This document shows, piece by piece, positions 1 through 64,000 of a DNA stretch of 64,000 bases. The translations under genes and the position numbers were made by a program. Numbering within the stretch: position 1 is the first letter of the stretch; every line of letters starts with the position of its first letter. The stretch comes from Ignavibacteriales bacterium. GTDB taxonomy: Bacteria > Bacteroidota > Ignavibacteria > Ignavibacteriales > Melioribacteraceae. Location: contig JAPLFF010000007.1 in NCBI GenBank assembly GCA_026390775.1, positions 1,054,001 through 1,118,000 of the forward strand, written 5' to 3'. Under the pieces are notes generated by a model. That model searched no databases and had not been told where the DNA came from. It saw only the letters and a list, made by a program, of their open reading frames with translations.

Positions 1-311
1 CAAGCCCACTAAAAGTTGGAGATAAAGTTATTGCCGGGAAACAGATCGGTACACACATCGGTTCACAAACTAGTTCCGATATTGCAGTAGTTCATATGAT
101 TCCGAATCATCCCTATAATTCTATCCGAAAGTTGATCTCATACTTTGATGTTATAACCGACACGCTGTTTCAAAATTATCAGCAGCATGGAATTACCTCT
201 CGCAATGATATTATTATTTCCAAAGAAGCTAGAGACGCTAATCCGCTTAATTGCAACGGAGAATATTTTACGACTTCTGAAACTATTGAGGATTGGGTGG
301 TTTTGAAATAA
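1..311 (+). CDS. Partial CDS, C-terminal end of a possible M23-like peptidase
   Basis: The window opens inside a reading frame that starts at base 3 and ends with TAA at 309-311, so only about 102 C-terminal residues are visible. The first residues, SPLKVGDKVIAGKQIGTHIG, have the beta-hairpin pattern V.VGDKV.AGQ.IG found near the end of LytM/M23 peptidases and other lipoyl-like barrels. The usual HLHFE metal motif is not clear; DIAVVHM stands about where it would be. The rest (NSIRKLISYFDVITDTLFQNY and a tail ending DWVVLK) matches nothing I recognise. The family call rests on the hairpin alone. The gene is followed by a terminator-like hairpin, so it probably ends its own transcript before valS. 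Confidence 0.45.
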   Translation, partial: SPLKVGDKVIAGKQIGTHIGSQTSSDIAVVHMIPNHPYNSIRKLISYFDVITDTLFQNYQQHGITSRNDIIISKEARDANPLNCNGEYFTTSETIEDWVVLK

Positions 312-360
312 AAATATTAAACAAATTGTTTGCTTAAGCGAGAATATGAGTTCCCAATAG

Positions 361-390
361 AAAGCTGCTCTTATGCAGTTTTTCTTTTTA
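361..390 (+). terminator. Rho-independent terminator after the partial CDS
   Basis: AAAGCTGC and GCAGTTTT pair around a TCTTAT loop (one G-T pair), and the 3' arm runs into a T-rich stretch (TTTTTCTTTTTATT). It lies 50 bp after the stop of the upstream gene and 40 bp before valS. Confidence 0.65.
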
Positions 391-391
391 T

Positions 392-399
392 TATATTTG
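392..399 (+). promoter_or_regulatory. Possible -7 promoter box of valS
   Basis: TATATTTG fits the TAnnTTTG -7 element of Bacteroidota housekeeping promoters and lies 31 bp before the valS start, just after the terminator. No clear TTTG -33 element is visible, so this is only a candidate. Confidence 0.3.
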
Positions 400-430
400 C
401 ATTCACTTATTATAAATTAAAGAACCGTTA

Positions 431-3052
431 ATGAATCCTAAAAATCTTGCAGATATTCCAAAAGCTTATAATCCGAAAGAAGCCGAAGACAAATGGTATA
501 AGTATTGGGAAGATCACAATCTTTATCATTCAGAAGTTGATGATAGCAGAACTCCATATACAATTGTAATTCCTCCGCCGAACATTACCGGCATACTTCA
601 CATCGGGCATATACTTAATAACACCCTGCAGGATATTTACATCCGCTACAAACGGATGAACGGATTTAATGCATGCTGGGTGCCGGGGATTGATCACGCA
701 TCAATTGCCACTGAAGCAAAAGTAGTTGCTCTCTTAAAGGAAAAAGGAATTACTAAAGACGATATCTCGCGCGAAGAATTTTTAAAATATTGTTATGAGT
801 GGAAAGAAAAATATGGCGGAATAATTTTTCAGCAGTTGCGCAAACTCGGCGTAAGCTGCGATTGGCAAAGAGAGCGGTTTACAATGGATGATCACTATTA
901 CAAAAAAGTGATTGAAGCATTTGTAGATCTCTACAAAAAAGGTTTGATCTACCGTGGCTATAGAATGGTAAATTGGGATCCGGCTTCGAAGTCGGCAATC
1001 TCCGATGAAGAAGTTTTCTACAAAGAAGTTCAAGGAAAACTTTGGTATTTCAAATATCCGGTTAAGGATTCCAAAGAGTTTGTAATAGTTGCAACAACTC
1101 GCCCGGAAACTATGCTAGGTGATACCGGTGTTGCTGTTAATCCAGAAGACGAGCGCTACAAACATCTTATCGGAAAAACAATTATTCTTCCGATAGTTGG
1201 TAGACAGATTCCTCTTTTTGCTGATGAGTATGTTGATAAAGAATTCGGAACCGGTGCAGTTAAAGTAACTCCTGCGCACGATGAAAACGATTATGAAATG
1301 GGTAAGCGTCATAATCTTGAGTTCGTTAATATTTTTAATGAAGATGCTACAACAAACGGAAATGTGCCGAAAGAATTTCAAGAGATTGACCGTTATGAAG
1401 TCCGTAAAAAAGTAGTAGCGCGATTTGAGGAACTCGGTCTTCTTTATAAAACAGAAGACTACACTAATAAGGTCGGTTACTCCCAACGCGGCAACGTTCC
1501 TATCGAACCTTATCTTTCTGAACAGTGGTTTATGAAGATGGATGAACTATGCAAGCCGGCAATTCAATTTGTTATGGAGGGCAAAGTAAAATTTCATCCC
1601 GAACATTGGACAAAAACTTACGAACACTGGATGAGCAATATTAGAGATTGGTGTATATCCCGTCAATTATGGTGGGGACACCGCATTCCGGTTTGGTATC
1701 ATAAAACAACAAAGGAAATTTACTGCGAGGTTAATCCGCCGAAAGACATTGAGAATTGGCATCAAGATGATGATGTGCTTGATACATGGGCTTCAAGCTG
1801 GCTCTGGGCACAGGATGTTTTTACTAACAAGCGTGATCAAAAATATTATTACCCGACCGACCTACTTGTTACAGCACCAGATATAATTTTCTTTTGGGTT
1901 GCAAGAATGATCATCGCAGGATTGTACTTCATGAAAGAAATTCCATTCAAAGATGTTTACTTCACTAGCCTGGTGCGTGACATGCAGGGCAGAAAGATGA
2001 GTAAGTCTTTGGGCAATTCCCCCGATCCGCTTGATCTGATTGACGAATATGGTGCAGACGCTTTGCGTTTTACGATGACATACATTGCACCGCTCGGACA
2101 GGATGTTCTTTTTAGTTCAGAGATGGTTGAGATCGGAAGGAACTTTGCAAACAAGATGTGGAACGCCGGAAGATTTTTATTAATGAACGCACAAAATATT
2201 CCACTCAATCCCGCATTGAAAGATAAACATATTGATTTTACAGATAGATGGATTATGTCCCGCTTTCAAACTACCATGAAAGAGTTTAATGACACTCTCG
2301 ATAAATTTGAAGTGAACAACGGATCGAAGATTGTTTATTCTTATGTGTGGAATGATTTCTGCGATTGGTATATAGAACTTGCCAAGAATAGATTATACCA
2401 GGGCGCCGAAGAAGTGAAATCTGCCGTATTAACAAGAGTTGTTCTTTTGTATGAAGAAATGTTGAAACTTGTTCATCCGTTCATGCCTTTTATAACTGAG
2501 GAGATTTGGCAATTACTCGATGAACGTAAAAAAGGCGAAAGTATTTCCACCTCTTCATTTCCAAAATTCAATAATAAATTAATTGATAAGAAAGCCGAAG
2601 AAGAAATTCTTTTTGTTCAGGAAGTCGTTTCAGCAATCAGAAATATCCGCGGAGAGATGAATCTTCCTCCGTCTAAACTGATAAATGTTTTCTTAAAAAC
2701 AGAAAAAGTAACCGAAGAACAAGTCCGCTACATAAAATCTCTTGTCCGCATAAACGATCTTAAGTTTGATGCGAACATTACAAAACCAAAAGCAAGCGCT
2801 TCTGCTGTGGTTAAGGGCTGCGATATTTTTATTCCTCTTGAAGGATTGATTGACGTCGGTGTTGAACGCGGCAGGATCGAAAAAGAAATTGCGCGTCTTA
2901 CTTCTTCGCTTGAAGGTGTTAAGAAAAAACTTTCCAACGATGGGTTTGTTGCCAAAGCTCCTGCTGAAGTTCTAGAGCGTGAAAGGACAAAGCTTGCCGA
3001 TTGGGAAAAAGCGCTTGATAAATTGAAGACCATCCTTTCTGATCTAAAATAA
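431..3052 (+). CDS. valS: Valine--tRNA ligase
   Basis: Charges tRNA-Val with valine in the cytoplasm. The 873-residue length is normal for bacterial ValRS. The class I signatures are intact: HIGH at residues 57-60 (GILHIGH, preceded by PPPNITG) and KMSKS at 522-526 (GRKMSKSLGN). Between them is the CP1 editing domain (TTRPETMLGD, then GTGAVKVTPAHDENDYE). The anticodon-binding helical domain follows, with FCDWYIEL and HPFMPFITEE, and the last 65 residues form the charged coiled-coil arm special to ValRS. The start is the first ATG after the promoter-like region. There is no clear terminator before the next gene 77 bp away. Confidence 0.98.
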   Translation: MNPKNLADIPKAYNPKEAEDKWYKYWEDHNLYHSEVDDSRTPYTIVIPPPNITGILHIGHILNNTLQDIYIRYKRMNGFNACWVPGIDHASIATEAKVVALLKEKGITKDDISREEFLKYCYEWKEKYGGIIFQQLRKLGVSCDWQRERFTMDDHYYKKVIEAFVDLYKKGLIYRGYRMVNWDPASKSAISDEEVFYKEVQGKLWYFKYPVKDSKEFVIVATTRPETMLGDTGVAVNPEDERYKHLIGKTIILPIVGRQIPLFADEYVDKEFGTGAVKVTPAHDENDYEMGKRHNLEFVNIFNEDATTNGNVPKEFQEIDRYEVRKKVVARFEELGLLYKTEDYTNKVGYSQRGNVPIEPYLSEQWFMKMDELCKPAIQFVMEGKVKFHPEHWTKTYEHWMSNIRDWCISRQLWWGHRIPVWYHKTTKEIYCEVNPPKDIENWHQDDDVLDTWASSWLWAQDVFTNKRDQKYYYPTDLLVTAPDIIFFWVARMIIAGLYFMKEIPFKDVYFTSLVRDMQGRKMSKSLGNSPDPLDLIDEYGADALRFTMTYIAPLGQDVLFSSEMVEIGRNFANKMWNAGRFLLMNAQNIPLNPALKDKHIDFTDRWIMSRFQTTMKEFNDTLDKFEVNNGSKIVYSYVWNDFCDWYIELAKNRLYQGAEEVKSAVLTRVVLLYEEMLKLVHPFMPFITEEIWQLLDERKKGESISTSSFPKFNNKLIDKKAEEEILFVQEVVSAIRNIRGEMNLPPSKLINVFLKTEKVTEEQVRYIKSLVRINDLKFDANITKPKASASAVVKGCDIFIPLEGLIDVGVERGRIEKEIARLTSSLEGVKKKLSNDGFVAKAPAEVLERERTKLADWEKALDKLKTILSDLK

Positions 3053-3100
3053 CATTTCATTATTCATTACTATACATTCAATAAGTAAAATTGTATATTG

Positions 3101-3114
3101 TGAACGAGTGTTCA
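3101..3114. promoter_or_regulatory. Palindromic operator, likely bound by the downstream TetR protein
   Basis: TGAAC-GAGT-GTTCA is a perfect 5-bp inverted repeat with a 4-bp spacer. It lies 16 bp upstream of the TTG start of a TetR-family gene, where a promoter would be. TetR regulators commonly repress themselves through such palindromes; that this protein binds here is inference. Confidence 0.55.
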
Positions 3115-3129
3115 TTAAGGGTTTATTAA

Positions 3130-3729
3130 TTGAAACAGGCAAATACAAAACAGCTAATATTATCAACAGCTTTAGATCTCTTTTCTCGGCATGGATATAA
3201 TGGAGCTTCAATAAGACAGATCGCACGTGTGGTTGGCATTAGGGAAAGCGCGATTTATAATCATTACAAATCAAAAGAAGAAATATTTTTAGCTATCCTC
3301 GCTGAATTCAAATCAAGAACTATTAGCGAAAAAATTTTAAGCGATGATCTCCTTGACGATCTGTCTAATCCGGAAAAATTCTTGCGAAACTTTGCAGAAC
3401 GATTGATAAACTATTGGAATACGCCGCCGGAAAGAAAATTTATTCGCGTACTTTTGATGGAACAGTTTACGCATATCGGGAACAAAGAACTTTCCACGAC
3501 CGATTACTTAAACGAGCTCCGTAAAATGTGCCGTTTGATCTTTGGTGAAATGATTAAAACCAAAATAGTTAAACAGTTCAATCCCGAGATTCTTGCAGAA
3601 CAATTTATTGCTCCGTTATTTCTCATACGTACAGAACATCTTGTCTCTGGTGAGAATAAAAACATGAGTGCGGTTTTTAAGATCGTAAATATGCATATTG
3701 ATTTTTTCTGGTCTGCAATCAAAACTTAA
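3130..3729 (+). CDS. TetR/AcrR family transcriptional regulator
   Basis: A 199-residue protein with the standard TetR layout. The N-terminal helix-turn-helix (about residues 8-54) contains ALDLFSRHGYNGASIRQIA, the turn VVGIRESAIYNHYKSKEEI, and then FLAIL. The C-terminal helical ligand-binding half shows no specific similarity that names a ligand. The start is TTG; AAGGG at 3117-3121 gives it a ribosome site 8 bp upstream, and no in-frame ATG gives a better N terminus. It stands alone between valS and a phosphatase gene in the same direction. The palindrome just upstream suggests autoregulation. Its target genes cannot be told from the context. Confidence 0.9.
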   Translation: MKQANTKQLILSTALDLFSRHGYNGASIRQIARVVGIRESAIYNHYKSKEEIFLAILAEFKSRTISEKILSDDLLDDLSNPEKFLRNFAERLINYWNTPPERKFIRVLLMEQFTHIGNKELSTTDYLNELRKMCRLIFGEMIKTKIVKQFNPEILAEQFIAPLFLIRTEHLVSGENKNMSAVFKIVNMHIDFFWSAIKT

Positions 3730-3787
3730 AATAATATTTCGTAATATTTCTTAACGCATTACATTTATCATTATCAAAAGGAAGTAG

Positions 3788-5086
3788 ATGGCAGCAAAAT
3801 CTACGGTCGAGCTTGATAAACTTGAATATCTCTCCCTTCTAAAGAGAATAAAGTTTTTTCAAACTATCATACATGAAATTTCTGCAAGAAAACCCCTTCA
3901 CGAGTTGCTTGATCAAATAATTTCTTCGAGCAAAAAACTATTAGACACCGAAGCTGCTTCTCTTTTGCTGTATGATAAAAACAAATCCGTTTTATACTTT
4001 CACACAGTTTCTGGCAGAAAAGGTGCTTCATTAAAATCTAAACCTTTAAAACTTGGCGAGGGAATTGGCGGTTGGGTTGCAATGAAAAAAGAATCGCTTA
4101 TTATTAACGATTGCTACAGCGATCCGCATTTCAACAAAGATTTTGACACGTCCACAGGTTTCAAGACACGAAATATGATCTGCGTTCCTATGATTGACAA
4201 GAACGAATTAGTTGGAATAATACAAGCAATTAACAAAAAGAATAGTGGCAAATTTAACACGGAAGATCTTCATCTTTTCGAAGCCCTTGGCGCTCAGTGC
4301 GCTGTTGCAATAGAAAATGCACGATTGAATGAAATAGAAATAAAAGCCGAACAGACAAAACATGAAATGGAAACCGCTTGGAAGATTCAGCAAAGATTCC
4401 TTCCGGAAATACTACCAACAGTAAAAAATGTTGATGTCTGTATTAAACTTAAACCGGCACGAGAAATCGGGGGTGATTATTTTAATGTAATCCAGATAGA
4501 CAACGAAACAACATTATTTTTTGTCGCTGATGTTTCCGGTAAAAGCATTCCTGCTGCGTTAATTGTATCTACTCTATATTCTTTTCTTCAATTCTATTTT
4601 ATCGTTAGAAAAGAGAATTACAACGCGATTGAATTCGTTCAATCATTTAACCGATTTTTAATCTCCTCTACTACATCGGATAAATTTGTCACAGCATGGT
4701 TTGGATTTTATGGCCAATCAAATAAAAATTTAATAAGCATTAATGCCGGGCATAATCCGACATATCTTTTTAAACACGGTAACAGTTCTTTTGAAAAACT
4801 ATCCGCTGGCGGATTGTTGCTTGGAAGCATTGACCTTCCCTACAGTTCCGAAATTATTAACTTACAGACAGGCGATATGATTGTTTTTTACACTGACGGA
4901 ATCCCTGAGGCTATGAATAAGAATGAAGAAGAATTTGGCGAAGAGAGATTTGAAAAACTTCTTTCTAAGAATAAAACTCTTGATGTTAGCAAATTATCTA
5001 AAATAGTATTTGATGAAATAAAATTATTTCGAGGAGACGCCGAACAAAGCGATGACATCACGCTTGGAATCCTCAGAATCAAATAA
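3788..5086 (+). CDS. GAF domain-containing PP2C/SpoIIE-type protein phosphatase
   Basis: A 432-residue cytoplasmic signalling protein. Residues about 25-180 are a GAF sensor domain (TEAASLLLYDK, GEGIGGWVA, RNMICVPM, VGIIQAINK), followed by a short helical linker. From about 200 to the end is an RsbU/SpoIIE-type PP2C phosphatase with the metal-binding acidic residues in REIGGDYF, FVADVSGKSIPAAL, FYTDGIPEA and DDITLG. Such enzymes dephosphorylate anti-anti-sigma factors in partner-switching pathways. No anti-sigma kinase or STAS gene is nearby, so the partner must lie elsewhere. The signal sensed by the GAF domain is unknown. The threonine dehydratase-like gene follows one base after the stop, so the two are probably co-transcribed. 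Confidence 0.92.
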   Translation: MAAKSTVELDKLEYLSLLKRIKFFQTIIHEISARKPLHELLDQIISSSKKLLDTEAASLLLYDKNKSVLYFHTVSGRKGASLKSKPLKLGEGIGGWVAMKKESLIINDCYSDPHFNKDFDTSTGFKTRNMICVPMIDKNELVGIIQAINKKNSGKFNTEDLHLFEALGAQCAVAIENARLNEIEIKAEQTKHEMETAWKIQQRFLPEILPTVKNVDVCIKLKPAREIGGDYFNVIQIDNETTLFFVADVSGKSIPAALIVSTLYSFLQFYFIVRKENYNAIEFVQSFNRFLISSTTSDKFVTAWFGFYGQSNKNLISINAGHNPTYLFKHGNSSFEKLSAGGLLLGSIDLPYSSEIINLQTGDMIVFYTDGIPEAMNKNEEEFGEERFEKLLSKNKTLDVSKLSKIVFDEIKLFRGDAEQSDDITLGILRIK

Positions 5087-5087
5087 T

Positions 5088-6041
5088 ATGCTAACACACG
5101 AGCCGACAAAACAAAACATTCTAGATACCCACGAACGAATTATTAAGCAAATTCACCGTACGCCAATACTAACTTCTTCAACTCTTAATTCTATCTTTGG
5201 CTGCGAATTATATTTCAAGTGTGAAAACTTTCAAAAAGTTGGGGCGTTTAAGTTTAGAGGTGCAAGTAATGCGGTTTTATCTTTGAGTGAAACAGAATTA
5301 CCGTCGGGTGTTGCAACTCATTCGTCGGGAAATCATGCCGCTGCATTAGCTCTTGCTGCAAAGATGAAAAATATTCCATCATACATTGTGATGCCTAGAA
5401 CCGCACCACAAATAAAAAAGAATGCTGTTCAGGGATATGATGCAAAAATTATTTTCTGCAAGCCGACTCTTCAAGCCCGGGAAGAAGCATTGAAAAAAGT
5501 TGTTGAAGAAACCGGTGCAATCTTTATCCATCCTTACGACAATTATTCGATCATCGCCGGACAAGCAACGTGTGCTAAGGAAATTTATGATGAGTTGGGT
5601 AATTTAGATTTTATAGTCGTTCCTGTTGGTGGCGGTGGATTGCTAAGCGGAACCTGTCTAAGCACAAAATATTTTTCTTCTAATACAAAAGTTATCGGCG
5701 CAGAACCGAAAGGAGCCGATGATGCGTTCCGGTCTATTCGTGATGGAAAAATTTATCCGTCTGTAAATCCAAAAACTATCTGTGATGGTCTGTTAACGAA
5801 TCTTAGCGAAAAAACTTTTTCAATAATTAAAAATAATATTTACCAAATAATAGCCGCAGAAGAAGAATCTATAATTAATGCTATGAGAATGATATGGGAA
5901 AGAATGAAAATTATAGTTGAACCTTCTTCAGCGGTAACACTTGCGATAATATCCGAGAATAAAGAAAAATTTTCTGGAAAGAAAGTTGCGCTTATTCTCT
6001 CCGGCGGAAATGTGGATTTGGAAAAACTGCCGTGGTCATAG
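5088..6041 (+). CDS. Threonine/serine dehydratase-like PLP enzyme
   Basis: A 317-residue fold-type II PLP enzyme of the threonine dehydratase/serine racemase group. The PLP lysine is K55 in GAFKFRGA. The substrate loop is THSSGNHAAALA, and the phosphate-binding glycine loop is PVGGGGLLSG. Near the C terminus are EPSSAV and LSGGN. There is no C-terminal ACT regulatory domain, so it is the short catabolic or racemase-like form rather than isoleucine-feedback-regulated IlvA. I chose ATG 5088, which avoids overlap with the phosphatase gene; an in-frame ATG at 5052 would add 12 residues and overlap it. A strong hairpin terminator follows the gene. Dehydratase and racemase activities cannot be separated by reading. 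Confidence 0.88.
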   Translation: MLTHEPTKQNILDTHERIIKQIHRTPILTSSTLNSIFGCELYFKCENFQKVGAFKFRGASNAVLSLSETELPSGVATHSSGNHAAALALAAKMKNIPSYIVMPRTAPQIKKNAVQGYDAKIIFCKPTLQAREEALKKVVEETGAIFIHPYDNYSIIAGQATCAKEIYDELGNLDFIVVPVGGGGLLSGTCLSTKYFSSNTKVIGAEPKGADDAFRSIRDGKIYPSVNPKTICDGLLTNLSEKTFSIIKNNIYQIIAAEEESIINAMRMIWERMKIIVEPSSAVTLAIISENKEKFSGKKVALILSGGNVDLEKLPWS

Positions 6042-6064
6042 ATCATTTTAAGATCACTTCAATA

Positions 6065-6098
6065 AAAAAGCTGATCTTGTATAACAAAATCAGCTTTT
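6065..6098. terminator. Bidirectional terminator between convergent genes
   Basis: AAAAGCTGAT and ATCAGCTTTT pair perfectly around a 13-base loop, with A-tracts before and T-tracts after. It can end transcription from both the dehydratase gene on plus and the unknown gene on minus. Confidence 0.8.
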
Positions 6099-6115
6099 CA
6101 AAGAAATTTTATCGA

Positions 6116-6628
6116 CTATTTTTTCTTGTCTTCACTCATTAAAAGTGTATTTACTTTTCCTTGTGTACTTGTTAAATAAGCAAATAATGGTTTCGCTGGC
6201 TCTGTCCACTCGAACTCTGCCGATTCAATCGATTTACCATTCGATGCTGGCGTGGTAGTTAAAGTTTTTCTAGTGCCGTCTGGATATTTAATATCAACGT
6301 TCAATTCTTTAATGGTCTCGTCTTCAACTTTTTTGCCGAATGTTACTTTAATAAAATATGTACCTGCTTTAGAAACCTTGAATCCCCCAGCTCCGGTATT
6401 GTTAACGGGCGCTTTAGAAATCTGGGTTTTATCGGGAGAAGATAATATTATCAATTGGACGCCGTAAATTTTTATTACCGGCGCTTCTGCTGATGTTATT
6501 TGAACTGCTGTTGAATTTATTTGTGTTTGCTGAGTTTCTGTCTTTTGCTGTGCATTAATAGAAGAAAAGACCAATAAAGTTATGACCATTATTGCTAAAA
6601 AAGAATTCCCGATTTTTTTAATATTCAT
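6116..6628 (-). CDS. Secreted protein of unknown function
   Basis: 170 residues. Residues 1-27 form a Sec signal peptide (basic NIKKIGNS, hydrophobic FLAIMVITLLVFSS, cleavage around INAQ-QK). A Gln/Thr-rich linker follows (QQKTETQQTQ). The mature part is short-stranded and polar (VQLIILSSPDK, GGFKVSKAGTYFIKVTF, FAYLTSTQGKVNTLLMSED), which suggests one beta-sandwich domain. I recognise no catalytic motif and no T9SS tail, so it is probably periplasmic or otherwise exported. It is transcribed alone on the minus strand with its own terminator downstream and an AT-rich inverted repeat 57 bp upstream of its start. Confidence 0.7.
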   Translation of the reverse strand: MNIKKIGNSFLAIMVITLLVFSSINAQQKTETQQTQINSTAVQITSAEAPVIKIYGVQLIILSSPDKTQISKAPVNNTGAGGFKVSKAGTYFIKVTFGKKVEDETIKELNVDIKYPDGTRKTLTTTPASNGKSIESAEFEWTEPAKPLFAYLTSTQGKVNTLLMSEDKKK

Positions 6629-6684
6629 AGTTTCCTCATATTTTTTGTTTGTTTTTAGTTGATTTTTCCCCGGTTCACTATCTG

Positions 6685-6704
6685 CTAAATAAAATATTAT
6701 TTAG
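6685..6704. promoter_or_regulatory. AT-rich inverted repeat upstream of the secreted unknown
   Basis: CTAAATAA-AATA-TTATTTAG is a perfect 8-bp inverted repeat in the 160-bp gap upstream of the minus-strand gene starting at 6628. It could be an operator or only an AT-rich hairpin. Nothing else is visible in the gap. Confidence 0.3.
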
Positions 6705-6788
6705 AATTATTAAAATCCATTCATAATTTCGCGCTGGGAAAATATTTTATTGGGTTACCGTCTGCTAGGCTAACTACACTCAGAAATA

Positions 6789-7682
6789 TTATTTTACAAA
6801 AACTTCAATGGCGCCGGGAAGGCATTCAACTTCTATCGGTGTGCTTCCCATTAATTGTCCGTCGGGAGTTAACAATTTTGGCGTGTCGGTTTCTATTTTC
6901 AAATGTCTTGCCCGGAACGTTTCTACTTCTTTCATGTAAACGTGTGTCCCTTTGAAAATCTTGGGAAGACACTGCATTACTTTTGCGCGGCTTAGTTTGT
7001 TAAGAAGAGTCACATCTAGAAGTCCGTCATCCAGCTTTGCCAAAGGCGCCATAAGAAAATCTTTTCCTGTATATCTTGTATTGGAAATTTCTACAAACAC
7101 ATTTTTGCGTTCAATCATTTTCCCGTCAGCTTCAATTTTCAGATTATATGCTTTTAATGCTGCCGTCTGATAGAAAACTCCCAATACGTATGAAAGATCG
7201 CCGAACATTTTCAGCTTTTGTGCGGTGCCTGCAATATCCGTAACAAAACCAAATCCAAGAATATTTATGAAATAATACTTTATCCCTTCGGTTGTAAACG
7301 CGCCGACATCGATTTTTTTTGTCCTGCCGGATAAAATTGCATCTATCGATTCTTCCCATCTTTCGGGGATAAGATCGAGATCGCGCGCAAATGCATTTCC
7401 CCTTCCAATTGGGATTGCACCGAAAGGAATTCTTTTCTTAGAAGAATTTGCAAAGTATCCGTTAAGCGCTTCGAAAATTGTTCCGTCCCCACCTGAAGCA
7501 ATTATACCGTCATACTTTTCAAAATCAATATTTTTTATTATCTCCGTTCCGTGTCCGGCATACTCGGTTTGAACAGAATCGTGTAATATATTTTTCTTTT
7601 TCAATAATTGTTCAATTAGAGGATAATATTTAACTCCGTTCTTATGTCCCGCTGCTGGATTGTTGAGATAGAATATTTTCAT
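6789..7682 (-). CDS. Diacylglycerol kinase-family lipid kinase
   Basis: 297 residues, the usual size of the YegS/DgkB family. The nucleotide-binding signature GGDGT is at residues 64-68 (IIASGGDGTIFEALNG), after the N-terminal LNNPAAGHKN loop. The conserved IPIGRGNAFARDL follows, and the C-terminal beta-domain has the LAKLDDGLLDVTL and TPDGQ motifs typical of this family. It probably phosphorylates diacylglycerol or a related lipid at the inner face of the membrane. A second, divergent copy lies at 48672-49595. It stands alone on the minus strand, downstream of the M64 peptidase gene and separated from it by a terminator. Confidence 0.9.
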   Translation of the reverse strand: MKIFYLNNPAAGHKNGVKYYPLIEQLLKKKNILHDSVQTEYAGHGTEIIKNIDFEKYDGIIASGGDGTIFEALNGYFANSSKKRIPFGAIPIGRGNAFARDLDLIPERWEESIDAILSGRTKKIDVGAFTTEGIKYYFINILGFGFVTDIAGTAQKLKMFGDLSYVLGVFYQTAALKAYNLKIEADGKMIERKNVFVEISNTRYTGKDFLMAPLAKLDDGLLDVTLLNKLSRAKVMQCLPKIFKGTHVYMKEVETFRARHLKIETDTPKLLTPDGQLMGSTPIEVECLPGAIEVFVK

Positions 7683-7761
7683 AATATATTATAACTTCTA
7701 TTTATTGATGATTAATTGGATTTGAAATTAATAGATAGTTGGTTGGCATTCAAGACTTTGA

Positions 7762-7797
7762 AAATAAAAAAGGTCAAGTTAGCCCCGGCCTTGACTT
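7762..7797 (-). terminator. Terminator of the M64 peptidase gene
   Basis: Read on the minus strand, GTCAAG and CTTGAC pair around a GC-rich 11-base loop and are followed by CTTTTTTATTTT. It lies 20 bp after the stop of the M64 gene. Confidence 0.55.
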
Positions 7798-7816
7798 AAA
7801 ATTCCCTTTTTGTATA

Positions 7817-9283
7817 TCAATCCGTATAATGCTTTATCACTTTTACAACATGTTCTTCACAAACTTTGCAAAATGGTTTCATTCCTTTAGTAAACATTAA
7901 ACAATCGATCATCGATCTATAAACTCCTTTAGCAGAATATCCTGCGCCTTCAAAGACACCAACTTTACCACAATATTTACTGCTCATTAAATATTTATCT
8001 ATCTCATCACTGTGAGATTTATCTTTTATGTTGTATTCGTTTTGAGCTGCATTAATTTCTCTTTGCTGAGCTCTTGCTAGTTTTAGCTCTGCGATATGTT
8101 TATTCATTTCTCTTCGTTCCTTCTGCCAAGCATAATCCATTTTATCATAATTCTCTTTTTCCCATGGAGTTGGTAATTTAATACCTGATGTAATAAGATC
8201 TTTCCATTTTAAATTACTTTTATCAAGCATACGAGTAATGTTCGGCTCAACAGGTTCTTGTCCTTCGGGATAAAATTCATTGTAGGCTACATCAGAAGTA
8301 TAATACTCATCTGCCAATCCGCCGAACGAATGGCCAAACTCATGCAGAAAAATGTACGGACTAAATTGATTATCGCTGGTAAATGTGCAGTAGAAATTAT
8401 ATATCCCGCCGCCGCCGTAACGCTCGCTGTTGCACATAATATATATTGCATCGTAAGGAACATGTGCTGCGAGATCATGCAGGGTTTTGTTGTCTTCCGT
8501 TAAAACATATCTTTCTGAACCAAGAGAATAGAACCTTGTGTTTAGTGTTGTGTTTTTATATATGTTTGCGCCCGGTTCGTCAATTCCGCTTTCTTGTGAT
8601 GCTTTGAACACACCATAAATATTAAACTTGTCTTTGTTCGATTTGAATGGTTCATGACCTAAGAAAAGATTCGTGTAGTGTTTCAAATCTTTTTCGAATT
8701 TTTTCTGTTCTAATGCTGTGTATCCTTCAGCAAGAATTGCTACATCAACGTTATTGTGCGGATCTCCGCTATAATGACTTTTAAGAACTTTTACTGATTT
8801 GTCAATCAAAGCATCTTTAATAATGTAAAGATCCGCCGGATTAATTTCTGTTGAGAATACTTCGTTAAGATTGTTTTGTCTGTCACGTTTCTCCAAAACA
8901 AATTTAATTTTGTTTTTAGGAAATGGAATTATCGCGCTTTCTTGATACGTCCGCTTTATTCCTTTCGATGCTTCATCGCTCGTTTGATATTCCTTAAAGT
9001 AGCTGTCGAATCCGCGTGAGAAAATTAATTTGCCGCTTGCTGTATCATATACTTTGTAGTAATATGCGCCGTTGTTAAAATTATCGATCAAATTTTTTAA
9101 GCTGCCCGCCCAGGTCCCGTATTGATAAACTTGATCAAGCGTAACAATCTCACTGTTTGCATCGCCAACATGGAAGTAATCAATCCTCATCGTTTGATCT
9201 GTGAAATAGTCGTCGAAGTTGATTGTTTGTGCTTTTAGGATTACCGAAAAAAGAAATAGCACAATTAGTTTTGACGTTTTCAT
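7817..9283 (-). CDS. Secreted M64 family (IgA peptidase-like) zinc metallopeptidase
   Basis: With ATG at 9283 the protein has 488 residues and begins with a clean signal peptide (MKTSKLIVLFLFSVILKAQ). AGGAT a few bases upstream supports this start; an in-frame start 14 codons earlier would put charged residues before the signal. The zinc site is LHEFGHSFGGLADEYY, with H314, E315 and H318 and the GLADEYY continuation characteristic of peptidase family M64. The N-terminal third is the beta-rich M64 prodomain region (GSLKNLIDNFNNGAYYYKVY). Three Cys residues near the C terminus (CLMF, CKVCEE) may form a disulfide or bind metal. No T9SS tail is present. It probably acts on proteins outside the cytoplasm; the substrate is unknown. 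Confidence 0.9.
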   Translation of the reverse strand: MKTSKLIVLFLFSVILKAQTINFDDYFTDQTMRIDYFHVGDANSEIVTLDQVYQYGTWAGSLKNLIDNFNNGAYYYKVYDTASGKLIFSRGFDSYFKEYQTSDEASKGIKRTYQESAIIPFPKNKIKFVLEKRDRQNNLNEVFSTEINPADLYIIKDALIDKSVKVLKSHYSGDPHNNVDVAILAEGYTALEQKKFEKDLKHYTNLFLGHEPFKSNKDKFNIYGVFKASQESGIDEPGANIYKNTTLNTRFYSLGSERYVLTEDNKTLHDLAAHVPYDAIYIMCNSERYGGGGIYNFYCTFTSDNQFSPYIFLHEFGHSFGGLADEYYTSDVAYNEFYPEGQEPVEPNITRMLDKSNLKWKDLITSGIKLPTPWEKENYDKMDYAWQKERREMNKHIAELKLARAQQREINAAQNEYNIKDKSHSDEIDKYLMSSKYCGKVGVFEGAGYSAKGVYRSMIDCLMFTKGMKPFCKVCEEHVVKVIKHYTD

Positions 9284-9466
9284 AATTATCCTGAATTGTT
9301 TCTCAGTAAAAATAATAAATAGCATACGGATTTGCTTCGCTCATATGCAGAATCAACAGATTTCACAGATGAATCGGTTATAATCATTATCTCCGTGTGT
9401 AATTTATTTACCTATGCAAAGTGCGGTTGAAATCTTTATCTTCGTTATATAATTAACAATCGAATA

Positions 9467-10129
9467 ATGAAACGATCAAATAATATATTACTAACTTTAC
9501 TCGTGTTCACCTCAATATCGCTTGCCCAAAATGAAGGCGGGTTTAAGATTGCTCGCTTAAAATATAATGGCGGGAGCGATTGGTATAATGATCCTTCGGA
9601 AGAAGTTAATTTACTTAAGTTCGTTGCACAAAATACAAACATCAAAACAAATCCTGTATATGAATTTGTTGATCTGACAAGTGGAAATATTTTTGATAAT
9701 CCGTTTTTGTTTATGACCGGACACGGCAACATTGTTTTTTCTGATCCGGAAGCAAAAAAATTACGGAGTTATTTAGAGAACGGCGGCTTTCTTTATGTTG
9801 ATGATGATTACGGATTGAACAAGGCGTTCCGAAGAGAGATAAAAAAAATTTTCCCGGAAAAAGATTTAATGGAACTTCCATTCAGTTATGGATTGTATCA
9901 TTGCTTTTATGATTTTAATGCGGGAGTACCTAAAACACATGAACATGATGGAAAACCGCCACAAGGTTTTGGGATTTTTGTTAACGGCAGATTGTGTTTG
10001 TATTACACATACGAAAGCAATCCGAGCGACGGATGGGCTGATCCTGAAGTACATAAAGATCCTCATGCAAAAAGAGAAGAGGCGTTGAAATTTGGGACAA
10101 ACATTGTTGTTTGGGCGCTTACGAACTAA
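9467..10129 (+). CDS. DUF4159 domain-containing secreted protein
   Basis: 220 residues with a signal peptide (MKRSNNILLTLLVFTSISLAQ). The remainder is a DUF4159 domain: FKIARLKYNGGSDWYNDP, then MTGHGNIVFS, LENGGFLYVDDDYGLNKAFR and NPSDGWADPEVH. The fold is related to the glutamine amidotransferase-like domains found in Bacteroidota envelope operons. The LFMTGHG and GGFLYVDDDYG loops are intact, but no catalytic residue is established. It lies 33 bp upstream of the DUF4175 gene in the same direction, and the two domains often travel together, so a joint envelope role is likely. The MoxR and DUF58 genes that often accompany this pair are not in the window. Confidence 0.85.
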   Translation: MKRSNNILLTLLVFTSISLAQNEGGFKIARLKYNGGSDWYNDPSEEVNLLKFVAQNTNIKTNPVYEFVDLTSGNIFDNPFLFMTGHGNIVFSDPEAKKLRSYLENGGFLYVDDDYGLNKAFRREIKKIFPEKDLMELPFSYGLYHCFYDFNAGVPKTHEHDGKPPQGFGIFVNGRLCLYYTYESNPSDGWADPEVHKDPHAKREEALKFGTNIVVWALTN

Positions 10130-10162
10130 TTTTTTTACGTAATGATTTTAATAAGAAAATGA

Positions 10163-13100
10163 ATGAATAGTTATTTTATAGAAATACAAAAAAAACTCCG
10201 CTCTGTTGTTGAGCACGAGAAACGAAGAGATGGATTGAGAAAACTATTTATCTCATTAACAATTCTATGCGTTTTATTTCTCACACTCGTTCTTTTGGAA
10301 GCTGTAGGAAACTTGAGTTCGGACATACGTACAATTCTGTTTTATTCATTTCTTATTATTGTCGTACTTACGATTGGATTGTATGTTGCGTTCCCTTTCA
10401 TAAAAGATTTTATTTATTACGTTCATCCGGATTATGTAGAAACTGCTAGCAAGGTGGGTACCCATTATCCTGATATTAAAGATGAGCTTGCAAATGCAGT
10501 CCAATTGATAAATGAAAACAATATCAATTATTCAAATCAACTTGTTGATGCGGCTTTTAAAAATGTTTATTCCAAAACCGAAAAGTTAAATTTTAATGCG
10601 ATTGTTGATTTTACTTCCATAAAAAGATTATGGAAACTTTACATTACAACATTTATTGCAACTATTGTTTTAGTCTTTTTTGTTCCCTCTTTTCGTTCGG
10701 CGGCATTTCGTTTTCTTAATTACAATAAAAATTATACGCCACCGCCAAAATTTGTTTTTGAAATCGTTCCAGGAAACAAAGAGATTACAAAGGGCGATAA
10801 TATTACAATAACAATTAAAGCCGTCGGCGAGCAGCCGAAAGACATTTTTCTGTTGGAAAAATCCGAAGAACAAACTGAGTTCTTGGAAAGAACATTATCC
10901 CCTGATTCACTGGGAATATTTACTTATTACATTAATAATGTAAAAAGTTCTTTAGAATATTTCGCTACAGCCGAAAATATTACCAGCGAGAAATACAAAA
11001 TTTCTATTATTAACCGTCCTGTGATTTCGAATATTGAATTAATAATTATTCCTCCCGCTTACACCCGTTTACCGGAACAAACACAAAAAGATAACGGAAA
11101 CATAACCGCTTTGATTGGAAGTAAAATAAAATTGACAACGAGCTCATCACGCGAACTTTCAAGTGCGATTGTAATGTTTAGCGACAGCACATCAAAAAGG
11201 ATGGGCATTATTTCAACAAAAGCATCGGTTGATTTCATTGTTACCAAAGAAACCGACTATTATATGCTTATCGCAGATGCTCAGGGTTACTCAAACATAA
11301 ATCCAATTACTTATTCAATAAAAACTTTGGCTGATGAAAATCCGTCCATCGAAATGATTTCTCCAAATGAAAATATAAAACTTGGAAATCAAAATAAGAT
11401 CTCCATTGTTTCTAAGATCAGCGACGATTATGGATTTAGCAAAATGAATTTGAGCTTCCGGCTATCGGTATCAAAGTATCGCACTACAAATAAGGAGTTT
11501 ACGCAAGTTCCGATAACAATCTCTAATCAGCAAAAAGAAGAAGAGATTTATTTTGTTTGGGATCTTGCACCGTTAGTCCTTGCAGAAGGAGAAGTTCTCT
11601 CCTATTATTTAGAAATTTTTGATAACGATACCTTTGGCGGACCGAAATCAACAAAGACAAAACAATTCACGATCGCGGTTCCTTCTCTTAATGAGCTATA
11701 TTCCAAGTCAGAGGATAAACAAAAAGAATCTGAAAAAGATTTATCACAAACACTTAAAGATGCAGAACAGCTCAAACAAGAAATGCAAAAGCTAAGCGAC
11801 GATCTCAAGCAAAACTCGAAAGAAATTTCATGGCAGGAAAAAGAAAGAATTGAATCCGCTGTTGAGAAATTTAAGGATATAACAAAAAAAATCAGCGATG
11901 TTTCCCAAAAACTATCTGAAATGAAAAATGATCTCGCAAAGAACAATCTCCTTTCTGAAGAAACATTGCAGAAATATAACGAGCTCCAGGAGTTGCTGGA
12001 AAAAATGAGCAGTGAAGAAATGAAAGAAGCATTTAAGCGTTTACAAGATTCTCTTAAAAGCTTGAACCGCGATAATGTGCAAATGTCTATGGAAGAAATG
12101 AAGGCAAACGAAGAATATATAAAGAAAAGTATTGAGCGCACTCTTAATCTTCTTAAAAGAATTCAAATAGAGCAAAAGATTGACGAAATTATTAAGCGCA
12201 CCGATGAACTTACACAGAGAATCGATGAATTAAAAAGTAAGACCGAGCAATCAAACCTTTCCGATAAAATAAAGCGTGACGAATTGTCTAAACGCCAACA
12301 GGATGTAACGAGTGATCTGAAAAAACTTAACGAAGAAATAAATAAACTTGGCGAAAAGATGAACGGGCTTTCTGATATGCCAAAGGATCAACTTGATAAA
12401 CTTCAGAAAGAGTTTGATAAACAGAACAATGAAAAACTCTCGGACGAGACGGCAAAAGACTTACAACAAATGCAAAAATCCGAAGCTATGCAGAACCAGT
12501 TACAACTTTCTCAAAACATGAAGAACACGGGAAAACAAATGCAAGGCTTACAATCTGCAATGCAGCAGATGAACCAGATGAAAACGTTTTATGATATGAT
12601 GAAAATATTAGATGATCTTTTAACCCTTTCCAAAGATCAGGAAAGCTTAAAGAATAATACAGAGCAGCTTAGTCCATACTCAAAGGGGTTTTCTAAAAAC
12701 TCCCGCGATCAAAGCGAGATACAAAACAATCTTGGAAAAATATTGCAGAAGATGCGCGACCTTTCTCAAAAAACTTTTGCAATTACTCCCGAGATGGGTA
12801 AAGCTCTCGGAAAAGCATTGACTAATATGCAGCAATCAATAAATGCTATGCAAAACCAGCAGGGACCTCCGGCAGCACAAATGCAAAAAAATGCAATGGC
12901 TTCGCTAAACGAAGCCGCAAGCTTGATGAAAGGCGCAATGGATCAAATGATGAGTGGCGGCGGACAGGGCGGCGGTATGATGAGTTTAATGCAGCAACTG
13001 CAGCAGCTTTCGCAACAGCAGATGAATTTAAATCAATTGACTCAGATGATGAATCAAGGACAAATGACTCAGGAGATGATGGCGCAAATGCAGAACCTTG

Positions 13101-13528
13101 CTCAGCAGCAGGAATCAATTCGCAAATCGCTTGAACAATTGAACCAAGAAGCAAAAGAAGCCGGACAATCGAAACGCCTTGCTTCAAATCTTGAAAAGAT
13201 CTTAAGTGAGATGGAAGAGGTTGTAACAAATCTTAAATCTGAAAAAGTGAATGACGATCTTGTGAAACAGCAGGAAAAGATTTTATCAAAATTACTTGAC
13301 GCACAGACTTCCATGAACGAGCGCGATTATGAGAAGGATAGAAAATCTGCCGCCGGAAAAGACTATAACCGCAATTCACCGCCCGATTTGATTCTTAACA
13401 CTGACGAAGGGAAGAACAAACTTAAAGACGAGCTAATGAAAGCAATTCGCGAAGGATATAAGAAAGATTACGAAGATTTGATTAGAAAATATTTTGAGGC
13501 GCTGGAAAAGGCGAGAAGTGAGAAGTGA
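10163..13528 (+). CDS. DUF4175 family large membrane-anchored coiled-coil protein
   Basis: 1121 residues. Two hydrophobic segments lie at about residues 28-80 (LFISLTILCVLFLTLVLLEA, then ILFYSFLIIVVLTIGLYVAF), and a third at about 160-178 (LYITTFIATIVLVFFVPSF). Residues about 190-510 look like beta-rich periplasmic repeats (FEIVPGNKEITKGDNITI). From about 515 a very long coiled coil follows (EQLKQEMQKLSDDLKQ). Residues about 760-1000 are rich in Gln and Met (QMNQMK, MSGGGQGGGMMSLMQQ). This is the DUF4175 layout. It probably spans the envelope as a rod or scaffold. The last codons lie in a run of 7-bp repeats (13513-13533). It follows the DUF4159 gene in one operon. Confidence 0.85.
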   Translation: MNSYFIEIQKKLRSVVEHEKRRDGLRKLFISLTILCVLFLTLVLLEAVGNLSSDIRTILFYSFLIIVVLTIGLYVAFPFIKDFIYYVHPDYVETASKVGTHYPDIKDELANAVQLINENNINYSNQLVDAAFKNVYSKTEKLNFNAIVDFTSIKRLWKLYITTFIATIVLVFFVPSFRSAAFRFLNYNKNYTPPPKFVFEIVPGNKEITKGDNITITIKAVGEQPKDIFLLEKSEEQTEFLERTLSPDSLGIFTYYINNVKSSLEYFATAENITSEKYKISIINRPVISNIELIIIPPAYTRLPEQTQKDNGNITALIGSKIKLTTSSSRELSSAIVMFSDSTSKRMGIISTKASVDFIVTKETDYYMLIADAQGYSNINPITYSIKTLADENPSIEMISPNENIKLGNQNKISIVSKISDDYGFSKMNLSFRLSVSKYRTTNKEFTQVPITISNQQKEEEIYFVWDLAPLVLAEGEVLSYYLEIFDNDTFGGPKSTKTKQFTIAVPSLNELYSKSEDKQKESEKDLSQTLKDAEQLKQEMQKLSDDLKQNSKEISWQEKERIESAVEKFKDITKKISDVSQKLSEMKNDLAKNNLLSEETLQKYNELQELLEKMSSEEMKEAFKRLQDSLKSLNRDNVQMSMEEMKANEEYIKKSIERTLNLLKRIQIEQKIDEIIKRTDELTQRIDELKSKTEQSNLSDKIKRDELSKRQQDVTSDLKKLNEEINKLGEKMNGLSDMPKDQLDKLQKEFDKQNNEKLSDETAKDLQQMQKSEAMQNQLQLSQNMKNTGKQMQGLQSAMQQMNQMKTFYDMMKILDDLLTLSKDQESLKNNTEQLSPYSKGFSKNSRDQSEIQNNLGKILQKMRDLSQKTFAITPEMGKALGKALTNMQQSINAMQNQQGPPAAQMQKNAMASLNEAASLMKGAMDQMMSGGGQGGGMMSLMQQLQQLSQQQMNLNQLTQMMNQGQMTQEMMAQMQNLAQQQESIRKSLEQLNQEAKEAGQSKRLASNLEKILSEMEEVVTNLKSEKVNDDLVKQQEKILSKLLDAQTSMNERDYEKDRKSAAGKDYNRNSPPDLILNTDEGKNKLKDELMKAIREGYKKDYEDLIRKYFEALEKARSEK

Positions 13529-13533
13529 GGGTC
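13484..13533 (+). repeat. Copy A of a duplicated gene end, with three 7-bp repeat units
   Basis: This 50-bp stretch over the DUF4175 stop codon is repeated with about 80% identity at 14791-14840. Its right half is GAGAAGT GAGAAGT GAGGGTC, a 7-bp period. The repeat supplies the final codons SEK and the stop. Confidence 0.6.
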
Positions 13534-13586
13534 TAATCTGTTGACAAAATTATTTTGCTTTGCATAGTACAAAAAATTAAACCCTC
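13527..13586. terminator. Weak inverted repeat between convergent genes
   Basis: GAGGGTCTAAT (13527-13537) and ATTAAACCCTC (13576-13586) are 11-base arms with one mismatch, separated by 38 bp. They lie between the DUF4175 stop on plus and the next gene's stop on minus. The long loop and the missing T-tract make a true terminator uncertain. Confidence 0.25.
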
Positions 13587-13603
13587 GCATTAAAGTGTTA
13601 AAA

Positions 13604-14464
13604 TTATTTTTGTTCCGGCTGAGTATCGGGAACAGCATTTTTTACAAACTCCTCTCCGGGTCCTGCTTTACCAAGTGTGAATTTTTCGTAGAACTCTTTA
13701 CCTAAATTCAGCATAAATGCTGTACCTCCAATAAAATACTGCATTTCTTCTTCTGCCGAAGCAACAAAAACCATAACAACACTTACTTTATTATTCAACT
13801 CATCATAAAGCGAAGTTGCCTTTCCATCGAGTTTTTTAAGTTCAACATTTGGAATGGGCTGACCTAAATATTTATACCAATAATTTTTGCTGGCACCAAA
13901 GTCTATGGTAATTGTATTTCTGTCTTTCTTCTTATCAGCATTCTCTTTCCCCAAGTCTGTCTGCCAACCGATGGCTTCGTCTGGCTTTTCGGAATCAATT
14001 GTTATTAATTCTTTGCCGTTAATATTCAATAACAATTCTTCAACAATACGCGCCATTTTGTCGTAATCCATAGTTATCACTTGAGAGAATGCCCGTACTC
14101 TTTTTTGCCTGTCTACAATTAAGAGCGTATTAAGATTCGCGTTCAGTTCAAGCATAGAATCAGCCTTCGATTCGAATTTCTTTCCACTAACGCTTTTGCC
14201 AAACAATGAAATATCCAGGGTTTTCTGATCTTTGAGTTTTTTGTAGGTGGGATCAATAACATAATTATAATTTAAGTCCAGCCGCATTTTCTCTTTGAAA
14301 AATTCATTGAACATTTTGTTGGCTGATTCAACATTTTCTGATAACGCAACCCCAAAGACATTTAACTTCGGAATCGGGTTGCTGCTGTACCGTTCCATTT
14401 GTGCGCTTGAATTAAGCACAAGTGCAAATAAAATCAGTGTTGTTGTTAAGATTCTCTTTTTCAT
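13604..14464 (-). CDS. Secreted protein with a thioredoxin-like domain lacking cysteines
   Basis: 286 residues with a signal peptide (MKKRILTTTLILFALVLNSSAQ). The C-terminal half, from about 195, reads YLGQPIPNVELKKLDGK, then TSLYDELNNKVSVVMVFVAS. This is the beta-strand and loop pattern of AhpC/TSA-type thioredoxin-like domains (G.P.P...L..LDGK..SL...). Where a CxxC or a peroxidatic Cys would stand it has ASAEEE, and I see no cysteine in the protein, so redox activity is not expected. The N-terminal half also has a LDISLFGKSVSGKKFESK segment, perhaps a related strand pattern. It may act as a binding or scaffold protein outside the cytoplasm. The domain call comes from the pattern only. Confidence 0.55.
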   Translation of the reverse strand: MKKRILTTTLILFALVLNSSAQMERYSSNPIPKLNVFGVALSENVESANKMFNEFFKEKMRLDLNYNYVIDPTYKKLKDQKTLDISLFGKSVSGKKFESKADSMLELNANLNTLLIVDRQKRVRAFSQVITMDYDKMARIVEELLLNINGKELITIDSEKPDEAIGWQTDLGKENADKKKDRNTITIDFGASKNYWYKYLGQPIPNVELKKLDGKATSLYDELNNKVSVVMVFVASAEEEMQYFIGGTAFMLNLGKEFYEKFTLGKAGPGEEFVKNAVPDTQPEQK

Positions 14465-14953
14465 TTTCTCTCCGACGGTTTATTTTTATCTATCCCCCAA
14501 AAGAATTGCCGATTGAAAAATGCTGTAGCTCTATATTCTTATTATCTGAACAAAAATACTTATTGCATTATGCTGACAAACATCAAAAAAGTCAACAAAT
14601 TATATATTTAATGTTTTTAGAGAAGCATAAGAACGTTTTGTTAAGCAGCTGAAAAAATAAAAGGGGTGGGGAAAAATAATTAGAGATTATCAAGACACAA
14701 ATGAGTTCGTTATGAAAAAAAGAACAGCAATCTCAAGCGCTTGATTACTTTCATTCGGCAAATAAAAGTGTTTATAAATAAGGAGTACCCAAAAAATATC
14801 TTGAACTGCTGGAAAAGGTGAGAGGTAAGAAGTGAGAAGCAAGATGAAAATCCCCTTTTGTGGCTTAGAGGCTAACCTTTCTGCTTGATTGAAATGCTAA
14901 CAGATGTTAGATTGAATCAAAATTTAAAACGTTAATAAGGTTTGGAGTCTAAA
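14465..14953. other. 489-bp intergenic stretch without an evident gene
   Basis: Between divergent genes (secreted unknown on minus, C45 hydrolase on plus). It contains copy B of the duplicated gene end (14791-14840), a short hairpin CTAAC-AGAT-GTTAG near 14898-14911, and a G-rich run (AAGGGGTGGGG) near 14660. Reading frames here are shorter than 40 codons and show no protein-like pattern apart from copy B. Confidence 0.6.
14791..14840 (+). repeat. Copy B of the duplicated DUF4175 gene end, with 7-bp repeat units
   Basis: It matches 13484-13533 at about four of five bases and still reads KKYLELLEKVRGKK-stop in one frame, against RKYFEALEKARSEK-stop in copy A. Sequence upstream of the match is unrelated, so it is a short duplicated fragment rather than a gene. 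The right half follows a 7-bp period (GAGAGGT AAGAAGT) and continues a little past the match. Confidence 0.55.
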
Positions 14954-16363
14954 ATGAAATTCTGGCTAGTTTTAGTTTTTTTATTTTTGCTTTCATCAAC
15001 GGCAACTTTTCTTTCACAAACATCTTCACTAACTCAGCAACAAAAATCCTGGCTTGAAAAAGCTAACCGTCATGAAAAGAACGGATGGATATATATCCAC
15101 ATCGAAGGTGCGCCAAGAGAACGCGGATTTCAACATGGCTACTTAATTGCAAACGAAATCAAAGAATCATTATATAAGCTGAGTATTAAATGGAAATATC
15201 AGAGCGCGATGGAGTGGCAATGGCTTGTTCAAAAAGCTGGAGTAATTCTAACAAAAAAAATTGATGAAGAAAATCTTGCCGAGATTGACGGAATGGTAGA
15301 AGGAATGGAAGCCGCCGGTATATCAACAACGCGCGATGAGCTTGTTGCTCTTAACGGTTACATGGAATTAATGTGGTATTGGTGGCCTACAGTAAAAGAT
15401 TCGTTCAATACAAATTCACCCCCACCAAAAAAGGAAGCGTGCAGTTCTTTCATTGCAACCGGTAGCATGACTGCTGACGGAAAAATTGTGCTTGGACATA
15501 ATTCAATGGTCGGTTACGAAGATCCTTTCTGCAATATTATTCTGGATATTCTTCCGGAGAAAGGGCACAGGATTTTGATGCAGGCGTTCACGGGTTTCAT
15601 TCACAGTGGGACAGATTTTTTTATAACCGATGCCGGACTTGTCGGCTCTGAAACAACTATCGTCGGGTTTTATCCATTCGATCCGAACGGCGCGCCGGAA
15701 TTTTCACGTATGCGTCACGCAACTCAGTATGCTAACTCAATTGATGAATGGTGCGAGATGATGAAGAAAGATAATAACGGCGGATATGCAAACGCATGGC
15801 TGTTGGGCGATATCAACACAAATGAAATTGCGCGTCTTGAACTTGGATTGAAACAAGTCGGGTTTGAGAAAAAGAAAGACGGATTTTTTATTGGATCAAA
15901 TATTGCTGAAGATTTAAAACTCTTACGCTTCGAAACTAAAAGTGAAGATACGAATATTAAAAATTCTAATATCGCACGCAGAGTTAGATGGAAACAATTG
16001 ATGAAAGAGAACGCAGGCAAAATAAATCTTGAGCTTGCAAAAGGTTTTGAATCCGATCATTACGATCCATATTTAAAATCAAATACTCCAAGTCAGCGTA
16101 TGCTTTGTGCACACTGGGAGCTGGATCCGCAATTATACAATACCGGTATTCCTTTTTCTCCCGAAGGAACACTTGATGGAAAAGTAGTTGATGCGACAAT
16201 GGCCAAAGAAATGTCATTTGTTGCGAGATGGGGAGCTGCATGTGGTACTTCGTTCGATGCAAAGAAATTTTTAGAAGAACATCCGCAATACGATTGGATG
16301 AATGAGATTTTGAAAGATCGTCCTTCACAACCATGGACGGTTTTCTATGCAGGAGAAAAATAA
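14954..16363 (+). CDS. Secreted C45-type (acyltransferase/penicillin acylase-like) Ntn hydrolase
   Basis: With ATG 14954 (GGAG 7 bp upstream) the protein has 469 residues and begins with a signal peptide (MKFWLVLVFLFLLSSTATFL). The C45/AAT-type pattern is present: RGFQHGYLIANEI at about 57-69, then the expected nucleophile C163 in EACSSFIATGSMTADGK, followed by VLGHNSM. In this family the protein cleaves itself before the Cys, and the new N terminus becomes the catalytic residue. Further on are GFIHSGTDFFITDAGL and ARLELGLKQ. The substrate could be an acyl amide or a lipid; phospholipase B-like proteins share the fold. A long inverted repeat follows the stop by 2 bp. Confidence 0.8.
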   Translation: MKFWLVLVFLFLLSSTATFLSQTSSLTQQQKSWLEKANRHEKNGWIYIHIEGAPRERGFQHGYLIANEIKESLYKLSIKWKYQSAMEWQWLVQKAGVILTKKIDEENLAEIDGMVEGMEAAGISTTRDELVALNGYMELMWYWWPTVKDSFNTNSPPPKKEACSSFIATGSMTADGKIVLGHNSMVGYEDPFCNIILDILPEKGHRILMQAFTGFIHSGTDFFITDAGLVGSETTIVGFYPFDPNGAPEFSRMRHATQYANSIDEWCEMMKKDNNGGYANAWLLGDINTNEIARLELGLKQVGFEKKKDGFFIGSNIAEDLKLLRFETKSEDTNIKNSNIARRVRWKQLMKENAGKINLELAKGFESDHYDPYLKSNTPSQRMLCAHWELDPQLYNTGIPFSPEGTLDGKVVDATMAKEMSFVARWGAACGTSFDAKKFLEEHPQYDWMNEILKDRPSQPWTVFYAGEK

Positions 16364-16365
16364 AA

Positions 16366-16403
16366 TAAGAGTAGAGACGCATGGCAATGCATCTCTACTC
16401 TTA
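16366..16403. terminator. 17-bp inverted repeat of the GTAGAGACGC type, likely two-way terminator
   Basis: TAAGAGTAGAGACGCAT and ATGCATCTCTACTCTTA pair around GGCA with a single C-A mismatch. It begins 2 bp after the C45 stop codon. Read on minus it is followed by TTATTTTATTT, which suits a terminator for the minus-strand fragment at 16409. The core GTAGAGACGC...CTCTAC resembles palindromic repeats scattered between genes in cyanobacteria and some Bacteroidota. Confidence 0.6.
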
Positions 16404-16408
16404 CAAAA

Positions 16409-16535
16409 TTATTCCCATCTCAAATATCTTGAATCGCCAAGTAGTTCTTGAATTCTACGCTGTACAATTTCATTTTTATTTTGCTTGCGTGCCTGGAGTG
16501 ATTCCTTTATTAACTTTGATTATTTTGATTCTCAT
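16409..16535 (-). pseudogene. Small frameshifted reading frame of unknown origin
   Basis: On the minus strand, ATG at 16535 starts MRIKIIKVNKGITPGTQAK and then stops at 16476. The next frame overlaps it and reads QARKQNKNEIVQRRIQELL, then GDSRYLRWE, ending with TAA at 16409-16411. Joined by one frame change around 16485-16500 they would give a basic peptide of about 42 residues with a helical middle. The stop lies 6 bp from the inverted repeat at 16366-16403, as expected for a gene end. I do not recognise the sequence. It may be a small gene with a frameshift, a programmed frameshift, a decayed fragment or chance. Confidence 0.3.
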
Positions 16536-16570
16536 AAATAATTAGATGTTTACAATTGCGATGGTATTTT

Positions 16571-18010
16571 ATGAAAAAGCTGCTCTTCCTTTTTTTCTTA
16601 AGCACTATTCTATCAGCCAAGCCTTATGAACCTACTCAAATCGATCTGCAAATAATCTCCCACACATTTAATGAGGAGTTTGATCAAGCTAAAAAATTAT
16701 CTCAAGAACAAATCAAACTTAATCCCAACTCGCCTAAGTATTATTATTATTTAATTAACACAAAGATATTAGAGTACTATCAAAGAGTTGCGGAACTTGA
16801 CCCGGAAAAACGTGATGAGGGAAGAAAATTTCTGAACAAAGAAATAATTGATTACTGTGAAAGCATTATTGATAAGTTTGACAATGACAAATTAAATACC
16901 GAGAACAAATTTTATTACGGAACTATCTATGCATATCTTGGGCGTATTTATGGAATAGATGGTTCGTGGTGGAGTGCATTCAAAAGCGGATTGAAATCAA
17001 AGAATATTATGGAAGATGTTTTAAAATCCGATCCTCAATTTTATGATGCGTATTTGGTTCTTGGAATGCTGAATTATTATGCCGACCGCTTAAGCGGAAT
17101 TACAAGTTTTGTTGCCGGAATTTTGGGTTTCTCCGGTGATAGAGAAAAAGGATTGACCCAGCTTCACACAGCATATGAAAAAGGTAAATTAACTTTCGGG
17201 CAATCCGCTCTAACATTAATTGAGGTATATGCAAGTTTAGAAGGAAATGAGTATGCTTCTCTAAATTATTTTGAAAGTTTTTTGAATCGCTTTCCCAAAA
17301 ACAAACGGACTCTTAATGCTTACTGCCAGATATTAATGAACATCGGCGATCTTAAAAAAGTAGAAATAATAATTAAGAACGACAAGCAAGCTCTTGTTGA
17401 TAATTATGCAAGGGCGCGTCTCCGTGACCTCAAAGGCAATTCTCAACTTGCAATTCAATGCGGAGAGCAAGCTTTAGAAAATGAAAATAAATTATATCGA
17501 GGTGGTGGCGCCGCTTCTCGCTATATTATAGTTTTTAATAGCTGGCTGACCGGAGATAATTCAAAAGTAAAAAAATATGAAACAACTTTAAATGACCGTT
17601 ACAAAGAATTATTTGCGGTTATCAAGAATAACGAGAAGGAGAGTAGGTGGCTTCACGACCTTTCGGTTCAAATCGCTGCGGATAAATCAGTGGCTGACAT
17701 TGAAACTTTAATTAAATCAAAACCGAATTTTAGTAAAGCAAAAGGATTTGAAGATCAGTTTAATTTATTGCTGGGTGCATTTTATTTTGAGAGGGGTGTA
17801 TTCGATAAAGCTGAGCAATATTTTAAAAAATCAATTAATGCCGCTGACAATCGTGATAAATATTCTGCAGTTAAAAATTTAATGGAAATTTATTCTCGAC
17901 AGAATGTTGACAAATCAAAAGTGAAAACTTTGCTGGATGTTATTGATGATTTGGATAATGATAGACTTAAATACAGGGCTAAGGATCTGGAGAAAAAATA
18001 TAACTTATAA
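16571..18010 (+). CDS. Secreted tetratricopeptide (TPR) repeat protein
   Basis: With ATG 16571 the protein has 479 residues and a signal peptide (MKKLLFLFFLSTILSAKPYE). An in-frame TTG 15 bp upstream would only add residues in front of the signal. The rest is helical with TPR-like units: FDQAKKLSQEQIKLNPNSPKY near 40, FYYGTIYAYLGRIYG near 120, DAYLVLGMLNYYA near 155, and a clear unit near 405-435 (LLGAFYFERGVFDKAEQYFKKS). It probably acts in the periplasm as a protein-binding scaffold. The gene converges with the hydrolase gene at 18028; the 17-bp gap holds no hairpin. Confidence 0.8.
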   Translation: MKKLLFLFFLSTILSAKPYEPTQIDLQIISHTFNEEFDQAKKLSQEQIKLNPNSPKYYYYLINTKILEYYQRVAELDPEKRDEGRKFLNKEIIDYCESIIDKFDNDKLNTENKFYYGTIYAYLGRIYGIDGSWWSAFKSGLKSKNIMEDVLKSDPQFYDAYLVLGMLNYYADRLSGITSFVAGILGFSGDREKGLTQLHTAYEKGKLTFGQSALTLIEVYASLEGNEYASLNYFESFLNRFPKNKRTLNAYCQILMNIGDLKKVEIIIKNDKQALVDNYARARLRDLKGNSQLAIQCGEQALENENKLYRGGGAASRYIIVFNSWLTGDNSKVKKYETTLNDRYKELFAVIKNNEKESRWLHDLSVQIAADKSVADIETLIKSKPNFSKAKGFEDQFNLLLGAFYFERGVFDKAEQYFKKSINAADNRDKYSAVKNLMEIYSRQNVDKSKVKTLLDVIDDLDNDRLKYRAKDLEKKYNL

Positions 18011-18027
18011 TCTATCTATTTTTACAA

Positions 18028-18678
18028 TCAATGAAATAATTTTAAAAGAATTTCTTTTTTAATAATATGTTTTCCTTCAAAAAGTATCAAAGAATATTTA
18101 ATATTATTTTTCCCCAGGCGCTGTTCTTGTTCTTTAATTTGTTCGACAGAAATAAATTCGTCTTTATCACCGACCACAATGGTTAACTGTATCGAATTAA
18201 ATAATTCTTTCGATAATTCAAGATCAACATCTGGAGGCACTCCTCCACCCCAAAGTATTAATCGGTCTATTTTTGATTTACCTTTTGCAATCCACCTACA
18301 AGCAGCTACCGTTCCTTGAGAAAATCCAAGAACTGTTATTTTGGTTTTTAATAACAAACCGAAATTGATTACGTCGTCGTATACAATGTCTAAATAATTA
18401 ACATAATCTTTAATTTCATTTTCGCGATCCTCTTTTGTCATCCAAGTAGAGCCGACTTTTCCGCTGAATCCTTTAATATAAAATCTATTTAATGCTTCGG
18501 GGGCAATAATCAATGTAGTTTCATTTATTATCGGTTCAAAAAATTTAATAAAGTATTCTGCAAGCTGCCCGTAACCATGCAAAACTATTAAAACTGATTT
18601 TATTTTCTCTGAAGGTTTGCCAATTAGAAAATATCGTGCGGTTTTTTGTGTTGTAATATTTTTTGTGATTAGGTTCAT
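18028..18678 (-). CDS. Alpha/beta hydrolase, phospholipase/carboxylesterase type
   Basis: 216 residues, the size of the small carboxylesterase/phospholipase family. The oxyanion-hole motif is LIVLHGYGQ near 30-38, the nucleophile is S120 in GFSQGT, the acid is probably D173 in VVGDKDEF, and the base is H204 in FEGKHII. The triad is thus complete and in the usual order. There is no signal peptide, so it is cytoplasmic. Its start codon overlaps the stop of the upstream HEAT gene by 4 bp (ATGA). It is the last gene of a seven-member minus-strand run. The substrate is unknown. Confidence 0.88.
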   Translation of the reverse strand: MNLITKNITTQKTARYFLIGKPSEKIKSVLIVLHGYGQLAEYFIKFFEPIINETTLIIAPEALNRFYIKGFSGKVGSTWMTKEDRENEIKDYVNYLDIVYDDVINFGLLLKTKITVLGFSQGTVAACRWIAKGKSKIDRLILWGGGVPPDVDLELSKELFNSIQLTIVVGDKDEFISVEQIKEQEQRLGKNNIKYSLILFEGKHIIKKEILLKLFH

Positions 18679-19199
18679 TTAATTTTATTGAAGTCCGCTA
18701 GAAGATGTCTCCCTCTTGCTTTAATTGCCGGGGCACCGGTTAGCATTTGCTTTTCAATCTCCATACGTACACTTTTCAAATATTTCCTTTCCTTCATCGC
18801 GTGCGTTGCAAGTGATTGCATGCATGCAACTTTAACTATTATGCTGTCCGATGTGTTTAGCCATTTATACAATGCGTTAAATGCTTTTACTAATTCTTTT
18901 GGCGTAAGTTTTAAATAACCGATCATTAAAGCAATGTGCCATATAACTTCTTTCTGTTCAAACTTATTTAAGTTTTTTAGAATTATAGATTTTTTCTTTT
19001 GAATCATTTTCGGAAATCTTACTGCGACTTTTTCAACTGCGTCGGCACATCTTGCACGCACAACTTTATCGCTGTTAAATATTCCCTCAAAGACTTCGTC
19101 AAATAAAATTGGATCACTTGTTACAAGCTGAACAACTTCGTTTGATTTTCCTATTGAGCGGAGATCGTTGCCCGTAAGCAGATCATAAATCGTGGGCAT
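18675..19199 (-). CDS. HEAT-like repeat protein
   Basis: 174 residues, all helical. HEAT-like pairs are visible: FEGIFNSDKVVRARCADAVEK at about 37-57, then FEQKEVIWHIALMIGYLKL, then IIVKVACMQSLATHA, then PAIKARGRHLLADFNKIK at the end. No signal peptide or catalytic motif is present. Such small HEAT proteins usually bind other proteins or DNA; related DNA glycosylases of the AlkD kind are longer and keep an Asp and Trp set that I do not see here. It sits directly between the MOSC gene, with no gap, and the hydrolase gene, with a 4-bp overlap, so it is translated with them. Confidence 0.7.
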   Translation of the reverse strand: MPTIYDLLTGNDLRSIGKSNEVVQLVTSDPILFDEVFEGIFNSDKVVRARCADAVEKVAVRFPKMIQKKKSIILKNLNKFEQKEVIWHIALMIGYLKLTPKELVKAFNALYKWLNTSDSIIVKVACMQSLATHAMKERKYLKSVRMEIEKQMLTGAPAIKARGRHLLADFNKIK

Positions 19200-20012
19200 T
19201 TATTTAAGTTCCAATATTTCTATTTCATCGCCAACTTTTAATGTGCCGTTTCCTTCGTGTAAAAGATTCTGCCCAAAATAAATTTTGTTGTTAAAACTTC
19301 TATAAGTAGATAATGTTTTTAAGGGTTCTTCTTTTTTTTCTGCGGTGTCTTGATTGACGGTGGTTAAAACACAGCGCGAACATGGTTTTACTAAATTAAA
19401 TACTATTTCACCTATTCTTATCATCTTCCATTTGTCTTCATCAAAAGGATTTCCTCCCTTGAAAACAAAATTTGGTCTGAACCTGTTCATCGGTAATTTT
19501 TCTTTAAGCCGGCTATTTAAATCATCCAAAGAAGATTGCCCGATCATCATAAATGGATATGCATCGGCAAAACTAACTATTTCGTTGTCTGCGGCAAATG
19601 CTCGATCTACTAACCGTTGTGTTCCATCGTGCATGTAAACCAATCTGCATTTAATGCCTAATGCATCGCTTAGCCATTCGTCGGCATATTTACCAACAAC
19701 ACGCGCTTCAACCAGGTCTTGCCAAATGCTTACCAGAACAATTTCTACGCTTTCGTGATAAATTGGAATTACAAGCGGAGGAATATCTTTTGTCTTATGT
19801 CCTAAAATTAATTTATTGCCGTTGATCTTTGTCTTGATCAACGCTAACTGCGGGTGTGTTTGCTGTGTAATAAATTTTCCTTCGTTATTGATTATCAACC
19901 ATCTTCGGTCATGTTTTAGTCCGCGGTCTGTTACATCAGAATTTTGCAGAGAAATTCCACCAAGGGATTTAACTGGGTAGATGTTGATTTCAGTAAGAAT
20001 ATATTTTGCCAT
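19200..20012 (-). CDS. MOSC domain-containing protein
   Basis: 270 residues with the two-part layout of YcbX/mARC-like proteins. An N-terminal beta-barrel carries INIYPVKSLGGISLQ and the HDRRWLIINNEGKFITQ motif. The MOSC domain proper carries FRPNFVFKGGNPFDED and VKPCSRCVLTTVNQ, where the first Cys is the expected molybdenum-cofactor ligand. The C-terminal ferredoxin domain found in some relatives is absent. MOSC proteins reduce N-hydroxylated compounds or carry sulfur to metal centres; which one applies is unknown. Its stop is directly followed by the start of the HEAT gene. Confidence 0.88.
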   Translation of the reverse strand: MAKYILTEINIYPVKSLGGISLQNSDVTDRGLKHDRRWLIINNEGKFITQQTHPQLALIKTKINGNKLILGHKTKDIPPLVIPIYHESVEIVLVSIWQDLVEARVVGKYADEWLSDALGIKCRLVYMHDGTQRLVDRAFAADNEIVSFADAYPFMMIGQSSLDDLNSRLKEKLPMNRFRPNFVFKGGNPFDEDKWKMIRIGEIVFNLVKPCSRCVLTTVNQDTAEKKEEPLKTLSTYRSFNNKIYFGQNLLHEGNGTLKVGDEIEILELK

Positions 20013-20021
20013 ATTACTAAT

Positions 20022-20325
20022 TCATTCTAAGACTTTTAATTTCCTAAATATTGCGCGAGAAGATTCGTCTCTAAGCTTACGAACTTCATCAAATGTTTTT
20101 GCCTCAATATTGAAAGCAAATAAATAAACATTTTTCTCTTTTTCAACATATCCTACGAGCCATCCGATAAAGGTGCCGTCTTCTTTAGTACCTGTACCAG
20201 TTTTATATTTCAAGACGGAATGTTTATGCTTTTCTTCCGACATTAGAATCATAATTCGTTTTATCCTTTTGCGCAGAAAGTACTGTTGATATTAACATCA
20301 TAGATAAAAAAAATAATTCCTTCAT
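20022..20325 (-). pseudogene. Class D beta-lactamase remnant (signal peptide joined to KTG tail)
   Basis: On the minus strand ATG 20325, right after the stop of the upstream gene, starts a signal peptide: MKELFFLSMMLISTVLSAQ. This frame ends after 33 codons. In another frame, from about 20270 to 20022, comes MILMSEEKHKHSVL, then YKTGTGTKEDGTFIGWLVGY, then VEKEKNVYLFAFNIEA. This is the C-terminal part of OXA-type (class D) beta-lactamases with the KTG box and the GWLVGYVE strand. The middle, with the SxxK nucleophile, the SxV and YGN boxes and roughly 160 residues, is missing, and the halves are out of frame. So this is a dead gene formed by an internal deletion. It sits within an otherwise tight operon. 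Confidence 0.82.
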
Positions 20326-21834
20326 TTATGGCCTTTTCTCCATAAAGATAGAAAAATTATCCGGCGGTGTTGGCACATGATATAGATTAAAATATCTTCC
20401 ATTAAAAATCATTCGTGAAGATTCCGGCAATGCAGGCTCGGGGAATGGATTGCCCATCATGCCGGCGGGACCGAATGATGACTTATCTTTTTTCTGTTGA
20501 AGGAATAAAACATTAGCGTAAGCCCGCCAATAATTTTTTGTTAATGATTCTTGTCGAGTTACAGCAGTTCGGAAAATCCAAGCCGACCAGAACTCCATTC
20601 CGTGTCTTGCAACAATAATCGAATTGCCGTTAGGGGGAATAGTTTTTTCCATTTCTACCAGCTCTGCGTAAAGTTTTTCGTTCATATTAGATTGTGTGCC
20701 TTTGCCCACAACAATAAAAATCGAAAAAATTATTATTAACAAAACAGTTTCTGTTAAAAAAGATTTCGCGGTTACGCTTGAAATTTTATTGTAGATAAAA
20801 GGAAGAAGCGGTATTACAGGAAGATAGCTCATAAAATAGAGCCGCTGGGCTGCATCTATTCCAAGAAAAGGAGAAGCCAAAAAGAACGATAGAATTATGC
20901 AAGCCAGAATAAACGGACGAGTTTTTAGTTCCAGTGTTCTAAAATTTCTAATAAACAAAACCAAAGAAATAATTGCAACCAAATTCACTAACAAGATATC
21001 AATCATATCAAGCGGTGAAATAACAGGTTTCTGTTGAAGAATAAAATAGATCAGCTGGTTGCGGAATATTTCTAACGGTATATTAATAAAAACTCTGGTT
21101 CGCCACGGACTTGTTATATAAACGATTCCTATGCATACTGCAACTATTACAACAACTCCGGATATAACCTTTAGAAGTTTTTTAAGTGTATAACGCAGTT
21201 CATATTTCAAAATTAAATTGAGAAGAACTATTGTTACGGCAACCGAAATACATCCATAGTGAGTTAATCCGGTAAGTAGTAAAAACAAAAAGGTTAACAA
21301 AAAATTTTTTCTACTTGACTCCTCAAAACTACGGTAGAGCCAATACATCAAACAGAATAACCACAAAACACCAAGTGCGTTTTTTTGGAAATCGGAGATC
21401 AGCATCAAGGGAGAAAAATATAAAACTGATAGCGCAGAGATGAGCGCTGGCAAATAGATTTTTTCTTGTTTGCCAAAAATTCTTTTTGTTAAAGCATACG
21501 CAGGTATAATTGATAAAGCGGGAATGATTGAATCGAAAAGCCGTGTTGCTAAATCAACGGAAGAATCTATATTGCCAAAACCTAAATGAAATAAGATCCA
21601 GGCAAGTCCTGCTTCCAGCCAAAACAGCAAAGGGAATTCGACAAACTCAAGCCGTCCATTTTCTAATAATGACCGTGCTTGAACAAGATAATATGCACCA
21701 TTGTTGCCAGGTATATATTTAGTACTGAAATTTGTGTGAAGACGAATTGCAGAAGCGACGATTATCAAAAATGCCAGCAAAACCCATTCAAGGTTCTTTC
21801 TGTTTGTTAGACTTATGGATGATTGATACATCAT
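20326..21834 (-). CDS. Multi-pass membrane protein, GT-C glycosyltransferase-like
   Basis: 502 residues with about ten or more membrane spans (LEWVLLAFLIIVASAIRL, ALSIIPAYALTKRIF, FLLTFLFLLLTGLTHYG, VVVIVAVCIGIVYI, ILACIILSFFLASPFLGI). After the first span comes the loop TKYIPGNNGAYYLVQARSLL, where GT-C enzymes carry their acidic metal or lipid-phosphate site; here the usual DD/DE pair is not evident. The last 110 residues form a soluble domain (NSIIVARHGMEFWSAWIFRT). The layout resembles oligosaccharyltransferase or PMT-like GT-C enzymes, but without the acidic pair the activity is uncertain. It is directly followed by the beta-lactamase remnant and preceded by the VOC gene at 10 bp. Confidence 0.65.
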   Translation of the reverse strand: MMYQSSISLTNRKNLEWVLLAFLIIVASAIRLHTNFSTKYIPGNNGAYYLVQARSLLENGRLEFVEFPLLFWLEAGLAWILFHLGFGNIDSSVDLATRLFDSIIPALSIIPAYALTKRIFGKQEKIYLPALISALSVLYFSPLMLISDFQKNALGVLWLFCLMYWLYRSFEESSRKNFLLTFLFLLLTGLTHYGCISVAVTIVLLNLILKYELRYTLKKLLKVISGVVVIVAVCIGIVYITSPWRTRVFINIPLEIFRNQLIYFILQQKPVISPLDMIDILLVNLVAIISLVLFIRNFRTLELKTRPFILACIILSFFLASPFLGIDAAQRLYFMSYLPVIPLLPFIYNKISSVTAKSFLTETVLLIIIFSIFIVVGKGTQSNMNEKLYAELVEMEKTIPPNGNSIIVARHGMEFWSAWIFRTAVTRQESLTKNYWRAYANVLFLQQKKDKSSFGPAGMMGNPFPEPALPESSRMIFNGRYFNLYHVPTPPDNFSIFMEKRP

Positions 21835-21844
21835 AATGAGGAGA

Positions 21845-22174
21845 TCACTTTTTTGATAATTGTATAAATTCTATCGGTGCACCGTTATCAACAATAAAAG
21901 CAACCATTACACCGGGCGACGGACTATTTGGTTCAATCAAAATTTCTTTCCCTTCGAGCACTTTCATCAGATCATCAACTTCGAATGCAATATGAGGAAC
22001 TGTTTTTACCAATTCCGGCGTTGTCGAATCTTGTTCGAAGCGCATCCATTCTATTTTATACGGACTTGTATCGTAACCGGAGACATAAACTTTGAATTCT
22101 TCAAGGTAGGTTTCTCCATCTCGTTTTTCTTTTGTCGGAATACCCAGATGATGATATTTTAGATCGGCGTGCAT
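21845..22174 (-). CDS. VOC (glyoxalase-like) family protein
   Basis: 109 residues forming one vicinal-oxygen-chelate module: LKYHHLGIPTKEKRDGETYL at the N terminus, VPHIAFEVDDLMKVLEG in the middle and NGAPIEFIQL at the end. The first His (HHLGI), the middle His (PHIAFEV) and the final Glu (PIEFI) are the usual metal ligands. The substrate is unknown. It lies 5 bp downstream of the lipocalin-like gene and 10 bp upstream of the membrane protein gene, in one operon. Confidence 0.82.
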   Translation of the reverse strand: MHADLKYHHLGIPTKEKRDGETYLEEFKVYVSGYDTSPYKIEWMRFEQDSTTPELVKTVPHIAFEVDDLMKVLEGKEILIEPNSPSPGVMVAFIVDNGAPIEFIQLSKK

Positions 22175-22179
22175 TCGGT

Positions 22180-22707
22180 TTAGATTTTCTTTTTTACAAC
22201 CCCATCTAAATATTTTGAGAACTCTTCGGGTTTACCCGGAGAAGCAATTTCAAAAGAAACTTTTAGTCTCTCGTTATCAAGCTTTGTATAAGTGAACCGA
22301 AATCTTGGCGCTGACGGAATTACATCGCTTGTTAGGACAAGCGCACTTAAATCTGAAGAAAAATTTGTTGTATAATGAATCACGTGTCCTTCGTTATCAA
22401 AATAAATTGCCCGCACCAAATTGTTCTCATGATAATGTATTAATACATTATCATGAGTAAATGCGGATTTATTTGCTGTTGCGGGATACTCAGTATGGTT
22501 TTTTCTAACCAGAATTTGGTCCTGTAAAGCAAAATAAAAAGTGATCTGACCGGACCCTTCGCCTGGTGCGCCCGTTCCTTCTCCGGTCCATTCGCCAATC
22601 AAAAATTTAAAAGCGTTCCAGTTACTTTTTGCAGTTTGACAAAAGAAATTGTTAAGAGCCCCCATTAATATTAAAATTAGAAATATTTTAGCTGCTCCAT
22701 TCCGCAT
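22180..22707 (-). CDS. Secreted lipocalin-like (DUF1579-type) protein
   Basis: 175 residues with a signal peptide (AKIFLILILMGALNNFFCQ). The Cys near its end might be a lipobox (NNFFC), but the context is poor. The mature part starts with NAFKFLIGEWTGEGTGAPGE, the opening strand of small calycin/lipocalin-like barrels (DUF1579 or heme-binding beta-barrel type). Alternating strands follow (ITFYFALQDQILVRKNH, VLIHYHENNLVRAIYFD, RLKVSFEIASPG). The function is unknown, perhaps ligand binding. It is the first gene of the minus-strand run ending at 18028. A 32-bp perfect palindrome lies within its coding sequence. Confidence 0.65.
   Translation of the reverse strand: MRNGAAKIFLILILMGALNNFFCQTAKSNWNAFKFLIGEWTGEGTGAPGEGSGQITFYFALQDQILVRKNHTEYPATANKSAFTHDNVLIHYHENNLVRAIYFDNEGHVIHYTTNFSSDLSALVLTSDVIPSAPRFRFTYTKLDNERLKVSFEIASPGKPEEFSKYLDGVVKKKI
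22426..22457. repeat. 32-bp perfect palindrome inside a coding sequence
   Basis: The arms CTCATGATAATGTATT and AATACATTATCATGAG are exact reverse complements with no spacer. On the minus strand the site encodes the residues around HDNVLIHYHE of the lipocalin-like protein. Confidence 0.9.
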
Positions 22708-22851
22708 GAATCACTCCGCAGTTATTTAGATTAATCTTGTTCTTGTTTGGTAAAATCGAAAAAAGAAATGATAAGCACAACTTTACAAAAAGTAATAATT
22801 TATTATTGATCAAGCGATTTTTCAACAGTCGTGTTTTGTTGGTCAATTTAT

Positions 22852-23610
22852 TTATTTGTTTTTGAACGCTTTTATATAATTCTTTGTAAACTCACTAAGA
22901 ACAAGTTTTCCGCTTATCTCCGCGCGTTGTTCCAAAAGCTGGTCCCAGTTTTCGGTTCCTTCCCAAAAAACTTTTTTCATCTGAGAAATTGCTTCGAGAT
23001 TACAGCTTGAAATTTTTTTTACAAGAGCTGAAACCGCTTCATCAAGATCGTGATTATTTGCAAAGACTTTTGTGTATAGTCCGCTTTGCTTCGCCCAAAG
23101 TGAATCATGCCATTCTGCATCAATAGACATTGTAATAAACGCAGTCTTCCCAATTTTTCTTTCTATTGCCGGACCGACAACAAATGGACCAATGCCCAAT
23201 AACAACTCGCTCAATTTTACGGATGCTTCGCTAGAGGCAATAGTATAATCTGCCGCGGCAGCAATTCCAACTCCTCCTCCAACTGCTTTGCCCTGCACAC
23301 GTGCAATAATAAATTTTGGACATTTTCGCATAGCGTTGATTAATCTTGCAAAGCCCATAAAAAATTCTTTACCGCCTTTGAAATCTTTTATCTCAAGTAA
23401 TTCATCGAAAGAAGCACCGGCGCAAAATGCTTTTTCGCCTTCGCTACGGATTACTATAACATGTGCATGTTTATCTTCTGCAAATTTGTTGACCGCTTCT
23501 GTCATCTCCTTCAACATCTTAGCCGGTAAAGAATTGCTTTTAGGATGCATGAAATTAATTGTAGCAATTCCATTGATTATACTTGTTGTAACTTTTCCAT
23601 TCTTATCCAT
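22852..23610 (-). CDS. Enoyl-CoA hydratase/isomerase family protein
   Basis: 252 residues, typical for the crotonase family. The oxyanion-hole segments are SEGEKAFCAGASFDEL near 55-70 and VQGKAVGGGVGIAAAADY near 102-119. The first catalytic Glu position of true hydratases is not obvious (SSEASVKLSELLLGIGP has SELLLGI at the usual place). It could be a hydratase, an isomerase or a methylglutaconyl-CoA hydratase-like enzyme of fatty-acid or branched-chain breakdown. It is separated by 144 bp from the lipocalin-like gene, and 23 bp downstream of the HAD gene, with which it is probably transcribed. Confidence 0.9.
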   Translation of the reverse strand: MDKNGKVTTSIINGIATINFMHPKSNSLPAKMLKEMTEAVNKFAEDKHAHVIVIRSEGEKAFCAGASFDELLEIKDFKGGKEFFMGFARLINAMRKCPKFIIARVQGKAVGGGVGIAAAADYTIASSEASVKLSELLLGIGPFVVGPAIERKIGKTAFITMSIDAEWHDSLWAKQSGLYTKVFANNHDLDEAVSALVKKISSCNLEAISQMKKVFWEGTENWDQLLEQRAEISGKLVLSEFTKNYIKAFKNK

Positions 23611-23633
23611 GGTTCATCTCCTCAAAAATTATT

Positions 23634-24278
23634 CTATCTACTAACTATATAATCTACGTCGAGAATATTGTCAATAATAAAATCCGGAAATTCTTTTTTC
23701 AATTCTTCTGCTGTTCTATATCCGTAAGTTACTGCACAAGTTTTGGAGTCGGCATTTTTTCCGCATTGAACATCTAATTCGGAATCTCCAACAATCAATG
23801 TTTCTGCAATATCAATATTTAAATCGTTGCAAATTTTAAGCAGCGGTTCAGGTGATGGTTTGTGTGCAATTCCAGGTCTTCTTCCCATTACATAATCGAA
23901 CTTATCAAATAATTTAAAATGACTAAGAATTCTTTCTGCGTGATCTTGTCCCTTTGTTGTAAGCAAAGCTGTTTTGATATTTTTTCTCTGCAATTTATTT
24001 ATGATCTCATTTACTCCAGGATAAACGACCGATAAATCGATGTAATCGAAATAGATTGATTTATAAATGTTAATAAATTTTTCAAAATCCGGAACACTAA
24101 AACCAAATTGAGTGAAAATATCTTCGAAATGCATTCCGATTGTTTTGTAAAAATCCTCTTCGGGCATCTTTGGATAAATATTTATTTCTCTAAGCGCATG
24201 AAGTGTTGCTTTATAAATTGTTTTGTGGGAAGAGATGAGTGTTCCATCTAGATCAAAGACAACAAGGTTAATGTTCAT
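23634..24278 (-). CDS. HAD family hydrolase, phosphoglycolate phosphatase-like
   Basis: 214 residues with all HAD motifs: motif I VVFDLDGTLIS with D9 as nucleophile and D11 as acid, motif II LLTTKG, motif III lysine in GIAHKPSPEP, and motif IV VGDSELDVQCG. The helical cap between motifs I and II is the small alpha-helical type of Gph/PGP and beta-phosphoglucomutase. It probably removes phosphate from a small sugar phosphate or phosphoglycolate. No partner gene fixes the substrate. Confidence 0.9.
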   Translation of the reverse strand: MNINLVVFDLDGTLISSHKTIYKATLHALREINIYPKMPEEDFYKTIGMHFEDIFTQFGFSVPDFEKFINIYKSIYFDYIDLSVVYPGVNEIINKLQRKNIKTALLTTKGQDHAERILSHFKLFDKFDYVMGRRPGIAHKPSPEPLLKICNDLNIDIAETLIVGDSELDVQCGKNADSKTCAVTYGYRTAEELKKEFPDFIIDNILDVDYIVSR

Positions 24279-24330
24279 GTATAATTATTAATCAATGAGT
24301 TGAAAATATTTTCTGCAGATAGAAATAAAT

Positions 24331-24750
24331 CTAAACCGGCCACGCTCCAAGAATTGTTCCGAAGACAAGCATAACTATTAAATGATAACCAATATCAACA
24401 CCAAGCAGTTTTATTTTTTTCCCTTCGAATAGAGTATTGATCAACATCGGTGCAACTGTAAATCCGATCCAGCATAAAAACGCAACTCTAATTCCTTGCG
24501 GAATTGAATATGCGTCCATAAAAGTCATTATTTGTGCAAGACCAAAAGCCATCGCCAAATAGCTGATAAATGTTAGTCCATAAGTTTTAAATGGCTTAAA
24601 ATCTTTTTTAAGTTCTTCTTCAGATTTATCCAGTGACTCCATCCATATCTTTCCAAAAATAAAAGGACTATACCAAAATGAACCGAGCAACATTGCAATT
24701 ACCCCGCAAAGCAAAACTGCTAAATAATTAACTTGACCATGAAGAGCCAT
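24331..24750 (-). CDS. DUF1761 family small membrane protein
   Basis: 139 residues with four predicted membrane helices (LAVLLCGVIAMLLGSFWYSP, YGLTFISYLAMAFGLAQIM, VAFLCWIGFTVAPMLI, LIVMLVFGTILGAW). The pattern GSFWYSPFIFGKIWM after the first helix is characteristic of DUF1761. The function is unknown for the family. It is followed on the minus strand by the HAD gene at 52 bp; upstream lies the 7-bp repeat tract that separates it from the peptidase gene. Confidence 0.8.
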   Translation of the reverse strand: MALHGQVNYLAVLLCGVIAMLLGSFWYSPFIFGKIWMESLDKSEEELKKDFKPFKTYGLTFISYLAMAFGLAQIMTFMDAYSIPQGIRVAFLCWIGFTVAPMLINTLFEGKKIKLLGVDIGYHLIVMLVFGTILGAWPV

Positions 24751-24764
24751 TGGATCTCCTTTTT

Positions 24765-24847
24765 GAATTACGATTTGAGATTTTTGATTTACGAATTAAC
24801 GACTGTCGTAAAAATCCGAAATTGTAATTCGTAAATCATGTTTCTAA
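24765..24847. repeat. Degenerate 7-bp repeats in inverted arrangement
   Basis: The 99-bp gap is almost filled with units seven bases apart: GAATTAC GATTTGA, then GATTTTT GATTTAC, and on the other half AAATCCG AAATTGT, then AATTCGT AAATCAT. The right half is the reverse complement type of the left. GATTTACGAATTA (24786-24798) and TAATTCGTAAATC (24825-24837) pair perfectly. No gene is visible here. Confidence 0.75.
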
Positions 24848-24849
24848 TT

Positions 24850-25848
24850 TTATTCCTTATAAATTTTAATAACCAACTGCTCTCCGCTGATATGATATCC
24901 GCGGTACATTCCCTCGGTATTAAACGGCATTGCTATATTTCCGTTTTTATCAATTGCTATTATTCCGCCGTCGCCGCCCAATTGCGGTAATTTTTTCATT
25001 ATTACTTCGTTAGCGGCTTCGCTTAGAGTTAAATTTTTATAATCCATTAAATCAGAAATATCGCGAGCAATATTTAATCTAATAAAATATTCTCCGTATC
25101 CTGTTCCGGAAACAGCACACGTATTATTGTTGGCATAAGTTCCGGCGCCGATTATCGGTGAATCACCAACTCGCCCGAATTTTTTCATCATCATCCCGCC
25201 GGTAGAAGTACCCGCGGCAAGATTTCCGTTTTTATCCAGAGCAACACATCCAACTGTTCCGTGTTTTTCTTCTTTGGCTTTTTTATCCTTTGCTTCTTTC
25301 ATTTTTTGATACTGCTGCAATCTGTTCGGCGTAATGAAATAATTGTTATCAACCATCTCGATGTTATTCTCTTTTGCAAATTCTTCCGCACCTTCTCCTA
25401 TCATCATAACGTGGGGCGATTTATCCATTACCAGTCTTGCAAGTGTAATTGGATTTTTTACGTGCTTAATTCCTGCAACAGCCCCGGCTTTTAATGTTTT
25501 CCCGTCCATGATGGAGGCGTCTAATTCTGCAATGCCCTTCTCTGTTAACACAGCGCCTTTGCCGGCATTGAACAGCGGAGAATCTTCCATAATATTTATA
25601 ACCGCAACAACTGCATCGAGAGATGAACCGCCGTTTTCCAAAATCTTATATCCGGTTTCTAATGCTTCGTTGAGTTTAGAAACGTACTCCGCTTCTTTTT
25701 CAGGAGTCATATTTGATTTCAGAATTGTCCCGGCTCCTCCGTGAATTACAAGTCCGTATTTGTTTGATTGCGGGAAGGTTATTTGCGAAATGAATAATAG
25801 AAAAAGCAAAAAAAAGATTTTGGGATTATTCCCTTTTCTTACACACAC
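24850..25848 (-). CDS. Isoaspartyl peptidase/L-asparaginase (plant type, Ntn hydrolase)
   Basis: 332 residues of the type III asparaginase (IaaA) family. The N terminus is hydrophobic (IFFLLFLLFISQITFPQ), so the enzyme is exported. Key parts are VIHGGAGTI near 34-41, NAGKGAVLTEKG near 94-105, the nucleophile T198 in KHGTVGCVALD, and the GTSTGGMMMKK and SGTGYGEYFIR loops. The proenzyme cuts itself before T198 to release its active form. It splits isoaspartyl dipeptides or asparagine. It is a single gene between a terminator upstream and a 7-bp repeat tract downstream. Confidence 0.93.
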   Translation of the reverse strand: MCVRKGNNPKIFFLLFLLFISQITFPQSNKYGLVIHGGAGTILKSNMTPEKEAEYVSKLNEALETGYKILENGGSSLDAVVAVINIMEDSPLFNAGKGAVLTEKGIAELDASIMDGKTLKAGAVAGIKHVKNPITLARLVMDKSPHVMMIGEGAEEFAKENNIEMVDNNYFITPNRLQQYQKMKEAKDKKAKEEKHGTVGCVALDKNGNLAAGTSTGGMMMKKFGRVGDSPIIGAGTYANNNTCAVSGTGYGEYFIRLNIARDISDLMDYKNLTLSEAANEVIMKKLPQLGGDGGIIAIDKNGNIAMPFNTEGMYRGYHISGEQLVIKIYKE

Positions 25849-25864
25849 TTTTTACGCTCCTCTT

Positions 25865-25880
25865 TTGAATTGCAATTCAA
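25865..25880. promoter_or_regulatory. 16-bp palindrome upstream of the isoaspartyl peptidase gene
   Basis: TTGAATTGCAATTCAA is a perfect palindrome 16 bp upstream of the start at 25848 on minus. Its place suggests an operator; no regulator can be named. Confidence 0.35.
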
Positions 25881-25896
25881 CTTATCTTAACAAATT

Positions 25897-25917
25897 CTAA
25901 AAAGCAACCTTGCTTAT
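25897..25917 (-). terminator. Weak terminator after the membrane hydrolase gene
   Basis: Read on minus, AAGCA-AGGT-TGCTT is followed by TTTAG. It lies 20 bp past the stop of the gene at 25935-26585. The stem has only five pairs, so this is a modest candidate. Confidence 0.4.
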
Positions 25918-25934
25918 TAATGCAATTATTGATT

Positions 25935-26585
25935 CTAGACAGCGCTTCTATTTCTATCAATCCAATATGCCCATGCAACTAAAAGCCATTGGAACAATCC
26001 GATTATTGCTATAGCATTTGTATCAGATGGAGGAGGGCCTACTATATTCATAACATAAATCAGAGTTAAAAAAATCAGCAAGCCCCACAAACCATATTTT
26101 CCTTTTTTGTTTTCGGATTTAGTCGTACTCAGATAAAAATATGCGCCAAGAATAAAAATAGATCCTTCCACAATTATTGTAAGTGCTACCGAATTCCACA
26201 ATCCGAAACCCATTTTGAAATCATTCCATGGAAGTAATTGCAGATCGGGACGGTGCGTGAAAAGATCAAGTACCCAGTGACTTAATACGAGCAATCCCAA
26301 CAAAAGAGAAGTTCTAAAATTTTTCTTCAATATGTAATATACCGCACCCAATAAAATTGCCCAGATAAGTACTCCGAACAAACTATGTGAGTACGGGTAA
26401 GAAATAAAATTAAGCGGAGTAACAGCAGTGTTGCCTTTTTCGATTTGAACTTTCTCAATTCCAATTAACAAAAAAATGGGCCAGAGAAGATCAATAAATT
26501 GTGATGCGAGAAAGAGTGTCCCTAGAGACGGTTTGCTGTCGATTTTCTTCGCCGCTAAGCCAACTCCAAAATGTCCGATGAACAT
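25935..26585 (-). CDS. Membrane-bound metal-dependent hydrolase-like protein (YdjM/DUF457 type)
   Basis: 216 residues, about six membrane spans. The N terminus MFIGHFGVGLAAKK, the DLLWP motif in FLASQFIDLLWPIF, the YPYSHSLFG segment and SHWVLDLFTHRPD carry the His and Asp pattern of the YdjM-like metal-dependent membrane hydrolases. The true activity of this family is poorly known. It is a single minus-strand gene, and its start is 147 bp from the next gene, a gap in which I see nothing else. Confidence 0.72.
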   Translation of the reverse strand: MFIGHFGVGLAAKKIDSKPSLGTLFLASQFIDLLWPIFLLIGIEKVQIEKGNTAVTPLNFISYPYSHSLFGVLIWAILLGAVYYILKKNFRTSLLLGLLVLSHWVLDLFTHRPDLQLLPWNDFKMGFGLWNSVALTIIVEGSIFILGAYFYLSTTKSENKKGKYGLWGLLIFLTLIYVMNIVGPPPSDTNAIAIIGLFQWLLVAWAYWIDRNRSAV

Positions 26586-26732
26586 AGTTTATATCTCTTT
26601 GTTATTAACAAATTAATTACGTTGAGTGGAACAGGCAAGAAAATTCTCTATTTCAATTTTGAATAACAACTGATTATGAAAAGTAGTTTTTATATATTTT
26701 TAGAGATAATAAACAAGCAAAAAGTATTTGAC

Positions 26733-27050
26733 TTAATATGCAAGTTTTTCCCGAACTTCGTAATGTTGGGAGCGTTCATCAAATCTCTTCAACAATTCTC
26801 TTGTCTTAGAAGGAACTACAGCGGTTTCATAATCTTCCCCGGCAAATTTTTTTATCGCTTCAATAGATTCAAACCACATGATTGTAACAAACTCAACTTC
26901 TTCTTTTGCTTTGCGACGGAAAAGCTGTATGCCGTTATAACCGGTCAAGTTTCTCGATGCAATACCGAAAAATATTTCTTCTCTCAAAAGATTTTCGTAA
27001 GCATCAGCATTTTCTTGTTTTGTCCATCCATGCCAAATTCTTCCAATCAT
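26733..27050 (-). CDS. Antibiotic biosynthesis monooxygenase (ABM)-like protein
   Basis: 105 residues with the dimeric alpha/beta-barrel pattern: MIGRIWHGWTKQENADAYE at the start, GYNGIQLFRRKAKEEVEFVT and the EFVTIMWFESIEAIKKFAG strand-helix, then a C-terminal helix ending RSQHYEVREKLAY. ABM proteins range from monooxygenases to heme-degrading or plain dimer proteins. The heme ligand Asn of IsdG is not evident, so the role is unknown. It lies 51 bp downstream of nothing on the same strand except uvrB's end region. Confidence 0.75.
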   Translation of the reverse strand: MIGRIWHGWTKQENADAYENLLREEIFFGIASRNLTGYNGIQLFRRKAKEEVEFVTIMWFESIEAIKKFAGEDYETAVVPSKTRELLKRFDERSQHYEVREKLAY

Positions 27051-27101
27051 AAAGTTCTCCTAATTTATTTAATAATTTTTTTCTCTTCTTTGCGTTTCAT
27101 G

Positions 27102-29117
27102 TCACTTAATCAACTTCTTCATCTTCTCAATTTCATCACGCATACTTGCCGCTCGTTCAAATTCCAAATCTTTTGCAGCCGAAAGCATTTCTTCGGTCAT
27201 TTGATCAAGTAATTCTTTACGTTGATCGTTTGACATATATCTAATAACCGGCTCTGCGACTTTCAGAAATGTGGCATCTTCTTTTTCCAGATCTCTCTTA
27301 CGTACATCTGCAATTGATGTTGCATTCATGATCTCTTCAACGCTTTTGTAAATTGTTGTTGGAGTAATGCCGTTTGCTTCGTTGTATTCGGTTTGAAGTT
27401 TTCTTCGCCGGATTGTTTCTTCGATTGTTTTACGCATTGATTCCGTAACCTTATCTGCATACATAATTACTCTTCCGTTAACATTGCGCGCAGTTCTTCC
27501 AGCGGTTTGCATTAGAGAACGTTCGCTTCGTAAAAATCCTTCTTTGTCTGCATCTATAATGGCAACAAGAGAAACTTCCGGCAAGTCCAAACCTTCCCGC
27601 AGCAAATTCACTCCAACGAGAACATCGAAATCACCAATGCGCAGATCGCGGATAATTTCAACGCGTTCAAGCGCTTCAACTTCACTGTGAATGTAGCGGA
27701 CTTTTATTTTCAGTTTGTCGAGATAATCAGTTAAATCTTCCGCCATTTTTTTTGTAAGTGTTGTTACAAGTATCCGCTCTTTAAGCATAACGCGTTTTCT
27801 AATTTCACCAATCAGATCGTCAATCTGTCCTTTCACCGGTCGGACTTCAATCTCTGGATCAAGCAAGCCAGTCGGGCGAATGACTTGTTCAACAAACGAC
27901 CCACTGGTTCGCGTAAATTCATAATCAGCCGGAGTTGCGCTAACATAAATAACTTGGTTTGTCAATTCATCATACTCTTCAAATTTCAGCGGGCGGTTAT
28001 CCATTGCAGATGGAAGGCGGAATCCGTATTCAACCAAAACTTCCTTCCTTGAGCGGTCGCCATTATACATTCCACGGATTTGCGGAATAGTCGCGTGAGA
28101 TTCATCTACTATTAATAGATAGTCTTTCGGAAAATAATCGAACAGACACGAAGGACGTGAACCGGGCGCTCTTCCATCCATGTGCCGGGAATAATTCTCT
28201 ATTCCGGAACAGTAACCGATCTCACGCATCATTTCAATATCAAACTTTGTGCGCTGTTCAAGCCGCTGTGCTTCAACATATTTTTCCTGCGACCAAAAAT
28301 ATTTTAATTGCTCTCTTAATTCTTCTTCTATTGAAACAATAGCTTTGTTAACCTGATCTTTCGTAGTAACAAAATACTTTGCGGGATATATCGGAATTGA
28401 TTCAACTTCTTTAATTACGTCCCCTGTAATCGAATCTATTATAGAAAGTCTTTCTATTTCGTCTCCCCAGAATTCGATTCTGACCGCTTCTTCATATTGA
28501 TAAGCGGGGATAATTTCAACAACATCGCCGCGTGCACGGAAAGTGCCGCGTGTAAAATCTGCATCGTTCCTTGTGTAATAAATTTCTATCAAACTTCTTA
28601 AAAGTTTTTTACGCTCTATTGATTGCCCTTTCTTTAAAAATATAATTTGTTTTGCATACTGATCCGGCGCGCCGATTCCATAAATACAACTGACGCTTGC
28701 AACGATAATTATATCACTTCGACCTTCTATTAATGATGTTGTTGCTTTGAGACGGAGACGGTCTATTTCCTCGTTCACCGAAAAATCTTTCTCAATGTAA
28801 AGATCTCTTTTAACTACGTATGCTTCCGGCTGATAGTAATCATAATAACTGATAAAAAATTCTACGGCGTTGTTCGGAAAAAATGATTTGAATTCCGAAT
28901 AGAGCTGTGCGGCAAGAGTTTTATTGTGAGAGATTATAAGCGTTGGACGGTTATATTCTTTTATGATGTTGCTCATTGTATAAGTTTTACCGCTTCCGGT
29001 AACACCCAAAAGAACTTGATGCTTGGCTCCGCGCTTCAATCCTTCCAGCAATTCTGCAATTGCTTTGGGCTGATCGCCCGCCGGTTGATAATTAGAAACT
29101 AACTCAAATTTATTCAT
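27102..29117 (-). CDS. uvrB: UvrABC system protein B
   Basis: DNA damage recognition subunit of nucleotide excision repair, 671 residues as usual. It has Walker A GVTGSGKT at 38-45, the beta-hairpin region [10 protein letters not shown] near 92-101, [10 protein letters not shown] (Walker B region), and helicase motifs [14 protein letters not shown] and [13 protein letters not shown]. The C-terminal UVR motif ([20 protein letters not shown]) binds UvrC. No uvrA or uvrC is in the window. The gene ends 51 bp before the ABM gene, with a gap too short to hold a promoter and terminator both. Confidence 0.98.
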
Positions 29118-29237
29118 ATTCTTTATTCTGATCGTGAAAGAGCAACTGGAAATATATAAAATCGGTTTTCAACTAAACAAAAAATGTTGTGGGAAAATTC
29201 CGGATGGGCCTGCTCAATAATAACAGTTATATTTTTG

Positions 29238-29245
29238 TACATTTG
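29238..29245 (+). promoter_or_regulatory. Possible -7 promoter box of the DUF3078 gene
   Basis: TACATTTG matches the TAnnTTTG element, 34 bp before the start at 29280 in the divergent gap after uvrB. A TTTG -33 element is not clear. Confidence 0.3.
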
Positions 29246-29279
29246 TAATGTTCAAATCAAATAACCACAGGTTGAGAAA

Positions 29280-30113
29280 ATGAAAAAGGTAATATTATTA
29301 CTGCTTTTTATTTCGGCATCGTTTACATTCGGCCAGGTGCCAGACTCGCTTAAAAATAAATGGATTCCGTCGTTTGTAGTAAGCGCCGGAATAAACCAAA
29401 TTGCATTTACAAATTGGGTTCGGGGCGGTGATAATTCAATCGCGTGGATGGTTTTTGGCGATTTTCATTATGATCTCGCCGGAGATATTTGGTCATACAA
29501 AAATTCAATTAAGGCTGTCTACGGAAGATCTAAAGTTGGTTCGTCAATCTATAAAACAACCGACAATGATCTTTACATTGAAAATGTCGCGATCTACAAT
29601 TTTGGCTGGGCAGTCAGTCCGTTCGTGTCTAATTCCATTAGATCGTCCGTCGCACAAGGTTATAATTATAAAGTAACACCAGAAGTTGAGACTTCTAACT
29701 TCTTCGATCCTGGCTACGTTACACAAACAATAGGTTTTACATACGATAAATATCAGAATATTGTTACACGTCTTGGTGTCGGTTTCCAGGAAATCTTCGC
29801 GAGCTCGCACAAAGAATACACAGATCCGGTTAATATGGTTGACGGGTTTATATTTGAAACCGGCGTCGAATCTGTTACCGACATAAACTATAAACTTGCT
29901 GATAACATTTTATTTCAGAGCAAAATAAGATTATTCTCGCAGTTCAAAAGTTTAGATATTTGGGACGTCCGTCTGGATAATATGATCTCGGCTCAAATCA
30001 CAAAAATCATTGCGGTTAATTTTACTTATCTGGTTGTTTACGAAAAAGCGCAGTCGCCGTTAACGCAGGTGAAAGAGGGATTACAAATCGGGATCAATTA
30101 TAGATTGTTATAA
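29280..30113 (+). CDS. DUF3078 family outer-membrane beta-barrel protein
   Basis: 277 residues with a signal peptide (MKKVILLLLFISASFTFGQ). After it comes SAGINQIAFTNWVRGGDNSIAW, whose core NQIAFTNWVRGGDN is the DUF3078 signature (N..f.NW..GG.N). The rest consists of alternating amphipathic strands ending in aromatic residues (YKNSIKAVYGRS, TQTIGFTYDKYQNIVTRLGV, ITKIIAVNFTYLVVYE). It ends with IGINYRLL, an outer-membrane barrel type terminus. The function is unknown. The gene lies 38 bp upstream of sufE on the same strand, but the link is probably only positional. Confidence 0.82.
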   Translation: MKKVILLLLFISASFTFGQVPDSLKNKWIPSFVVSAGINQIAFTNWVRGGDNSIAWMVFGDFHYDLAGDIWSYKNSIKAVYGRSKVGSSIYKTTDNDLYIENVAIYNFGWAVSPFVSNSIRSSVAQGYNYKVTPEVETSNFFDPGYVTQTIGFTYDKYQNIVTRLGVGFQEIFASSHKEYTDPVNMVDGFIFETGVESVTDINYKLADNILFQSKIRLFSQFKSLDIWDVRLDNMISAQITKIIAVNFTYLVVYEKAQSPLTQVKEGLQIGINYRLL

Positions 30114-30157
30114 ATATTTTTTTTCATCCCCTAAAAATATCAGAACAAGAATTGAAA

Positions 30158-30586
30158 ATGACAATACGAGAGACACAAGATCAAATAGTAAAAGAGTTCG
30201 AACAGTTTACAGATTGGGAAGAAAAATATAAATATATCATCGGTCTTGGAAAAACTCTTGCGCAGATTGATCCTTCTATTCGAACTGATAAATACAAATT
30301 AAGCGGCTGCCAAAGCCAAGTGTGGATAAATGCAAAACTTGAAGAGGGTAAAATAATATTTGAGGCCGACAGCGATGCTTCAATAGTTAAGGGGTTGGTC
30401 GCTTTGCTGATCAGAATATATTCCAGTCACACGCCGGATGAAATTCTTTCTTCGCGACCGGAGTTTATTAAAAAAATTGGAATTGATAATCACCTTTCTC
30501 CTACACGCAAGAATGGTTTAAGCGCTATGATGAAACAGATCCAGCTTTATGCGGTGGCATTTAAAACTCTCGCGAACAAAAAATAA
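30158..30586 (+). CDS. SufE family Fe-S cluster assembly protein
   Basis: 142 residues from ATG 30158 (TTG 6 bp upstream is the alternative). The SufE fold is clear: IVKEFEQFTDWEEKYKYIIG at the N terminus, LGKTL, then the sulfur-accepting C51 in KLSGCQSQVW, and SPTRKNGLSAMMKQIQLYA at the end. SufE accepts persulfide sulfur from a SufS desulfurase and hands it to the SufBCD scaffold. None of these partners is nearby, so the gene stands apart from the suf cluster. Confidence 0.92.
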   Translation: MTIRETQDQIVKEFEQFTDWEEKYKYIIGLGKTLAQIDPSIRTDKYKLSGCQSQVWINAKLEEGKIIFEADSDASIVKGLVALLIRIYSSHTPDEILSSRPEFIKKIGIDNHLSPTRKNGLSAMMKQIQLYAVAFKTLANKK

Positions 30587-30757
30587 TTATCTTGTTTGGC
30601 ATTAATGTTTATTTGTAATCTTTCCAAAAACATTACCTGAAAAATCATAACTAAACGCAACGTCTTTACATTTTCTTTATCCTTTTCACTCACATATTTG
30701 CAACGGCTTTATAACTCTTACATTATTATTACGCACGTAAAAAAGGATTTTAATAAG

Positions 30758-31072
30758 ATGGATCTAATATTTACAAATTATCTATCAAGAGAAAAATCAA
30801 TGATCGAATTAAAGAATTTTTTCATCACGAAGAAAATAAAATGGTTATCTATTGTTTATGGAATATGGATTATTATTTCAACGATACTGGCTTATCTGCA
30901 ACCCCATAAATACGCATCATATTTTACCGATATACCTAACGACCTAAAAACTATAACGCCGTTTTTATTTTCGCTTGCATATCTAACTTTGTTTATACCC
31001 GGTGTTATACTTATGGTTTTATTTGCCCTTTACATTTTATTCTTTGCTATTCGGAGTATATATAAGAATTAG
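30758..31072 (+). CDS. Small membrane protein of unknown function
   Basis: 104 residues if ATG 30758 is used; AAAAGGA lies about 10 bp upstream. ATG 30800 would give 90 residues. Two hydrophobic segments are visible (WLSIVYGIWIIISTILAYL and a longer one, TPFLFSLAYLTLFIPGVILM then VLFALYILFFAIRS). Between them is a short polar loop (QPHKYASYFTDIPNDLK). No family is recognised. It is 51 bp upstream of the barrel gene leading the kdp cluster, so it might belong to that transcript, but nothing in the sequence links it to potassium. Confidence 0.5.
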   Translation: MDLIFTNYLSREKSMIELKNFFITKKIKWLSIVYGIWIIISTILAYLQPHKYASYFTDIPNDLKTITPFLFSLAYLTLFIPGVILMVLFALYILFFAIRSIYKN

Positions 31073-31123
31073 ATGCAATTACTAATCGAACAATTAACTC
31101 ATTATTAATAAAATAGGTACAAC

Positions 31124-32509
31124 ATGAAAAGATTATTTTCTTTATACTCTATATATTTCATTTTATCAGTCTGGATTGCAGTGAATAATTCGGTTGTCTA
31201 TTCACAATCCATTGATACAGCAACAACTATAGAAACAGTGGCAGAGCCTTTTGCGTGGGGAGATTTTACATGGCTCAATGGAAACGACAGACGGCACACC
31301 GTCTTACTTGACGGCAAATACTTCACAGGACAATTTCTACTTGATATGAATTATACAGCATCAAGTAATCATCCGGTTGACCACACTGTTGTGGGCTCAA
31401 CCGCGCTTGCCCGTGATAATGAATTTGAAGTCTCGGTTGCAGCAATTGGCGGTGATTTCCATTATGATAATGTACGCGGCAGAATATTACTCCAAATAGG
31501 AACACGGGCAACTGTAGTACCGAGAAACGATTTTAGTGTTCTTCACGGTCAATTCGATCTGGCAAATGCATACCGCTATATTAGTGAGGCAAATGCAGGT
31601 TATCATTTTAATGTATGGCATGGAATAAATGTAGATGCCGGCATTTTCATGTCGTATGTTGGCCTCTTCTCTTATTATAATGCTGAGAACTGGGCTTATC
31701 AATCTTCCTTTACATCTGATAATACACCCTGGTTCTTTAACGGAATTAGAATTCAAACTTTTCCAACAGATTGTCTTAAGGTAGAATTATGGTTGATCAA
31801 CGGTTGGCAATCGTACGCAAAATTTAACAATGGTCCTGGTGTTGGCGCTCAGATCTTGTGGAGACCTAAAGAGGAGATCCAATTGCTTTCAAACAATTAT
31901 TACGGGACTGATACCCAGGGTCACCCTGACCGAATTCGTTTCCACACAGATAATAGTTTTGAATTCCGCTATTATAATAATCCGACAAGCTTTGTAACTC
32001 GCGGGGCGTTTTCTATTACCGGTGATATGGGGTTTGAAAAGGGTGGCGGAGTAAGTGGTTTAAGCAATGGATCTGATGGTCCCGCACAATATTTTATTAG
32101 CGGAATGATTTACCATCGTCTTTGGATGGCGAACGATCATATAGGCTGGACAGTGGGCGGTGGATTCATAAATAATCCTGGGCGCTACTTAGTACTTTAC
32201 CCGACAGGCGATGCGAATCCGATTCCAGCGATCAATTCAGGACAAACCGGAACACATCCATTCTCAGCAAACCCTGGAGACCAATTTCATGGGTGGGATT
32301 GTTCTACCACTCTTGATTGGATGCCAAATGATTTTTTGACATGGCGCATAGAAATTGTTCATCGCGAAACAGACATACCATATTTTGCCGGTCCAGGTGG
32401 TATTACATCTCCCGATGGTTATAATAATACTCCAATTCCTATAGATTGGAAACCTGACCTCGTGAAATCAGAAACACGTATTATTTTTGCAACGCTTGTT
32501 CGTTTTTGA
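31124..32509 (+). CDS. Outer-membrane beta-barrel (porin-like) protein linked to the kdp operon
   Basis: 461 residues with a signal peptide ending near SVVYSQ. The mature part starts EPFAWGDFTWLNGNDRRH and continues with aromatic-rich amphipathic strands (FTGQFLLDMNYTAS, NAGYHFNVWHGINVDAGIFM, LKVELWLINGWQSY, TWRIEIVHRETD). It ends with ETRIIFATLVRF, a C-terminal Phe typical of outer-membrane barrels. This is the putative porin (BBP2/OmpL-like) group of Bacteroidota. It precedes kdpF by 78 bp in the same direction, so it may admit potassium or other small solutes to the periplasm for the Kdp pump; this is inferred from position. Confidence 0.78.
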   Translation: MKRLFSLYSIYFILSVWIAVNNSVVYSQSIDTATTIETVAEPFAWGDFTWLNGNDRRHTVLLDGKYFTGQFLLDMNYTASSNHPVDHTVVGSTALARDNEFEVSVAAIGGDFHYDNVRGRILLQIGTRATVVPRNDFSVLHGQFDLANAYRYISEANAGYHFNVWHGINVDAGIFMSYVGLFSYYNAENWAYQSSFTSDNTPWFFNGIRIQTFPTDCLKVELWLINGWQSYAKFNNGPGVGAQILWRPKEEIQLLSNNYYGTDTQGHPDRIRFHTDNSFEFRYYNNPTSFVTRGAFSITGDMGFEKGGGVSGLSNGSDGPAQYFISGMIYHRLWMANDHIGWTVGGGFINNPGRYLVLYPTGDANPIPAINSGQTGTHPFSANPGDQFHGWDCSTTLDWMPNDFLTWRIEIVHRETDIPYFAGPGGITSPDGYNNTPIPIDWKPDLVKSETRIIFATLVRF

Positions 32510-32587
32510 TGAGTAAAAGAAATTAGTTTGTACCTTACTATATCGAATATGAAAAATAGTTTAATAAACTTTATTATTGGAGAATAA

Positions 32588-32683
32588 ATGGAAAGTACAT
32601 TTGAACTCGTTTTAACCTTGATAGTAGCACTTGCTCTTTTTGTGTATGTGATTTACACACTAATTAAACCCGAAAAATTTTAA
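32588..32683 (+). CDS. kdpF: KdpF, small subunit of the potassium-transporting ATPase
   Basis: A 31-residue frame. It starts at ATG 32588 with GGAG 5-6 bp upstream and ends with TAA at 32681-32683. After MESTFEL it is one membrane helix, VLTLIVALALFVYVIYTLI, and ends KPEKF. The (R/K)PEKF ending and the position directly before kdpA (20 bp) are the marks of KdpF, which stabilises the KdpABC complex in the inner membrane. It is easily missed because of its size. Confidence 0.9.
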   Translation: MESTFELVLTLIVALALFVYVIYTLIKPEKF

Positions 32684-32703
32684 TAACAGTCAGGTGATCA
32701 ACA

Positions 32704-34398
32704 ATGATAACAACACATGAAATAATTCAGTTAATTTTTTACATAGTTGTCTTAACGGCACTTGCACCGTTGTTGGGCGGATTCTTTGCTAAAGTTTTGA
32801 AAGGCGAGAAAAATTTTCTAACTCCCATATTTGGGAAAATAGAAACGGCAGTTTATAAATTTTCAAAAATTAATCCTTCCGAAGAAATGGATTGGAAGGT
32901 CTATACTTTCGCTTTAATGGCTTTCAATTTACTTGGAATAATTTTTTTGGTAGTGATCCAGCTTCTTCAAGCATATCTACCCTTAAATCCGCAAGGACTT
33001 CCCAATGTCGAACTAACACTTGCAATAAATACTGCTGTTAGTTTCGTAACAAATACCAACTGGCAGTCTTATGGCGGTGAAAATACGCTCGGTTATTTTG
33101 TTCAGATGATCGGATTAGCAGTTCAAAATTTTGTAAGCGCTGCAACTGCAATTGCCGTTTTGTTGGTTTTAGTCCGTGCATTGAAAACAAGAAAAGGAAA
33201 TACACTCGGAAATTTCTGGGTGGACTTAACCCGTTCAACAATTTATATACTATTACCGCTAGCCATAATATGGGCTTTATTATTGGTCAGTCAAGGAGTT
33301 GTACAAACTTTTTCTTCTTACAAAGAAGCAACAATGTTAGAAGGAGCTAAACAAATTATTCCTTTAGGACCGGCAGCTTCCCAGATCGCTATAAAAATGT
33401 TAGGAACAAACGGCGGGGGATTCTTTAACACAAATAGTGCTTTCCCGTTTGAAAATCCTACACCACTTTCAAATTTTATTCAAGTGCTTGGAATACTTTT
33501 AATCTCGGCTTCTTTGGTCTTTACATTCGGTAGAATGATCGGCTCGAAAAAACATGCTTGGGTGATCTACGGAGTGATGCTTTTCCTTTTTGTTGCGGGA
33601 TTGTCGGTTTCGGTTTATTCTGAGTATTCAACAAATCCGATCTTTCACGCAGGCGGTTTAATGGAAGGAAAAGAAACCCGCTTCGGAGTTATGAACAGCG
33701 TACTTTGGTCCACTGCTACAACATCGGCATCAAACGGTTCAGTTAATTCAATGCACAGTAGTTTATCGCCGCTTGCTGGAATGATTGCTCTTATAAATAT
33801 GGAAGTCGGCGAAATAATTTTCGGCGGTAACGGCTGCGGTCTTTATGGAATTTTACTTTTTGTATTTCTAACTGTTTTTATTGCGGGATTAATGATCGGA
33901 AGAACTCCCGAATATTTAGGAAAGAAGATCGAATCGCGGGAAGTGAAATGGTCTATTGTAGCAATACTATTACCAAGCGCATGTATACTTCTCTTTTCGG
34001 CAATTGCAATGAAAACAACTGCAGGATTATCAAGTCTTGCTAATGCAGGCCCGCACGGTTATTCGGAAATACTTTACGCTTTTTCTTCGGCGGCGGGAAA
34101 TAACGGAAGCGCATTCGCCGGTTTAAATGCAAACACAACGTTTTATAATTTAATGTTAGCCCTAACAATGTTCGTCGGTAGATTCGGTGTGCTCATCCCT
34201 GTAATGATTATTGCGGGAAGTTTAGTCAAAAAAAATATTACGCCTACATCTTCCGGAACTCTCTCTACGGAAAATTTACTGTTCGGTATATTGTTAATAG
34301 GCGTTATTCTAATAGTAGGAGCTTTAACTTTCTTCCCGGCATTATCATTTGGCCCGATACTCGAACATCTGCTTATGGGACAGGGAATTACTTTTTAA
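32704..34398 (+). CDS. kdpA: Potassium-transporting ATPase potassium-binding subunit KdpA
   Basis: 564 residues, about ten membrane spans, the normal size of KdpA. It carries the pore segments of the SKT channel superfamily: SFVTNTNWQSYGGENTLGY near 105-125, LGTNGGGFFNTNSAFPFENP near 235-254, and the later loops with STATTSASNGSVN, and AAGNNGSAFAGLNANT. The N-terminal half begins with the characteristic APLLGGFFAKV. KdpA takes K+ from the periplasm into the tunnel towards KdpB. The gene lies between kdpF (20 bp) and kdpB (21 bp) in one operon. Confidence 0.98.
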   Translation: MITTHEIIQLIFYIVVLTALAPLLGGFFAKVLKGEKNFLTPIFGKIETAVYKFSKINPSEEMDWKVYTFALMAFNLLGIIFLVVIQLLQAYLPLNPQGLPNVELTLAINTAVSFVTNTNWQSYGGENTLGYFVQMIGLAVQNFVSAATAIAVLLVLVRALKTRKGNTLGNFWVDLTRSTIYILLPLAIIWALLLVSQGVVQTFSSYKEATMLEGAKQIIPLGPAASQIAIKMLGTNGGGFFNTNSAFPFENPTPLSNFIQVLGILLISASLVFTFGRMIGSKKHAWVIYGVMLFLFVAGLSVSVYSEYSTNPIFHAGGLMEGKETRFGVMNSVLWSTATTSASNGSVNSMHSSLSPLAGMIALINMEVGEIIFGGNGCGLYGILLFVFLTVFIAGLMIGRTPEYLGKKIESREVKWSIVAILLPSACILLFSAIAMKTTAGLSSLANAGPHGYSEILYAFSSAAGNNGSAFAGLNANTTFYNLMLALTMFVGRFGVLIPVMIIAGSLVKKNITPTSSGTLSTENLLFGILLIGVILIVGALTFFPALSFGPILEHLLMGQGITF

Positions 34399-34419
34399 CT
34401 GCATTGAAATAATAGGAAA

Positions 34420-36522
34420 ATGAAAATGAACTCAAATAAATCTATCAACAGAAAACTTTTCGACAAAAAAATTATTACCCAGGCGGTAATAGATTCTTTC
34501 AAGAAATTGAATCCGAAATTCTTAGTTAAGAATCCTGTTATGTTTATTGTTGCAGTGGGCGCTCTTCTTTCAACAATATTCTTTTTTAAAAATCTTTTCA
34601 TCGGCAGTTTTTCCGGATTTAATCTGCAAATAATTATTTGGCTCTGGTTCACTGTGCTGTTTGCCAATTTTGCGGAAGCTGTTGCCGAAGGAAGAGGAAA
34701 AGCACAGTCGGAAAATCTCCGGAAAACCCGCACTCTTACGATTGCAAGAAAGTTGGTTAACAGCGAAGAGAAACATGTGCCGGCAATTGAACTTCGAATC
34801 GGTGATCTTGTTGTCTGCGAAACGGGAAATATTATTCCTTCCGACGGAGAAGTAATCGAAGGTGCGGCAAGTATTGATGAATCTGCTCTAACCGGTGAAT
34901 CCGCTCCCGTAATTCGTGAAAGCGGCGGTGATAGAAGTGTTGTTACCGGCGGAACAAAAGTTATCAGCGATAGAATAGTTATTAGAATTACTGCCGATCC
35001 GGGCGGAACTTATTTAGACAAAATGATTTCTCTTGTTGAAAGTGCAAAACGTAAAAAAACTCCGAACGAAATTGCATTGTCAACTCTTATCGCCGGATTC
35101 AACCTGGTATTTTTACTTGTCGTTCTAACTATAAGAGTTTTTATTGAATACCATCAGACAGGTTCTGTGAATGTTAGTGATATTGTTTCTGTGCCAGTAC
35201 TTGTTGCACTTTTAGTTTGTTTGATTCCTACTACAATCGGCGGTTTATTAAGTGCGATCGGAATCAGCGGAATGGATCGTTTGCTCGGTCATAATGTAAT
35301 CGCTATGAGCGGAAGAGCAGTTGAAGCGGCAGGTGATATAGACGTTCTTCTTCTTGATAAGACCGGTACAATCACATTGGGAAATAGAATGGCTTCAGTC
35401 TTCGTCCCAGTTAACAGTGTTCCAATAGAGAAATTAGCAGATGCGGCACAGCTTTCTTCGCTTTCGGACGAAACGCCCGAAGGAAGATCTATTGTAGTTC
35501 TTGCTAAAGAAAAATTCGGTTTGAGAGGAAGAGATATTTCAAAATTGGATGCACATTTTATTCCGTTCAGCGCTCAAACGAGAATGAGCGGTGTGGATAT
35601 TCATCCTTCGAATGGTGAATCAAAAAGAATTATTCGCAAAGGTTCCGCCGATGCAATAAAAAAATATGTTGAAAGTAACGGCGGAAAATTTAACTCGGAT
35701 GTTCAGCAGATCGTAAACGAATTTTCCAAAGCTGGTTCTACTCCTCTTGTTGTTGCAGAAAATTTTAAAGTGCTCGGTGTAATTGAATTAAAAGACATTG
35801 TGAAAGGTGGAATTAAAGAACGATTTGCACAGTTAAGAAAGATGGGTATCAAAACTGTTATGATTACCGGCGATAATCCGCTTACAGCAACAGCAATTGC
35901 TGCAGAAGCAGGAGTTGATGATTTTATTGCCGAGGCTAAACCGGAAGATAAACTAAAACGTATCCGTGAAGAACAGACCGGTGGCAGAATGGTCGGCATG
36001 ATCGGCGACGGAACAAACGATGCACCTGCACTTGCACAAGCCGATGTCGGAATTGCTATGAACAGCGGAACGCAGGCCGCTCGCGAAGCTGGGAACATGA
36101 TTGACCTCGACAGCAACCCGACAAAACTTATTGAAGTTGTAGAAATTGGTAAGCAGTTATTAATGACACGCGGTGCTCTTACAACGTTCAGCATTGCTAA
36201 CGATGTTGCAAAATATTTTGCTATCATCCCGGCGATATCAACTTTTCTTTACGCAACACATTTTACAGACGGTCCTCTCTCTGCTCTTAACATAATGAAA
36301 CTTGCAACACCTCAAAGCGCTATTCTCAGTGCTGTTATTTTTAATGCATTAATAATTGTTCTTTTAATTCCATTAGCATTGAAAGGTGTTAAATATAGAC
36401 CTGCTGGTGCGGCGGCCATATTAAGAAAAAATATTTGGGTCTATGGCGTTGGAGGATTGATAGTTCCGTTCATCGGAATAAAATTAATAGACTTGTTCAT
36501 AACTGCAATTAAATTGGTCTAA
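34420..36522 (+). CDS. kdpB: Potassium-transporting ATPase ATP-binding subunit KdpB
   Basis: 700-residue P-type ATPase of class IA. The phosphorylated Asp is D313 in [13 protein letters not shown]. Other family motifs are TGES in [10 protein letters not shown], the nucleotide-binding loop [18 protein letters not shown], and [17 protein letters not shown]. The actuator loop and the M4 segment [14 protein letters not shown] are KdpB-like. It is expected to hydrolyse ATP to drive K+ import with KdpA and KdpC. It starts with ATG 34420; a second ATG two codons on is an equal alternative. kdpC follows at 29 bp. Confidence 0.98.
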
Positions 36523-36551
36523 TAAAATTTGAAAATTCAAGAGAAGATAAT

Positions 36552-37127
36552 ATGAAAAAACAACTTTTAATTACCATAAAATATTTTGTTGCTATTACAA
36601 TCGTAACCGGATTGATTTACCCGCTATTCATCACATTAATTTCAATTATAATCTTTCCCGGTAAAGCATCCGGCAGCTTGATTAAAAAAGACGGCAAAAT
36701 AATCGGTTCAGAGTTAATAGGACAAAAATTTGAGAGCGATAAATATTTCTGGTCGCGCCCGTCTGCGGTCGATTACAATCCTATGCCTTCCAGCGGCAGC
36801 AACCTAGGTCCTACAAGCGCCGCATTAAAAAAGTCGTACGACGATAGAATGAAAAATTTTGTAGAAAAAAATATGATCAAAGACGCATCAATCATTCCAA
36901 ACGAAATGTTTTTTGCTTCAGCAAGTGGTGTGGATCCGCATATTTCACCTTTATCGGCAATGCTGCAGGTTGAAAGAGTTGCCAAAGCCAGAAATTTTGA
37001 TCAATCTAAAAAGGAAAAATTAATTCAATTAATTAATTCGTTAACGGAAAAACCCCAGTTCGGCTTTTTAGGCAATTCGGTTGTTAATATTCTTTTATTA
37101 AATTTAGAGTTAGATAAAATGAATTGA
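36552..37127 (+). CDS. kdpC: Potassium-transporting ATPase subunit KdpC
   Basis: 191 residues. One N-terminal membrane helix (TIVTGLIYPLFITLISIIIF) is followed by the periplasmic domain with KdpC motifs: GSELIGQKFESDKYFWSRPS, the SSGSNLGPTSAAL loop, GVDPHISP and LNLELDKMN at the end. KdpC is a fixed subunit that helps couple KdpA and KdpB. The kdpD-like gene follows only 4 bp after the stop, so pump and sensor are co-transcribed. Confidence 0.97.
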   Translation: MKKQLLITIKYFVAITIVTGLIYPLFITLISIIIFPGKASGSLIKKDGKIIGSELIGQKFESDKYFWSRPSAVDYNPMPSSGSNLGPTSAALKKSYDDRMKNFVEKNMIKDASIIPNEMFFASASGVDPHISPLSAMLQVERVAKARNFDQSKKEKLIQLINSLTEKPQFGFLGNSVVNILLLNLELDKMN

Positions 37128-37131
37128 TGTA

Positions 37132-39165
37132 ATGAAAGAAACCGAAGAACATCGAAGACCCGACCCGGATGCGCTATTAGCCGAGATAAAGCGTAATGAA
37201 AATAAAAAAGGTAAGCTGAAAATATTTTTAGGTTACGCTCCCGGTGTTGGTAAAACTTATTCAATGTTGCTTGAAGCACATGCTCTCAAGAAACGGGGGT
37301 TGGATACCGTCATCGGATACATTGAAACACACAAAAGAGATGAAACAAACGCGTTGCTCGAAGGTCTTGAAGTTCTGCCGAGACGGAAACTTCCTTATAG
37401 AGATTTGATGCTTGAGGAGATGGATATTGATGCAATCATAAATAGAAATCCGCAAATTGTTCTTGTAGATGAATTAGCCCACACAAATATTTCAGGAAGC
37501 CGCCATCCGAAACGATACTTGGATGTAAAAGAAATTCTTGAACGCGGTATCGATGTTTTGACCACGGTTAATATCCAGCATTTCGAAAGCCAAAACGATA
37601 TTATCGAACAGGTTACAGGAATAAGAGTTCAGGAAACAATTCCCGATAGTTTATTGGATGAAGCCGATGAGATCAGATTAGTAGATATTCCGCTTGAAGA
37701 ATTGTTATTAAGGTTGAAAGAGGGAAAAGTTTATTTACCTGAACAAGCACAACGTGCGATTCAAAATTTCTTCCGTAAAGGAAATCTTACTGCTCTTAGA
37801 GAAATAACTTTAAGAAAAGTTGCAACCAAAATAGACAGCGAACTTCTTCATTATGTTAAAGCAAGATCCATAGACAATCCATGGCATATTGCGGATAAGA
37901 TAATGGTTTGTGTTTCACCGAGTCCATTTTCAAAACAGATTGTTAGGCGTGCATATAATTTAGCGTATGATGCCGGAATAGAATGGTTTGCGGTATATGT
38001 ATCGATTCCTAAATTCAAAAATTTGTCACAGAAAGAACAAGCATATCTTTCGGATGCACTGAACCTTGCCGAAAACTTGGGCGGAAAAATATTTACACTT
38101 TCCGGCTCGGATATAGCCGATGAGATAATAAATTTTGCTAAAGATAAAAATATTACACGCGTGTTAATCGGTAAACCGCTAAAATCGCCGTTACATGAAT
38201 TCTTGAAACGATCTCCGACATTTAAGCTGATGTATGATCAAAGTTCGTTCGATGTCCAGCTAATAACACCGTTTTCTGAAACCGATGCCTCCGTAAGTAC
38301 GGAAATATTGAGACATGGCAAGAAGAAATTTAATTTCAAAAATTATCTTTATTCTTTTTTGATTCTTATTCCAGTTACCATAACAGTCAGCGTCCTCGAA
38401 AAATTATTTTCTCTTCCCTCCTTTGAAATGATCTTTATTATTGCGCCGATAGTAGCGGCAATATTTTATGGTTTGGGTCCTGCGATTTTTTCTTCTTTAA
38501 TGAGCGTTTTGTTTTACGATTATTTTTTTGTTGAACCGCGTTTAAGTTTTACAATAAGCAGACCGGAACATTTTGTAAGCCTTTTAATCTTCCTTGTTGT
38601 TTCTACATTGGTGAGTCAATTAATAAATCAATCCAAGAATCAATATTCAGCATTAAGGATGAGATTAGAGAGCTTGAGCGTGATTGAAGATCTGAGCAAA
38701 GAGCTTCTAAACATTCCTTTGCATGAAGAAATTCTTAAAGATTTTGATAAGTCAAACAATCAGCCGGATAATATTTTAAAGGTTATTAAAACATCAATTC
38801 AGGAAGAGATTTCTAGAATCGTTATCAAATATATCGGTAAAGTTGTAAAAGCCGATTGCATTATGATGCTGAAAGATGAAAAAAATAATCTTCGTACTTT
38901 ATCAAGGAGTTCTTCCCGTATCGAACTGAATGCAAAAGAATTAGGAGTTGCAGATTGGGCGTTTAATAAAAATTTACTTGCAGGATGCGGTACGAATAAT
39001 TTAACCGAGATTTTTTGGTTCTTTCTTCCTATTTCTATTCCTTCCGGTGGAACAATCGGTGTTGTAGGATTTAAATTTAATTATAAAGATATTTTACTAG
39101 AGCAAAGGAATCTTATTAATACGATATCGAAACTTTCGTCTATTGCAATTTCAAATTGGATATAA
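37132..39165 (+). CDS. kdpD: KdpD sensor half: KdpD-USP-DUF4118-GAF-like, without kinase
   Basis: 677 residues. Residues about 25-230 are the N-terminal KdpD domain with Walker A GYAPGVGKT (34-42), Walker B-like VLVDELAHTN (110-119) and the TTVNIQHFESQ motif. About 250-375 is a universal stress protein-like domain (KIMVCVSPSPFSKQIVRRAY). Four membrane spans of the DUF4118 domain follow at about 405-495 (FIIAPIVAAIFYGLGPAIFS, YFFVEPRLSFTI). The remainder is a GAF-like domain. It ends at ISNWI, with no HisKA box and no ATPase domain, so it cannot phosphorylate KdpE itself. It must act with the separate kinase encoded 38 bp downstream. Confidence 0.92.
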   Translation: MKETEEHRRPDPDALLAEIKRNENKKGKLKIFLGYAPGVGKTYSMLLEAHALKKRGLDTVIGYIETHKRDETNALLEGLEVLPRRKLPYRDLMLEEMDIDAIINRNPQIVLVDELAHTNISGSRHPKRYLDVKEILERGIDVLTTVNIQHFESQNDIIEQVTGIRVQETIPDSLLDEADEIRLVDIPLEELLLRLKEGKVYLPEQAQRAIQNFFRKGNLTALREITLRKVATKIDSELLHYVKARSIDNPWHIADKIMVCVSPSPFSKQIVRRAYNLAYDAGIEWFAVYVSIPKFKNLSQKEQAYLSDALNLAENLGGKIFTLSGSDIADEIINFAKDKNITRVLIGKPLKSPLHEFLKRSPTFKLMYDQSSFDVQLITPFSETDASVSTEILRHGKKKFNFKNYLYSFLILIPVTITVSVLEKLFSLPSFEMIFIIAPIVAAIFYGLGPAIFSSLMSVLFYDYFFVEPRLSFTISRPEHFVSLLIFLVVSTLVSQLINQSKNQYSALRMRLESLSVIEDLSKELLNIPLHEEILKDFDKSNNQPDNILKVIKTSIQEEISRIVIKYIGKVVKADCIMMLKDEKNNLRTLSRSSSRIELNAKELGVADWAFNKNLLAGCGTNNLTEIFWFFLPISIPSGGTIGVVGFKFNYKDILLEQRNLINTISKLSSIAISNWI

Positions 39166-39203
39166 AAGTATAACTCCACATAAGAATAGAATTTGATGTT
39201 CAT

Positions 39204-40736
39204 ATGATTGAGGACATGAAAATTAAATCCGCAAGAATGATATTAAAAAAAATATTTGTTTTTCAATCCAGCTTGAACCAGTATCTAATTTCATTATTGA
39301 TCATTGCCGTTCTAAATGTAATCTGTTATACTATCCAGACTCACATTGGATATCAAACAGTTTCTTTCATTTTCCTCTTGACTATTTCTCTGTTGCCGTT
39401 ATTTAATTTTGGACCCGGACCGATATTTTTTGCAGCAACACTTAGTGCTTTCAGTTGGAACTATTTTTTTATCCCACCCCAGTTCACACTCGATATCTCG
39501 AAGATAGAAGATGTATTGATGCTAATAATGTTTTTTATTGTTGCAATGGTTACCGGAGTTCTATCTGCAAGAATAAGAAAGCAAGAAAAATTTGTTAGAC
39601 AACGGGAAGAAAGAACTAATGCACTATATAAACTTTCGAAAGAATTATCTGCCGCATATAATTTAGATAAAGTGGCAGAAATTGCGATCCAAAATATTAG
39701 CAATGCTTTTAATATAGATGTTGCAATTTTACTTTGCGGTACTGACAAGGAATTATCGCGCAGTGAACATAAATTAAGCTTCTTCAAGATAAATGCAACT
39801 GATTGGCAAATAGCTCACTGGGTTTTTACTAATAGACAGCCTGCGGGAAAATATACCAAGACGCTCCCGTCGTCAGAAATAACGCACATGCCTTTGTTCA
39901 GCGTAAATAAATCTCTCGGGGTTCTTGAGATAAAAAGTATTAATCCTTTAAGTTCTGATCAGCAAATTCTTCTTAATGCTTTTATTGCTCAAATATCAAA
40001 TGCTGTTGAAAAAGAATACTTAAATGAAGAATCAAAAAAATCATTAATAATTTCCGAATCTGAAAAACTTTACAAAACTTTGTTCGATTCTATCTCACAT
40101 GAATTGAAAACCCCGCTTACAACTATTATTGGTGCAACTAGCTCATTCAAAGATGAAAAGATAAGACAGAACAAAACTATTCTATCCCGTCTGATAAACG
40201 AAATAAATATAGCTGCCGAAAGATTAAACCGTCTTGTGGAGAATTTGCTCGATATGACACGTCTGGAATCCGGACAGATGAAATTAAAATTAGATTGGAA
40301 CGAAATCACAGACCTTATTGAAAGTGTTTTGAAAAGATTGAGTAACGAATTAATTAATCACACGGTTAAAACCGATATTCAAGAGAATATCCCGCTATTT
40401 AAGTTCGATTTCGGATTGCTTGAACAAGCTTTGATTAATGTTATGCACAATTCATTAATTTACACTCCGGAGAAAAGTACGATCAAGATTAGCGTAAAAG
40501 AGGAAAAAAATATTTGTTTAATTGAGATATCGGATAACGGTCCTGGGTTTGTGGAAGAAACTCTCAGTAAATTATTCGAAAAATTTTATAGAATACCCGG
40601 AACAAAAACCGGTGGAACCGGCTTAGGGTTATCGATTGCAAAAGGATTTATTGAAGCACATTCGGGAAGCATTACTGCAAAGAATCGAAAAGAAGGCGGA
40701 GCGGTATTTATTATAAAGATTCCGATGCAAAATTAA
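39204..40736 (+). CDS. KdpD kinase half: DUF4118-GAF-like-histidine kinase
   Basis: 510 residues. Four membrane spans at about 25-110 form a second DUF4118 domain (VSFIFLLTISLLPLFNFGPG, FSWNYFFIPPQFTLDISK). A GAF-like region follows (about 140-280). HisKA has the phosphorylated H299 in DSISHELKTPLTT. HATPase_c has N (QALINVMHNSLIY), G1 (EISDNGPG), F (KLFEKFYR) and G2 (GTGLGLSIAKG) boxes. The N-terminal KdpD ATPase and USP domains are missing. It is the transmitter part of KdpD, encoded as its own protein, and should phosphorylate KdpE 12 bp downstream. ATG 39204 is the likely start; an ATG four codons on is possible. Confidence 0.92.
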   Translation: MIEDMKIKSARMILKKIFVFQSSLNQYLISLLIIAVLNVICYTIQTHIGYQTVSFIFLLTISLLPLFNFGPGPIFFAATLSAFSWNYFFIPPQFTLDISKIEDVLMLIMFFIVAMVTGVLSARIRKQEKFVRQREERTNALYKLSKELSAAYNLDKVAEIAIQNISNAFNIDVAILLCGTDKELSRSEHKLSFFKINATDWQIAHWVFTNRQPAGKYTKTLPSSEITHMPLFSVNKSLGVLEIKSINPLSSDQQILLNAFIAQISNAVEKEYLNEESKKSLIISESEKLYKTLFDSISHELKTPLTTIIGATSSFKDEKIRQNKTILSRLINEINIAAERLNRLVENLLDMTRLESGQMKLKLDWNEITDLIESVLKRLSNELINHTVKTDIQENIPLFKFDFGLLEQALINVMHNSLIYTPEKSTIKISVKEEKNICLIEISDNGPGFVEETLSKLFEKFYRIPGTKTGGTGLGLSIAKGFIEAHSGSITAKNRKEGGAVFIIKIPMQN

Positions 40737-40748
40737 GATCTAAAAATT

Positions 40749-41441
40749 ATGAGCACAAAACCAATAATCTTGATCATTGATGATGAATCTCAAATAAGAA
40801 AAATATTACACATTACACTTGAATCCGCCGAATATAAAGTGATCGAGGCTGAGAATGGGAAAGACGGAATTATTCAAGCAGCTACCGCACATCCCAATCT
40901 AATAATTTTAGATTTAGGATTACCAGATCAAGACGGTTATTCCGTTTTGAAAGAAATTAGAACATGGAGTTTATTGCCTGTAATGATATTGTCCGTTAGA
41001 AATTCTGAGGAAGATATTGTGAAAGCTTTGGATTTAGGAGCCGATGATTATCTTACAAAACCGTTTTATAGTGCGGAATTACTTGCCCGGATAAGAGCAA
41101 GTTTAAGAAGAGCAAGCCAAGTTCAAGAGAGCAACATATTCACAAATGGTTCAGTTAAAATTGATCTTGTTTTAAGAACCGTTACAAAAGGCGATGAGGA
41201 AATAAAACTTACTGCTACGGAATATTCGTTATTAATACTATTAGCAAAAAATTTAGGAAAGGTATTAACTCATCAGTTTATACTTAAGGAAGTATGGGGC
41301 CAAAGTTATGTTGAGCAATCCCAATCCTTGCGCGTTTTTGTGGGACAACTAAGAAAAAAAATAGAGGAAGATCCTGCCCGCCCTAGTATGATAATAACCG
41401 AACCAGGAATAGGTTATAGAATGAAATCACTGAATGATTAG
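40749..41441 (+). CDS. kdpE: KdpE response regulator (OmpR family)
   Basis: 230 residues. The receiver domain has the acidic pair in IIDDES (11-13), the phosphorylated D55 in LIILDLGLPDQDG, and the K in YLTKPF. The C-terminal winged helix is of the OmpR/PhoB type (LTATEYSLLILLAKN, then LKEVWGQSYVEQSQSLRVFV, then GIGYRM). The HQFILKEVWG segment is typical of KdpE. It should activate the upstream kdp genes at low potassium. It is the last gene of the operon; no hairpin terminator is evident after it, only 7-bp repeats. Confidence 0.95.
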   Translation: MSTKPIILIIDDESQIRKILHITLESAEYKVIEAENGKDGIIQAATAHPNLIILDLGLPDQDGYSVLKEIRTWSLLPVMILSVRNSEEDIVKALDLGADDYLTKPFYSAELLARIRASLRRASQVQESNIFTNGSVKIDLVLRTVTKGDEEIKLTATEYSLLILLAKNLGKVLTHQFILKEVWGQSYVEQSQSLRVFVGQLRKKIEEDPARPSMIITEPGIGYRMKSLND

Positions 41442-41504
41442 TCTTTACAAAATGGAATGTTGTATTGTTTTATTGTCATGCGCAAAATCAACTAATGGCG
41501 GACA

Positions 41505-41556
41505 AGTGTGAAAAGTGAATCAGAAAAATTTTCAGTTCGCGATTTTCAATTATTAA
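41505..41556. repeat. Degenerate 7-bp repeat tract between kdpE and the CDF gene
   Basis: Units seven bases apart can be followed up to the CDF stop: AGTGTGA AAAGTGA, then CAGTTCG CGATTTT, then CAATTAT TAATTAT. The match is looser than at the other loci. The 115-bp gap lies between convergent genes and holds nothing else that I recognise. Confidence 0.45.
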
Positions 41557-42465
41557 TTATTTATGCTTTCCAATCAATCCGTCTTCCAAACATTGATTGC
41601 ATTCAAACTGAAGCGTGATATGATGTATTCCAAATTTTAATTCGAGAAGCTGCTCGATTTTATTCCGAAGTTTATCGCTCTCGCTTATTTTCATATCATT
41701 TACATTTACATGCGCTTCCAGATGAATATCATTATCACCAACTGTCCAAACGTGAATGTGGTGAATGTCATCCACTTTCGGAAATTTTTCTACGGCGTTT
41801 TTTATTTCACTCAAGGAAAGATCGGTAGGTGCACCTTCCATCAAAACATGGATTGCTTCACTTAGTATATCATAACTTTGTTTGATGATATATATCCCGA
41901 TCAGAACAGTAAGAAGCGGATCAATCCACATAACATTCCAAACGGCAATTGCGATACCGCCAAAAATAACAGCAACCGAAGAAACAGAATCCCCAAGTAG
42001 ATGAACATAAGACGAGCGGATGTTAATACTATTTTTTGCGTCACGCTTCAGTAAGAGTGTCCCTATAATGTTGGCAACAAGACCAATAAACGCTATAATT
42101 GTCATTGTTACGGCTTCGATCTTGTGCGGTTCTAAAAATCTTGCAACAGCTTCGTAGAAAAGGAAAAAATAAATTATAATCAGCACAGCTGAGTTAATTA
42201 CTGCGGCAAGAATTTCCGCGCGTTTTAATCCGAAGGTGTGACGGTGGGAATTATCTTTCTGTTTTAATTTAATTGCTATGTACGAAAGAATTACCGCGAT
42301 TCCGTCGCTGAAATTATGAAGTGCGTCTGAGATCAGAGCAAGACTTCCGGAAATAATTCCGCCTACAATTTGAACAACCGTAATCACAAAGTTCAGCAGC
42401 ATTGTGATTATCAATCTGCCGGTTGTTGTATTTAATCCGTTATGATGATTGTGATCGTGGCTCAA
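41557..42465 (-). CDS. Cation diffusion facilitator (CzcD/ZitB-like) transporter
   Basis: 302 residues, six membrane spans. The N terminus is His-rich (SHDHNHHNG), and a second His-containing loop is DNSHRHTFGLKRAEI. Metal-binding pairs are in SDALHNFSDG (span 2) and HLLGDSVSS (span 5). The C-terminal cytoplasmic domain has IHVWTVGDNDIHLEAHV and QFECNQC near the end. It is of the Zn2+/H+ antiporter type that exports Zn2+, Co2+ or Cd2+. It stands divergently to dgt with an 84-bp gap between the starts. Confidence 0.93.
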   Translation of the reverse strand: MSHDHNHHNGLNTTTGRLIITMLLNFVITVVQIVGGIISGSLALISDALHNFSDGIAVILSYIAIKLKQKDNSHRHTFGLKRAEILAAVINSAVLIIIYFFLFYEAVARFLEPHKIEAVTMTIIAFIGLVANIIGTLLLKRDAKNSINIRSSYVHLLGDSVSSVAVIFGGIAIAVWNVMWIDPLLTVLIGIYIIKQSYDILSEAIHVLMEGAPTDLSLSEIKNAVEKFPKVDDIHHIHVWTVGDNDIHLEAHVNVNDMKISESDKLRNKIEQLLELKFGIHHITLQFECNQCLEDGLIGKHK

Positions 42466-42549
42466 AATTTTATTCTATCCCGCATATCGTTAGACAAACA
42501 ATTATTTCTTAAATTAAAGTATCACTTCACAAAAATGTGAATCAAGAAG

Positions 42550-43818
42550 ATGAAAAACAAATTTTATACTGATTTTGATTTCGAGCGTCTCAAACCGAGT
42601 CCTCGCGAAAGTGATTACCGTTCACCGTTTCAAATTGACCGTGACCGGATAATTCATTCATCGGAATTTCGGCGCTTGCAGGGTAAGACACAAGTTTTTT
42701 TGCCGGGCGAATATGATTTTTACCGAACGCGCTTAACTCATTCGATTGAAGTGGCACAAATTGGAAGAGCCATTTGCACTTTTCTTCTTTCTAAAGAAAA
42801 TGAGTTCCTCAATGAAGAATCTTTCATAGATGAAGATTTGGTCGAATCTATTTGCCTTGCACATGATCTCGGCAATCCTCCGTTCGGACATGCGGGCGAA
42901 CGTACATTAAACGAACTGATGAAAAAATACGGCGGCTTTGAGGGCAACGCACAAGCGCTCCGGATGACAACGGAAATTTTTTATCGCGACGATGATCATT
43001 ATCGCGGAATGAATTCTACACGAGCATTTATTGACGGTATTCTCAAATACAAAGCAATTTATAAACAATTCAAAAATCCGGAGAATCATTTTATCTACAA
43101 TGAGCAAAAAGGAATTATAGATTTTATCTTCGGCAATAGAAAAATTTCAAAAGATATTTCTTCACCTGAGCGACTTAACAAATTTCAGAGTATCGAATGT
43201 CAAATAATGGATTGGGCTGATGATACCGCATACGCAATTAACGATTTGGTAGATAGCATCTCCGGCGGTTTTATTAATATCCAAAAACTTTCGCGCTGGC
43301 GAGAATCAAACCGGCTAACCGAAATACAAAAAAATATTGTTGATGAAATTATCGAATGGATCAAGATTGGAAATTTTAAAAAAAAATTCGGCGCTCAAAT
43401 AGGTGAATTTGTAAAAGCATGTGGGTTAAAAAAGAGAAATACTTTTCTTGACGATTTAACCAACCGGTATAAGTTTGCCCTTGTAATTGAAAAAGATATC
43501 TTTGAGCGCGTGCAGATTTACAAAAGAATCTCTTCGGATTTAGTTTTTAATTCTTCGCAGCTTCACCAGATAGAATTTAAGGGAAAGCAGATGATCGAAA
43601 ATCTGTTCAAACGTTTTGAAGAAAATTATGTTCATTCGCTTAGCGATACAAAATTATTGCCGGATTTTAATCATCGTCTTTTGTGTAACGAGAAAAGTAA
43701 AATTAATCGCGCTAGAATGGTTTGCGATTATATATCCGGTTCAACGGATTCTCATGCAATGCGAATTTATCGCCGCTTGTTCGATCCGGAATATAGTTCG
43801 CTCGCAGATTTAGTATAA
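42550..43818 (+). CDS. dgt: Deoxyguanosinetriphosphate triphosphohydrolase-like protein
   Basis: 422-residue HD-domain dNTPase. The metal site is formed by H in RLTHSIEVAQIGR, the HD pair in CLAHDLGNPPFGHAGE, and a later D in MDWADDTAYAINDLVD. The N terminus SDYRSPFQIDRDRIIHSSEF, then RRLQGKTQVF is the dGTPase signature. It hydrolyses dNTPs to the nucleoside and triphosphate, and so helps to set dNTP pools. The start (MKNKFYTDFDFERLKPSP) agrees with the family. The stop is 2 bp from the stop of ispH on the other strand, with no room for a terminator between. Confidence 0.92.
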   Translation: MKNKFYTDFDFERLKPSPRESDYRSPFQIDRDRIIHSSEFRRLQGKTQVFLPGEYDFYRTRLTHSIEVAQIGRAICTFLLSKENEFLNEESFIDEDLVESICLAHDLGNPPFGHAGERTLNELMKKYGGFEGNAQALRMTTEIFYRDDDHYRGMNSTRAFIDGILKYKAIYKQFKNPENHFIYNEQKGIIDFIFGNRKISKDISSPERLNKFQSIECQIMDWADDTAYAINDLVDSISGGFINIQKLSRWRESNRLTEIQKNIVDEIIEWIKIGNFKKKFGAQIGEFVKACGLKKRNTFLDDLTNRYKFALVIEKDIFERVQIYKRISSDLVFNSSQLHQIEFKGKQMIENLFKRFEENYVHSLSDTKLLPDFNHRLLCNEKSKINRARMVCDYISGSTDSHAMRIYRRLFDPEYSSLADLV

Positions 43819-43820
43819 GA

Positions 43821-45044
43821 TTAGGGCTGTAATGACTTAAGAATTTCTTCGAGTTTCTTTGTGCCATGGAAAAATGAAAGCAAGTTATTCAGCACATCAT
43901 CCACAACAGAATCGGGGCATGATGCACCGCTTGTAATCGCTATTGTAATTTTTGCTTTGCGTGGAAGATAATCTTCTGTTGCTTTTTCTCTTCTCGATTG
44001 TATATCAAAATGGTTTATTAGTTTTTCTGAGATGATTTTTTCTGCACCGGAGATAAAGTATGTGGTAAATTTTTCTCCCAACAGTTCAACGAGATGAGAA
44101 GCGTTCGAGCTGTTATAACCACCAATAACAATTGCCAGATCTGCCTCTTCTTGTTTCAATCCTATTGTTGCACTTTGGTTATCGTTCGTTGCATAGCATA
44201 ATGTATCTCTTGTGTCGGCAAAATGTTCTTTTAGATTTTCCGCGCCATACTTTTTTATCATTGTCTCGCGAAGAAGATCTGCTATCGCCTGTGTTTCTGA
44301 TGCTAACATTGTTGTTTGATTAACTACTCCTATTCTTTCAAAATCTTTTCTAATATCAAAATCCTTCGAAAGTTTGTCTTCAAAAAATTTATTAAACTCA
44401 TGCTCGTCCATCTTGCCAAGTATCATTTTAGAAACAACAGTAGCTTCATCTATGTTGCGAATGATTAATGACGGCGCTGTTTGCTTGCTGTGAGAAAATG
44501 TTGCGCGTGTTTCTTCATGTTTCGCTTTGCCGTGAATTATTACAGTAAAATTTTCTTTCCCTAAATCTTCTGCGCGGTTCCATACTTTTTCAACAAACGG
44601 GCATGTGGTGTTAAACTCAACTGTATCAATGCCTTTTTTCTTCAGCAATGATTCTATTTCCAGGGTAGTGCCGAATGCAGGAATAATAACAATGTCGTTT
44701 GAATTTACTTCGTCCCACTCAACAAACTGATTTCCATATGCGTCCATAATAAACTTAACACCGCGGCTTTGCAGATCTAAGTTCACAAGCGGATTGTGAA
44801 TCATTTCGCTTAAAAGAAAAATTCTTTTACCGGGATTTTCTTCAATTGTTTTATATGCAATCTCGATGGCATTCTCAACTCCGTAACAAAATCCGAAATG
44901 CCGCGCGATCAAAAATTTAACCGGACCAAAATCGAGAGCGGTTGGTGAAAAATCTTTTTTGCGCGGATCTTCGTTTTTACGTAACTCTTTTAGTTTAGAG
45001 ATTATCGGACTTCGATAATAATCCGGTATTTCAAATATTTTCAT
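43821..45044 (-). CDS. ispH: 4-hydroxy-3-methylbut-2-enyl diphosphate reductase
   Basis: Last enzyme of the MEP isoprenoid pathway, reducing HMBPP to IPP and DMAPP. 407 residues, the long form known from cyanobacteria and plastids rather than the about 315-residue form of E. coli. The iron-sulfur cysteines are C53 in RHFGFCYGVENAI, one in FNTTCPFVEKVW, and one in TSGASCPDSVVDD. The proton-relay region has TTMLASETQ. His residues lie in SEMIHNP and IIHGKAKHEE. The N-terminal extension (residues 1-40) is charged and not a signal peptide. It converges with dgt. Confidence 0.95.
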   Translation of the reverse strand: MKIFEIPDYYRSPIISKLKELRKNEDPRKKDFSPTALDFGPVKFLIARHFGFCYGVENAIEIAYKTIEENPGKRIFLLSEMIHNPLVNLDLQSRGVKFIMDAYGNQFVEWDEVNSNDIVIIPAFGTTLEIESLLKKKGIDTVEFNTTCPFVEKVWNRAEDLGKENFTVIIHGKAKHEETRATFSHSKQTAPSLIIRNIDEATVVSKMILGKMDEHEFNKFFEDKLSKDFDIRKDFERIGVVNQTTMLASETQAIADLLRETMIKKYGAENLKEHFADTRDTLCYATNDNQSATIGLKQEEADLAIVIGGYNSSNASHLVELLGEKFTTYFISGAEKIISEKLINHFDIQSRREKATEDYLPRKAKITIAITSGASCPDSVVDDVLNNLLSFFHGTKKLEEILKSLQP

Positions 45045-45128
45045 TCTGCATCTACTCCAGCGTAATTACAAATTCATTTAGGTGCTAACTGCGCTGCGAG
45101 AAAAATTATCTCTCGCCAAAGAACAAAA

Positions 45129-46859
45129 TTATTTTGAAGTGAATAAGATCTTTCCGCCTACAATTGTAAACAAAACTTTCGTATTCAGGATTTCGTCATC
45201 GCTGCATTTTAGCAAATCATTCGAAAGTATAACAATATCAGCAAGCTTTCCGACTTTAATTGATCCTTTTATGTTTTCTTCAAAAGTTGCAAATGCCCCA
45301 TTGATTGTATAAGATTTTAGCGCTTCGAGTCGCGACATTTTTTGATCCCCGTAAAAAACTATTCCATCGGCATTTTTTCTTGTAACTGAAGAATAAAAAC
45401 ATTTAATAGGATCAACGTCTTCAACGGGTGCGTCTGTTCCGTTGCAAATAGTTGCACCGCTATTGATAAGTTTTTTCCAAACATATGCGCCTTCTTCCGC
45501 CCGCTTATTACCAATTCTCTCCGGAACGAAAGTTGCGTCCGATGTGCAATGCACGCCTTGCATTGCAGCAATAACTCCAAGTTTAGCAAAGCGTGGAATG
45601 TCTTGGGCTGATAAATGCTGTGCATGTTCGATGCACCAACGCAAACCTTTTTTGCCAGGATGTTTTTTAAATATTTCTTCGTAAATGTTCAGAACCTCGC
45701 GGTTGCCTCGATCGCCAATTGCATGAATACGCATTTGGAATCCGTTTGATATTGCCAACTCGGAAATTTCTTTCAGTTCATTCAATGGAGTTACGTTTGA
45801 ACCGGAGTGATTTGGAAAATCGCTGTATGGTTCAAGCATCCACGCACCGCGCGAACCGAGAGCCCCGTCAATATATTGCTTTACGGATCTAACAGTTAAA
45901 TGATTATCTCCGTATCCAATCGTAAAATAATTTTTTAGTTTCTTTTTCATATTAGCAATAGAATCACCAATCATAACATTTAACCGCACAGCAAGTTTTT
46001 TTTCGTCAACAAATTTTTTTAGAATGTCAATTACGTCGAAAGGTTCTCCTGCATCTGTACAAGATGTAATTCCTTTCTTCAAACAATCATCTGACGCAAG
46101 GCTTATTTGCTTTTCATAATTATCTAAAATCTGTTCGGGCGTACGTTTAGAAAGATATTCATCGTAATATTTTCTGATTAGGTTCTCCGCATTCTCTTCA
46201 AAGACGCCTATTGGATTACCAAGTGAATCGCGTTCGATTGTTCCGCCATTTGGATCGGGTGTGTTTCTATTTACGTTACAGATCTGCATTGACTTTTCGT
46301 TTGCAAATACCGCGTGTCCGCTTGCGTGTGTAAGCATAACCGGATTGCGCGGAGTAGCTTTACTTAATTCATTATGGACCGGGTAGCCGTTTACATTCGG
46401 CATTGGTTTCGGATTAAATTTTTCCTGATGCCAGCCGCGTCCAATAATCCACTCGCCTGGTTTAGCTGTCTCGCTGGCTTTAGCAACTATTTCTATAACC
46501 TCGTCCCAATTTTTTGCTTCTCGTAAATCTAATATCTGTTTTGAATTGCCGATACCGAGAAAGTGTGCGTGACTATCGTTAAATCCCGGCATTACAAATT
46601 TTCCTTTGAGATCAATTACATGGGTTGAATCCCCGACATATTTTTCAATTTCACTTGTTGAACCAACGGCAAAGATTTTTCCGTCTTTAACGGCAATTGC
46701 TTCTACTGTAGGATTATCATCTTCAACTGTTGCGATAATTCCATTTATCAAAACTAGGTCTGCCGGATTTTTTACCACTGTTTTCTTTCCTCCGCAACTT
46801 TGTATTAATAATAAAATTATTAACAATGCAAAGTTCTTAAATAAATATTTTGAGTTCAT
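45129..46859 (-). CDS. YtcJ-like amidohydrolase, predicted lipoprotein
   Basis: 576 residues. The N terminus is a type II signal with a lipobox (FALLIILLLIQSCGG), so the protein is probably lipid-anchored. The amidohydrolase barrel follows: DLVLINGIIATVEDDNPTVE, VMPGFNDSHAHF (metal-binding His pair), RIHAIGDRGNREVL, CIEHAQHLS and NGTDAPVEDVDPI. At the end is the beta-domain motif KLADIVILSNDLL. This is the YtcJ/AepA-like class, with unknown substrates. No neighbouring gene gives a hint. The ispH start is 84 bp away on the same strand. Confidence 0.9.
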   Translation of the reverse strand: MNSKYLFKNFALLIILLLIQSCGGKKTVVKNPADLVLINGIIATVEDDNPTVEAIAVKDGKIFAVGSTSEIEKYVGDSTHVIDLKGKFVMPGFNDSHAHFLGIGNSKQILDLREAKNWDEVIEIVAKASETAKPGEWIIGRGWHQEKFNPKPMPNVNGYPVHNELSKATPRNPVMLTHASGHAVFANEKSMQICNVNRNTPDPNGGTIERDSLGNPIGVFEENAENLIRKYYDEYLSKRTPEQILDNYEKQISLASDDCLKKGITSCTDAGEPFDVIDILKKFVDEKKLAVRLNVMIGDSIANMKKKLKNYFTIGYGDNHLTVRSVKQYIDGALGSRGAWMLEPYSDFPNHSGSNVTPLNELKEISELAISNGFQMRIHAIGDRGNREVLNIYEEIFKKHPGKKGLRWCIEHAQHLSAQDIPRFAKLGVIAAMQGVHCTSDATFVPERIGNKRAEEGAYVWKKLINSGATICNGTDAPVEDVDPIKCFYSSVTRKNADGIVFYGDQKMSRLEALKSYTINGAFATFEENIKGSIKVGKLADIVILSNDLLKCSDDEILNTKVLFTIVGGKILFTSK

Positions 46860-46905
46860 TCTTGACCCGTTTTACCGTTTCATTTTTGAAATTTTATGTT
46901 TGAGA

Positions 46906-47826
46906 TTACTTTCGATTCACCAAAACTACACCGGCAATAATAATCAATCCGCTTAATAAAGTTAGCGCTGTAATCTGTTCATTTAACAGAATCCACGCTC
47001 CAAAAAAAGTTACGAACGGTTCGATATAAAGAAACGCACCAACTCTCGAAGCGCTCATTTCATTTAATGTCTGCGCCCACAAAGTATATGCTATTCCCGA
47101 ACAGAAAATACCAAGGAACAATATCGAACCCCATTCGCTTAAAGATAGGCGGAGAACATCCGAAATATTTTTCTGATTAATTGTGAACGGTGCAATGATT
47201 ACCGCAACAATTAAAAATAAATAAAATGTTGTTAACACGGGCGATAGAGTAAAGGTAACTTTTTTGTTTACTATCGAATAGATAGACCACGTTACCGAAC
47301 TTGCAATTATTAATACGTCGCCTTTGTTTTTAATAAAATCAATTGAAGTTAAATCTCCTTTGCTTATAAGCACGATTAATCCTAAGAATGCTATAAGAAT
47401 TCCGAGCGTTTGCATTGCAGAAATTTTTTCCTTGAAAAAAATAATTCCAAGTATAACCATAAAGACGGGCGTTGTGCCTATTATCCATCCGGTGTGTGAT
47501 GCAGTTGTCCATTGAAGTCCCGTAACTTGAATCCACAAATGAAAGCATGCTATTCCCGCAAGAACAAAGATCCACTTTTGCTTGCGGAGATTTATAGAAA
47601 ATTTTCTTTTCTGTTTAAGAAGTACCGCAGCTAAAAATAATATTCCCAATAGCTGACGAAGGAAAACAATTACCTCGGGTTTAACTTCTTTGAGTACATT
47701 CTTTGTGGCAATAAAAGATAAACCCCAAACTGTAACTGCAAAGAGTGGTTTCCAGTATTTGGTAATTGGTGATCGGTGATTTGTTGTCAGTGACCGGTTA
47801 TCGGTTGTCGGCGTAACCTTGATCAT
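46906..47826 (-). CDS. EamA/DMT family transporter
   Basis: 306 residues, ten membrane spans in two EamA repeats (PLFAVTVWGLSFIATKNVL; later GDVLIIASSVTWSIYSIVNK). It probably exports a metabolite or drug. The start overlaps the stop of truA by 4 bp (ATGA), so it is translated after truA. The first 22 residues, MIKVTPTTDNRSLTTNHRSP and on, are unusual: they are encoded by a 7-bp repeat tract and read as 7-residue units (TTDNRSL, TTNHRSP). The family usually begins close to YWKPLFA, so this leader looks like added sequence. Confidence 0.88.
   Translation of the reverse strand: MIKVTPTTDNRSLTTNHRSPITKYWKPLFAVTVWGLSFIATKNVLKEVKPEVIVFLRQLLGILFLAAVLLKQKRKFSINLRKQKWIFVLAGIACFHLWIQVTGLQWTTASHTGWIIGTTPVFMVILGIIFFKEKISAMQTLGILIAFLGLIVLISKGDLTSIDFIKNKGDVLIIASSVTWSIYSIVNKKVTFTLSPVLTTFYLFLIVAVIIAPFTINQKNISDVLRLSLSEWGSILFLGIFCSGIAYTLWAQTLNEMSASRVGAFLYIEPFVTFFGAWILLNEQITALTLLSGLIIIAGVVLVNRK
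47759..47815. repeat. 7-bp repeat tract inside the EamA gene start
   Basis: On plus: TTGGTAA TTGGTGA, TCGGTGA TTTGTTG, TCAGTGA CCGGTTA, TCGGTTG TCGGCG: eight units, all in a strict 7-bp period. Read on minus they encode the N-terminal leader of the transporter. Confidence 0.8.
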
Positions 47827-48623
47827 GTTCTCGATCTTTCGAATGAAGCTATCTTTATCGTAGGAACAAAATTTTCATCATGCTTTTCGTTTTCATAAAC
47901 CACCTTTTCGAGAAACAATCCCGATGGCGGCGCAGTAAATTGTGCCGGAGTGGGCGAATTGTGTTCAAGAAAATATTTTAAATCTTTTTCCGTGAGCTTG
48001 CCTCTGCCTATTTCAACAAGTACGCCGATCATTCTGCGGACTTGCTTCCACAGAAAATGAGAACCGATTATGCGGATCAGAATCATATCGCCGTCTTCTT
48101 TCATTTGAATTTTTTCTATCAAAACCTTTGTAGATTTTTCTTCATCGTCTTTGTCTGAGAAAGATCTGTAATCGTGCATCCCGACAAAAAGTTTTGAGGC
48201 ATTGTTCATCTTTTCAAAATTCAGATCATCTTTAATCCACCAGACAAATGGTTTACCGAATGCGGTTCTTCTTCTTGAGATTTGATAAATATAGCTTCTG
48301 CTTTTTGCGTCATGCCGTGCGTGAAATTTTGGATTTATTTTTTCTACTTCTATAATATTAATATCGGAAGGAAGTTCATCGTTAAATTTCATTCGTATTA
48401 TTTCGGGTGCAAGCATTGTCTTCGCTTCAAGATGAGCGACTTGGCAAAGTGCATGAACACCGGCATCTGTTCTACCCGAGCCGTAAATTTCTAAACGTTC
48501 TCCCTTGAAAATATTTTCCGCAATTTCATACAATTTACCCTGAACGGTTTTGCTCTGCTTTTGCATTTGCCAGCCGCTGTATCGCGTGCCTTCGTATTCT
48601 ATATATAATTTGAATCGGGACAT
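47823..48623 (-). CDS. truA: tRNA pseudouridine synthase A
   Basis: 266 residues. It makes pseudouridine at positions 38-40 of tRNA anticodon arms. The catalytic Asp is D53 in GSGRTDAGVHALCQ. Other motifs are YEGTRYSGWQMQ near the N terminus, FHARHDAKSRSYIYQI, and GSHFLWKQVRRMIGVLVEIG. The C-terminal tail ends with SFERSRT. Its stop overlaps the start of the EamA gene. The upstream lipid kinase gene ends 48 bp away on the same strand. Confidence 0.96.
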   Translation of the reverse strand: MSRFKLYIEYEGTRYSGWQMQKQSKTVQGKLYEIAENIFKGERLEIYGSGRTDAGVHALCQVAHLEAKTMLAPEIIRMKFNDELPSDINIIEVEKINPKFHARHDAKSRSYIYQISRRRTAFGKPFVWWIKDDLNFEKMNNASKLFVGMHDYRSFSDKDDEEKSTKVLIEKIQMKEDGDMILIRIIGSHFLWKQVRRMIGVLVEIGRGKLTEKDLKYFLEHNSPTPAQFTAPPSGLFLEKVVYENEKHDENFVPTIKIASFERSRT

Positions 48624-48671
48624 GATTTTGTATTCCGCTTATTTTAAGGCTGAACCTTTTTTAGATTTATA

Positions 48672-49595
48672 TTAAACTCCGATTGGCGCAAGAAATTTGA
48701 GTTCGTTTTTCAGCATCGTTGCTTTCAGTGGAATTTTTCCGATCATTTCGCCGTCGGCCTCGATCAAGCATTCATCACCGATCGGTTCGATTATACAACT
48801 TTCTACTTCTTTGTAATACAACTCGGGATGATTTACAAATACTCCTTTGCGGATATTCGAAAGATTTTTTAAGTAGTCTATCAAACTCACATTCCCAGCA
48901 AGTGTAATTGAATATTTTCCGTCGTTAACTTTTGCGTGCGGGGCAATGCATAACCCGCTCCCGAAATATTTTCCGTTTGCCAAACACAATATCAATAAGC
49001 TGCCGCTCCAATTAAATTCTTCAGAAATTATTTTTAATTTCTTCCGTTTGTATTTCAAAAAGCCAAGCACTGTGGCTTTGAAAAAATCAAAGTTGGGCCC
49101 GTAAATCTTTTTGCCTTCATTAACGCGTTTAGCAACTTCAGCACCAAGCCCGATATCAGTTATGTTGTTAAAATATCTAACAGCGTTTTCGCCGTTCATT
49201 TTTTTGTATTCAAGCTTTCCAATATCTATCGGAATCGTTGAATTGTTTTTCAGCAGCGCGTAAAGGTCGGAAAGTTTCTTGGTTAGCTTCATTGTTCTGG
49301 CAAAATCATTACCACTTCCAAAAGGATACAATCCAATAATTAAGTTTTCTCTTTTCGATCTCTCCGCTTGCATTACACCGTTAACAACCTCGCTCATCGT
49401 TCCATCGCCGCCAGCCGCAATTAAATAATCTGTTCCGCCCGACACTGCATTCCTCGATAATTCTATTGCGTGTCCATTCCCATTTGTAACCGAAACCCAA
49501 ACTAAAAATTCTTCACCGAACGCATCTTCAATTTCTTTAATGGTGCGTTCAGTATGCTTAAAACGCCCGTTGATTACAAAGTGAATTTTCTTCAT
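48672..49595 (-). CDS. Diacylglycerol kinase-family lipid kinase (second copy)
   Basis: 307 residues. GGDGT is at 62-66 in LIAAGGDGTMSEVVNGV, the phosphate loop region is FVINGRFKH, and GLYPFGSGNDFARTM follows. The C-terminal beta-domain has IAPHAKVNDGKYSITL and LIEADGEMIGKIPLKA. It is clearly a different subtype from the gene at 6789-7682 (PFGSGNDFART against PIGRGNAFARD), so the two probably have different lipid substrates or roles. It stands upstream of truA on the same strand. Confidence 0.9.
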   Translation of the reverse strand: MKKIHFVINGRFKHTERTIKEIEDAFGEEFLVWVSVTNGNGHAIELSRNAVSGGTDYLIAAGGDGTMSEVVNGVMQAERSKRENLIIGLYPFGSGNDFARTMKLTKKLSDLYALLKNNSTIPIDIGKLEYKKMNGENAVRYFNNITDIGLGAEVAKRVNEGKKIYGPNFDFFKATVLGFLKYKRKKLKIISEEFNWSGSLLILCLANGKYFGSGLCIAPHAKVNDGKYSITLAGNVSLIDYLKNLSNIRKGVFVNHPELYYKEVESCIIEPIGDECLIEADGEMIGKIPLKATMLKNELKFLAPIGV

Positions 49596-49733
49596 ATCTC
49601 TTTTTTTGTTTTTACTTTAAAAAAAATATAGAAAAAATTATTCGGCTGGTTTAATATATTAATCTGTTTGGATTTAAACCCAAAATCTTTTGAGCAGGCT
49701 AAACAAGAAATTTATCAAAAAAATTATTTGACT

Positions 49734-50129
49734 CTATCCTTTACTAAAATATTTTTTCATTGGAGTAAAATAAAAATCTTTCCAACCTTTTTTATAACTC
49801 GCGCTTTGCCCTTGGGGTATTTCGGAATGAATAATCGTTACTTTTGTCCCACCGTTAGTCTTTTCCAATTTAACAAGCAGATAAGAATCTAAATGATCTT
49901 TAGGAAATTCTGTTGAGCGCCATGATTGCAGAATTCTTTTGTTCGGAATCAATTCAAGATTCTTACCGGAAATATATCCGTCCCATGCTGTAAACTTTCC
50001 GCCAACTTTTGTTGATGCGGTTGCTTTACCACCGGTCATTGCACTATGTTCTTTGCTGTTCAACCATGCATCATAAATCCGCTTTTGTGTAACTGGAAAT
50101 GTTGCAGAGAGTTTTATTTGATCTGACAT
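49734..50129 (-). CDS. AHSA1/SRPBCC domain-containing protein
   Basis: 131 residues from ATG 50129. The sequence GAAGGGAAGAG just upstream suits a ribosome site, and the ATG 15 bp earlier lies inside it. The SRPBCC fold is shown by IKLSATFPVTQKRIYDAWLN, then KVGGKFTAWDGYISGKNLEL, then KRILQSWRST and GTKVTIIHSEIPQGQ. The C-terminal helix is KGWKDFYFTPMKKYF. Such small proteins bind hydrophobic ligands or activate Hsp90; no partner is nearby. It is divergent from the acyl-CoA synthetase gene. Confidence 0.85.
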   Translation of the reverse strand: MSDQIKLSATFPVTQKRIYDAWLNSKEHSAMTGGKATASTKVGGKFTAWDGYISGKNLELIPNKRILQSWRSTEFPKDHLDSYLLVKLEKTNGGTKVTIIHSEIPQGQSASYKKGWKDFYFTPMKKYFSKG

Positions 50130-50248
50130 TTCTCTTCCCTTCATTTTTATGTATTAAATATACTTTGACGTGTATAATAAGGCAATAATCTATTTAGGAT
50201 TCTTGCAATATGAATCTTTATTTTTGAGTAAGCTAATTAAACAGAAAT

Positions 50249-52318
50249 ATGAACTCACTTAAAAATTTCTTTTATCCGAAATCCATCTGCGTGGTCGGCG
50301 CATCAACAAAAGAAAAAAACATTGGATATGAATTATTAAACACAATAAAAAGCTATGGCTTTAGGGGCAGCGTGTTTCCTGTAAATCCAAAAGCCGAAGA
50401 GATCCTTGGTTATAAATGTTATAAAAGAATCGAGGAGATTTCCGAAAAGATTGATTTAGCAATTGTTGTTGTACCTAAACAATTTGTAGAAACTTCGATT
50501 GATGAACTGCTTGCTAAAAATGTTAAAGCGATTGTCTTGATCACAGCGGGATTTAGGGAGATTGGCAAGGAAGGCGAAGAATTAGAAAATAGAATCGTTG
50601 AGAAAATAAAAAACTTCGGCGCACAGATGGTGGGCCCTAACTGCATGGGAATTATCAACACGTTGGAAAACATAAAACTCAATGCAACGTTTGTTGCTGA
50701 AAAACCCGAGACGGGCAATACAGGATTTTTGTCGCAGAGCGGCGCTCTCGGTGCGGCGGTGTTAAATTCCCTCCGCGAGACAGATATAAAGTTTGCTCAT
50801 TTTATAAGCGTTGGTAATAAAGCCGATGTAAACGAAAATGATCTTTTGGATTTTTGGCAAAACGACAGCAACATCAAAACGCTGACATTTTATCTTGAAA
50901 GTTTTATCAATGGCGAAAATTTTATTAAGCCTTTTATAACCGGAATCATAACGAAACCCGCAATCGTTCTAAAAGCCGGAAAAACTGCAAGCGGAATGAA
51001 GGCTGCTTCTTCTCATACAGGCGCTCTAAGCAGCAAAGACAAAGTTGTAGATGCATTGATGAAACAGTTTGGGATAATTCGCGTTTCCGATCTCAACGAA
51101 TTATTTAATACGGCAAAAGGATTTGAAAATTTTCCAATGCCGAAAGGAAACAGAGTTGCCGTTGTTACTAATGCCGGTGGTCCGGGAATTTTAGCGGTTG
51201 ATACTCTTGAGCGAGAGAATCTTGTTTTAACAACTTTCAGCAACGAAACAAAAAAATTGCTTCGCGGCATAGTCCATCCCGAAGGAAGCGTTGAAAATCC
51301 TGTTGATCTTTTGCCTGGCGCAGATGCTTCAGTATTTAAAAGAGCGATCGGAATAATTATTGAAGATGGAAATGTTGATGCTGTTATTTCAATTTTTGTA
51401 GAACCGGTTATGGTTGCTCCTTTTGAGATTGTAGAAAATATTAATTCTATTCAATCTAAGAAACCAATACTTCAGGTTGTTATGCCTCTGCCGGAATTTT
51501 GGAACAAGTACCGCAAAGAATCCTCCAGCAAATGTCCTTTATTCAAAAATCCGGAAGATCCGCCGAAAGTTCTATCGAACATGTTGTTCTATTCTTCTTC
51601 ACAAAAAAAAATATTGGAAAACAAGAAGAAATATGAATCTCTTTTACGTTTGAAGCCGAAGAAGAACTCCTGCGCAAGCGGATTCTTGCCTCAAAATGAA
51701 ATAACAAAATTATGTGAGAAATATTCTTTACCGTTAATAAAAAGCAGGCTGATTAAACCGTTAGAACTAAATAGCATCGGCAATAATTTTTTCCCACTTG
51801 TATTGAAAGGCATCAATTCAAAAGTAATTCACAAAACGGAGTTGAGTGCGGTAAAATTGAACATAAAAAACAGAATAGAGCTTCGTAAAGCGGCAAAAGA
51901 AATTAAAGAAAGTTTCTCCAAGTCCGGTTATGATATTGAAAATTTTCTTGTTCAAGGGTTTGTAAAAACTAAACATGAAATTCTAATCGGCGGTTTTCGA
52001 GATGCGTCGTTCGGTCCGGTAATAATGTTCGGGGCGGGCGGTAAGTATGTAGAAATAATTAGCGATACCGCTATTAGATCCGCTTATTTATGTGATAGAG
52101 ACATAAACCATATGATCAACGAAACTGTGATTGGGAAAATATTAAGGGGAATCCGCGGAGAGGAACCGTGTGATATGATCGAGCTGAAACGAATTATTTT
52201 ATCTTGCGCTAGAATGATGATTGAAAACAAGACTATCGTTGAGTTTGATTTGAATCCGTTGATAGTTGGAGAAGACAATAAATATTATGGAGTTGATGTC
52301 CGCGTTTGCGTTGAGTGA
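50249..52318 (+). CDS. Acetate--CoA ligase (ADP-forming) / NDP-forming acyl-CoA synthetase
   Basis: 689 residues in the fused alpha-beta layout. An N-terminal CoA-binding Rossmann domain starts FFYPKSICVVGASTKEKNIG. Succinyl-CoA synthetase-like flavodoxin domains follow (GNTGFLSQSGALGAAVLNS, VTNAGGPGILAVDTLE). The phosphorylated His is H256 in SSHTGALSS. The C-terminal ATP-grasp domain (about 475-689) has FPLVLKGINSKVIHKTELSA, FLVQGFVKTKHEILIGG and EFDLNPLIVG. It converts acetyl-CoA or another acyl-CoA plus ADP and phosphate to the acid plus ATP, a route for ATP in fermentation. No partner gene is adjacent. Confidence 0.92.
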   Translation: MNSLKNFFYPKSICVVGASTKEKNIGYELLNTIKSYGFRGSVFPVNPKAEEILGYKCYKRIEEISEKIDLAIVVVPKQFVETSIDELLAKNVKAIVLITAGFREIGKEGEELENRIVEKIKNFGAQMVGPNCMGIINTLENIKLNATFVAEKPETGNTGFLSQSGALGAAVLNSLRETDIKFAHFISVGNKADVNENDLLDFWQNDSNIKTLTFYLESFINGENFIKPFITGIITKPAIVLKAGKTASGMKAASSHTGALSSKDKVVDALMKQFGIIRVSDLNELFNTAKGFENFPMPKGNRVAVVTNAGGPGILAVDTLERENLVLTTFSNETKKLLRGIVHPEGSVENPVDLLPGADASVFKRAIGIIIEDGNVDAVISIFVEPVMVAPFEIVENINSIQSKKPILQVVMPLPEFWNKYRKESSSKCPLFKNPEDPPKVLSNMLFYSSSQKKILENKKKYESLLRLKPKKNSCASGFLPQNEITKLCEKYSLPLIKSRLIKPLELNSIGNNFFPLVLKGINSKVIHKTELSAVKLNIKNRIELRKAAKEIKESFSKSGYDIENFLVQGFVKTKHEILIGGFRDASFGPVIMFGAGGKYVEIISDTAIRSAYLCDRDINHMINETVIGKILRGIRGEEPCDMIELKRIILSCARMMIENKTIVEFDLNPLIVGEDNKYYGVDVRVCVE

Positions 52319-52389
52319 TGCTATTAAATAGATTGTAAATAGTTTATTGATTGGTTACCTTTCTCACGAGAAAAATTTAGGGGTGCTTT

Positions 52390-53667
52390 ATGAAAAAGTT
52401 TTACTTCTCCGTCATTCTTCTTTTCGTTTTAATATCCAACTCGCAAGCTCAGTGGCAAAAACTATCAGTTCCTTTCTCATATAATCAAGGTATTGCGGTG
52501 GATGCTCTTGGAAATAATTTCGCTGTTATCTTGCCCCAATCTAATAGAATTCTTATAACAACAGATACCGGAGTAACGTGGGCTCAGAAAATTTTACCTG
52601 CAGATAGAGCCATAGATATTTCTATAGTTAATACTAATGTTTTTTATGTTGCCTTTGACAATGGTTCATTTTATAAAACTATTGACGGGGGAAATACGTG
52701 GACGGTTATTTTCTCAAATCCCAGTTTATGCTCATTTGGTAATTATATCGAAATGTTTAGCGATACGAAAGGAATTGCTATGGGGGATGGACCAGGTCCT
52801 TCGTTCACACAACCAGTATTTCTTAAAACTACTAACGGGAATGATTGGCAACAAACATGTACTCAGGCTGTTGGCAGCTCGGGCGACATGTGGCGCAGAA
52901 TGGATTTTGTTGACGAGAACGTTGGTTACTTTTTTCAATCCGGCATCAATCCTCAGAATATTTTGAAAACCACCAACGGCGGTTCTACGTGGACCACTCT
53001 AAATAATTATTCAGGTTATGTCCAGGTACTAAAATTTTATGATGCGAATTATGGTTTAGTATATGATGGCGATAATTTTTATAAAACTACCGATGGGGGA
53101 TCTTCTTGGCAATTAAGTTCTACGATTAGTCCTGCCGGATGGGGTGTTGATATAGAATTTTTACCGGGCGACAAAAACAAAATTTGGTTCACTAATATAA
53201 CTAACATTTATTACAGTGGCGACGGTGGTGCAACGTGGTTATTGCAAACCCCGCCTGCTGGAGTTGGAGGCAGGTTTAAAGATATAGTTTTCACCAGCGA
53301 TAATGTGGGATGGATCTTCGGCGATAACGGAAATTTATTTTATACCAATAACAATGGGGGTTTATTAACCTCCATAGAGAGCAACAATGTTTTACCAAAT
53401 AAATTTGAATTATTCCAAAACTATCCCAATCCATTTAATCCCACCACAGTTATAGGCTGGCAAATTACGGTTAGCGGCCACGTAACGTTGAAAGTTTATG
53501 ATTTATTGGGAAGAGAGGTAACAACACTTGTAAATGAATTTCAACAACCCGGAAGTCATAATTCAACATTTAACATTAATAATTACTCTCTGTCAAGCGG
53601 AACTTATTTCTACAGACTTACGACAGGAGATTTTTCCTCTACACAAAAAATGGTTCTGCTTAAATAA
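52390..53667 (+). CDS. T9SS-exported protein with YCF48/BNR-like repeats
   Basis: 425 residues with a signal peptide (MKKFYFSVILLFVLISNSQAQ). Four or more repeats of the BNR type follow (ITTDTGVTWAQKI, TIDGGNTWTVIF, TTNGGSTWTTL, TTDGGSSWQLS), which form a beta-propeller like YCF48/sortilin-type proteins. The last 80 residues are a type A sorting domain for type IX secretion (FELFQNYPNPFNPTTVIGWQ, VTLKVYDLLGREVTTLVNE, then a final KMVLLK). It is probably secreted or cell-surface attached. The function is unknown. Confidence 0.85.
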   Translation: MKKFYFSVILLFVLISNSQAQWQKLSVPFSYNQGIAVDALGNNFAVILPQSNRILITTDTGVTWAQKILPADRAIDISIVNTNVFYVAFDNGSFYKTIDGGNTWTVIFSNPSLCSFGNYIEMFSDTKGIAMGDGPGPSFTQPVFLKTTNGNDWQQTCTQAVGSSGDMWRRMDFVDENVGYFFQSGINPQNILKTTNGGSTWTTLNNYSGYVQVLKFYDANYGLVYDGDNFYKTTDGGSSWQLSSTISPAGWGVDIEFLPGDKNKIWFTNITNIYYSGDGGATWLLQTPPAGVGGRFKDIVFTSDNVGWIFGDNGNLFYTNNNGGLLTSIESNNVLPNKFELFQNYPNPFNPTTVIGWQITVSGHVTLKVYDLLGREVTTLVNEFQQPGSHNSTFNINNYSLSSGTYFYRLTTGDFSSTQKMVLLK

Positions 53668-53755
53668 TTTTACGGTCGGCGCCTAAAATCAAAAAGGATT
53701 TCTTTCCCTACACTTCTTATCTTTACGAAGATCATTTACCCTTTTGTAAAGAACT

Positions 53756-55231
53756 ATGAAAATTGCATTCGCTTCAAGCGAAGTTTTTCCATACGTAAAA
53801 ACCGGAGGACTCGGCGATGTAGCCGGTTCTCTTCCGATCGAGCTTTCAAAACTCGGCCATGAAGTAAAAGTCTTTCTTCCAAAGTATAATGTGTTTGGGG
53901 AAGAAGAACATGGTTTGCATTATCAATGGGATCTCGGAGAAATTCCAATCCGCATAGCTGGATTGGTTCACTCCGTTCATGTTCACGCTTCTACTCTTCC
54001 AAACTCTAGTGTACAAGTATATTTTGTTGATTGTCCTCACTACTTCCACCGTTTCCGCGTTTACACAAACGATCTTGACGAAGACGAAAGATTTCTTTTT
54101 TACTCAAAAGGAATTATAGAAATACTTCAGCGGCTTGCCTGGGCGCCGGATGTTATTCACTGCAACGACTGGCAAACGGGAGTTCTTCCGCTTCTTTTAA
54201 GAGAAAACTATGGTTGGGATAAATTGTTCGAAAAAACCACAACGGTTTTTTCGATTCACAATATTGCATATCAAGGAAAATTTTCTAAATCCGCTTTCGA
54301 AAAAGCTGAGATTAAACAGGAACATTATCTGCCCGGCGGAATTGGTGAATATTATGGCGGTGTTAATTTTTTAAAGACAGGAATACTAACTGCCGATATC
54401 ATCAATACCGTAAGTGAAACTTACGCACGCGAACTTTTAACCGCTGAATATGGCGCAGGCATGCAAAAGTTTTTGGAAATCAGAAAGAAAGATTTTTCCG
54501 GAATCCTAAACGGCATTGATTATAATGTTTGGAACCCGGAAACCGATAAATTTATTCCATATAAATATTCTGTAAAAGATTTATCCGGCAAGATTAAAAA
54601 TAAAAAGTTTTTGCTTGAGCATCTTGGTCTTCCGTTCAACGAAAATATTCCGCTTGTTGGAATTGTTTCCAGACTTGTTGATCAAAAAGGATTTGATCTG
54701 TTTTCTTACGGATTAAACCGCTTGATGGACTTGCCTGTTCAATGGGTAATGCTTGGAAGCGGCGAGTATAGATATGAAGCTATGTTCAGTGAAATTGCTC
54801 GCAAGTTTCCAGAGAAAGTTTCTTCGTATCTTGGTTTTAATAATGAGCTTTCTCACTTAATCGAAGCCGGTGCGGATATTTTTACTATGCCCTCACATTT
54901 TGAGCCGTGCGGGTTAAATCAAATTTATTCTCTTCGATATGGAACCGTTCCCGTCGCAAGGAAAACCGGTGGCCTTGCGGACACGGTTCAAGATTGGAAA
55001 GATTCTATTTTGCATGGTGATGAAACGGGAAATGGATTTTTGTTTGAAGAATATACTTCGGAATCATTTGTCCGCGCTCTTCAAAATGCTATTTATGAAT
55101 TCCACAACAAAGAGGCCTGGCGGAAGATACAGATCAACGGAATGAATAAAGATTTATCCTGGGCAAAATCAGCTGGTAAATATGTTTCGCTTTATGAAAA
55201 AGCTGTCTCAAAAATTAAAAAAATAAAATAA
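53756..55231 (+). CDS. glgA: Glycogen synthase (ADP-glucose type)
   Basis: 491 residues, family GT5. The N-terminal ADP-glucose-binding motif is KTGGLGDVAGSLP with K15. It also has HCNDWQTGVLPLLL, FSIHNIAYQG, EYYGGVNFLKTGI, and GIDYNVWNP. The C-terminal half carries GIVSRLVDQKGFDL and SHFEPCGLNQIYSLRYGT with the catalytic Glu (E in FEPCGLNQ), then RKTGGLADTV. It extends alpha-1,4-glucan from ADP-glucose. No other glg gene is in the window. Confidence 0.97.
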   Translation: MKIAFASSEVFPYVKTGGLGDVAGSLPIELSKLGHEVKVFLPKYNVFGEEEHGLHYQWDLGEIPIRIAGLVHSVHVHASTLPNSSVQVYFVDCPHYFHRFRVYTNDLDEDERFLFYSKGIIEILQRLAWAPDVIHCNDWQTGVLPLLLRENYGWDKLFEKTTTVFSIHNIAYQGKFSKSAFEKAEIKQEHYLPGGIGEYYGGVNFLKTGILTADIINTVSETYARELLTAEYGAGMQKFLEIRKKDFSGILNGIDYNVWNPETDKFIPYKYSVKDLSGKIKNKKFLLEHLGLPFNENIPLVGIVSRLVDQKGFDLFSYGLNRLMDLPVQWVMLGSGEYRYEAMFSEIARKFPEKVSSYLGFNNELSHLIEAGADIFTMPSHFEPCGLNQIYSLRYGTVPVARKTGGLADTVQDWKDSILHGDETGNGFLFEEYTSESFVRALQNAIYEFHNKEAWRKIQINGMNKDLSWAKSAGKYVSLYEKAVSKIKKIK

Positions 55232-55290
55232 ATTAGTTGTTACAGATTTTTAACTTAGAATAATATCTCCAACAATATAATTATCAAGTA

Positions 55291-56454
55291 ATGAAATTAT
55301 CACAGCAGCTTCTTTTTTTCGGAATCGTTTTTTCTATTTACGGATTAATAAATTTTTACATTATCCGTCGTGCACTTTTAGTCGTTCCGGAATCTTACAA
55401 ATCTTTATTCATAATCACATCGGTAATAATTATTCTTTCTTTTATTGCCGGAAGATTTTTAGAGCGCATCTCTATAAATTTTTTCAGCGATACATTGGTC
55501 TGGATCGGTTCATTCTGGATTGCGCTTATGTTTTATTTTTTTCTGGTTTTTGTCGTTATTGACTTACTGAGGTTAATAAATTTGATTATTCCTTTCTTTC
55601 CGGCTTTTATTACACACAATATCGAAAAGACCAGACGCATAACCGCGCTTATTGTTCTAATCTTAGTTACTGTAACCGTTGTTGGCGGATACATCAACAC
55701 AAAAGTTATTATAACAAAGACTTATAAGATGAAAATCTATAAATATGCAGGGGAACTAAAATCTCTAAACATTGCAATGGCTTCCGATATTCATCTTGGA
55801 ACAATCAACGGTAAATCATTTCTAAATAAACTTGTAACCGAAATCAATAAATTAAATCCGGATATTATTCTGCTTGCGGGCGATATCATTGATGAAGACT
55901 TAGCTGCTGTAATAAAAAATAACGTGGGAGAAGAATTGACCCGTCTTAAGTCTAAGTACGGTGTTTATGCAATTACAGGAAATCACGAGTATATCGGCGG
56001 CGTAGAAGAGGCATACAGATATTTAATTGCCCACGGTGTAAATGTGTTAAGAGATGACAAAATAAAAATTGATAATGCTTTCTATGTTGTTGGAAGAGAG
56101 GATCGCTCTATAAGACAATTTGCGGGAAAACAAAGAAAAGAATTAAAAGATTTGTTGACCGGCGTTGATAAATCTTTTCCGGTTATTTTGATGGACCACC
56201 AGCCATTTGGATTAAACGAAGCGCTCGAAAACGAAATTGATTTACAGCTTTCAGGTCACACACACTACGGGCAGCTTTGGCCGCTCAATTTTATAATTGA
56301 AAAAATTTATGAGTTGAGTTGGGGTTACGGCCTCAACGGGAATACTCATTACTATGTCTCATGCGGCGTTGGCGGTTGGGGTCCTCCCGTTCGAACTGGA
56401 AGCCGTCCAGAAATTATAAACTTCAAAATAAATTTTGCCGGTCCTAGAAAATAA
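55291..56454 (+). CDS. Membrane-anchored metallophosphoesterase
   Basis: 387 residues. Three or four membrane spans fill residues 1-145 (LLFFGIVFSIYGLINFYII, FIITSVIIILSFIAGRF, WIGSFWIALMFYFFLVFVVI, ALIVLILVTVTVVGGYI). The calcineurin-like domain follows: NIAMASDIHLGTING, ILLAGDIIDED, YAITGNHEYIGG, VILMDHQPFG and LQLSGHTHYGQLWP, which is the full set of metal ligands. The layout resembles YkuE/YaeI-like enzymes, which act on lipid-linked phosphate esters; this one is probably at the outer face of the inner membrane. It converges with the subtilase gene; the 14-bp gap leaves no terminator. Confidence 0.92.
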   Translation: MKLSQQLLFFGIVFSIYGLINFYIIRRALLVVPESYKSLFIITSVIIILSFIAGRFLERISINFFSDTLVWIGSFWIALMFYFFLVFVVIDLLRLINLIIPFFPAFITHNIEKTRRITALIVLILVTVTVVGGYINTKVIITKTYKMKIYKYAGELKSLNIAMASDIHLGTINGKSFLNKLVTEINKLNPDIILLAGDIIDEDLAAVIKNNVGEELTRLKSKYGVYAITGNHEYIGGVEEAYRYLIAHGVNVLRDDKIKIDNAFYVVGREDRSIRQFAGKQRKELKDLLTGVDKSFPVILMDHQPFGLNEALENEIDLQLSGHTHYGQLWPLNFIIEKIYELSWGYGLNGNTHYYVSCGVGGWGPPVRTGSRPEIINFKINFAGPRK

Positions 56455-56468
56455 TCCGCGTAATTTTT

Positions 56469-59288
56469 TTATTTCAATAAAATCATTTTCTTCGTTTGTA
56501 TGTTGCCGCCTGTACTTAATTGATAGAAATAAACGCCGCTTGGCAATTGAAAATTGCGAATTGAGAATTGCGAATTATAAATTCCTGGTTGTTTGTAATC
56601 ATCAACTAAGGTCGCTACTTCTCTTCCCAGTAGATCGTAAACTTTCAAAGTTACGTGAGCACCAACTGCAATTTGCCAACTGATAACTGTGTTGGGGTTG
56701 AATGGATTCGGATAGTTCTGAAATAATTCAAAACCAGTTGGTAATTTTTGATGGTCTCCTTCGAGCGCACTAATAATATATTCAGCTCGGCTCTGTTTAA
56801 TTGCATTTCTTAATTCACTAAGAGTTGCCCCTGCTGCTATTGCAAATCCAACTTTTAAAGTGTCGTGTGCCCGAATAATAAAATCGCCGCCTGAAATCAC
56901 GAAAGAAATATCTGTTGGACCAATTTTATTATTTACAATCCCGCTAGAAAGTGTTATCCACTTTTCGGCATCGCTAAATCCGTTAACGTCTGTTAATATT
57001 ACACTACCGGATATTGCGTTATTGTCGATCGGATAATATCCGTATTTGTTAGATGAAACAAGCGCTGCGCCGACAATTGTGCTCACAAGGGTTTTGTTCG
57101 TACAAAAAGCATATCCAAAATTATCTTGAAAATCATAAGCGGTTGAATCTATAGTTGGAATATCTGCCGGTATATCCCAATCAAAAAAATATCCCGCATA
57201 CAGATTGCTAATGTTTTGCGAAGTTGTGTTTATCATTTCGGCTATCAACAAAACAAAATTATCATTGGGCACATTTGCATAAGTATATGCGTGGAATTTA
57301 GTTTCTATGCCAAGTTTGTTTGCAACGGCACCGTCGTCATTAAAAACTGTAACTGAATGTTGTGTGGTTCCATCATTCAGAATCATTTTAACTGGAGTTA
57401 CAGTTAGGAAATCCGTGTCTTGATTTTGTAAAACTCTCGCAACATCCATAACTTTGTTCGAATCAGTTCCATACATAAAAGCGCCTTCATATAAAAGGTT
57501 ATCGCCGCCGTTATATTTAAATCCTGATCCTTCTAGATTATTAGGAAAATCATTAAATCCGAGCGCGCCTTTACTTGTAATGCTCATCGTTATTTTACCA
57601 ACATTGTGTGTGTCGTATGTTGGATTGATTCGCGCACTTATCCATTGAAAATCAATTTCAGTTTCATTAATAAAATATTTTAAAAGTAAATGGAGATCGT
57701 GGTTGAGCGGTGCGTTAGAGTGTATGCTAAATTTAAATTTATTTGATGAATTCTTTACCGAATCCACCGGTATCCCTATTAGCCCCGTATCGAAATTGTA
57801 TTCCAGTAGATCAATCGAGCTATCGTTATCAATGTTAACTAACTGCACATTAACATTTGAGACTGTCTTCAAATAATTCTTAAAAGTAATTTCAATAGAA
57901 ACATTTTCGCCCGATTCCAATATGCCGTTACCGTTTCCTTCGTCTATAAATTTAATATTAGTTGCGCGAATAGATGTTGCGTTCGTGTCAGTTACGGCTC
58001 TAAATGCATTTACTCTTCCTCTGCCCAAAAGATATTTTAAATTCGCGTTATTCGATTGTTCAATGTTGTCTGAAGTTACCCGTATCTGTTCTGCAACTTG
58101 AAGTGCTGTATAATTCCGGTGTATTGAAAATACCAGTCCGGCCAATCCTGCAACAAGTGGGGAAGACATTGATGATCCGCTAATTCTAAAATAGAGTGAG
58201 TCTGTGGGGAGTTTATGGGCCCACGTTGATAAGATAGATGTCCCCGGGGCAAATACGTCCACCGTTCTTCCATAATTTGCGGCAAAAGAAATTACATCGC
58301 TGTCTGTTTCCGACCAGCCAACGCTTAAAACTCCATTAAAGCTGGCGGGATAAAAATCCGTTAGCTCTCCGTCGTTTCCTGCTGCTGCAACAACCAAAGC
58401 TCCTTTCGATATTGCATAATTAATTACTTCTTGGCCAAGATTTGAATAATCAAATCCTCCCCAGCTGCAATTAATAACCCGCGCTTTATTGTCTGCCGCA
58501 TATTTTATTCCTTCATAACCGTAATAAATGTACGGGTAACCATTTGCGTCTCGCATATCCCCGCGCGATGCTTTGACCGGAATGAAAGAACAATTGAACC
58601 CGATCGAAGCAATTCCTTTTTGATTATTTGTTACCGCACAAGCAATTCCTGCAACGTGTGTTCCATGATATCTGTTCTGTGAAGAAACATCCTCGCTCGG
58701 ATCGTTGTCCGGTATTCCATTGCTGCCGCCTAAATCATAACCCACAAAGCGGCCGTTGTCATACCAAACGTTTGCCAGAAGATCGGGATGAGTCCAATCA
58801 ACTCCCGTATCAACTATTCCGATTACAACAGTTGTATCACCTTTCGTAATATCCCACGCCTCTTTTGCATGAATGCGTTCTAAATTTTTCTGCTGATTTA
58901 GAACAAAGAGTGAATCGTTCGGTGAATATGCAATCGTTTGAATATACTTTGGTTCAGCCCATTCAACATTGCTTTGTTTTGAAATTTTTGCCGCCAACTC
59001 GACCGGACTTTCGGGCGAATCATATTTTAAAAGGTAAATGCGGCTTAATGATTCTTCCCCTTTGTTCAATTTTGATTGAGGCGGGAAAAGCTGTGTGAAA
59101 TTCTGAACTGAAAAATTTTGTGTTGATTTATTTAACGTTTGTGGAGACACAGAAAAGTTCTTCTTAAACTTTACGACAAGTGTGTTCGAGATATAAAACG
59201 ATTTCCCTTTTTGTATTACGTTCTGTCCGGCGCTAACTGAAATTCCGAAAAGAATTAATAACGTTATATAAAAAAATATTTTTCTCAT
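56469..59288 (-). CDS. Subtilisin-like (S8) serine protease with T9SS sorting domain
   Basis: 939 residues. It has a signal peptide (FYITLLILFGISVSAG), an N-terminal prodomain to about 135, and an S8 catalytic domain with D160 in VIGIVDTGVDWTHPDL, H208 in NRYHGTHVAGIACA, N305 in AAAGNDGE and S373 in RISGSSMSSPLVAGLAG. A long beta-rich region follows (about 440-850). The end is a type A sorting domain (FELFQNYPNPFNPNTVISWQ, VTLKVYDLLGREVATLVDD, final KMILLK). It is probably secreted by the type IX system. Near residues 902-915 the sorting domain is encoded by a 7-bp repeat tract and reads NSQFSIRNFQLPSG. It shares orientation with two M1 peptidase genes. Confidence 0.93.
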   Translation of the reverse strand: MRKIFFYITLLILFGISVSAGQNVIQKGKSFYISNTLVVKFKKNFSVSPQTLNKSTQNFSVQNFTQLFPPQSKLNKGEESLSRIYLLKYDSPESPVELAAKISKQSNVEWAEPKYIQTIAYSPNDSLFVLNQQKNLERIHAKEAWDITKGDTTVVIGIVDTGVDWTHPDLLANVWYDNGRFVGYDLGGSNGIPDNDPSEDVSSQNRYHGTHVAGIACAVTNNQKGIASIGFNCSFIPVKASRGDMRDANGYPYIYYGYEGIKYAADNKARVINCSWGGFDYSNLGQEVINYAISKGALVVAAAGNDGELTDFYPASFNGVLSVGWSETDSDVISFAANYGRTVDVFAPGTSILSTWAHKLPTDSLYFRISGSSMSSPLVAGLAGLVFSIHRNYTALQVAEQIRVTSDNIEQSNNANLKYLLGRGRVNAFRAVTDTNATSIRATNIKFIDEGNGNGILESGENVSIEITFKNYLKTVSNVNVQLVNIDNDSSIDLLEYNFDTGLIGIPVDSVKNSSNKFKFSIHSNAPLNHDLHLLLKYFINETEIDFQWISARINPTYDTHNVGKITMSITSKGALGFNDFPNNLEGSGFKYNGGDNLLYEGAFMYGTDSNKVMDVARVLQNQDTDFLTVTPVKMILNDGTTQHSVTVFNDDGAVANKLGIETKFHAYTYANVPNDNFVLLIAEMINTTSQNISNLYAGYFFDWDIPADIPTIDSTAYDFQDNFGYAFCTNKTLVSTIVGAALVSSNKYGYYPIDNNAISGSVILTDVNGFSDAEKWITLSSGIVNNKIGPTDISFVISGGDFIIRAHDTLKVGFAIAAGATLSELRNAIKQSRAEYIISALEGDHQKLPTGFELFQNYPNPFNPNTVISWQIAVGAHVTLKVYDLLGREVATLVDDYKQPGIYNSQFSIRNFQLPSGVYFYQLSTGGNIQTKKMILLK
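56543..56584. repeat. 7-bp repeat tract inside the sorting domain of the subtilase gene
   Basis: On plus: GCAATTG AAAATTG, CGAATTG AGAATTG, CGAATTA TAAATTC: six units, strict 7-bp period. The encoded piece replaces the strand that other sorting domains have before SSGTYFYRL. Confidence 0.75.
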
Positions 59289-59364
59289 GTCTTTGGCTTT
59301 AAGAATTTACTTAGACAAGTTTATGAATTCGGTGTGTAACTAACAATGATTCTTGTCAACGCTT

Positions 59365-59396
59365 TTTAATCCTCCCCATAAGCGGGGAGGATTAAA
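59365..59396. repeat. 13-bp perfect stem-loop between M1 peptidase and subtilase genes
   Basis: TTTAATCCTCCCC and GGGGAGGATTAAA pair perfectly around ATAAGC. It lies 16 bp past the stop of the M1 gene on minus. There is no T-tract on that strand, so it may act as a terminator, an mRNA stabilising hairpin, or a REP-like palindromic repeat. Confidence 0.75.
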
Positions 59397-59411
59397 CTGA
59401 TTGGTTAAAAT

Positions 59412-61325
59412 TTATTTTTTCTTTACTTCGTAAACGTTATTCTTTTCGTTTGCATCGGGAACTAATTTTGAATTAATCTCAACCTTTTTAATCTCTTTCG
59501 TTGTATTAACGCTTACGGTAATTTCTTTCTTTCCGTCTCTCCACATAGAAGCACTATTATGAATTTCTTCGGCAGAATCATCTATATAAGTTATTTTTAA
59601 ATCAATGGGAACGGGAACATTTCCAATTTTTTCAATTACTATTTCTGTTTTCCCTTTTTTTGAACTTACACTTTTAATACCGAGATCCGGATAATCCCTT
59701 TCGAAATACCATGGATTCCAGAACCAGCTTAAGTCTTCTTTTGTAACATCGTTGAATGTAAAAAAGTAATCCCAGGGTATCGGGTGTTTTCCGTTCCATC
59801 TATTAATATATTCATGCAATCCTTTCTTAAACAATTCATCGCCCAAAATATCTTTAAGAACATAATATGAGATAGACGCTTTTGGATATGAATTAAACGA
59901 AAGCATTGGTCCGCGCGTTGCAATTGAGGGAAGTATCATCGGTGTATCATATTCGTTGCCCATTACTCTGCTAACATAAAGTACATTCCCCGTAAATTCG
60001 TCCGCATCTTTAACAAGGCTGCCTAACAATGCTGAAGTAAAAAAAGTTGCCCAGCCTTCATCCATCCAGGCATACTTGCGTTCATTAATTCCCATATAAA
60101 ACGGAAAATATGTGTGAGCAATTTCGTGAAGCGTAACCCCGGCTTGACCTGCTGCTGTATAGCCCATGCCGTTGTTTGTCATCATTGGAATTTCCATTCC
60201 GCCGCCACCCATTGTTTCTCCGTTGAACGTAGTGATCTTCGGATATGGAAACGGAACACCCGGCCAAACTTTAGAAAGATTTTCTACCGAAAGTTTTGCA
60301 TAGTAAGCTACTTCGTCCCACCCTTTGGATTTGACCGGATAAACTGCGTCGGTAAAAACTTTTCTGCCATTTGCATCAATCTCTGCGCCGATTCCATCCC
60401 AGATGTATCCGCTGCTTGTTGCAAAAGAAATATCCGGAACCCCTTCTGCTTTAAATTTCCAGACATTTTTTTCTTTGTCTGCTGTAGCACCGTTTTTCAA
60501 ATCTTCTTCCCGCACGATTCTAATAATGCCGTCTGATTCTTGTGCTTCTTTATAACGGGAATAAATTTCGGGTTTTACTACTTCCTGCAGATTCTGATAT
60601 GTTCCTGTTGCCCAGACTAGAAAATTTCGTGGTACTGTGATATCAAAATCAAAATTATTTTTGTCGTTGTAGAATTCTACTGCTCCCCCATATTCGATCA
60701 TGTCCCATCCATCAATGTCATCATAAACGGCTACTTGAGGATACCAATACGCAACATAAAGGGTTGAGTCGTTGTAAGCACCCATTCTTATGCGCGTTTC
60801 TTTAGGAATTATGACCGACCACTTAACATCAATAGTTGTAATTGATTTCGGAGGAATTGGTTTTTCTAAATTTCTTATACTCATGTTTGTTGCGCTTCTG
60901 GAAAGACCTCCTCTTCCTTTTGTACTAATTCCAACTCCGTTGATCATAAATGTATCAATCACTACTCCATCTGTTTCATCTGACGGATTAATTTGAAAAT
61001 CTCGACTGTTCCCTTTCTTCATAACGTCCTGATACAAACGAAAAACTATCCTGCTTAGTGAATCCGGACTATCGTTATAATATTTAATTTGTTCGGTTCC
61101 TTTTACAATTCGCTCTTTAGGAAATACTTCTGCTTGGATTTTATAGTCGGCGTGATTTATCCAATAATTCGGTCCAGGTTTCCCGTCGTAAGACCGCATT
61201 CCCTTTTCGTATGCTTTAACAATATTGCGTGGAATGTAGATGGAAGAATTTTGTGCTTGTGTTATGGTGGTTAATAAAATTATTACAAAGAATATTTTTG
61301 ATGTGTGTGTTAACAAATTTTTCAT
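59412..61325 (-). CDS. Secreted M1 family metallopeptidase (copy 1)
   Basis: 637 residues with a signal peptide (IFFVIILLTTITQAQ). The zinc site is H400-E401-I-A-H404 with E423 in AWMDEGWATFF, exactly the HEXXH-X18-E spacing of family M1. The GxMEN exopeptidase motif is replaced by GGGGMEIPMMTNNG. The substrate is unknown. Unlike classic aminopeptidase N it is short, lacking the helical C-terminal domain, and ends after a beta-domain (PDLGIKSVSSKKGKTEIV). It is the downstream of two tandem paralogs, 60 bp after the other, probably in one transcript. Confidence 0.9.
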   Translation of the reverse strand: MKNLLTHTSKIFFVIILLTTITQAQNSSIYIPRNIVKAYEKGMRSYDGKPGPNYWINHADYKIQAEVFPKERIVKGTEQIKYYNDSPDSLSRIVFRLYQDVMKKGNSRDFQINPSDETDGVVIDTFMINGVGISTKGRGGLSRSATNMSIRNLEKPIPPKSITTIDVKWSVIIPKETRIRMGAYNDSTLYVAYWYPQVAVYDDIDGWDMIEYGGAVEFYNDKNNFDFDITVPRNFLVWATGTYQNLQEVVKPEIYSRYKEAQESDGIIRIVREEDLKNGATADKEKNVWKFKAEGVPDISFATSSGYIWDGIGAEIDANGRKVFTDAVYPVKSKGWDEVAYYAKLSVENLSKVWPGVPFPYPKITTFNGETMGGGGMEIPMMTNNGMGYTAAGQAGVTLHEIAHTYFPFYMGINERKYAWMDEGWATFFTSALLGSLVKDADEFTGNVLYVSRVMGNEYDTPMILPSIATRGPMLSFNSYPKASISYYVLKDILGDELFKKGLHEYINRWNGKHPIPWDYFFTFNDVTKEDLSWFWNPWYFERDYPDLGIKSVSSKKGKTEIVIEKIGNVPVPIDLKITYIDDSAEEIHNSASMWRDGKKEITVSVNTTKEIKKVEINSKLVPDANEKNNVYEVKKK

Positions 61326-61385
61326 GGTTCCTCTAATCTGTTTCGTATTTAGATGTCTCTCGTGGTGATAATGTTTCTTTTATTG

Positions 61386-63272
61386 TTATTTTAATTCAAC
61401 GGTATTATCCTTCAAATTAACGTCCGGTATTTGACTGCTGCCGAGCTCGACTTTTATCACTTTCTTCTTTGAAGAAATGAAGGTCGTAATTCCAATATTT
61501 TCGTCTTTCCATTCGCTTGCTGTTTTATCATAAACAAACGCATCTGTTCCGTCATCGTAATAAAATTTTATTTTAATCGGAACAGGTAATCCACCCTTGT
61601 TAGAAACGTTTACGCTTACACCGCCTTCAATATTTTTAGCTGTTAGAGATAGATCGGGATATTTGTTTTCAAAAAACCATGGTTTTAAATACCAGTCTAA
61701 ATTTTGTCCTGCCGTTTCATTAAATGTAAAAAAGAAATCAAAGGGGATCGGATGTTTGCTGTTCCAACGATTCATGTATTCATGCAAACATTTTTTGAAA
61801 AGATCGTCGCCAAGCAACTGACGTAAAAATTCATATGCTGCGCCGGGTCTTCGGTATGAAGCGGTTCTGTAAGAAGCGCCTCTCAATTCGTAAGACAAAA
61901 CCATTGGCGGTATGTCCTGTTCGTTACCGGCAAAATTATTATAGCCTAATGCATTTCTTGTTCTCGGATCGTATCCTGGTGCGTTTGCAGTTTGAAAATC
62001 AAACGGAAGCATTGTTGCCCAGCCTTCATCCATCCACGCGTACTTGCGCTCGTTGATTCCCATAAAAAACGGAAAGTATGTGTGAGATATTTCGTGCGAG
62101 GTTAGATGAACAGTGCCTTGGAGTTCAGGCTCGGATGAATCGTTCACCATCATCGGGTATTCCATTCCTCCTTCTCCGTTGAACACTGTCATTTCGGGAT
62201 ATGGATATGGCCGCCCCGGAATTTGTGTTGAAAAACTTTCGATCGCTTTGCGTGCAAGTTCTGCTACATTATAAAAATCTTTTGATGATTTATTATAAGC
62301 CGCATCTACAAATGAAGCCCTTCCTTCTTTTTTATCTACAACCACGCTGGAGCCGTCCCACAAATAATGATCGCTTGTGGCAAAAGCAAAATCCATTACA
62401 TTCTCCGCTCTGAATTTATACGTGAGCTTTTCTTCGTCAGCCGTTATTAATCCTTTTTGATAATCTTTCTCTTCAACTATTTTCACAACTTCTGGGGAGT
62501 TATATGCTTTTTTATATTTCTCATAAACCTCTGACGATAAAACTTCTTTCGGATTTAGCAGAACGCCTGTTGCCCAGACTAAAAAGTTTTTCGGAATGGT
62601 TAACTTAACATCGTAATTAGAGAAATCGTTATAAGTTTCTGTTTGTCCCGTGTAATTTATAACATCCCAGCCGTCTATATCATCATACACTGCAACTTGC
62701 GGAAACCAATATGCCACGAAGAAAGTTGTGCTGTCGTATGCGCCCATTCTAATTTGTGATGTGTTCGGAATGATAAAATTCCAGTCGCATTTTATTTCCG
62801 CTTTTGATTTTGGAACAATTGGTTTTTCTAATGTTAGAAATAGATTCGTTCCTTCTCTTCGCAACTTCGGACTCGTCCCATCGGTTTTGTATTCTTTGCC
62901 GTCAACAAAGATTCCATTTGACTTCATTCCGTCTGTTAATGCTTTGCTGTCTATTTCAAAATCCAGCATGTTTCCTTTTCGGTAAATATCCATTAAGATT
63001 TTAATTACGATCTGTTTCAAAGTATCGGGACTATTATTATAGTAAGTAATCTCTTCCGTTCCGGTTAGAATTCTTGTTTTGGGTTCCAGCTCGGCTTTGA
63101 TTTTATAATCAGCGCTGTTCTGCCAATAATTTGGTCCGGGATTCCCTTCTTGCGTGCGCGTGCCTTTATCAATTGCTTTTTGAATGTTTCGCGGAATCGT
63201 TAAAGAAGATTTCTGAGCAAACGAAATTGCAGTTAAAAGAAAAATTACCGAAATAAGAATTTTTCTGTTCAT
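61386..63272 (-). CDS. Secreted M1 family metallopeptidase (copy 2)
   Basis: 628 residues with a signal peptide (ILISVIFLLTAISFAQ). The zinc site is H393-E394-I-S-H397 and E416 in AWMDEGWATML, again HEXXH-X18-E. The exopeptidase loop reads GEGGMEYPMMVND. It is similar to the neighbouring copy along its length (NPGPNYWQNSADYKIKAE against KPGPNYWINHADYKIQAE), with the HTYFPF.MGINERKYAWMDEGWAT block nearly unchanged. The paralogs differ more in the loops before the last helix, where this one has an extra TRNALGYNNFAGNEQDIPP piece. The first of the two in the transcript. Confidence 0.9.
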   Translation of the reverse strand: MNRKILISVIFLLTAISFAQKSSLTIPRNIQKAIDKGTRTQEGNPGPNYWQNSADYKIKAELEPKTRILTGTEEITYYNNSPDTLKQIVIKILMDIYRKGNMLDFEIDSKALTDGMKSNGIFVDGKEYKTDGTSPKLRREGTNLFLTLEKPIVPKSKAEIKCDWNFIIPNTSQIRMGAYDSTTFFVAYWFPQVAVYDDIDGWDVINYTGQTETYNDFSNYDVKLTIPKNFLVWATGVLLNPKEVLSSEVYEKYKKAYNSPEVVKIVEEKDYQKGLITADEEKLTYKFRAENVMDFAFATSDHYLWDGSSVVVDKKEGRASFVDAAYNKSSKDFYNVAELARKAIESFSTQIPGRPYPYPEMTVFNGEGGMEYPMMVNDSSEPELQGTVHLTSHEISHTYFPFFMGINERKYAWMDEGWATMLPFDFQTANAPGYDPRTRNALGYNNFAGNEQDIPPMVLSYELRGASYRTASYRRPGAAYEFLRQLLGDDLFKKCLHEYMNRWNSKHPIPFDFFFTFNETAGQNLDWYLKPWFFENKYPDLSLTAKNIEGGVSVNVSNKGGLPVPIKIKFYYDDGTDAFVYDKTASEWKDENIGITTFISSKKKVIKVELGSSQIPDVNLKDNTVELK

Positions 63273-63367
63273 CGTTGTCCCTTTAATAATTTACATGTTG
63301 AGTTAGTTGGCGGTAAAAATAGGTTGGTGGTAGATTTTTTACAAATTAATTATTTTTAATGCTGTGA

Positions 63368-64000
63368 TTACGCTTCTGCTTTTTCCATCTTAGGAATTTT
63401 TGCAAGTGCCTGCTCAAGATCATCAATAATATCTTTTACGTTTTCAATTCCAACCGAAAAACGAACGAGACCATCAGTAATGCCTCCTGCTTTGCGTGCT
63501 TCTTCGCCCATGGAAAAGTGAGTCATGCTTGCGGGATGTTGGATTAAACTTTCAACTCCGCCGAGCGATACCGCAAGCATGCATAACTTAACAGAATTCA
63601 TCATTACTTCTCCGGCTTTCAGTCCACCTTTTAATTCGAACGCGATCATTCCGCCGGTTCCGTTGTGCTGTTTCAAACCGATTTGATAATTTGGATGACT
63701 CTTAAGTCCGGGATAGCGAACCCATTTTACTTTCGGATGATTCTCCAAATACTCTGCAACGAGTTGTGCATTCTCGCAATGTTTTTGCATTCGCACAGAA
63801 AGTGTTTTTAATCCTCGGTGAACTAGAAATGAATTGAACGGATCTATTACTCCGCCGGTTTGATTTAAAACTTTTCTCATCTTAATAAACATCTCTTCAT
63901 CTTTAACAACAACTATTCCGGCAACAACGTCTGCGTGTCCATTTAAAAACTTCGTCATGCTGTGCAGAATTACATCAACACCGAATTTAAATGGCTGCTG
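63368..64000 (-). CDS. Partial Cys/Met-metabolism PLP-dependent enzyme (trans-sulfuration type)
   Basis: The C-terminal about 210 residues; the gene continues beyond the right edge of the window. The frame is open to base 64000 and reads FKFGVDVILHSMTKFLNGH. K in HSMTK is the PLP lysine of the Cys/Met-metabolism family. Later come FLVHRGLKTLSVRMQKHCEN, VRYPGLKSHPNYQI, SVKLCMLAVSLGGVESLIQH, and PASMTHF, the usual C-terminal set. It is a cystathionine gamma-synthase, cystathionine gamma-lyase or methionine gamma-lyase; the N-terminal part that would help is missing. It is 95 bp upstream of nothing recognisable, and is followed on minus by nothing before the M1 genes. Confidence 0.9.
   Translation of the reverse strand, partial: QQPFKFGVDVILHSMTKFLNGHADVVAGIVVVKDEEMFIKMRKVLNQTGGVIDPFNSFLVHRGLKTLSVRMQKHCENAQLVAEYLENHPKVKWVRYPGLKSHPNYQIGLKQHNGTGGMIAFELKGGLKAGEVMMNSVKLCMLAVSLGGVESLIQHPASMTHFSMGEEARKAGGITDGLVRFSVGIENVKDIIDDLEQALAKIPKMEKAEA

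Follow-up and report, generated by a model that had tools for sequence, protein, structure and literature searches.

The window, a 64,000-nucleotide stretch of DNA from an Ignavibacteriales genome of the family Melioribacteraceae (G000), carries a gene run that consists, in this order, of kdpABC, a 677-aa KdpD (P0001), a 510-aa kinase (P0002) and kdpE (Table 1). The open reading frames of P0001 and P0002 are both intact and lie on the same strand, with 38 bases between them. The surroundings of the run have the same order as in two genomes of the genus, G005 and G003, and match them at 84–97% (uvrB, a 144-aa ORF, a cation transporter, a dgt-like and an ispH-like gene; names given by eye), and a flanking 277-aa ORF matches at 66%.

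Table 1. Genes and features of the kdp run, in positions of the window.
Feature	Position	Strand	Basis or remark
kdpA, 564 aa, haplotype I	32704..34398	+	Pfam KdpA 773.9 bits
kdpB, 700 aa, TGES motif	34420..36522	+	Ser161 = equivalent of E. coli Ser162
kdpC, 191 aa	36552..37127	+	Pfam KdpC 215.8 bits; NCBIfam KdpC 208 (cut-off 178)
P0001, kinase-less KdpD, 677 aa, predicted atypical serine kinase chain	37132..39165	+
KdpD domain of P0001 (residues 25–234)	37204..37833	+	Pfam, 322 bits (cut-off 26.1)
Usp domain of P0001 (255–357)	37894..38202	+	Pfam 21.2 bits, below cut-off of 24; fold match 7ji4
DUF4118 membrane domain of P0001 (405–509)	38344..38658	+	Pfam 85.6 bits
26-residue insert of P0001 (~528–553)	38713..38790	+
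GAF of P0001 (~545–677), protein end	38764..39162	+	GAF_3 in relatives; Foldseek 4qpr/4y2f
P0002, shortened KdpD histidine kinase, 510 aa	39204..40736	+
DUF4118 of P0002 (27–133)	39282..39602	+	Pfam 77.8 bits
GAF of P0002 (153–269)	39660..40010	+	Pfam GAF_3 29 bits
HisKA and HATPase_c of P0002	40077..40730	+	Pfam; single-chain KdpD type beyond ~residue 343
Inferred recombination point, P0002 residues 334–343	40203..40230	+	MaxChi
kdpE, 230 aa	40749..41441	+	Pfam Response_reg and Trans_reg_C

A preliminary description had read the two genes as a KdpD divided into two proteins, each with DUF4118 and GAF, the first without a kinase and the second without the KdpD/USP part, and domain analysis upheld this. 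P0001 passed the cut-off of the KdpD family (PF02702), and Pfam detected no kinase domain in it; neither KdpD nor Usp was detected by Pfam in P0002. The GAF domain of P0001 was missed by Pfam, but the two WOR-3 relatives that were scanned have GAF_3 in the corresponding position (38.9 and 37 bits), and in an AlphaFold model, whose confidence was modest (mean pLDDT 70.9, pTM 0.34), this part was matched by Foldseek to the GAF domain of E. coli KdpD (4qpr and 4y2f). Other parts of the model matched solved pieces of KdpD, namely the N-domain (2r8r) and the Usp domain with c-di-AMP (7ji4). The residues that define the atypical serine kinase domain of KdpD are present in P0001: G-X5-GKT (34–42), the Walker B pair Asp113/Glu114, and Arg194, the equivalent of Arg190 in alignment to E. 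coli KdpD. In P0002, HisKA (292–357, 57.5 bits) and HATPase_c (405–509, 84.9 bits) form the DHp-CA core expected of a histidine kinase, with His299 in SHELKTP at the position of E. coli His673. Against the profile of single-chain KdpD sensor histidine kinases (NF007793, cut-off 1123), P0001 scored 510.5 bits and P0002 314.4 bits, both below the cut-off. The profile of KdpD-like non-kinase potassium sensors (NF038185) aligned to residues 8–378 of P0001, but the score of 388.1 bits was below the cut-off of 550, and P0001 has DUF4118 and GAF besides.

All domains of E. coli KdpD are present when P0001 and P0002 are summed, with the serine-kinase residues conserved; unlike in E. coli, they are spread over two chains, DUF4118-GAF occurs twice, and P0001 has the 26-residue insert and lacks most of the arginine cluster. 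Division of KdpD is not new. A split kdpD of Alicyclobacillus acidocaldarius has been on record since 2006 (Schleussinger 2006, cited in PMC11018627), and a KdpD/Usp serine-kinase chain accompanied by a TM/GAF/DHpCA histidine-kinase chain was described by Silberberg et al. (2024; PMC11018627), who also noted KdpDs with a truncated DHpCA in Campylobacterota and Archaea. Both kinds, serine/histidine KdpDs in two chains and KdpDs that stop after GAF, are thus already published. The preliminary description had named, as one possible refutation, that the same split with unrelated kinases is common and long known in the group; this applies in part, since according to that article splitting is known in other groups. 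The present pair resembles the published split in having serine-kinase motifs on one chain and a TM/GAF histidine kinase on the other, and P0002 has the architecture of the published histidine-kinase chain. P0001, however, shares the architecture of the truncated KdpDs (KdpD-Usp-TM-GAF, no histidine kinase): whereas only KdpD and Usp are named in that article for the serine-kinase chain of the common split, P0001 retains TM (DUF4118) and GAF, so that the sensor is doubled. Moreover, kinase-less KdpD is reported there mainly from species without KdpE, whereas here a KdpD-type kinase and kdpE follow. We found no description of a doubled DUF4118-GAF arrangement in the literature searched, which included text of the article by Silberberg et al. 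The doubled sensor, a foreign serine-kinase chain and a recombinant kinase, the latter two treated below, are what is unusual here.

The preliminary description had proposed, as one origin of the doubled membrane domain, a tandem duplication after which the copies lost opposite ends, and G001, in which a P0001-type chain and a complete KdpD stand side by side, looks like an intermediate of such a process. The trees argue strongly against the duplication. P0001 fell in a clade of kinase-less KdpDs with MAGs of the candidate phylum WOR-3 (support 100), to which it is 44–46% identical; its identity to complete KdpDs from the same genus and order is 35–39%. The 26-residue insert was present in 7 of 7 aligned rows of this clade and in none of the 14 other rows covering the site; the full KdpDs of the genus lack it. 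A single clade of P0001 and the single-chain KdpDs of the genus was rejected by the AU test (p = 5.1e-89), also after KdpDs of the family and order were added (p = 2.7e-6). These trees comprised 73 rows, or 34 rows for the AU tests; the larger tree left out 15 of 88 KdpDs, which were second copies of a gene or genome, or fragments (L092, L059), and it alone included the WOR-3 row G687, cut at the end of its locus. Unless long branches mislead the models, we consider duplication of the resident gene highly improbable. One part of the proposal, loss of the KdpD/USP end from P0002, is borne out by the grouping of P0002 with full-length KdpDs. As shown by the trees, P0001 instead derives from a KdpD lineage without the histidine kinase, a lineage now also found in WOR-3 MAGs. 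The WOR-3 loci are from MAGs and 44–46% identical to P0001, which leaves room for a third lineage as the donor. Transfer of the whole operon from WOR-3 was ruled out for kdpAB, which is native to the order (AU p = 7.9e-14). G638, of the WOR-3 phylum group, has another kinase-less KdpD (651 aa) that carries no insert and sits on a long branch outside the clade, without a resolved place in the 73-row tree and adjoining the clade at 84 in the 34-row tree; its position and the missing insert indicate that kinase loss in the WOR-3 phylum was not a single tidy event.

P0001 is under purifying selection, and so is its DUF4118-GAF region. The dN/dS of the whole gene was 0.094 against G001 and 0.060–0.094 over the three pairs with finite dS, two of which were saturated; that of DUF4118-GAF was 0.131 against G001 and 0.106 against G004 (dS saturated). 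The protein ends at the identical point in three further genomes of the genus and in three WOR-3 MAGs. Given that both chains own a DUF4118 and a GAF domain, that the end of P0001 recurs at homologous positions along with the arrangement itself, and that dN/dS is 0.094, a frameshift or other sequencing error, of the kind that the preliminary description had named as a refutation, is very unlikely. That P0001 is a functionless remnant in decay would suit the loss of the histidine kinase and of most of the arginine cluster, but the low dN/dS and an intact gene in four genomes make this scarcely credible. The serine-kinase residues (G-X5-GKT, Walker B Asp/Glu and the Arg190 equivalent) were kept in all seven rows of the clade; the position of Trp39 is Tyr in the clade, as in most other aligned rows. 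In the alignment P0001 lacks most of the arginines found after TM4 in E. coli KdpD, and signaling by its membrane part may therefore differ from that in E. coli.

Among the eight genomes of the genus with KdpD, a survey suggested by the preliminary description found the P0001-type chain in four (G000, G001, G004 and G007), each time next to the same haplotype of kdpABC. The partner gene of this chain encodes a 510-aa kinase in two of them, another shortened kinase in one and a complete 882-aa KdpD in one (G001); thus the histidine-kinase partner differs among genomes while kdpABC and P0001 remain together. The kdpABC genes of the four genomes form one group, unlike the species tree (built without G007 and G041), where G000 joins G003/G005 (100/100) and G001 joins G006/G010 (100/99). 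The kdpA of G000 is 93% identical to that of G001 and 91% to that of G004 but 73–74% to those of G003/G005/G010, and the corresponding values for kdpB are 95%, 94% and 75%. Haplotypes I and II of kdpAB stand apart in the tree, although not significantly (AU p = 0.07); the kdpAB genes of G009 fall with G042. Because the block occurs in only four genomes of the genus, the linkage of P0001 and kdpABC may be mere adjacency. In G007, no convincing remnant of a KdpD N-terminus was found in the gap of approximately 820 bases that precedes the second kinase (best blastn E 0.049; tblastn 18 bits).

The preliminary description had offered fusion with another kinase as a second origin of the pair, and this was half right, in that P0002 is, judged from the sequences, a natural recombinant between two KdpD-type kinases. 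Residues 1 to ~335 resemble the kinase of the split system of G004, and the rest resembles the single-chain KdpD of the closest relatives; the CA domain is 85–91% identical to the full KdpDs of G001/G003/G005/G010 and 51% to G004. MaxChi values for the gene were 132.8–188.5 in four comparisons, and in each of them 0 of 2000 permutations reached as high. In the tree of the left part P0002 grouped with full-length KdpDs of the order (87/84), and in that of the right part, from which the G007 kinase was omitted because of a contig end, with full-length KdpDs of the genus (98/99). The right-part tree was weakly resolved, with a divergent catalytic half in G004, and the AU test gave p = 0.017 against joining G000 with G004. 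Taking G004 as the query likewise gave a significant MaxChi value (80.7; 0 of 2000). The test alone therefore cannot name the hybrid; the species relations do. KdpE is likewise a mosaic, its first ~83 codons G005-like and the remainder G010-like (MaxChi 59.9; 0 of 2000 permutations as high). A weak MaxChi signal was seen in G001 (G004 versus G010; 18.4, 2 of 2000 permutations as high).

One could envisage, as the preliminary description did, that the chains form a heteromeric sensor; they would pair through DUF4118 and GAF, and P0001 would supply ATP/USP sensing in trans to P0002. The genes are adjacent on one strand, both products keep DUF4118 and GAF, and the DUF4118-GAF half of P0002 is of the same G004-like donor type as P0001. 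A P0001-type chain nevertheless stands beside a complete KdpD in G001, and the G007 histidine kinase does not group with that of G004 in the left-part tree (its placement there being weakly supported). In the WOR-3 MAG G569, KdpD was the sole DUF4118 protein found, and no kinase was present in the 2 kb of contig left after it; in G570 and G571 the contig stops 0.75 and 0.2 kb past KdpD, respectively, and says little about a partner. The KdpD N-terminal domain has an output of its own as a serine kinase acting on KdpB, which requires no histidine-kinase partner, and activity has been published for the serine-kinase residues, for KdpD lacking the histidine-kinase domains and for the N-domain alone (PMC11018627). 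With such an output published and the same chain beside a complete KdpD in G001, the heteromer is no longer needed, and we regard it as unlikely. The earlier suggestion that input and output are separately tuned is still a fair idea when recast as two outputs, each with a sensor of its own.

A different view is that P0001 is a serine kinase controlled purely by c-di-AMP, its DUF4118-GAF being a membrane anchor that senses nothing. G000 has a diadenylate cyclase domain (133.3 bits), and the Usp loop of P0001 reads SPS-X20-WFAVY at 262–289. Compared with the S. aureus KdpD motif SXS-X20-FTAXY, in which the first Ser and last Tyr were the residues tested (PMC4686210), the spacing and both of these residues are kept, but F and T are not; moreover, the first Ser is missing from all three WOR-3 rows of the clade, and the selection on DUF4118-GAF described above speaks against an inert anchor. 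We consider c-di-AMP control alone doubtful.

The DUF4118-GAF region is the place of the K+ sensors in E. coli KdpD. The explanation that we favor, and hold to be probable as a whole, is that the two catalytic outputs of KdpD are shared out between P0001 and P0002, each with its own copy of this region, and that P0001 came from a foreign lineage, spread as part of a block and reached G000 with a crossover in the P0002 gene. P0001 is probably an atypical serine kinase that inhibits KdpB: at high K+ it would phosphorylate the serine of the TGES motif, kept in KdpB of the four genus genomes examined (G000, G001, G004 and G005), and switch the pump off, as conserved residues and work in E. coli and Deinococcus suggest. 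P0002 is best read as the predicted histidine kinase for KdpE, which at low K+ would phosphorylate KdpE and turn the operon on. In this history, a P0001 gene of the kinase-less lineage would have come to adjoin native kdpABC, and homologous replacement would then have carried the kdpABC-P0001 block from species to species within the genus. In G000 the block would have taken the place of the 5' part of a G005-like operon, the crossover lying inside the histidine-kinase gene; this would make P0002 a donor sensor joined to a resident catalytic domain. Such a recombinant suggests that sensor and catalytic halves of KdpD lineages with 51% identity between their catalytic domains can be combined within HisKA in nature.

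More tentatively, the operon may constitute a two-threshold K+ controller, in which pump shut-off and gene control are each governed by a private DUF4118-GAF sensor, the pump and its serine kinase travel between species as a cassette, and one histidine kinase can be swapped for another, also through recombination inside the gene. Whether the serine-kinase and histidine-kinase activities of KdpD are under separate control is a question raised in the discussion of Silberberg et al. (PMC11018627), and one that is hard to tease apart in a single chain. The question becomes testable here, since the activities would lie on separate TM/GAF chains in one gene run and relatives exist in three other states: a single chain, a serine-kinase chain with a complete KdpD, and a serine-kinase chain with another shortened kinase.

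Other short KdpDs were compared in a length tally of 92 rows, from which matches at E 4.9e-22 or worse were left out. Short KdpDs (378–395 aa) of the class and phylum fell elsewhere in the 73-row tree, and kinase-less KdpDs of 540–590 aa in other families are different, with KdpD-USP-EIIA fusions in the nine scanned. G246 was rejected as the same case, being a separate truncation of a resident-type KdpD; its 19-kb stretch L085 contained no KdpD-type kinase and no kdpE. A histidine kinase of G246 in L073, ~12 kb upstream of L085, scored 60 bits to the kinase part of P0002.

The operon in the window, from a genome (G000) of 3.0 Mb, reads kdpA, kdpB, kdpC, P0001 (677 aa), P0002 (510 aa), kdpE. 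P0001, the kinase-less KdpD, has the domains KdpD-Usp-DUF4118-GAF and ends there, and P0002, the histidine kinase, is built of DUF4118-GAF-HisKA-HATPase. The Pfam scan of P0001 did not detect the GAF domain; GAF lies at the homologous place in both relatives scanned from the candidate-phylum WOR-3 group, and Foldseek matched the predicted P0001 model, of modest confidence (pLDDT 70.9, pTM 0.34), to the solved KdpD N-domain, the KdpD Usp domain and the E. coli KdpD GAF domain. Domain scans, relatives and model matches thus bear out the preliminary description, in which KdpD was seen as two chains that both carry DUF4118-GAF.

According to the 2024 survey (Silberberg 2024, PMC11018627), the KdpD domain of E. 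coli acts as an atypical serine kinase, with KdpB Ser162 phosphorylated at high K+; this activity does not depend on the histidine kinase and is shown even by the isolated N-domain, and c-di-AMP stimulates a short KdpD of Deinococcus geothermalis. In our alignment, P0001 kept the residues known to matter for the serine kinase except the adenine-side Trp, which is Tyr, as in most aligned sequences, and the window KdpB kept TGES. In P0002 the arginine cluster, largely lost in P0001, is retained along with the phospho-acceptor His. P0001 is under purifying selection (dN/dS 0.094 against G001, of the same genus). We consider it fairly probable that the two outputs of KdpD are divided between the two proteins, either one being served by a DUF4118-GAF sensor of its own: P0001 would supply the predicted serine-kinase output, sensing K+ through its own DUF4118-GAF, and P0002 the predicted histidine-kinase output.

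In the survey, both activities on two separate chains, as in the window, and KdpDs truncated after GAF, like P0001, were already described. The common split there, however, has a KdpD/Usp chain without the membrane domain, whereas P0001 keeps DUF4118, and the kinase-less KdpDs occur mainly in species without KdpE. Neither the doubled DUF4118-GAF arrangement nor the WOR-3 link and recombinant kinase presented below were found described in the sections of PMC11018627 covered or in the literature listings searched. The doubled arrangement is rare in the class survey. Among 92 strong KdpD matches from a sample of 245 genomes, weaker matches having been dropped, 61 open frames were >=790 aa, 20 were <430 aa, 8 were 540-590 aa (one cut by a contig end), and only three were 600-760 aa: those of G000 and G001, and an unrelated truncation in G246.

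The ancestry of P0001 was examined in a tree of 73 KdpDs (15 of the 88 collected were dropped as fragments or second copies of one gene or genome). In it the kinase-less KdpDs of the genus, four in all, formed one clade (support 100). Its sister group (100) consisted of KdpDs from four WOR-3 group genomes, and the genus's five single-chain KdpDs were placed elsewhere. A 34-sequence tree of the KdpD-to-GAF region gave the same grouping with three WOR-3 rows (99), and on these sequences a forced clade of P0001-type and genus single-chain KdpDs was rejected (AU p = 5.1e-89), as was a constraint widened by three KdpDs from the family and order (AU p = 2.7e-6). A 26-residue insert preceding GAF was present in 7/7 clade sequences covering the site and in 0/14 others. 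Three WOR-3 MAGs hold the gene in full, and in each of them KdpD likewise terminates behind the GAF domain. Read most simply, loss of the histidine kinase from the P0001-type KdpD preceded the sharing of that KdpD between the genus and WOR-3. A putative heteromer of P0001 and P0002 seems less likely than two separate outputs; one argument against it, that no kinase was found after the WOR-3 KdpD, is weakened by contigs that stop shortly beyond the gene: about 2 kb remain in G569, holding an ORF without a kinase match, and the G570 and G571 contigs run on for 0.75 and 0.2 kb. No DUF4118 protein besides KdpD was found in the G569 MAG. The kinase-less KdpD of G638 lacks the insert and falls outside the P0001/WOR-3 clade, at the end of a long branch, perhaps reflecting another separate loss.

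Of 12 genomes examined from the genus, 8 had KdpD above the cut-off: P0001-type with a 510-aa kinase (G000, G004), with a kinase cut by the contig end (G007, 406 aa seen) or with a complete 882-aa KdpD (G001), and one-chain KdpD (G003, G005, G009, G010). In the first four of these genomes kdpABC is of one haplotype (KdpA identity 91-93% among G000, G001 and G004, 80-82% to G007), in G003, G005 and G010 it is of another (91-94% mutually, 73-76% to G000/G001/G004), and in G009 it differs from both. The species tree (RpoB and UvrB, the latter named by eye) contradicts these haplotypes, placing G000 with G003 and G005 (100/100) and G001 with G006 and G010 (100/99), and the genes flanking the window operon match those of G005 and G003 in order. 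Because of this conflict and the matching flanks, in-place replacement of the resident genes by a kdpABC-P0001 block is most likely. In the kdpAB tree the haplotype grouped with genus and order (100), and grouping with WOR-3 was rejected (AU p = 7.9e-14); judged from these sequences, kdpAB is native to the order and the P0001-type chain is the block's only foreign component. In G001 the block precedes a complete KdpD of resident type and, as judged from flanking ORF lengths and order, occupies the locus that holds G010's own operon; it looks like another outcome of the same block's joining. The second kdpABC of G004 has a KdpB of 722 aa, a KdpC-like protein of 340 aa matched in two pieces and a KdpA truncated where the stretch ends. 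The beta-barrel gene of the window shares 73% identity with one that precedes kdpA in G007, the stretches of G003 and G005 yielded no counterpart, and it may be part of the imported block.

P0002 is 86% identical to the G004 kinase in DUF4118 and 69% in GAF, against <=63% and <=48% for the nine others compared, whereas in the catalytic domain its identity is 85-91% to single-chain KdpDs (G001/G003/G005/G010) and only 51% to G004. MaxChi on codons placed the switch at residues 334-343, where G004-matching informative sites, relative to G005, fell from 232/350 to 73/350; 0/2000 permutations reached the observed value in each of four comparisons. MaxChi was also significant with G004 as query (80.7, 0/2000) and so cannot alone name the hybrid; we assign it to P0002 because its right part follows the species tree and its left part does not. 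The left part grouped with G004 (100/100) and the right part with the genus single-chain KdpDs (98/99; AU p = 0.017 against G004), and on these alignments P0002 is a recombinant. The switch in kdpE, near codon 83-90 (MaxChi 59.9, 0/2000 permutations as high), indicates that exchange was not confined to the sensor genes.

Positions of the features in the window and in other stretches
Stretch	Positions	Strand	Feature
window	31124-32509		BBP2-type outer-membrane beta-barrel gene, immediately 5' of kdpA
window	37132-39165	+	P0001
window	39204-40736	+	P0002
window	40995-41016		kdpE switch, G005-like to G010-like
L077 (G004)	15770-19501		second, divergent kdpABC, directly upstream of split operon
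L085 (G246)	9724-11676		650-aa KdpD ending after GAF
L142 (G638, WOR-3 phylum group)	1423-3378		651-aa kinase-less KdpD-Usp-DUF4118 protein
L126 (WOR-3)	3281-5650		DUF4118-HisKA-HATPase kinase, 335 aa, with adjoining receiver-domain protein
L127 (WOR-3)	4126-6534		DUF4118-HisKA-HATPase kinase, 347 aa, with adjoining receiver-domain protein
G117:C20	912-1259		partial KdpD-domain match, 79.2 bits
G130:C248	12541-12834		partial KdpD-domain match, 49.7 bits

Other KdpD variants were met. The G246 KdpD groups with that of L074 among resident-type KdpDs, which argues that its kinase was lost independently; no KdpD-type kinase or kdpE was found in the 19-kb stretch. Kinase-less KdpDs of about 550-640 aa occur in families f12 (L067, L068, L131, L094) and f35 (L132-L136), and in 9/9 scanned a PTS EIIA_2 domain (PF00359) is joined C-terminally to KdpD-Usp; a histidine kinase is encoded upstream of kdpA in six or more of the loci. 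Since E. coli EIIA-Ntr interacts with KdpD, the fusion may place the predicted serine kinase under nitrogen-PTS control. The partial matches of G117 and G130 fall within ORFs of about 210-220 aa; both genomes also hold a complete KdpD, in G130 right beside the partial match. The L126 and L127 kinases (the former Pfam-confirmed, with its DUF4118 slightly under the cut-off) adjoin a receiver-domain protein of 447-452 aa, NtrC-like by eye, and in G570 the kinase gene and kdpA are on opposite strands, the former ~2.4 kb upstream.
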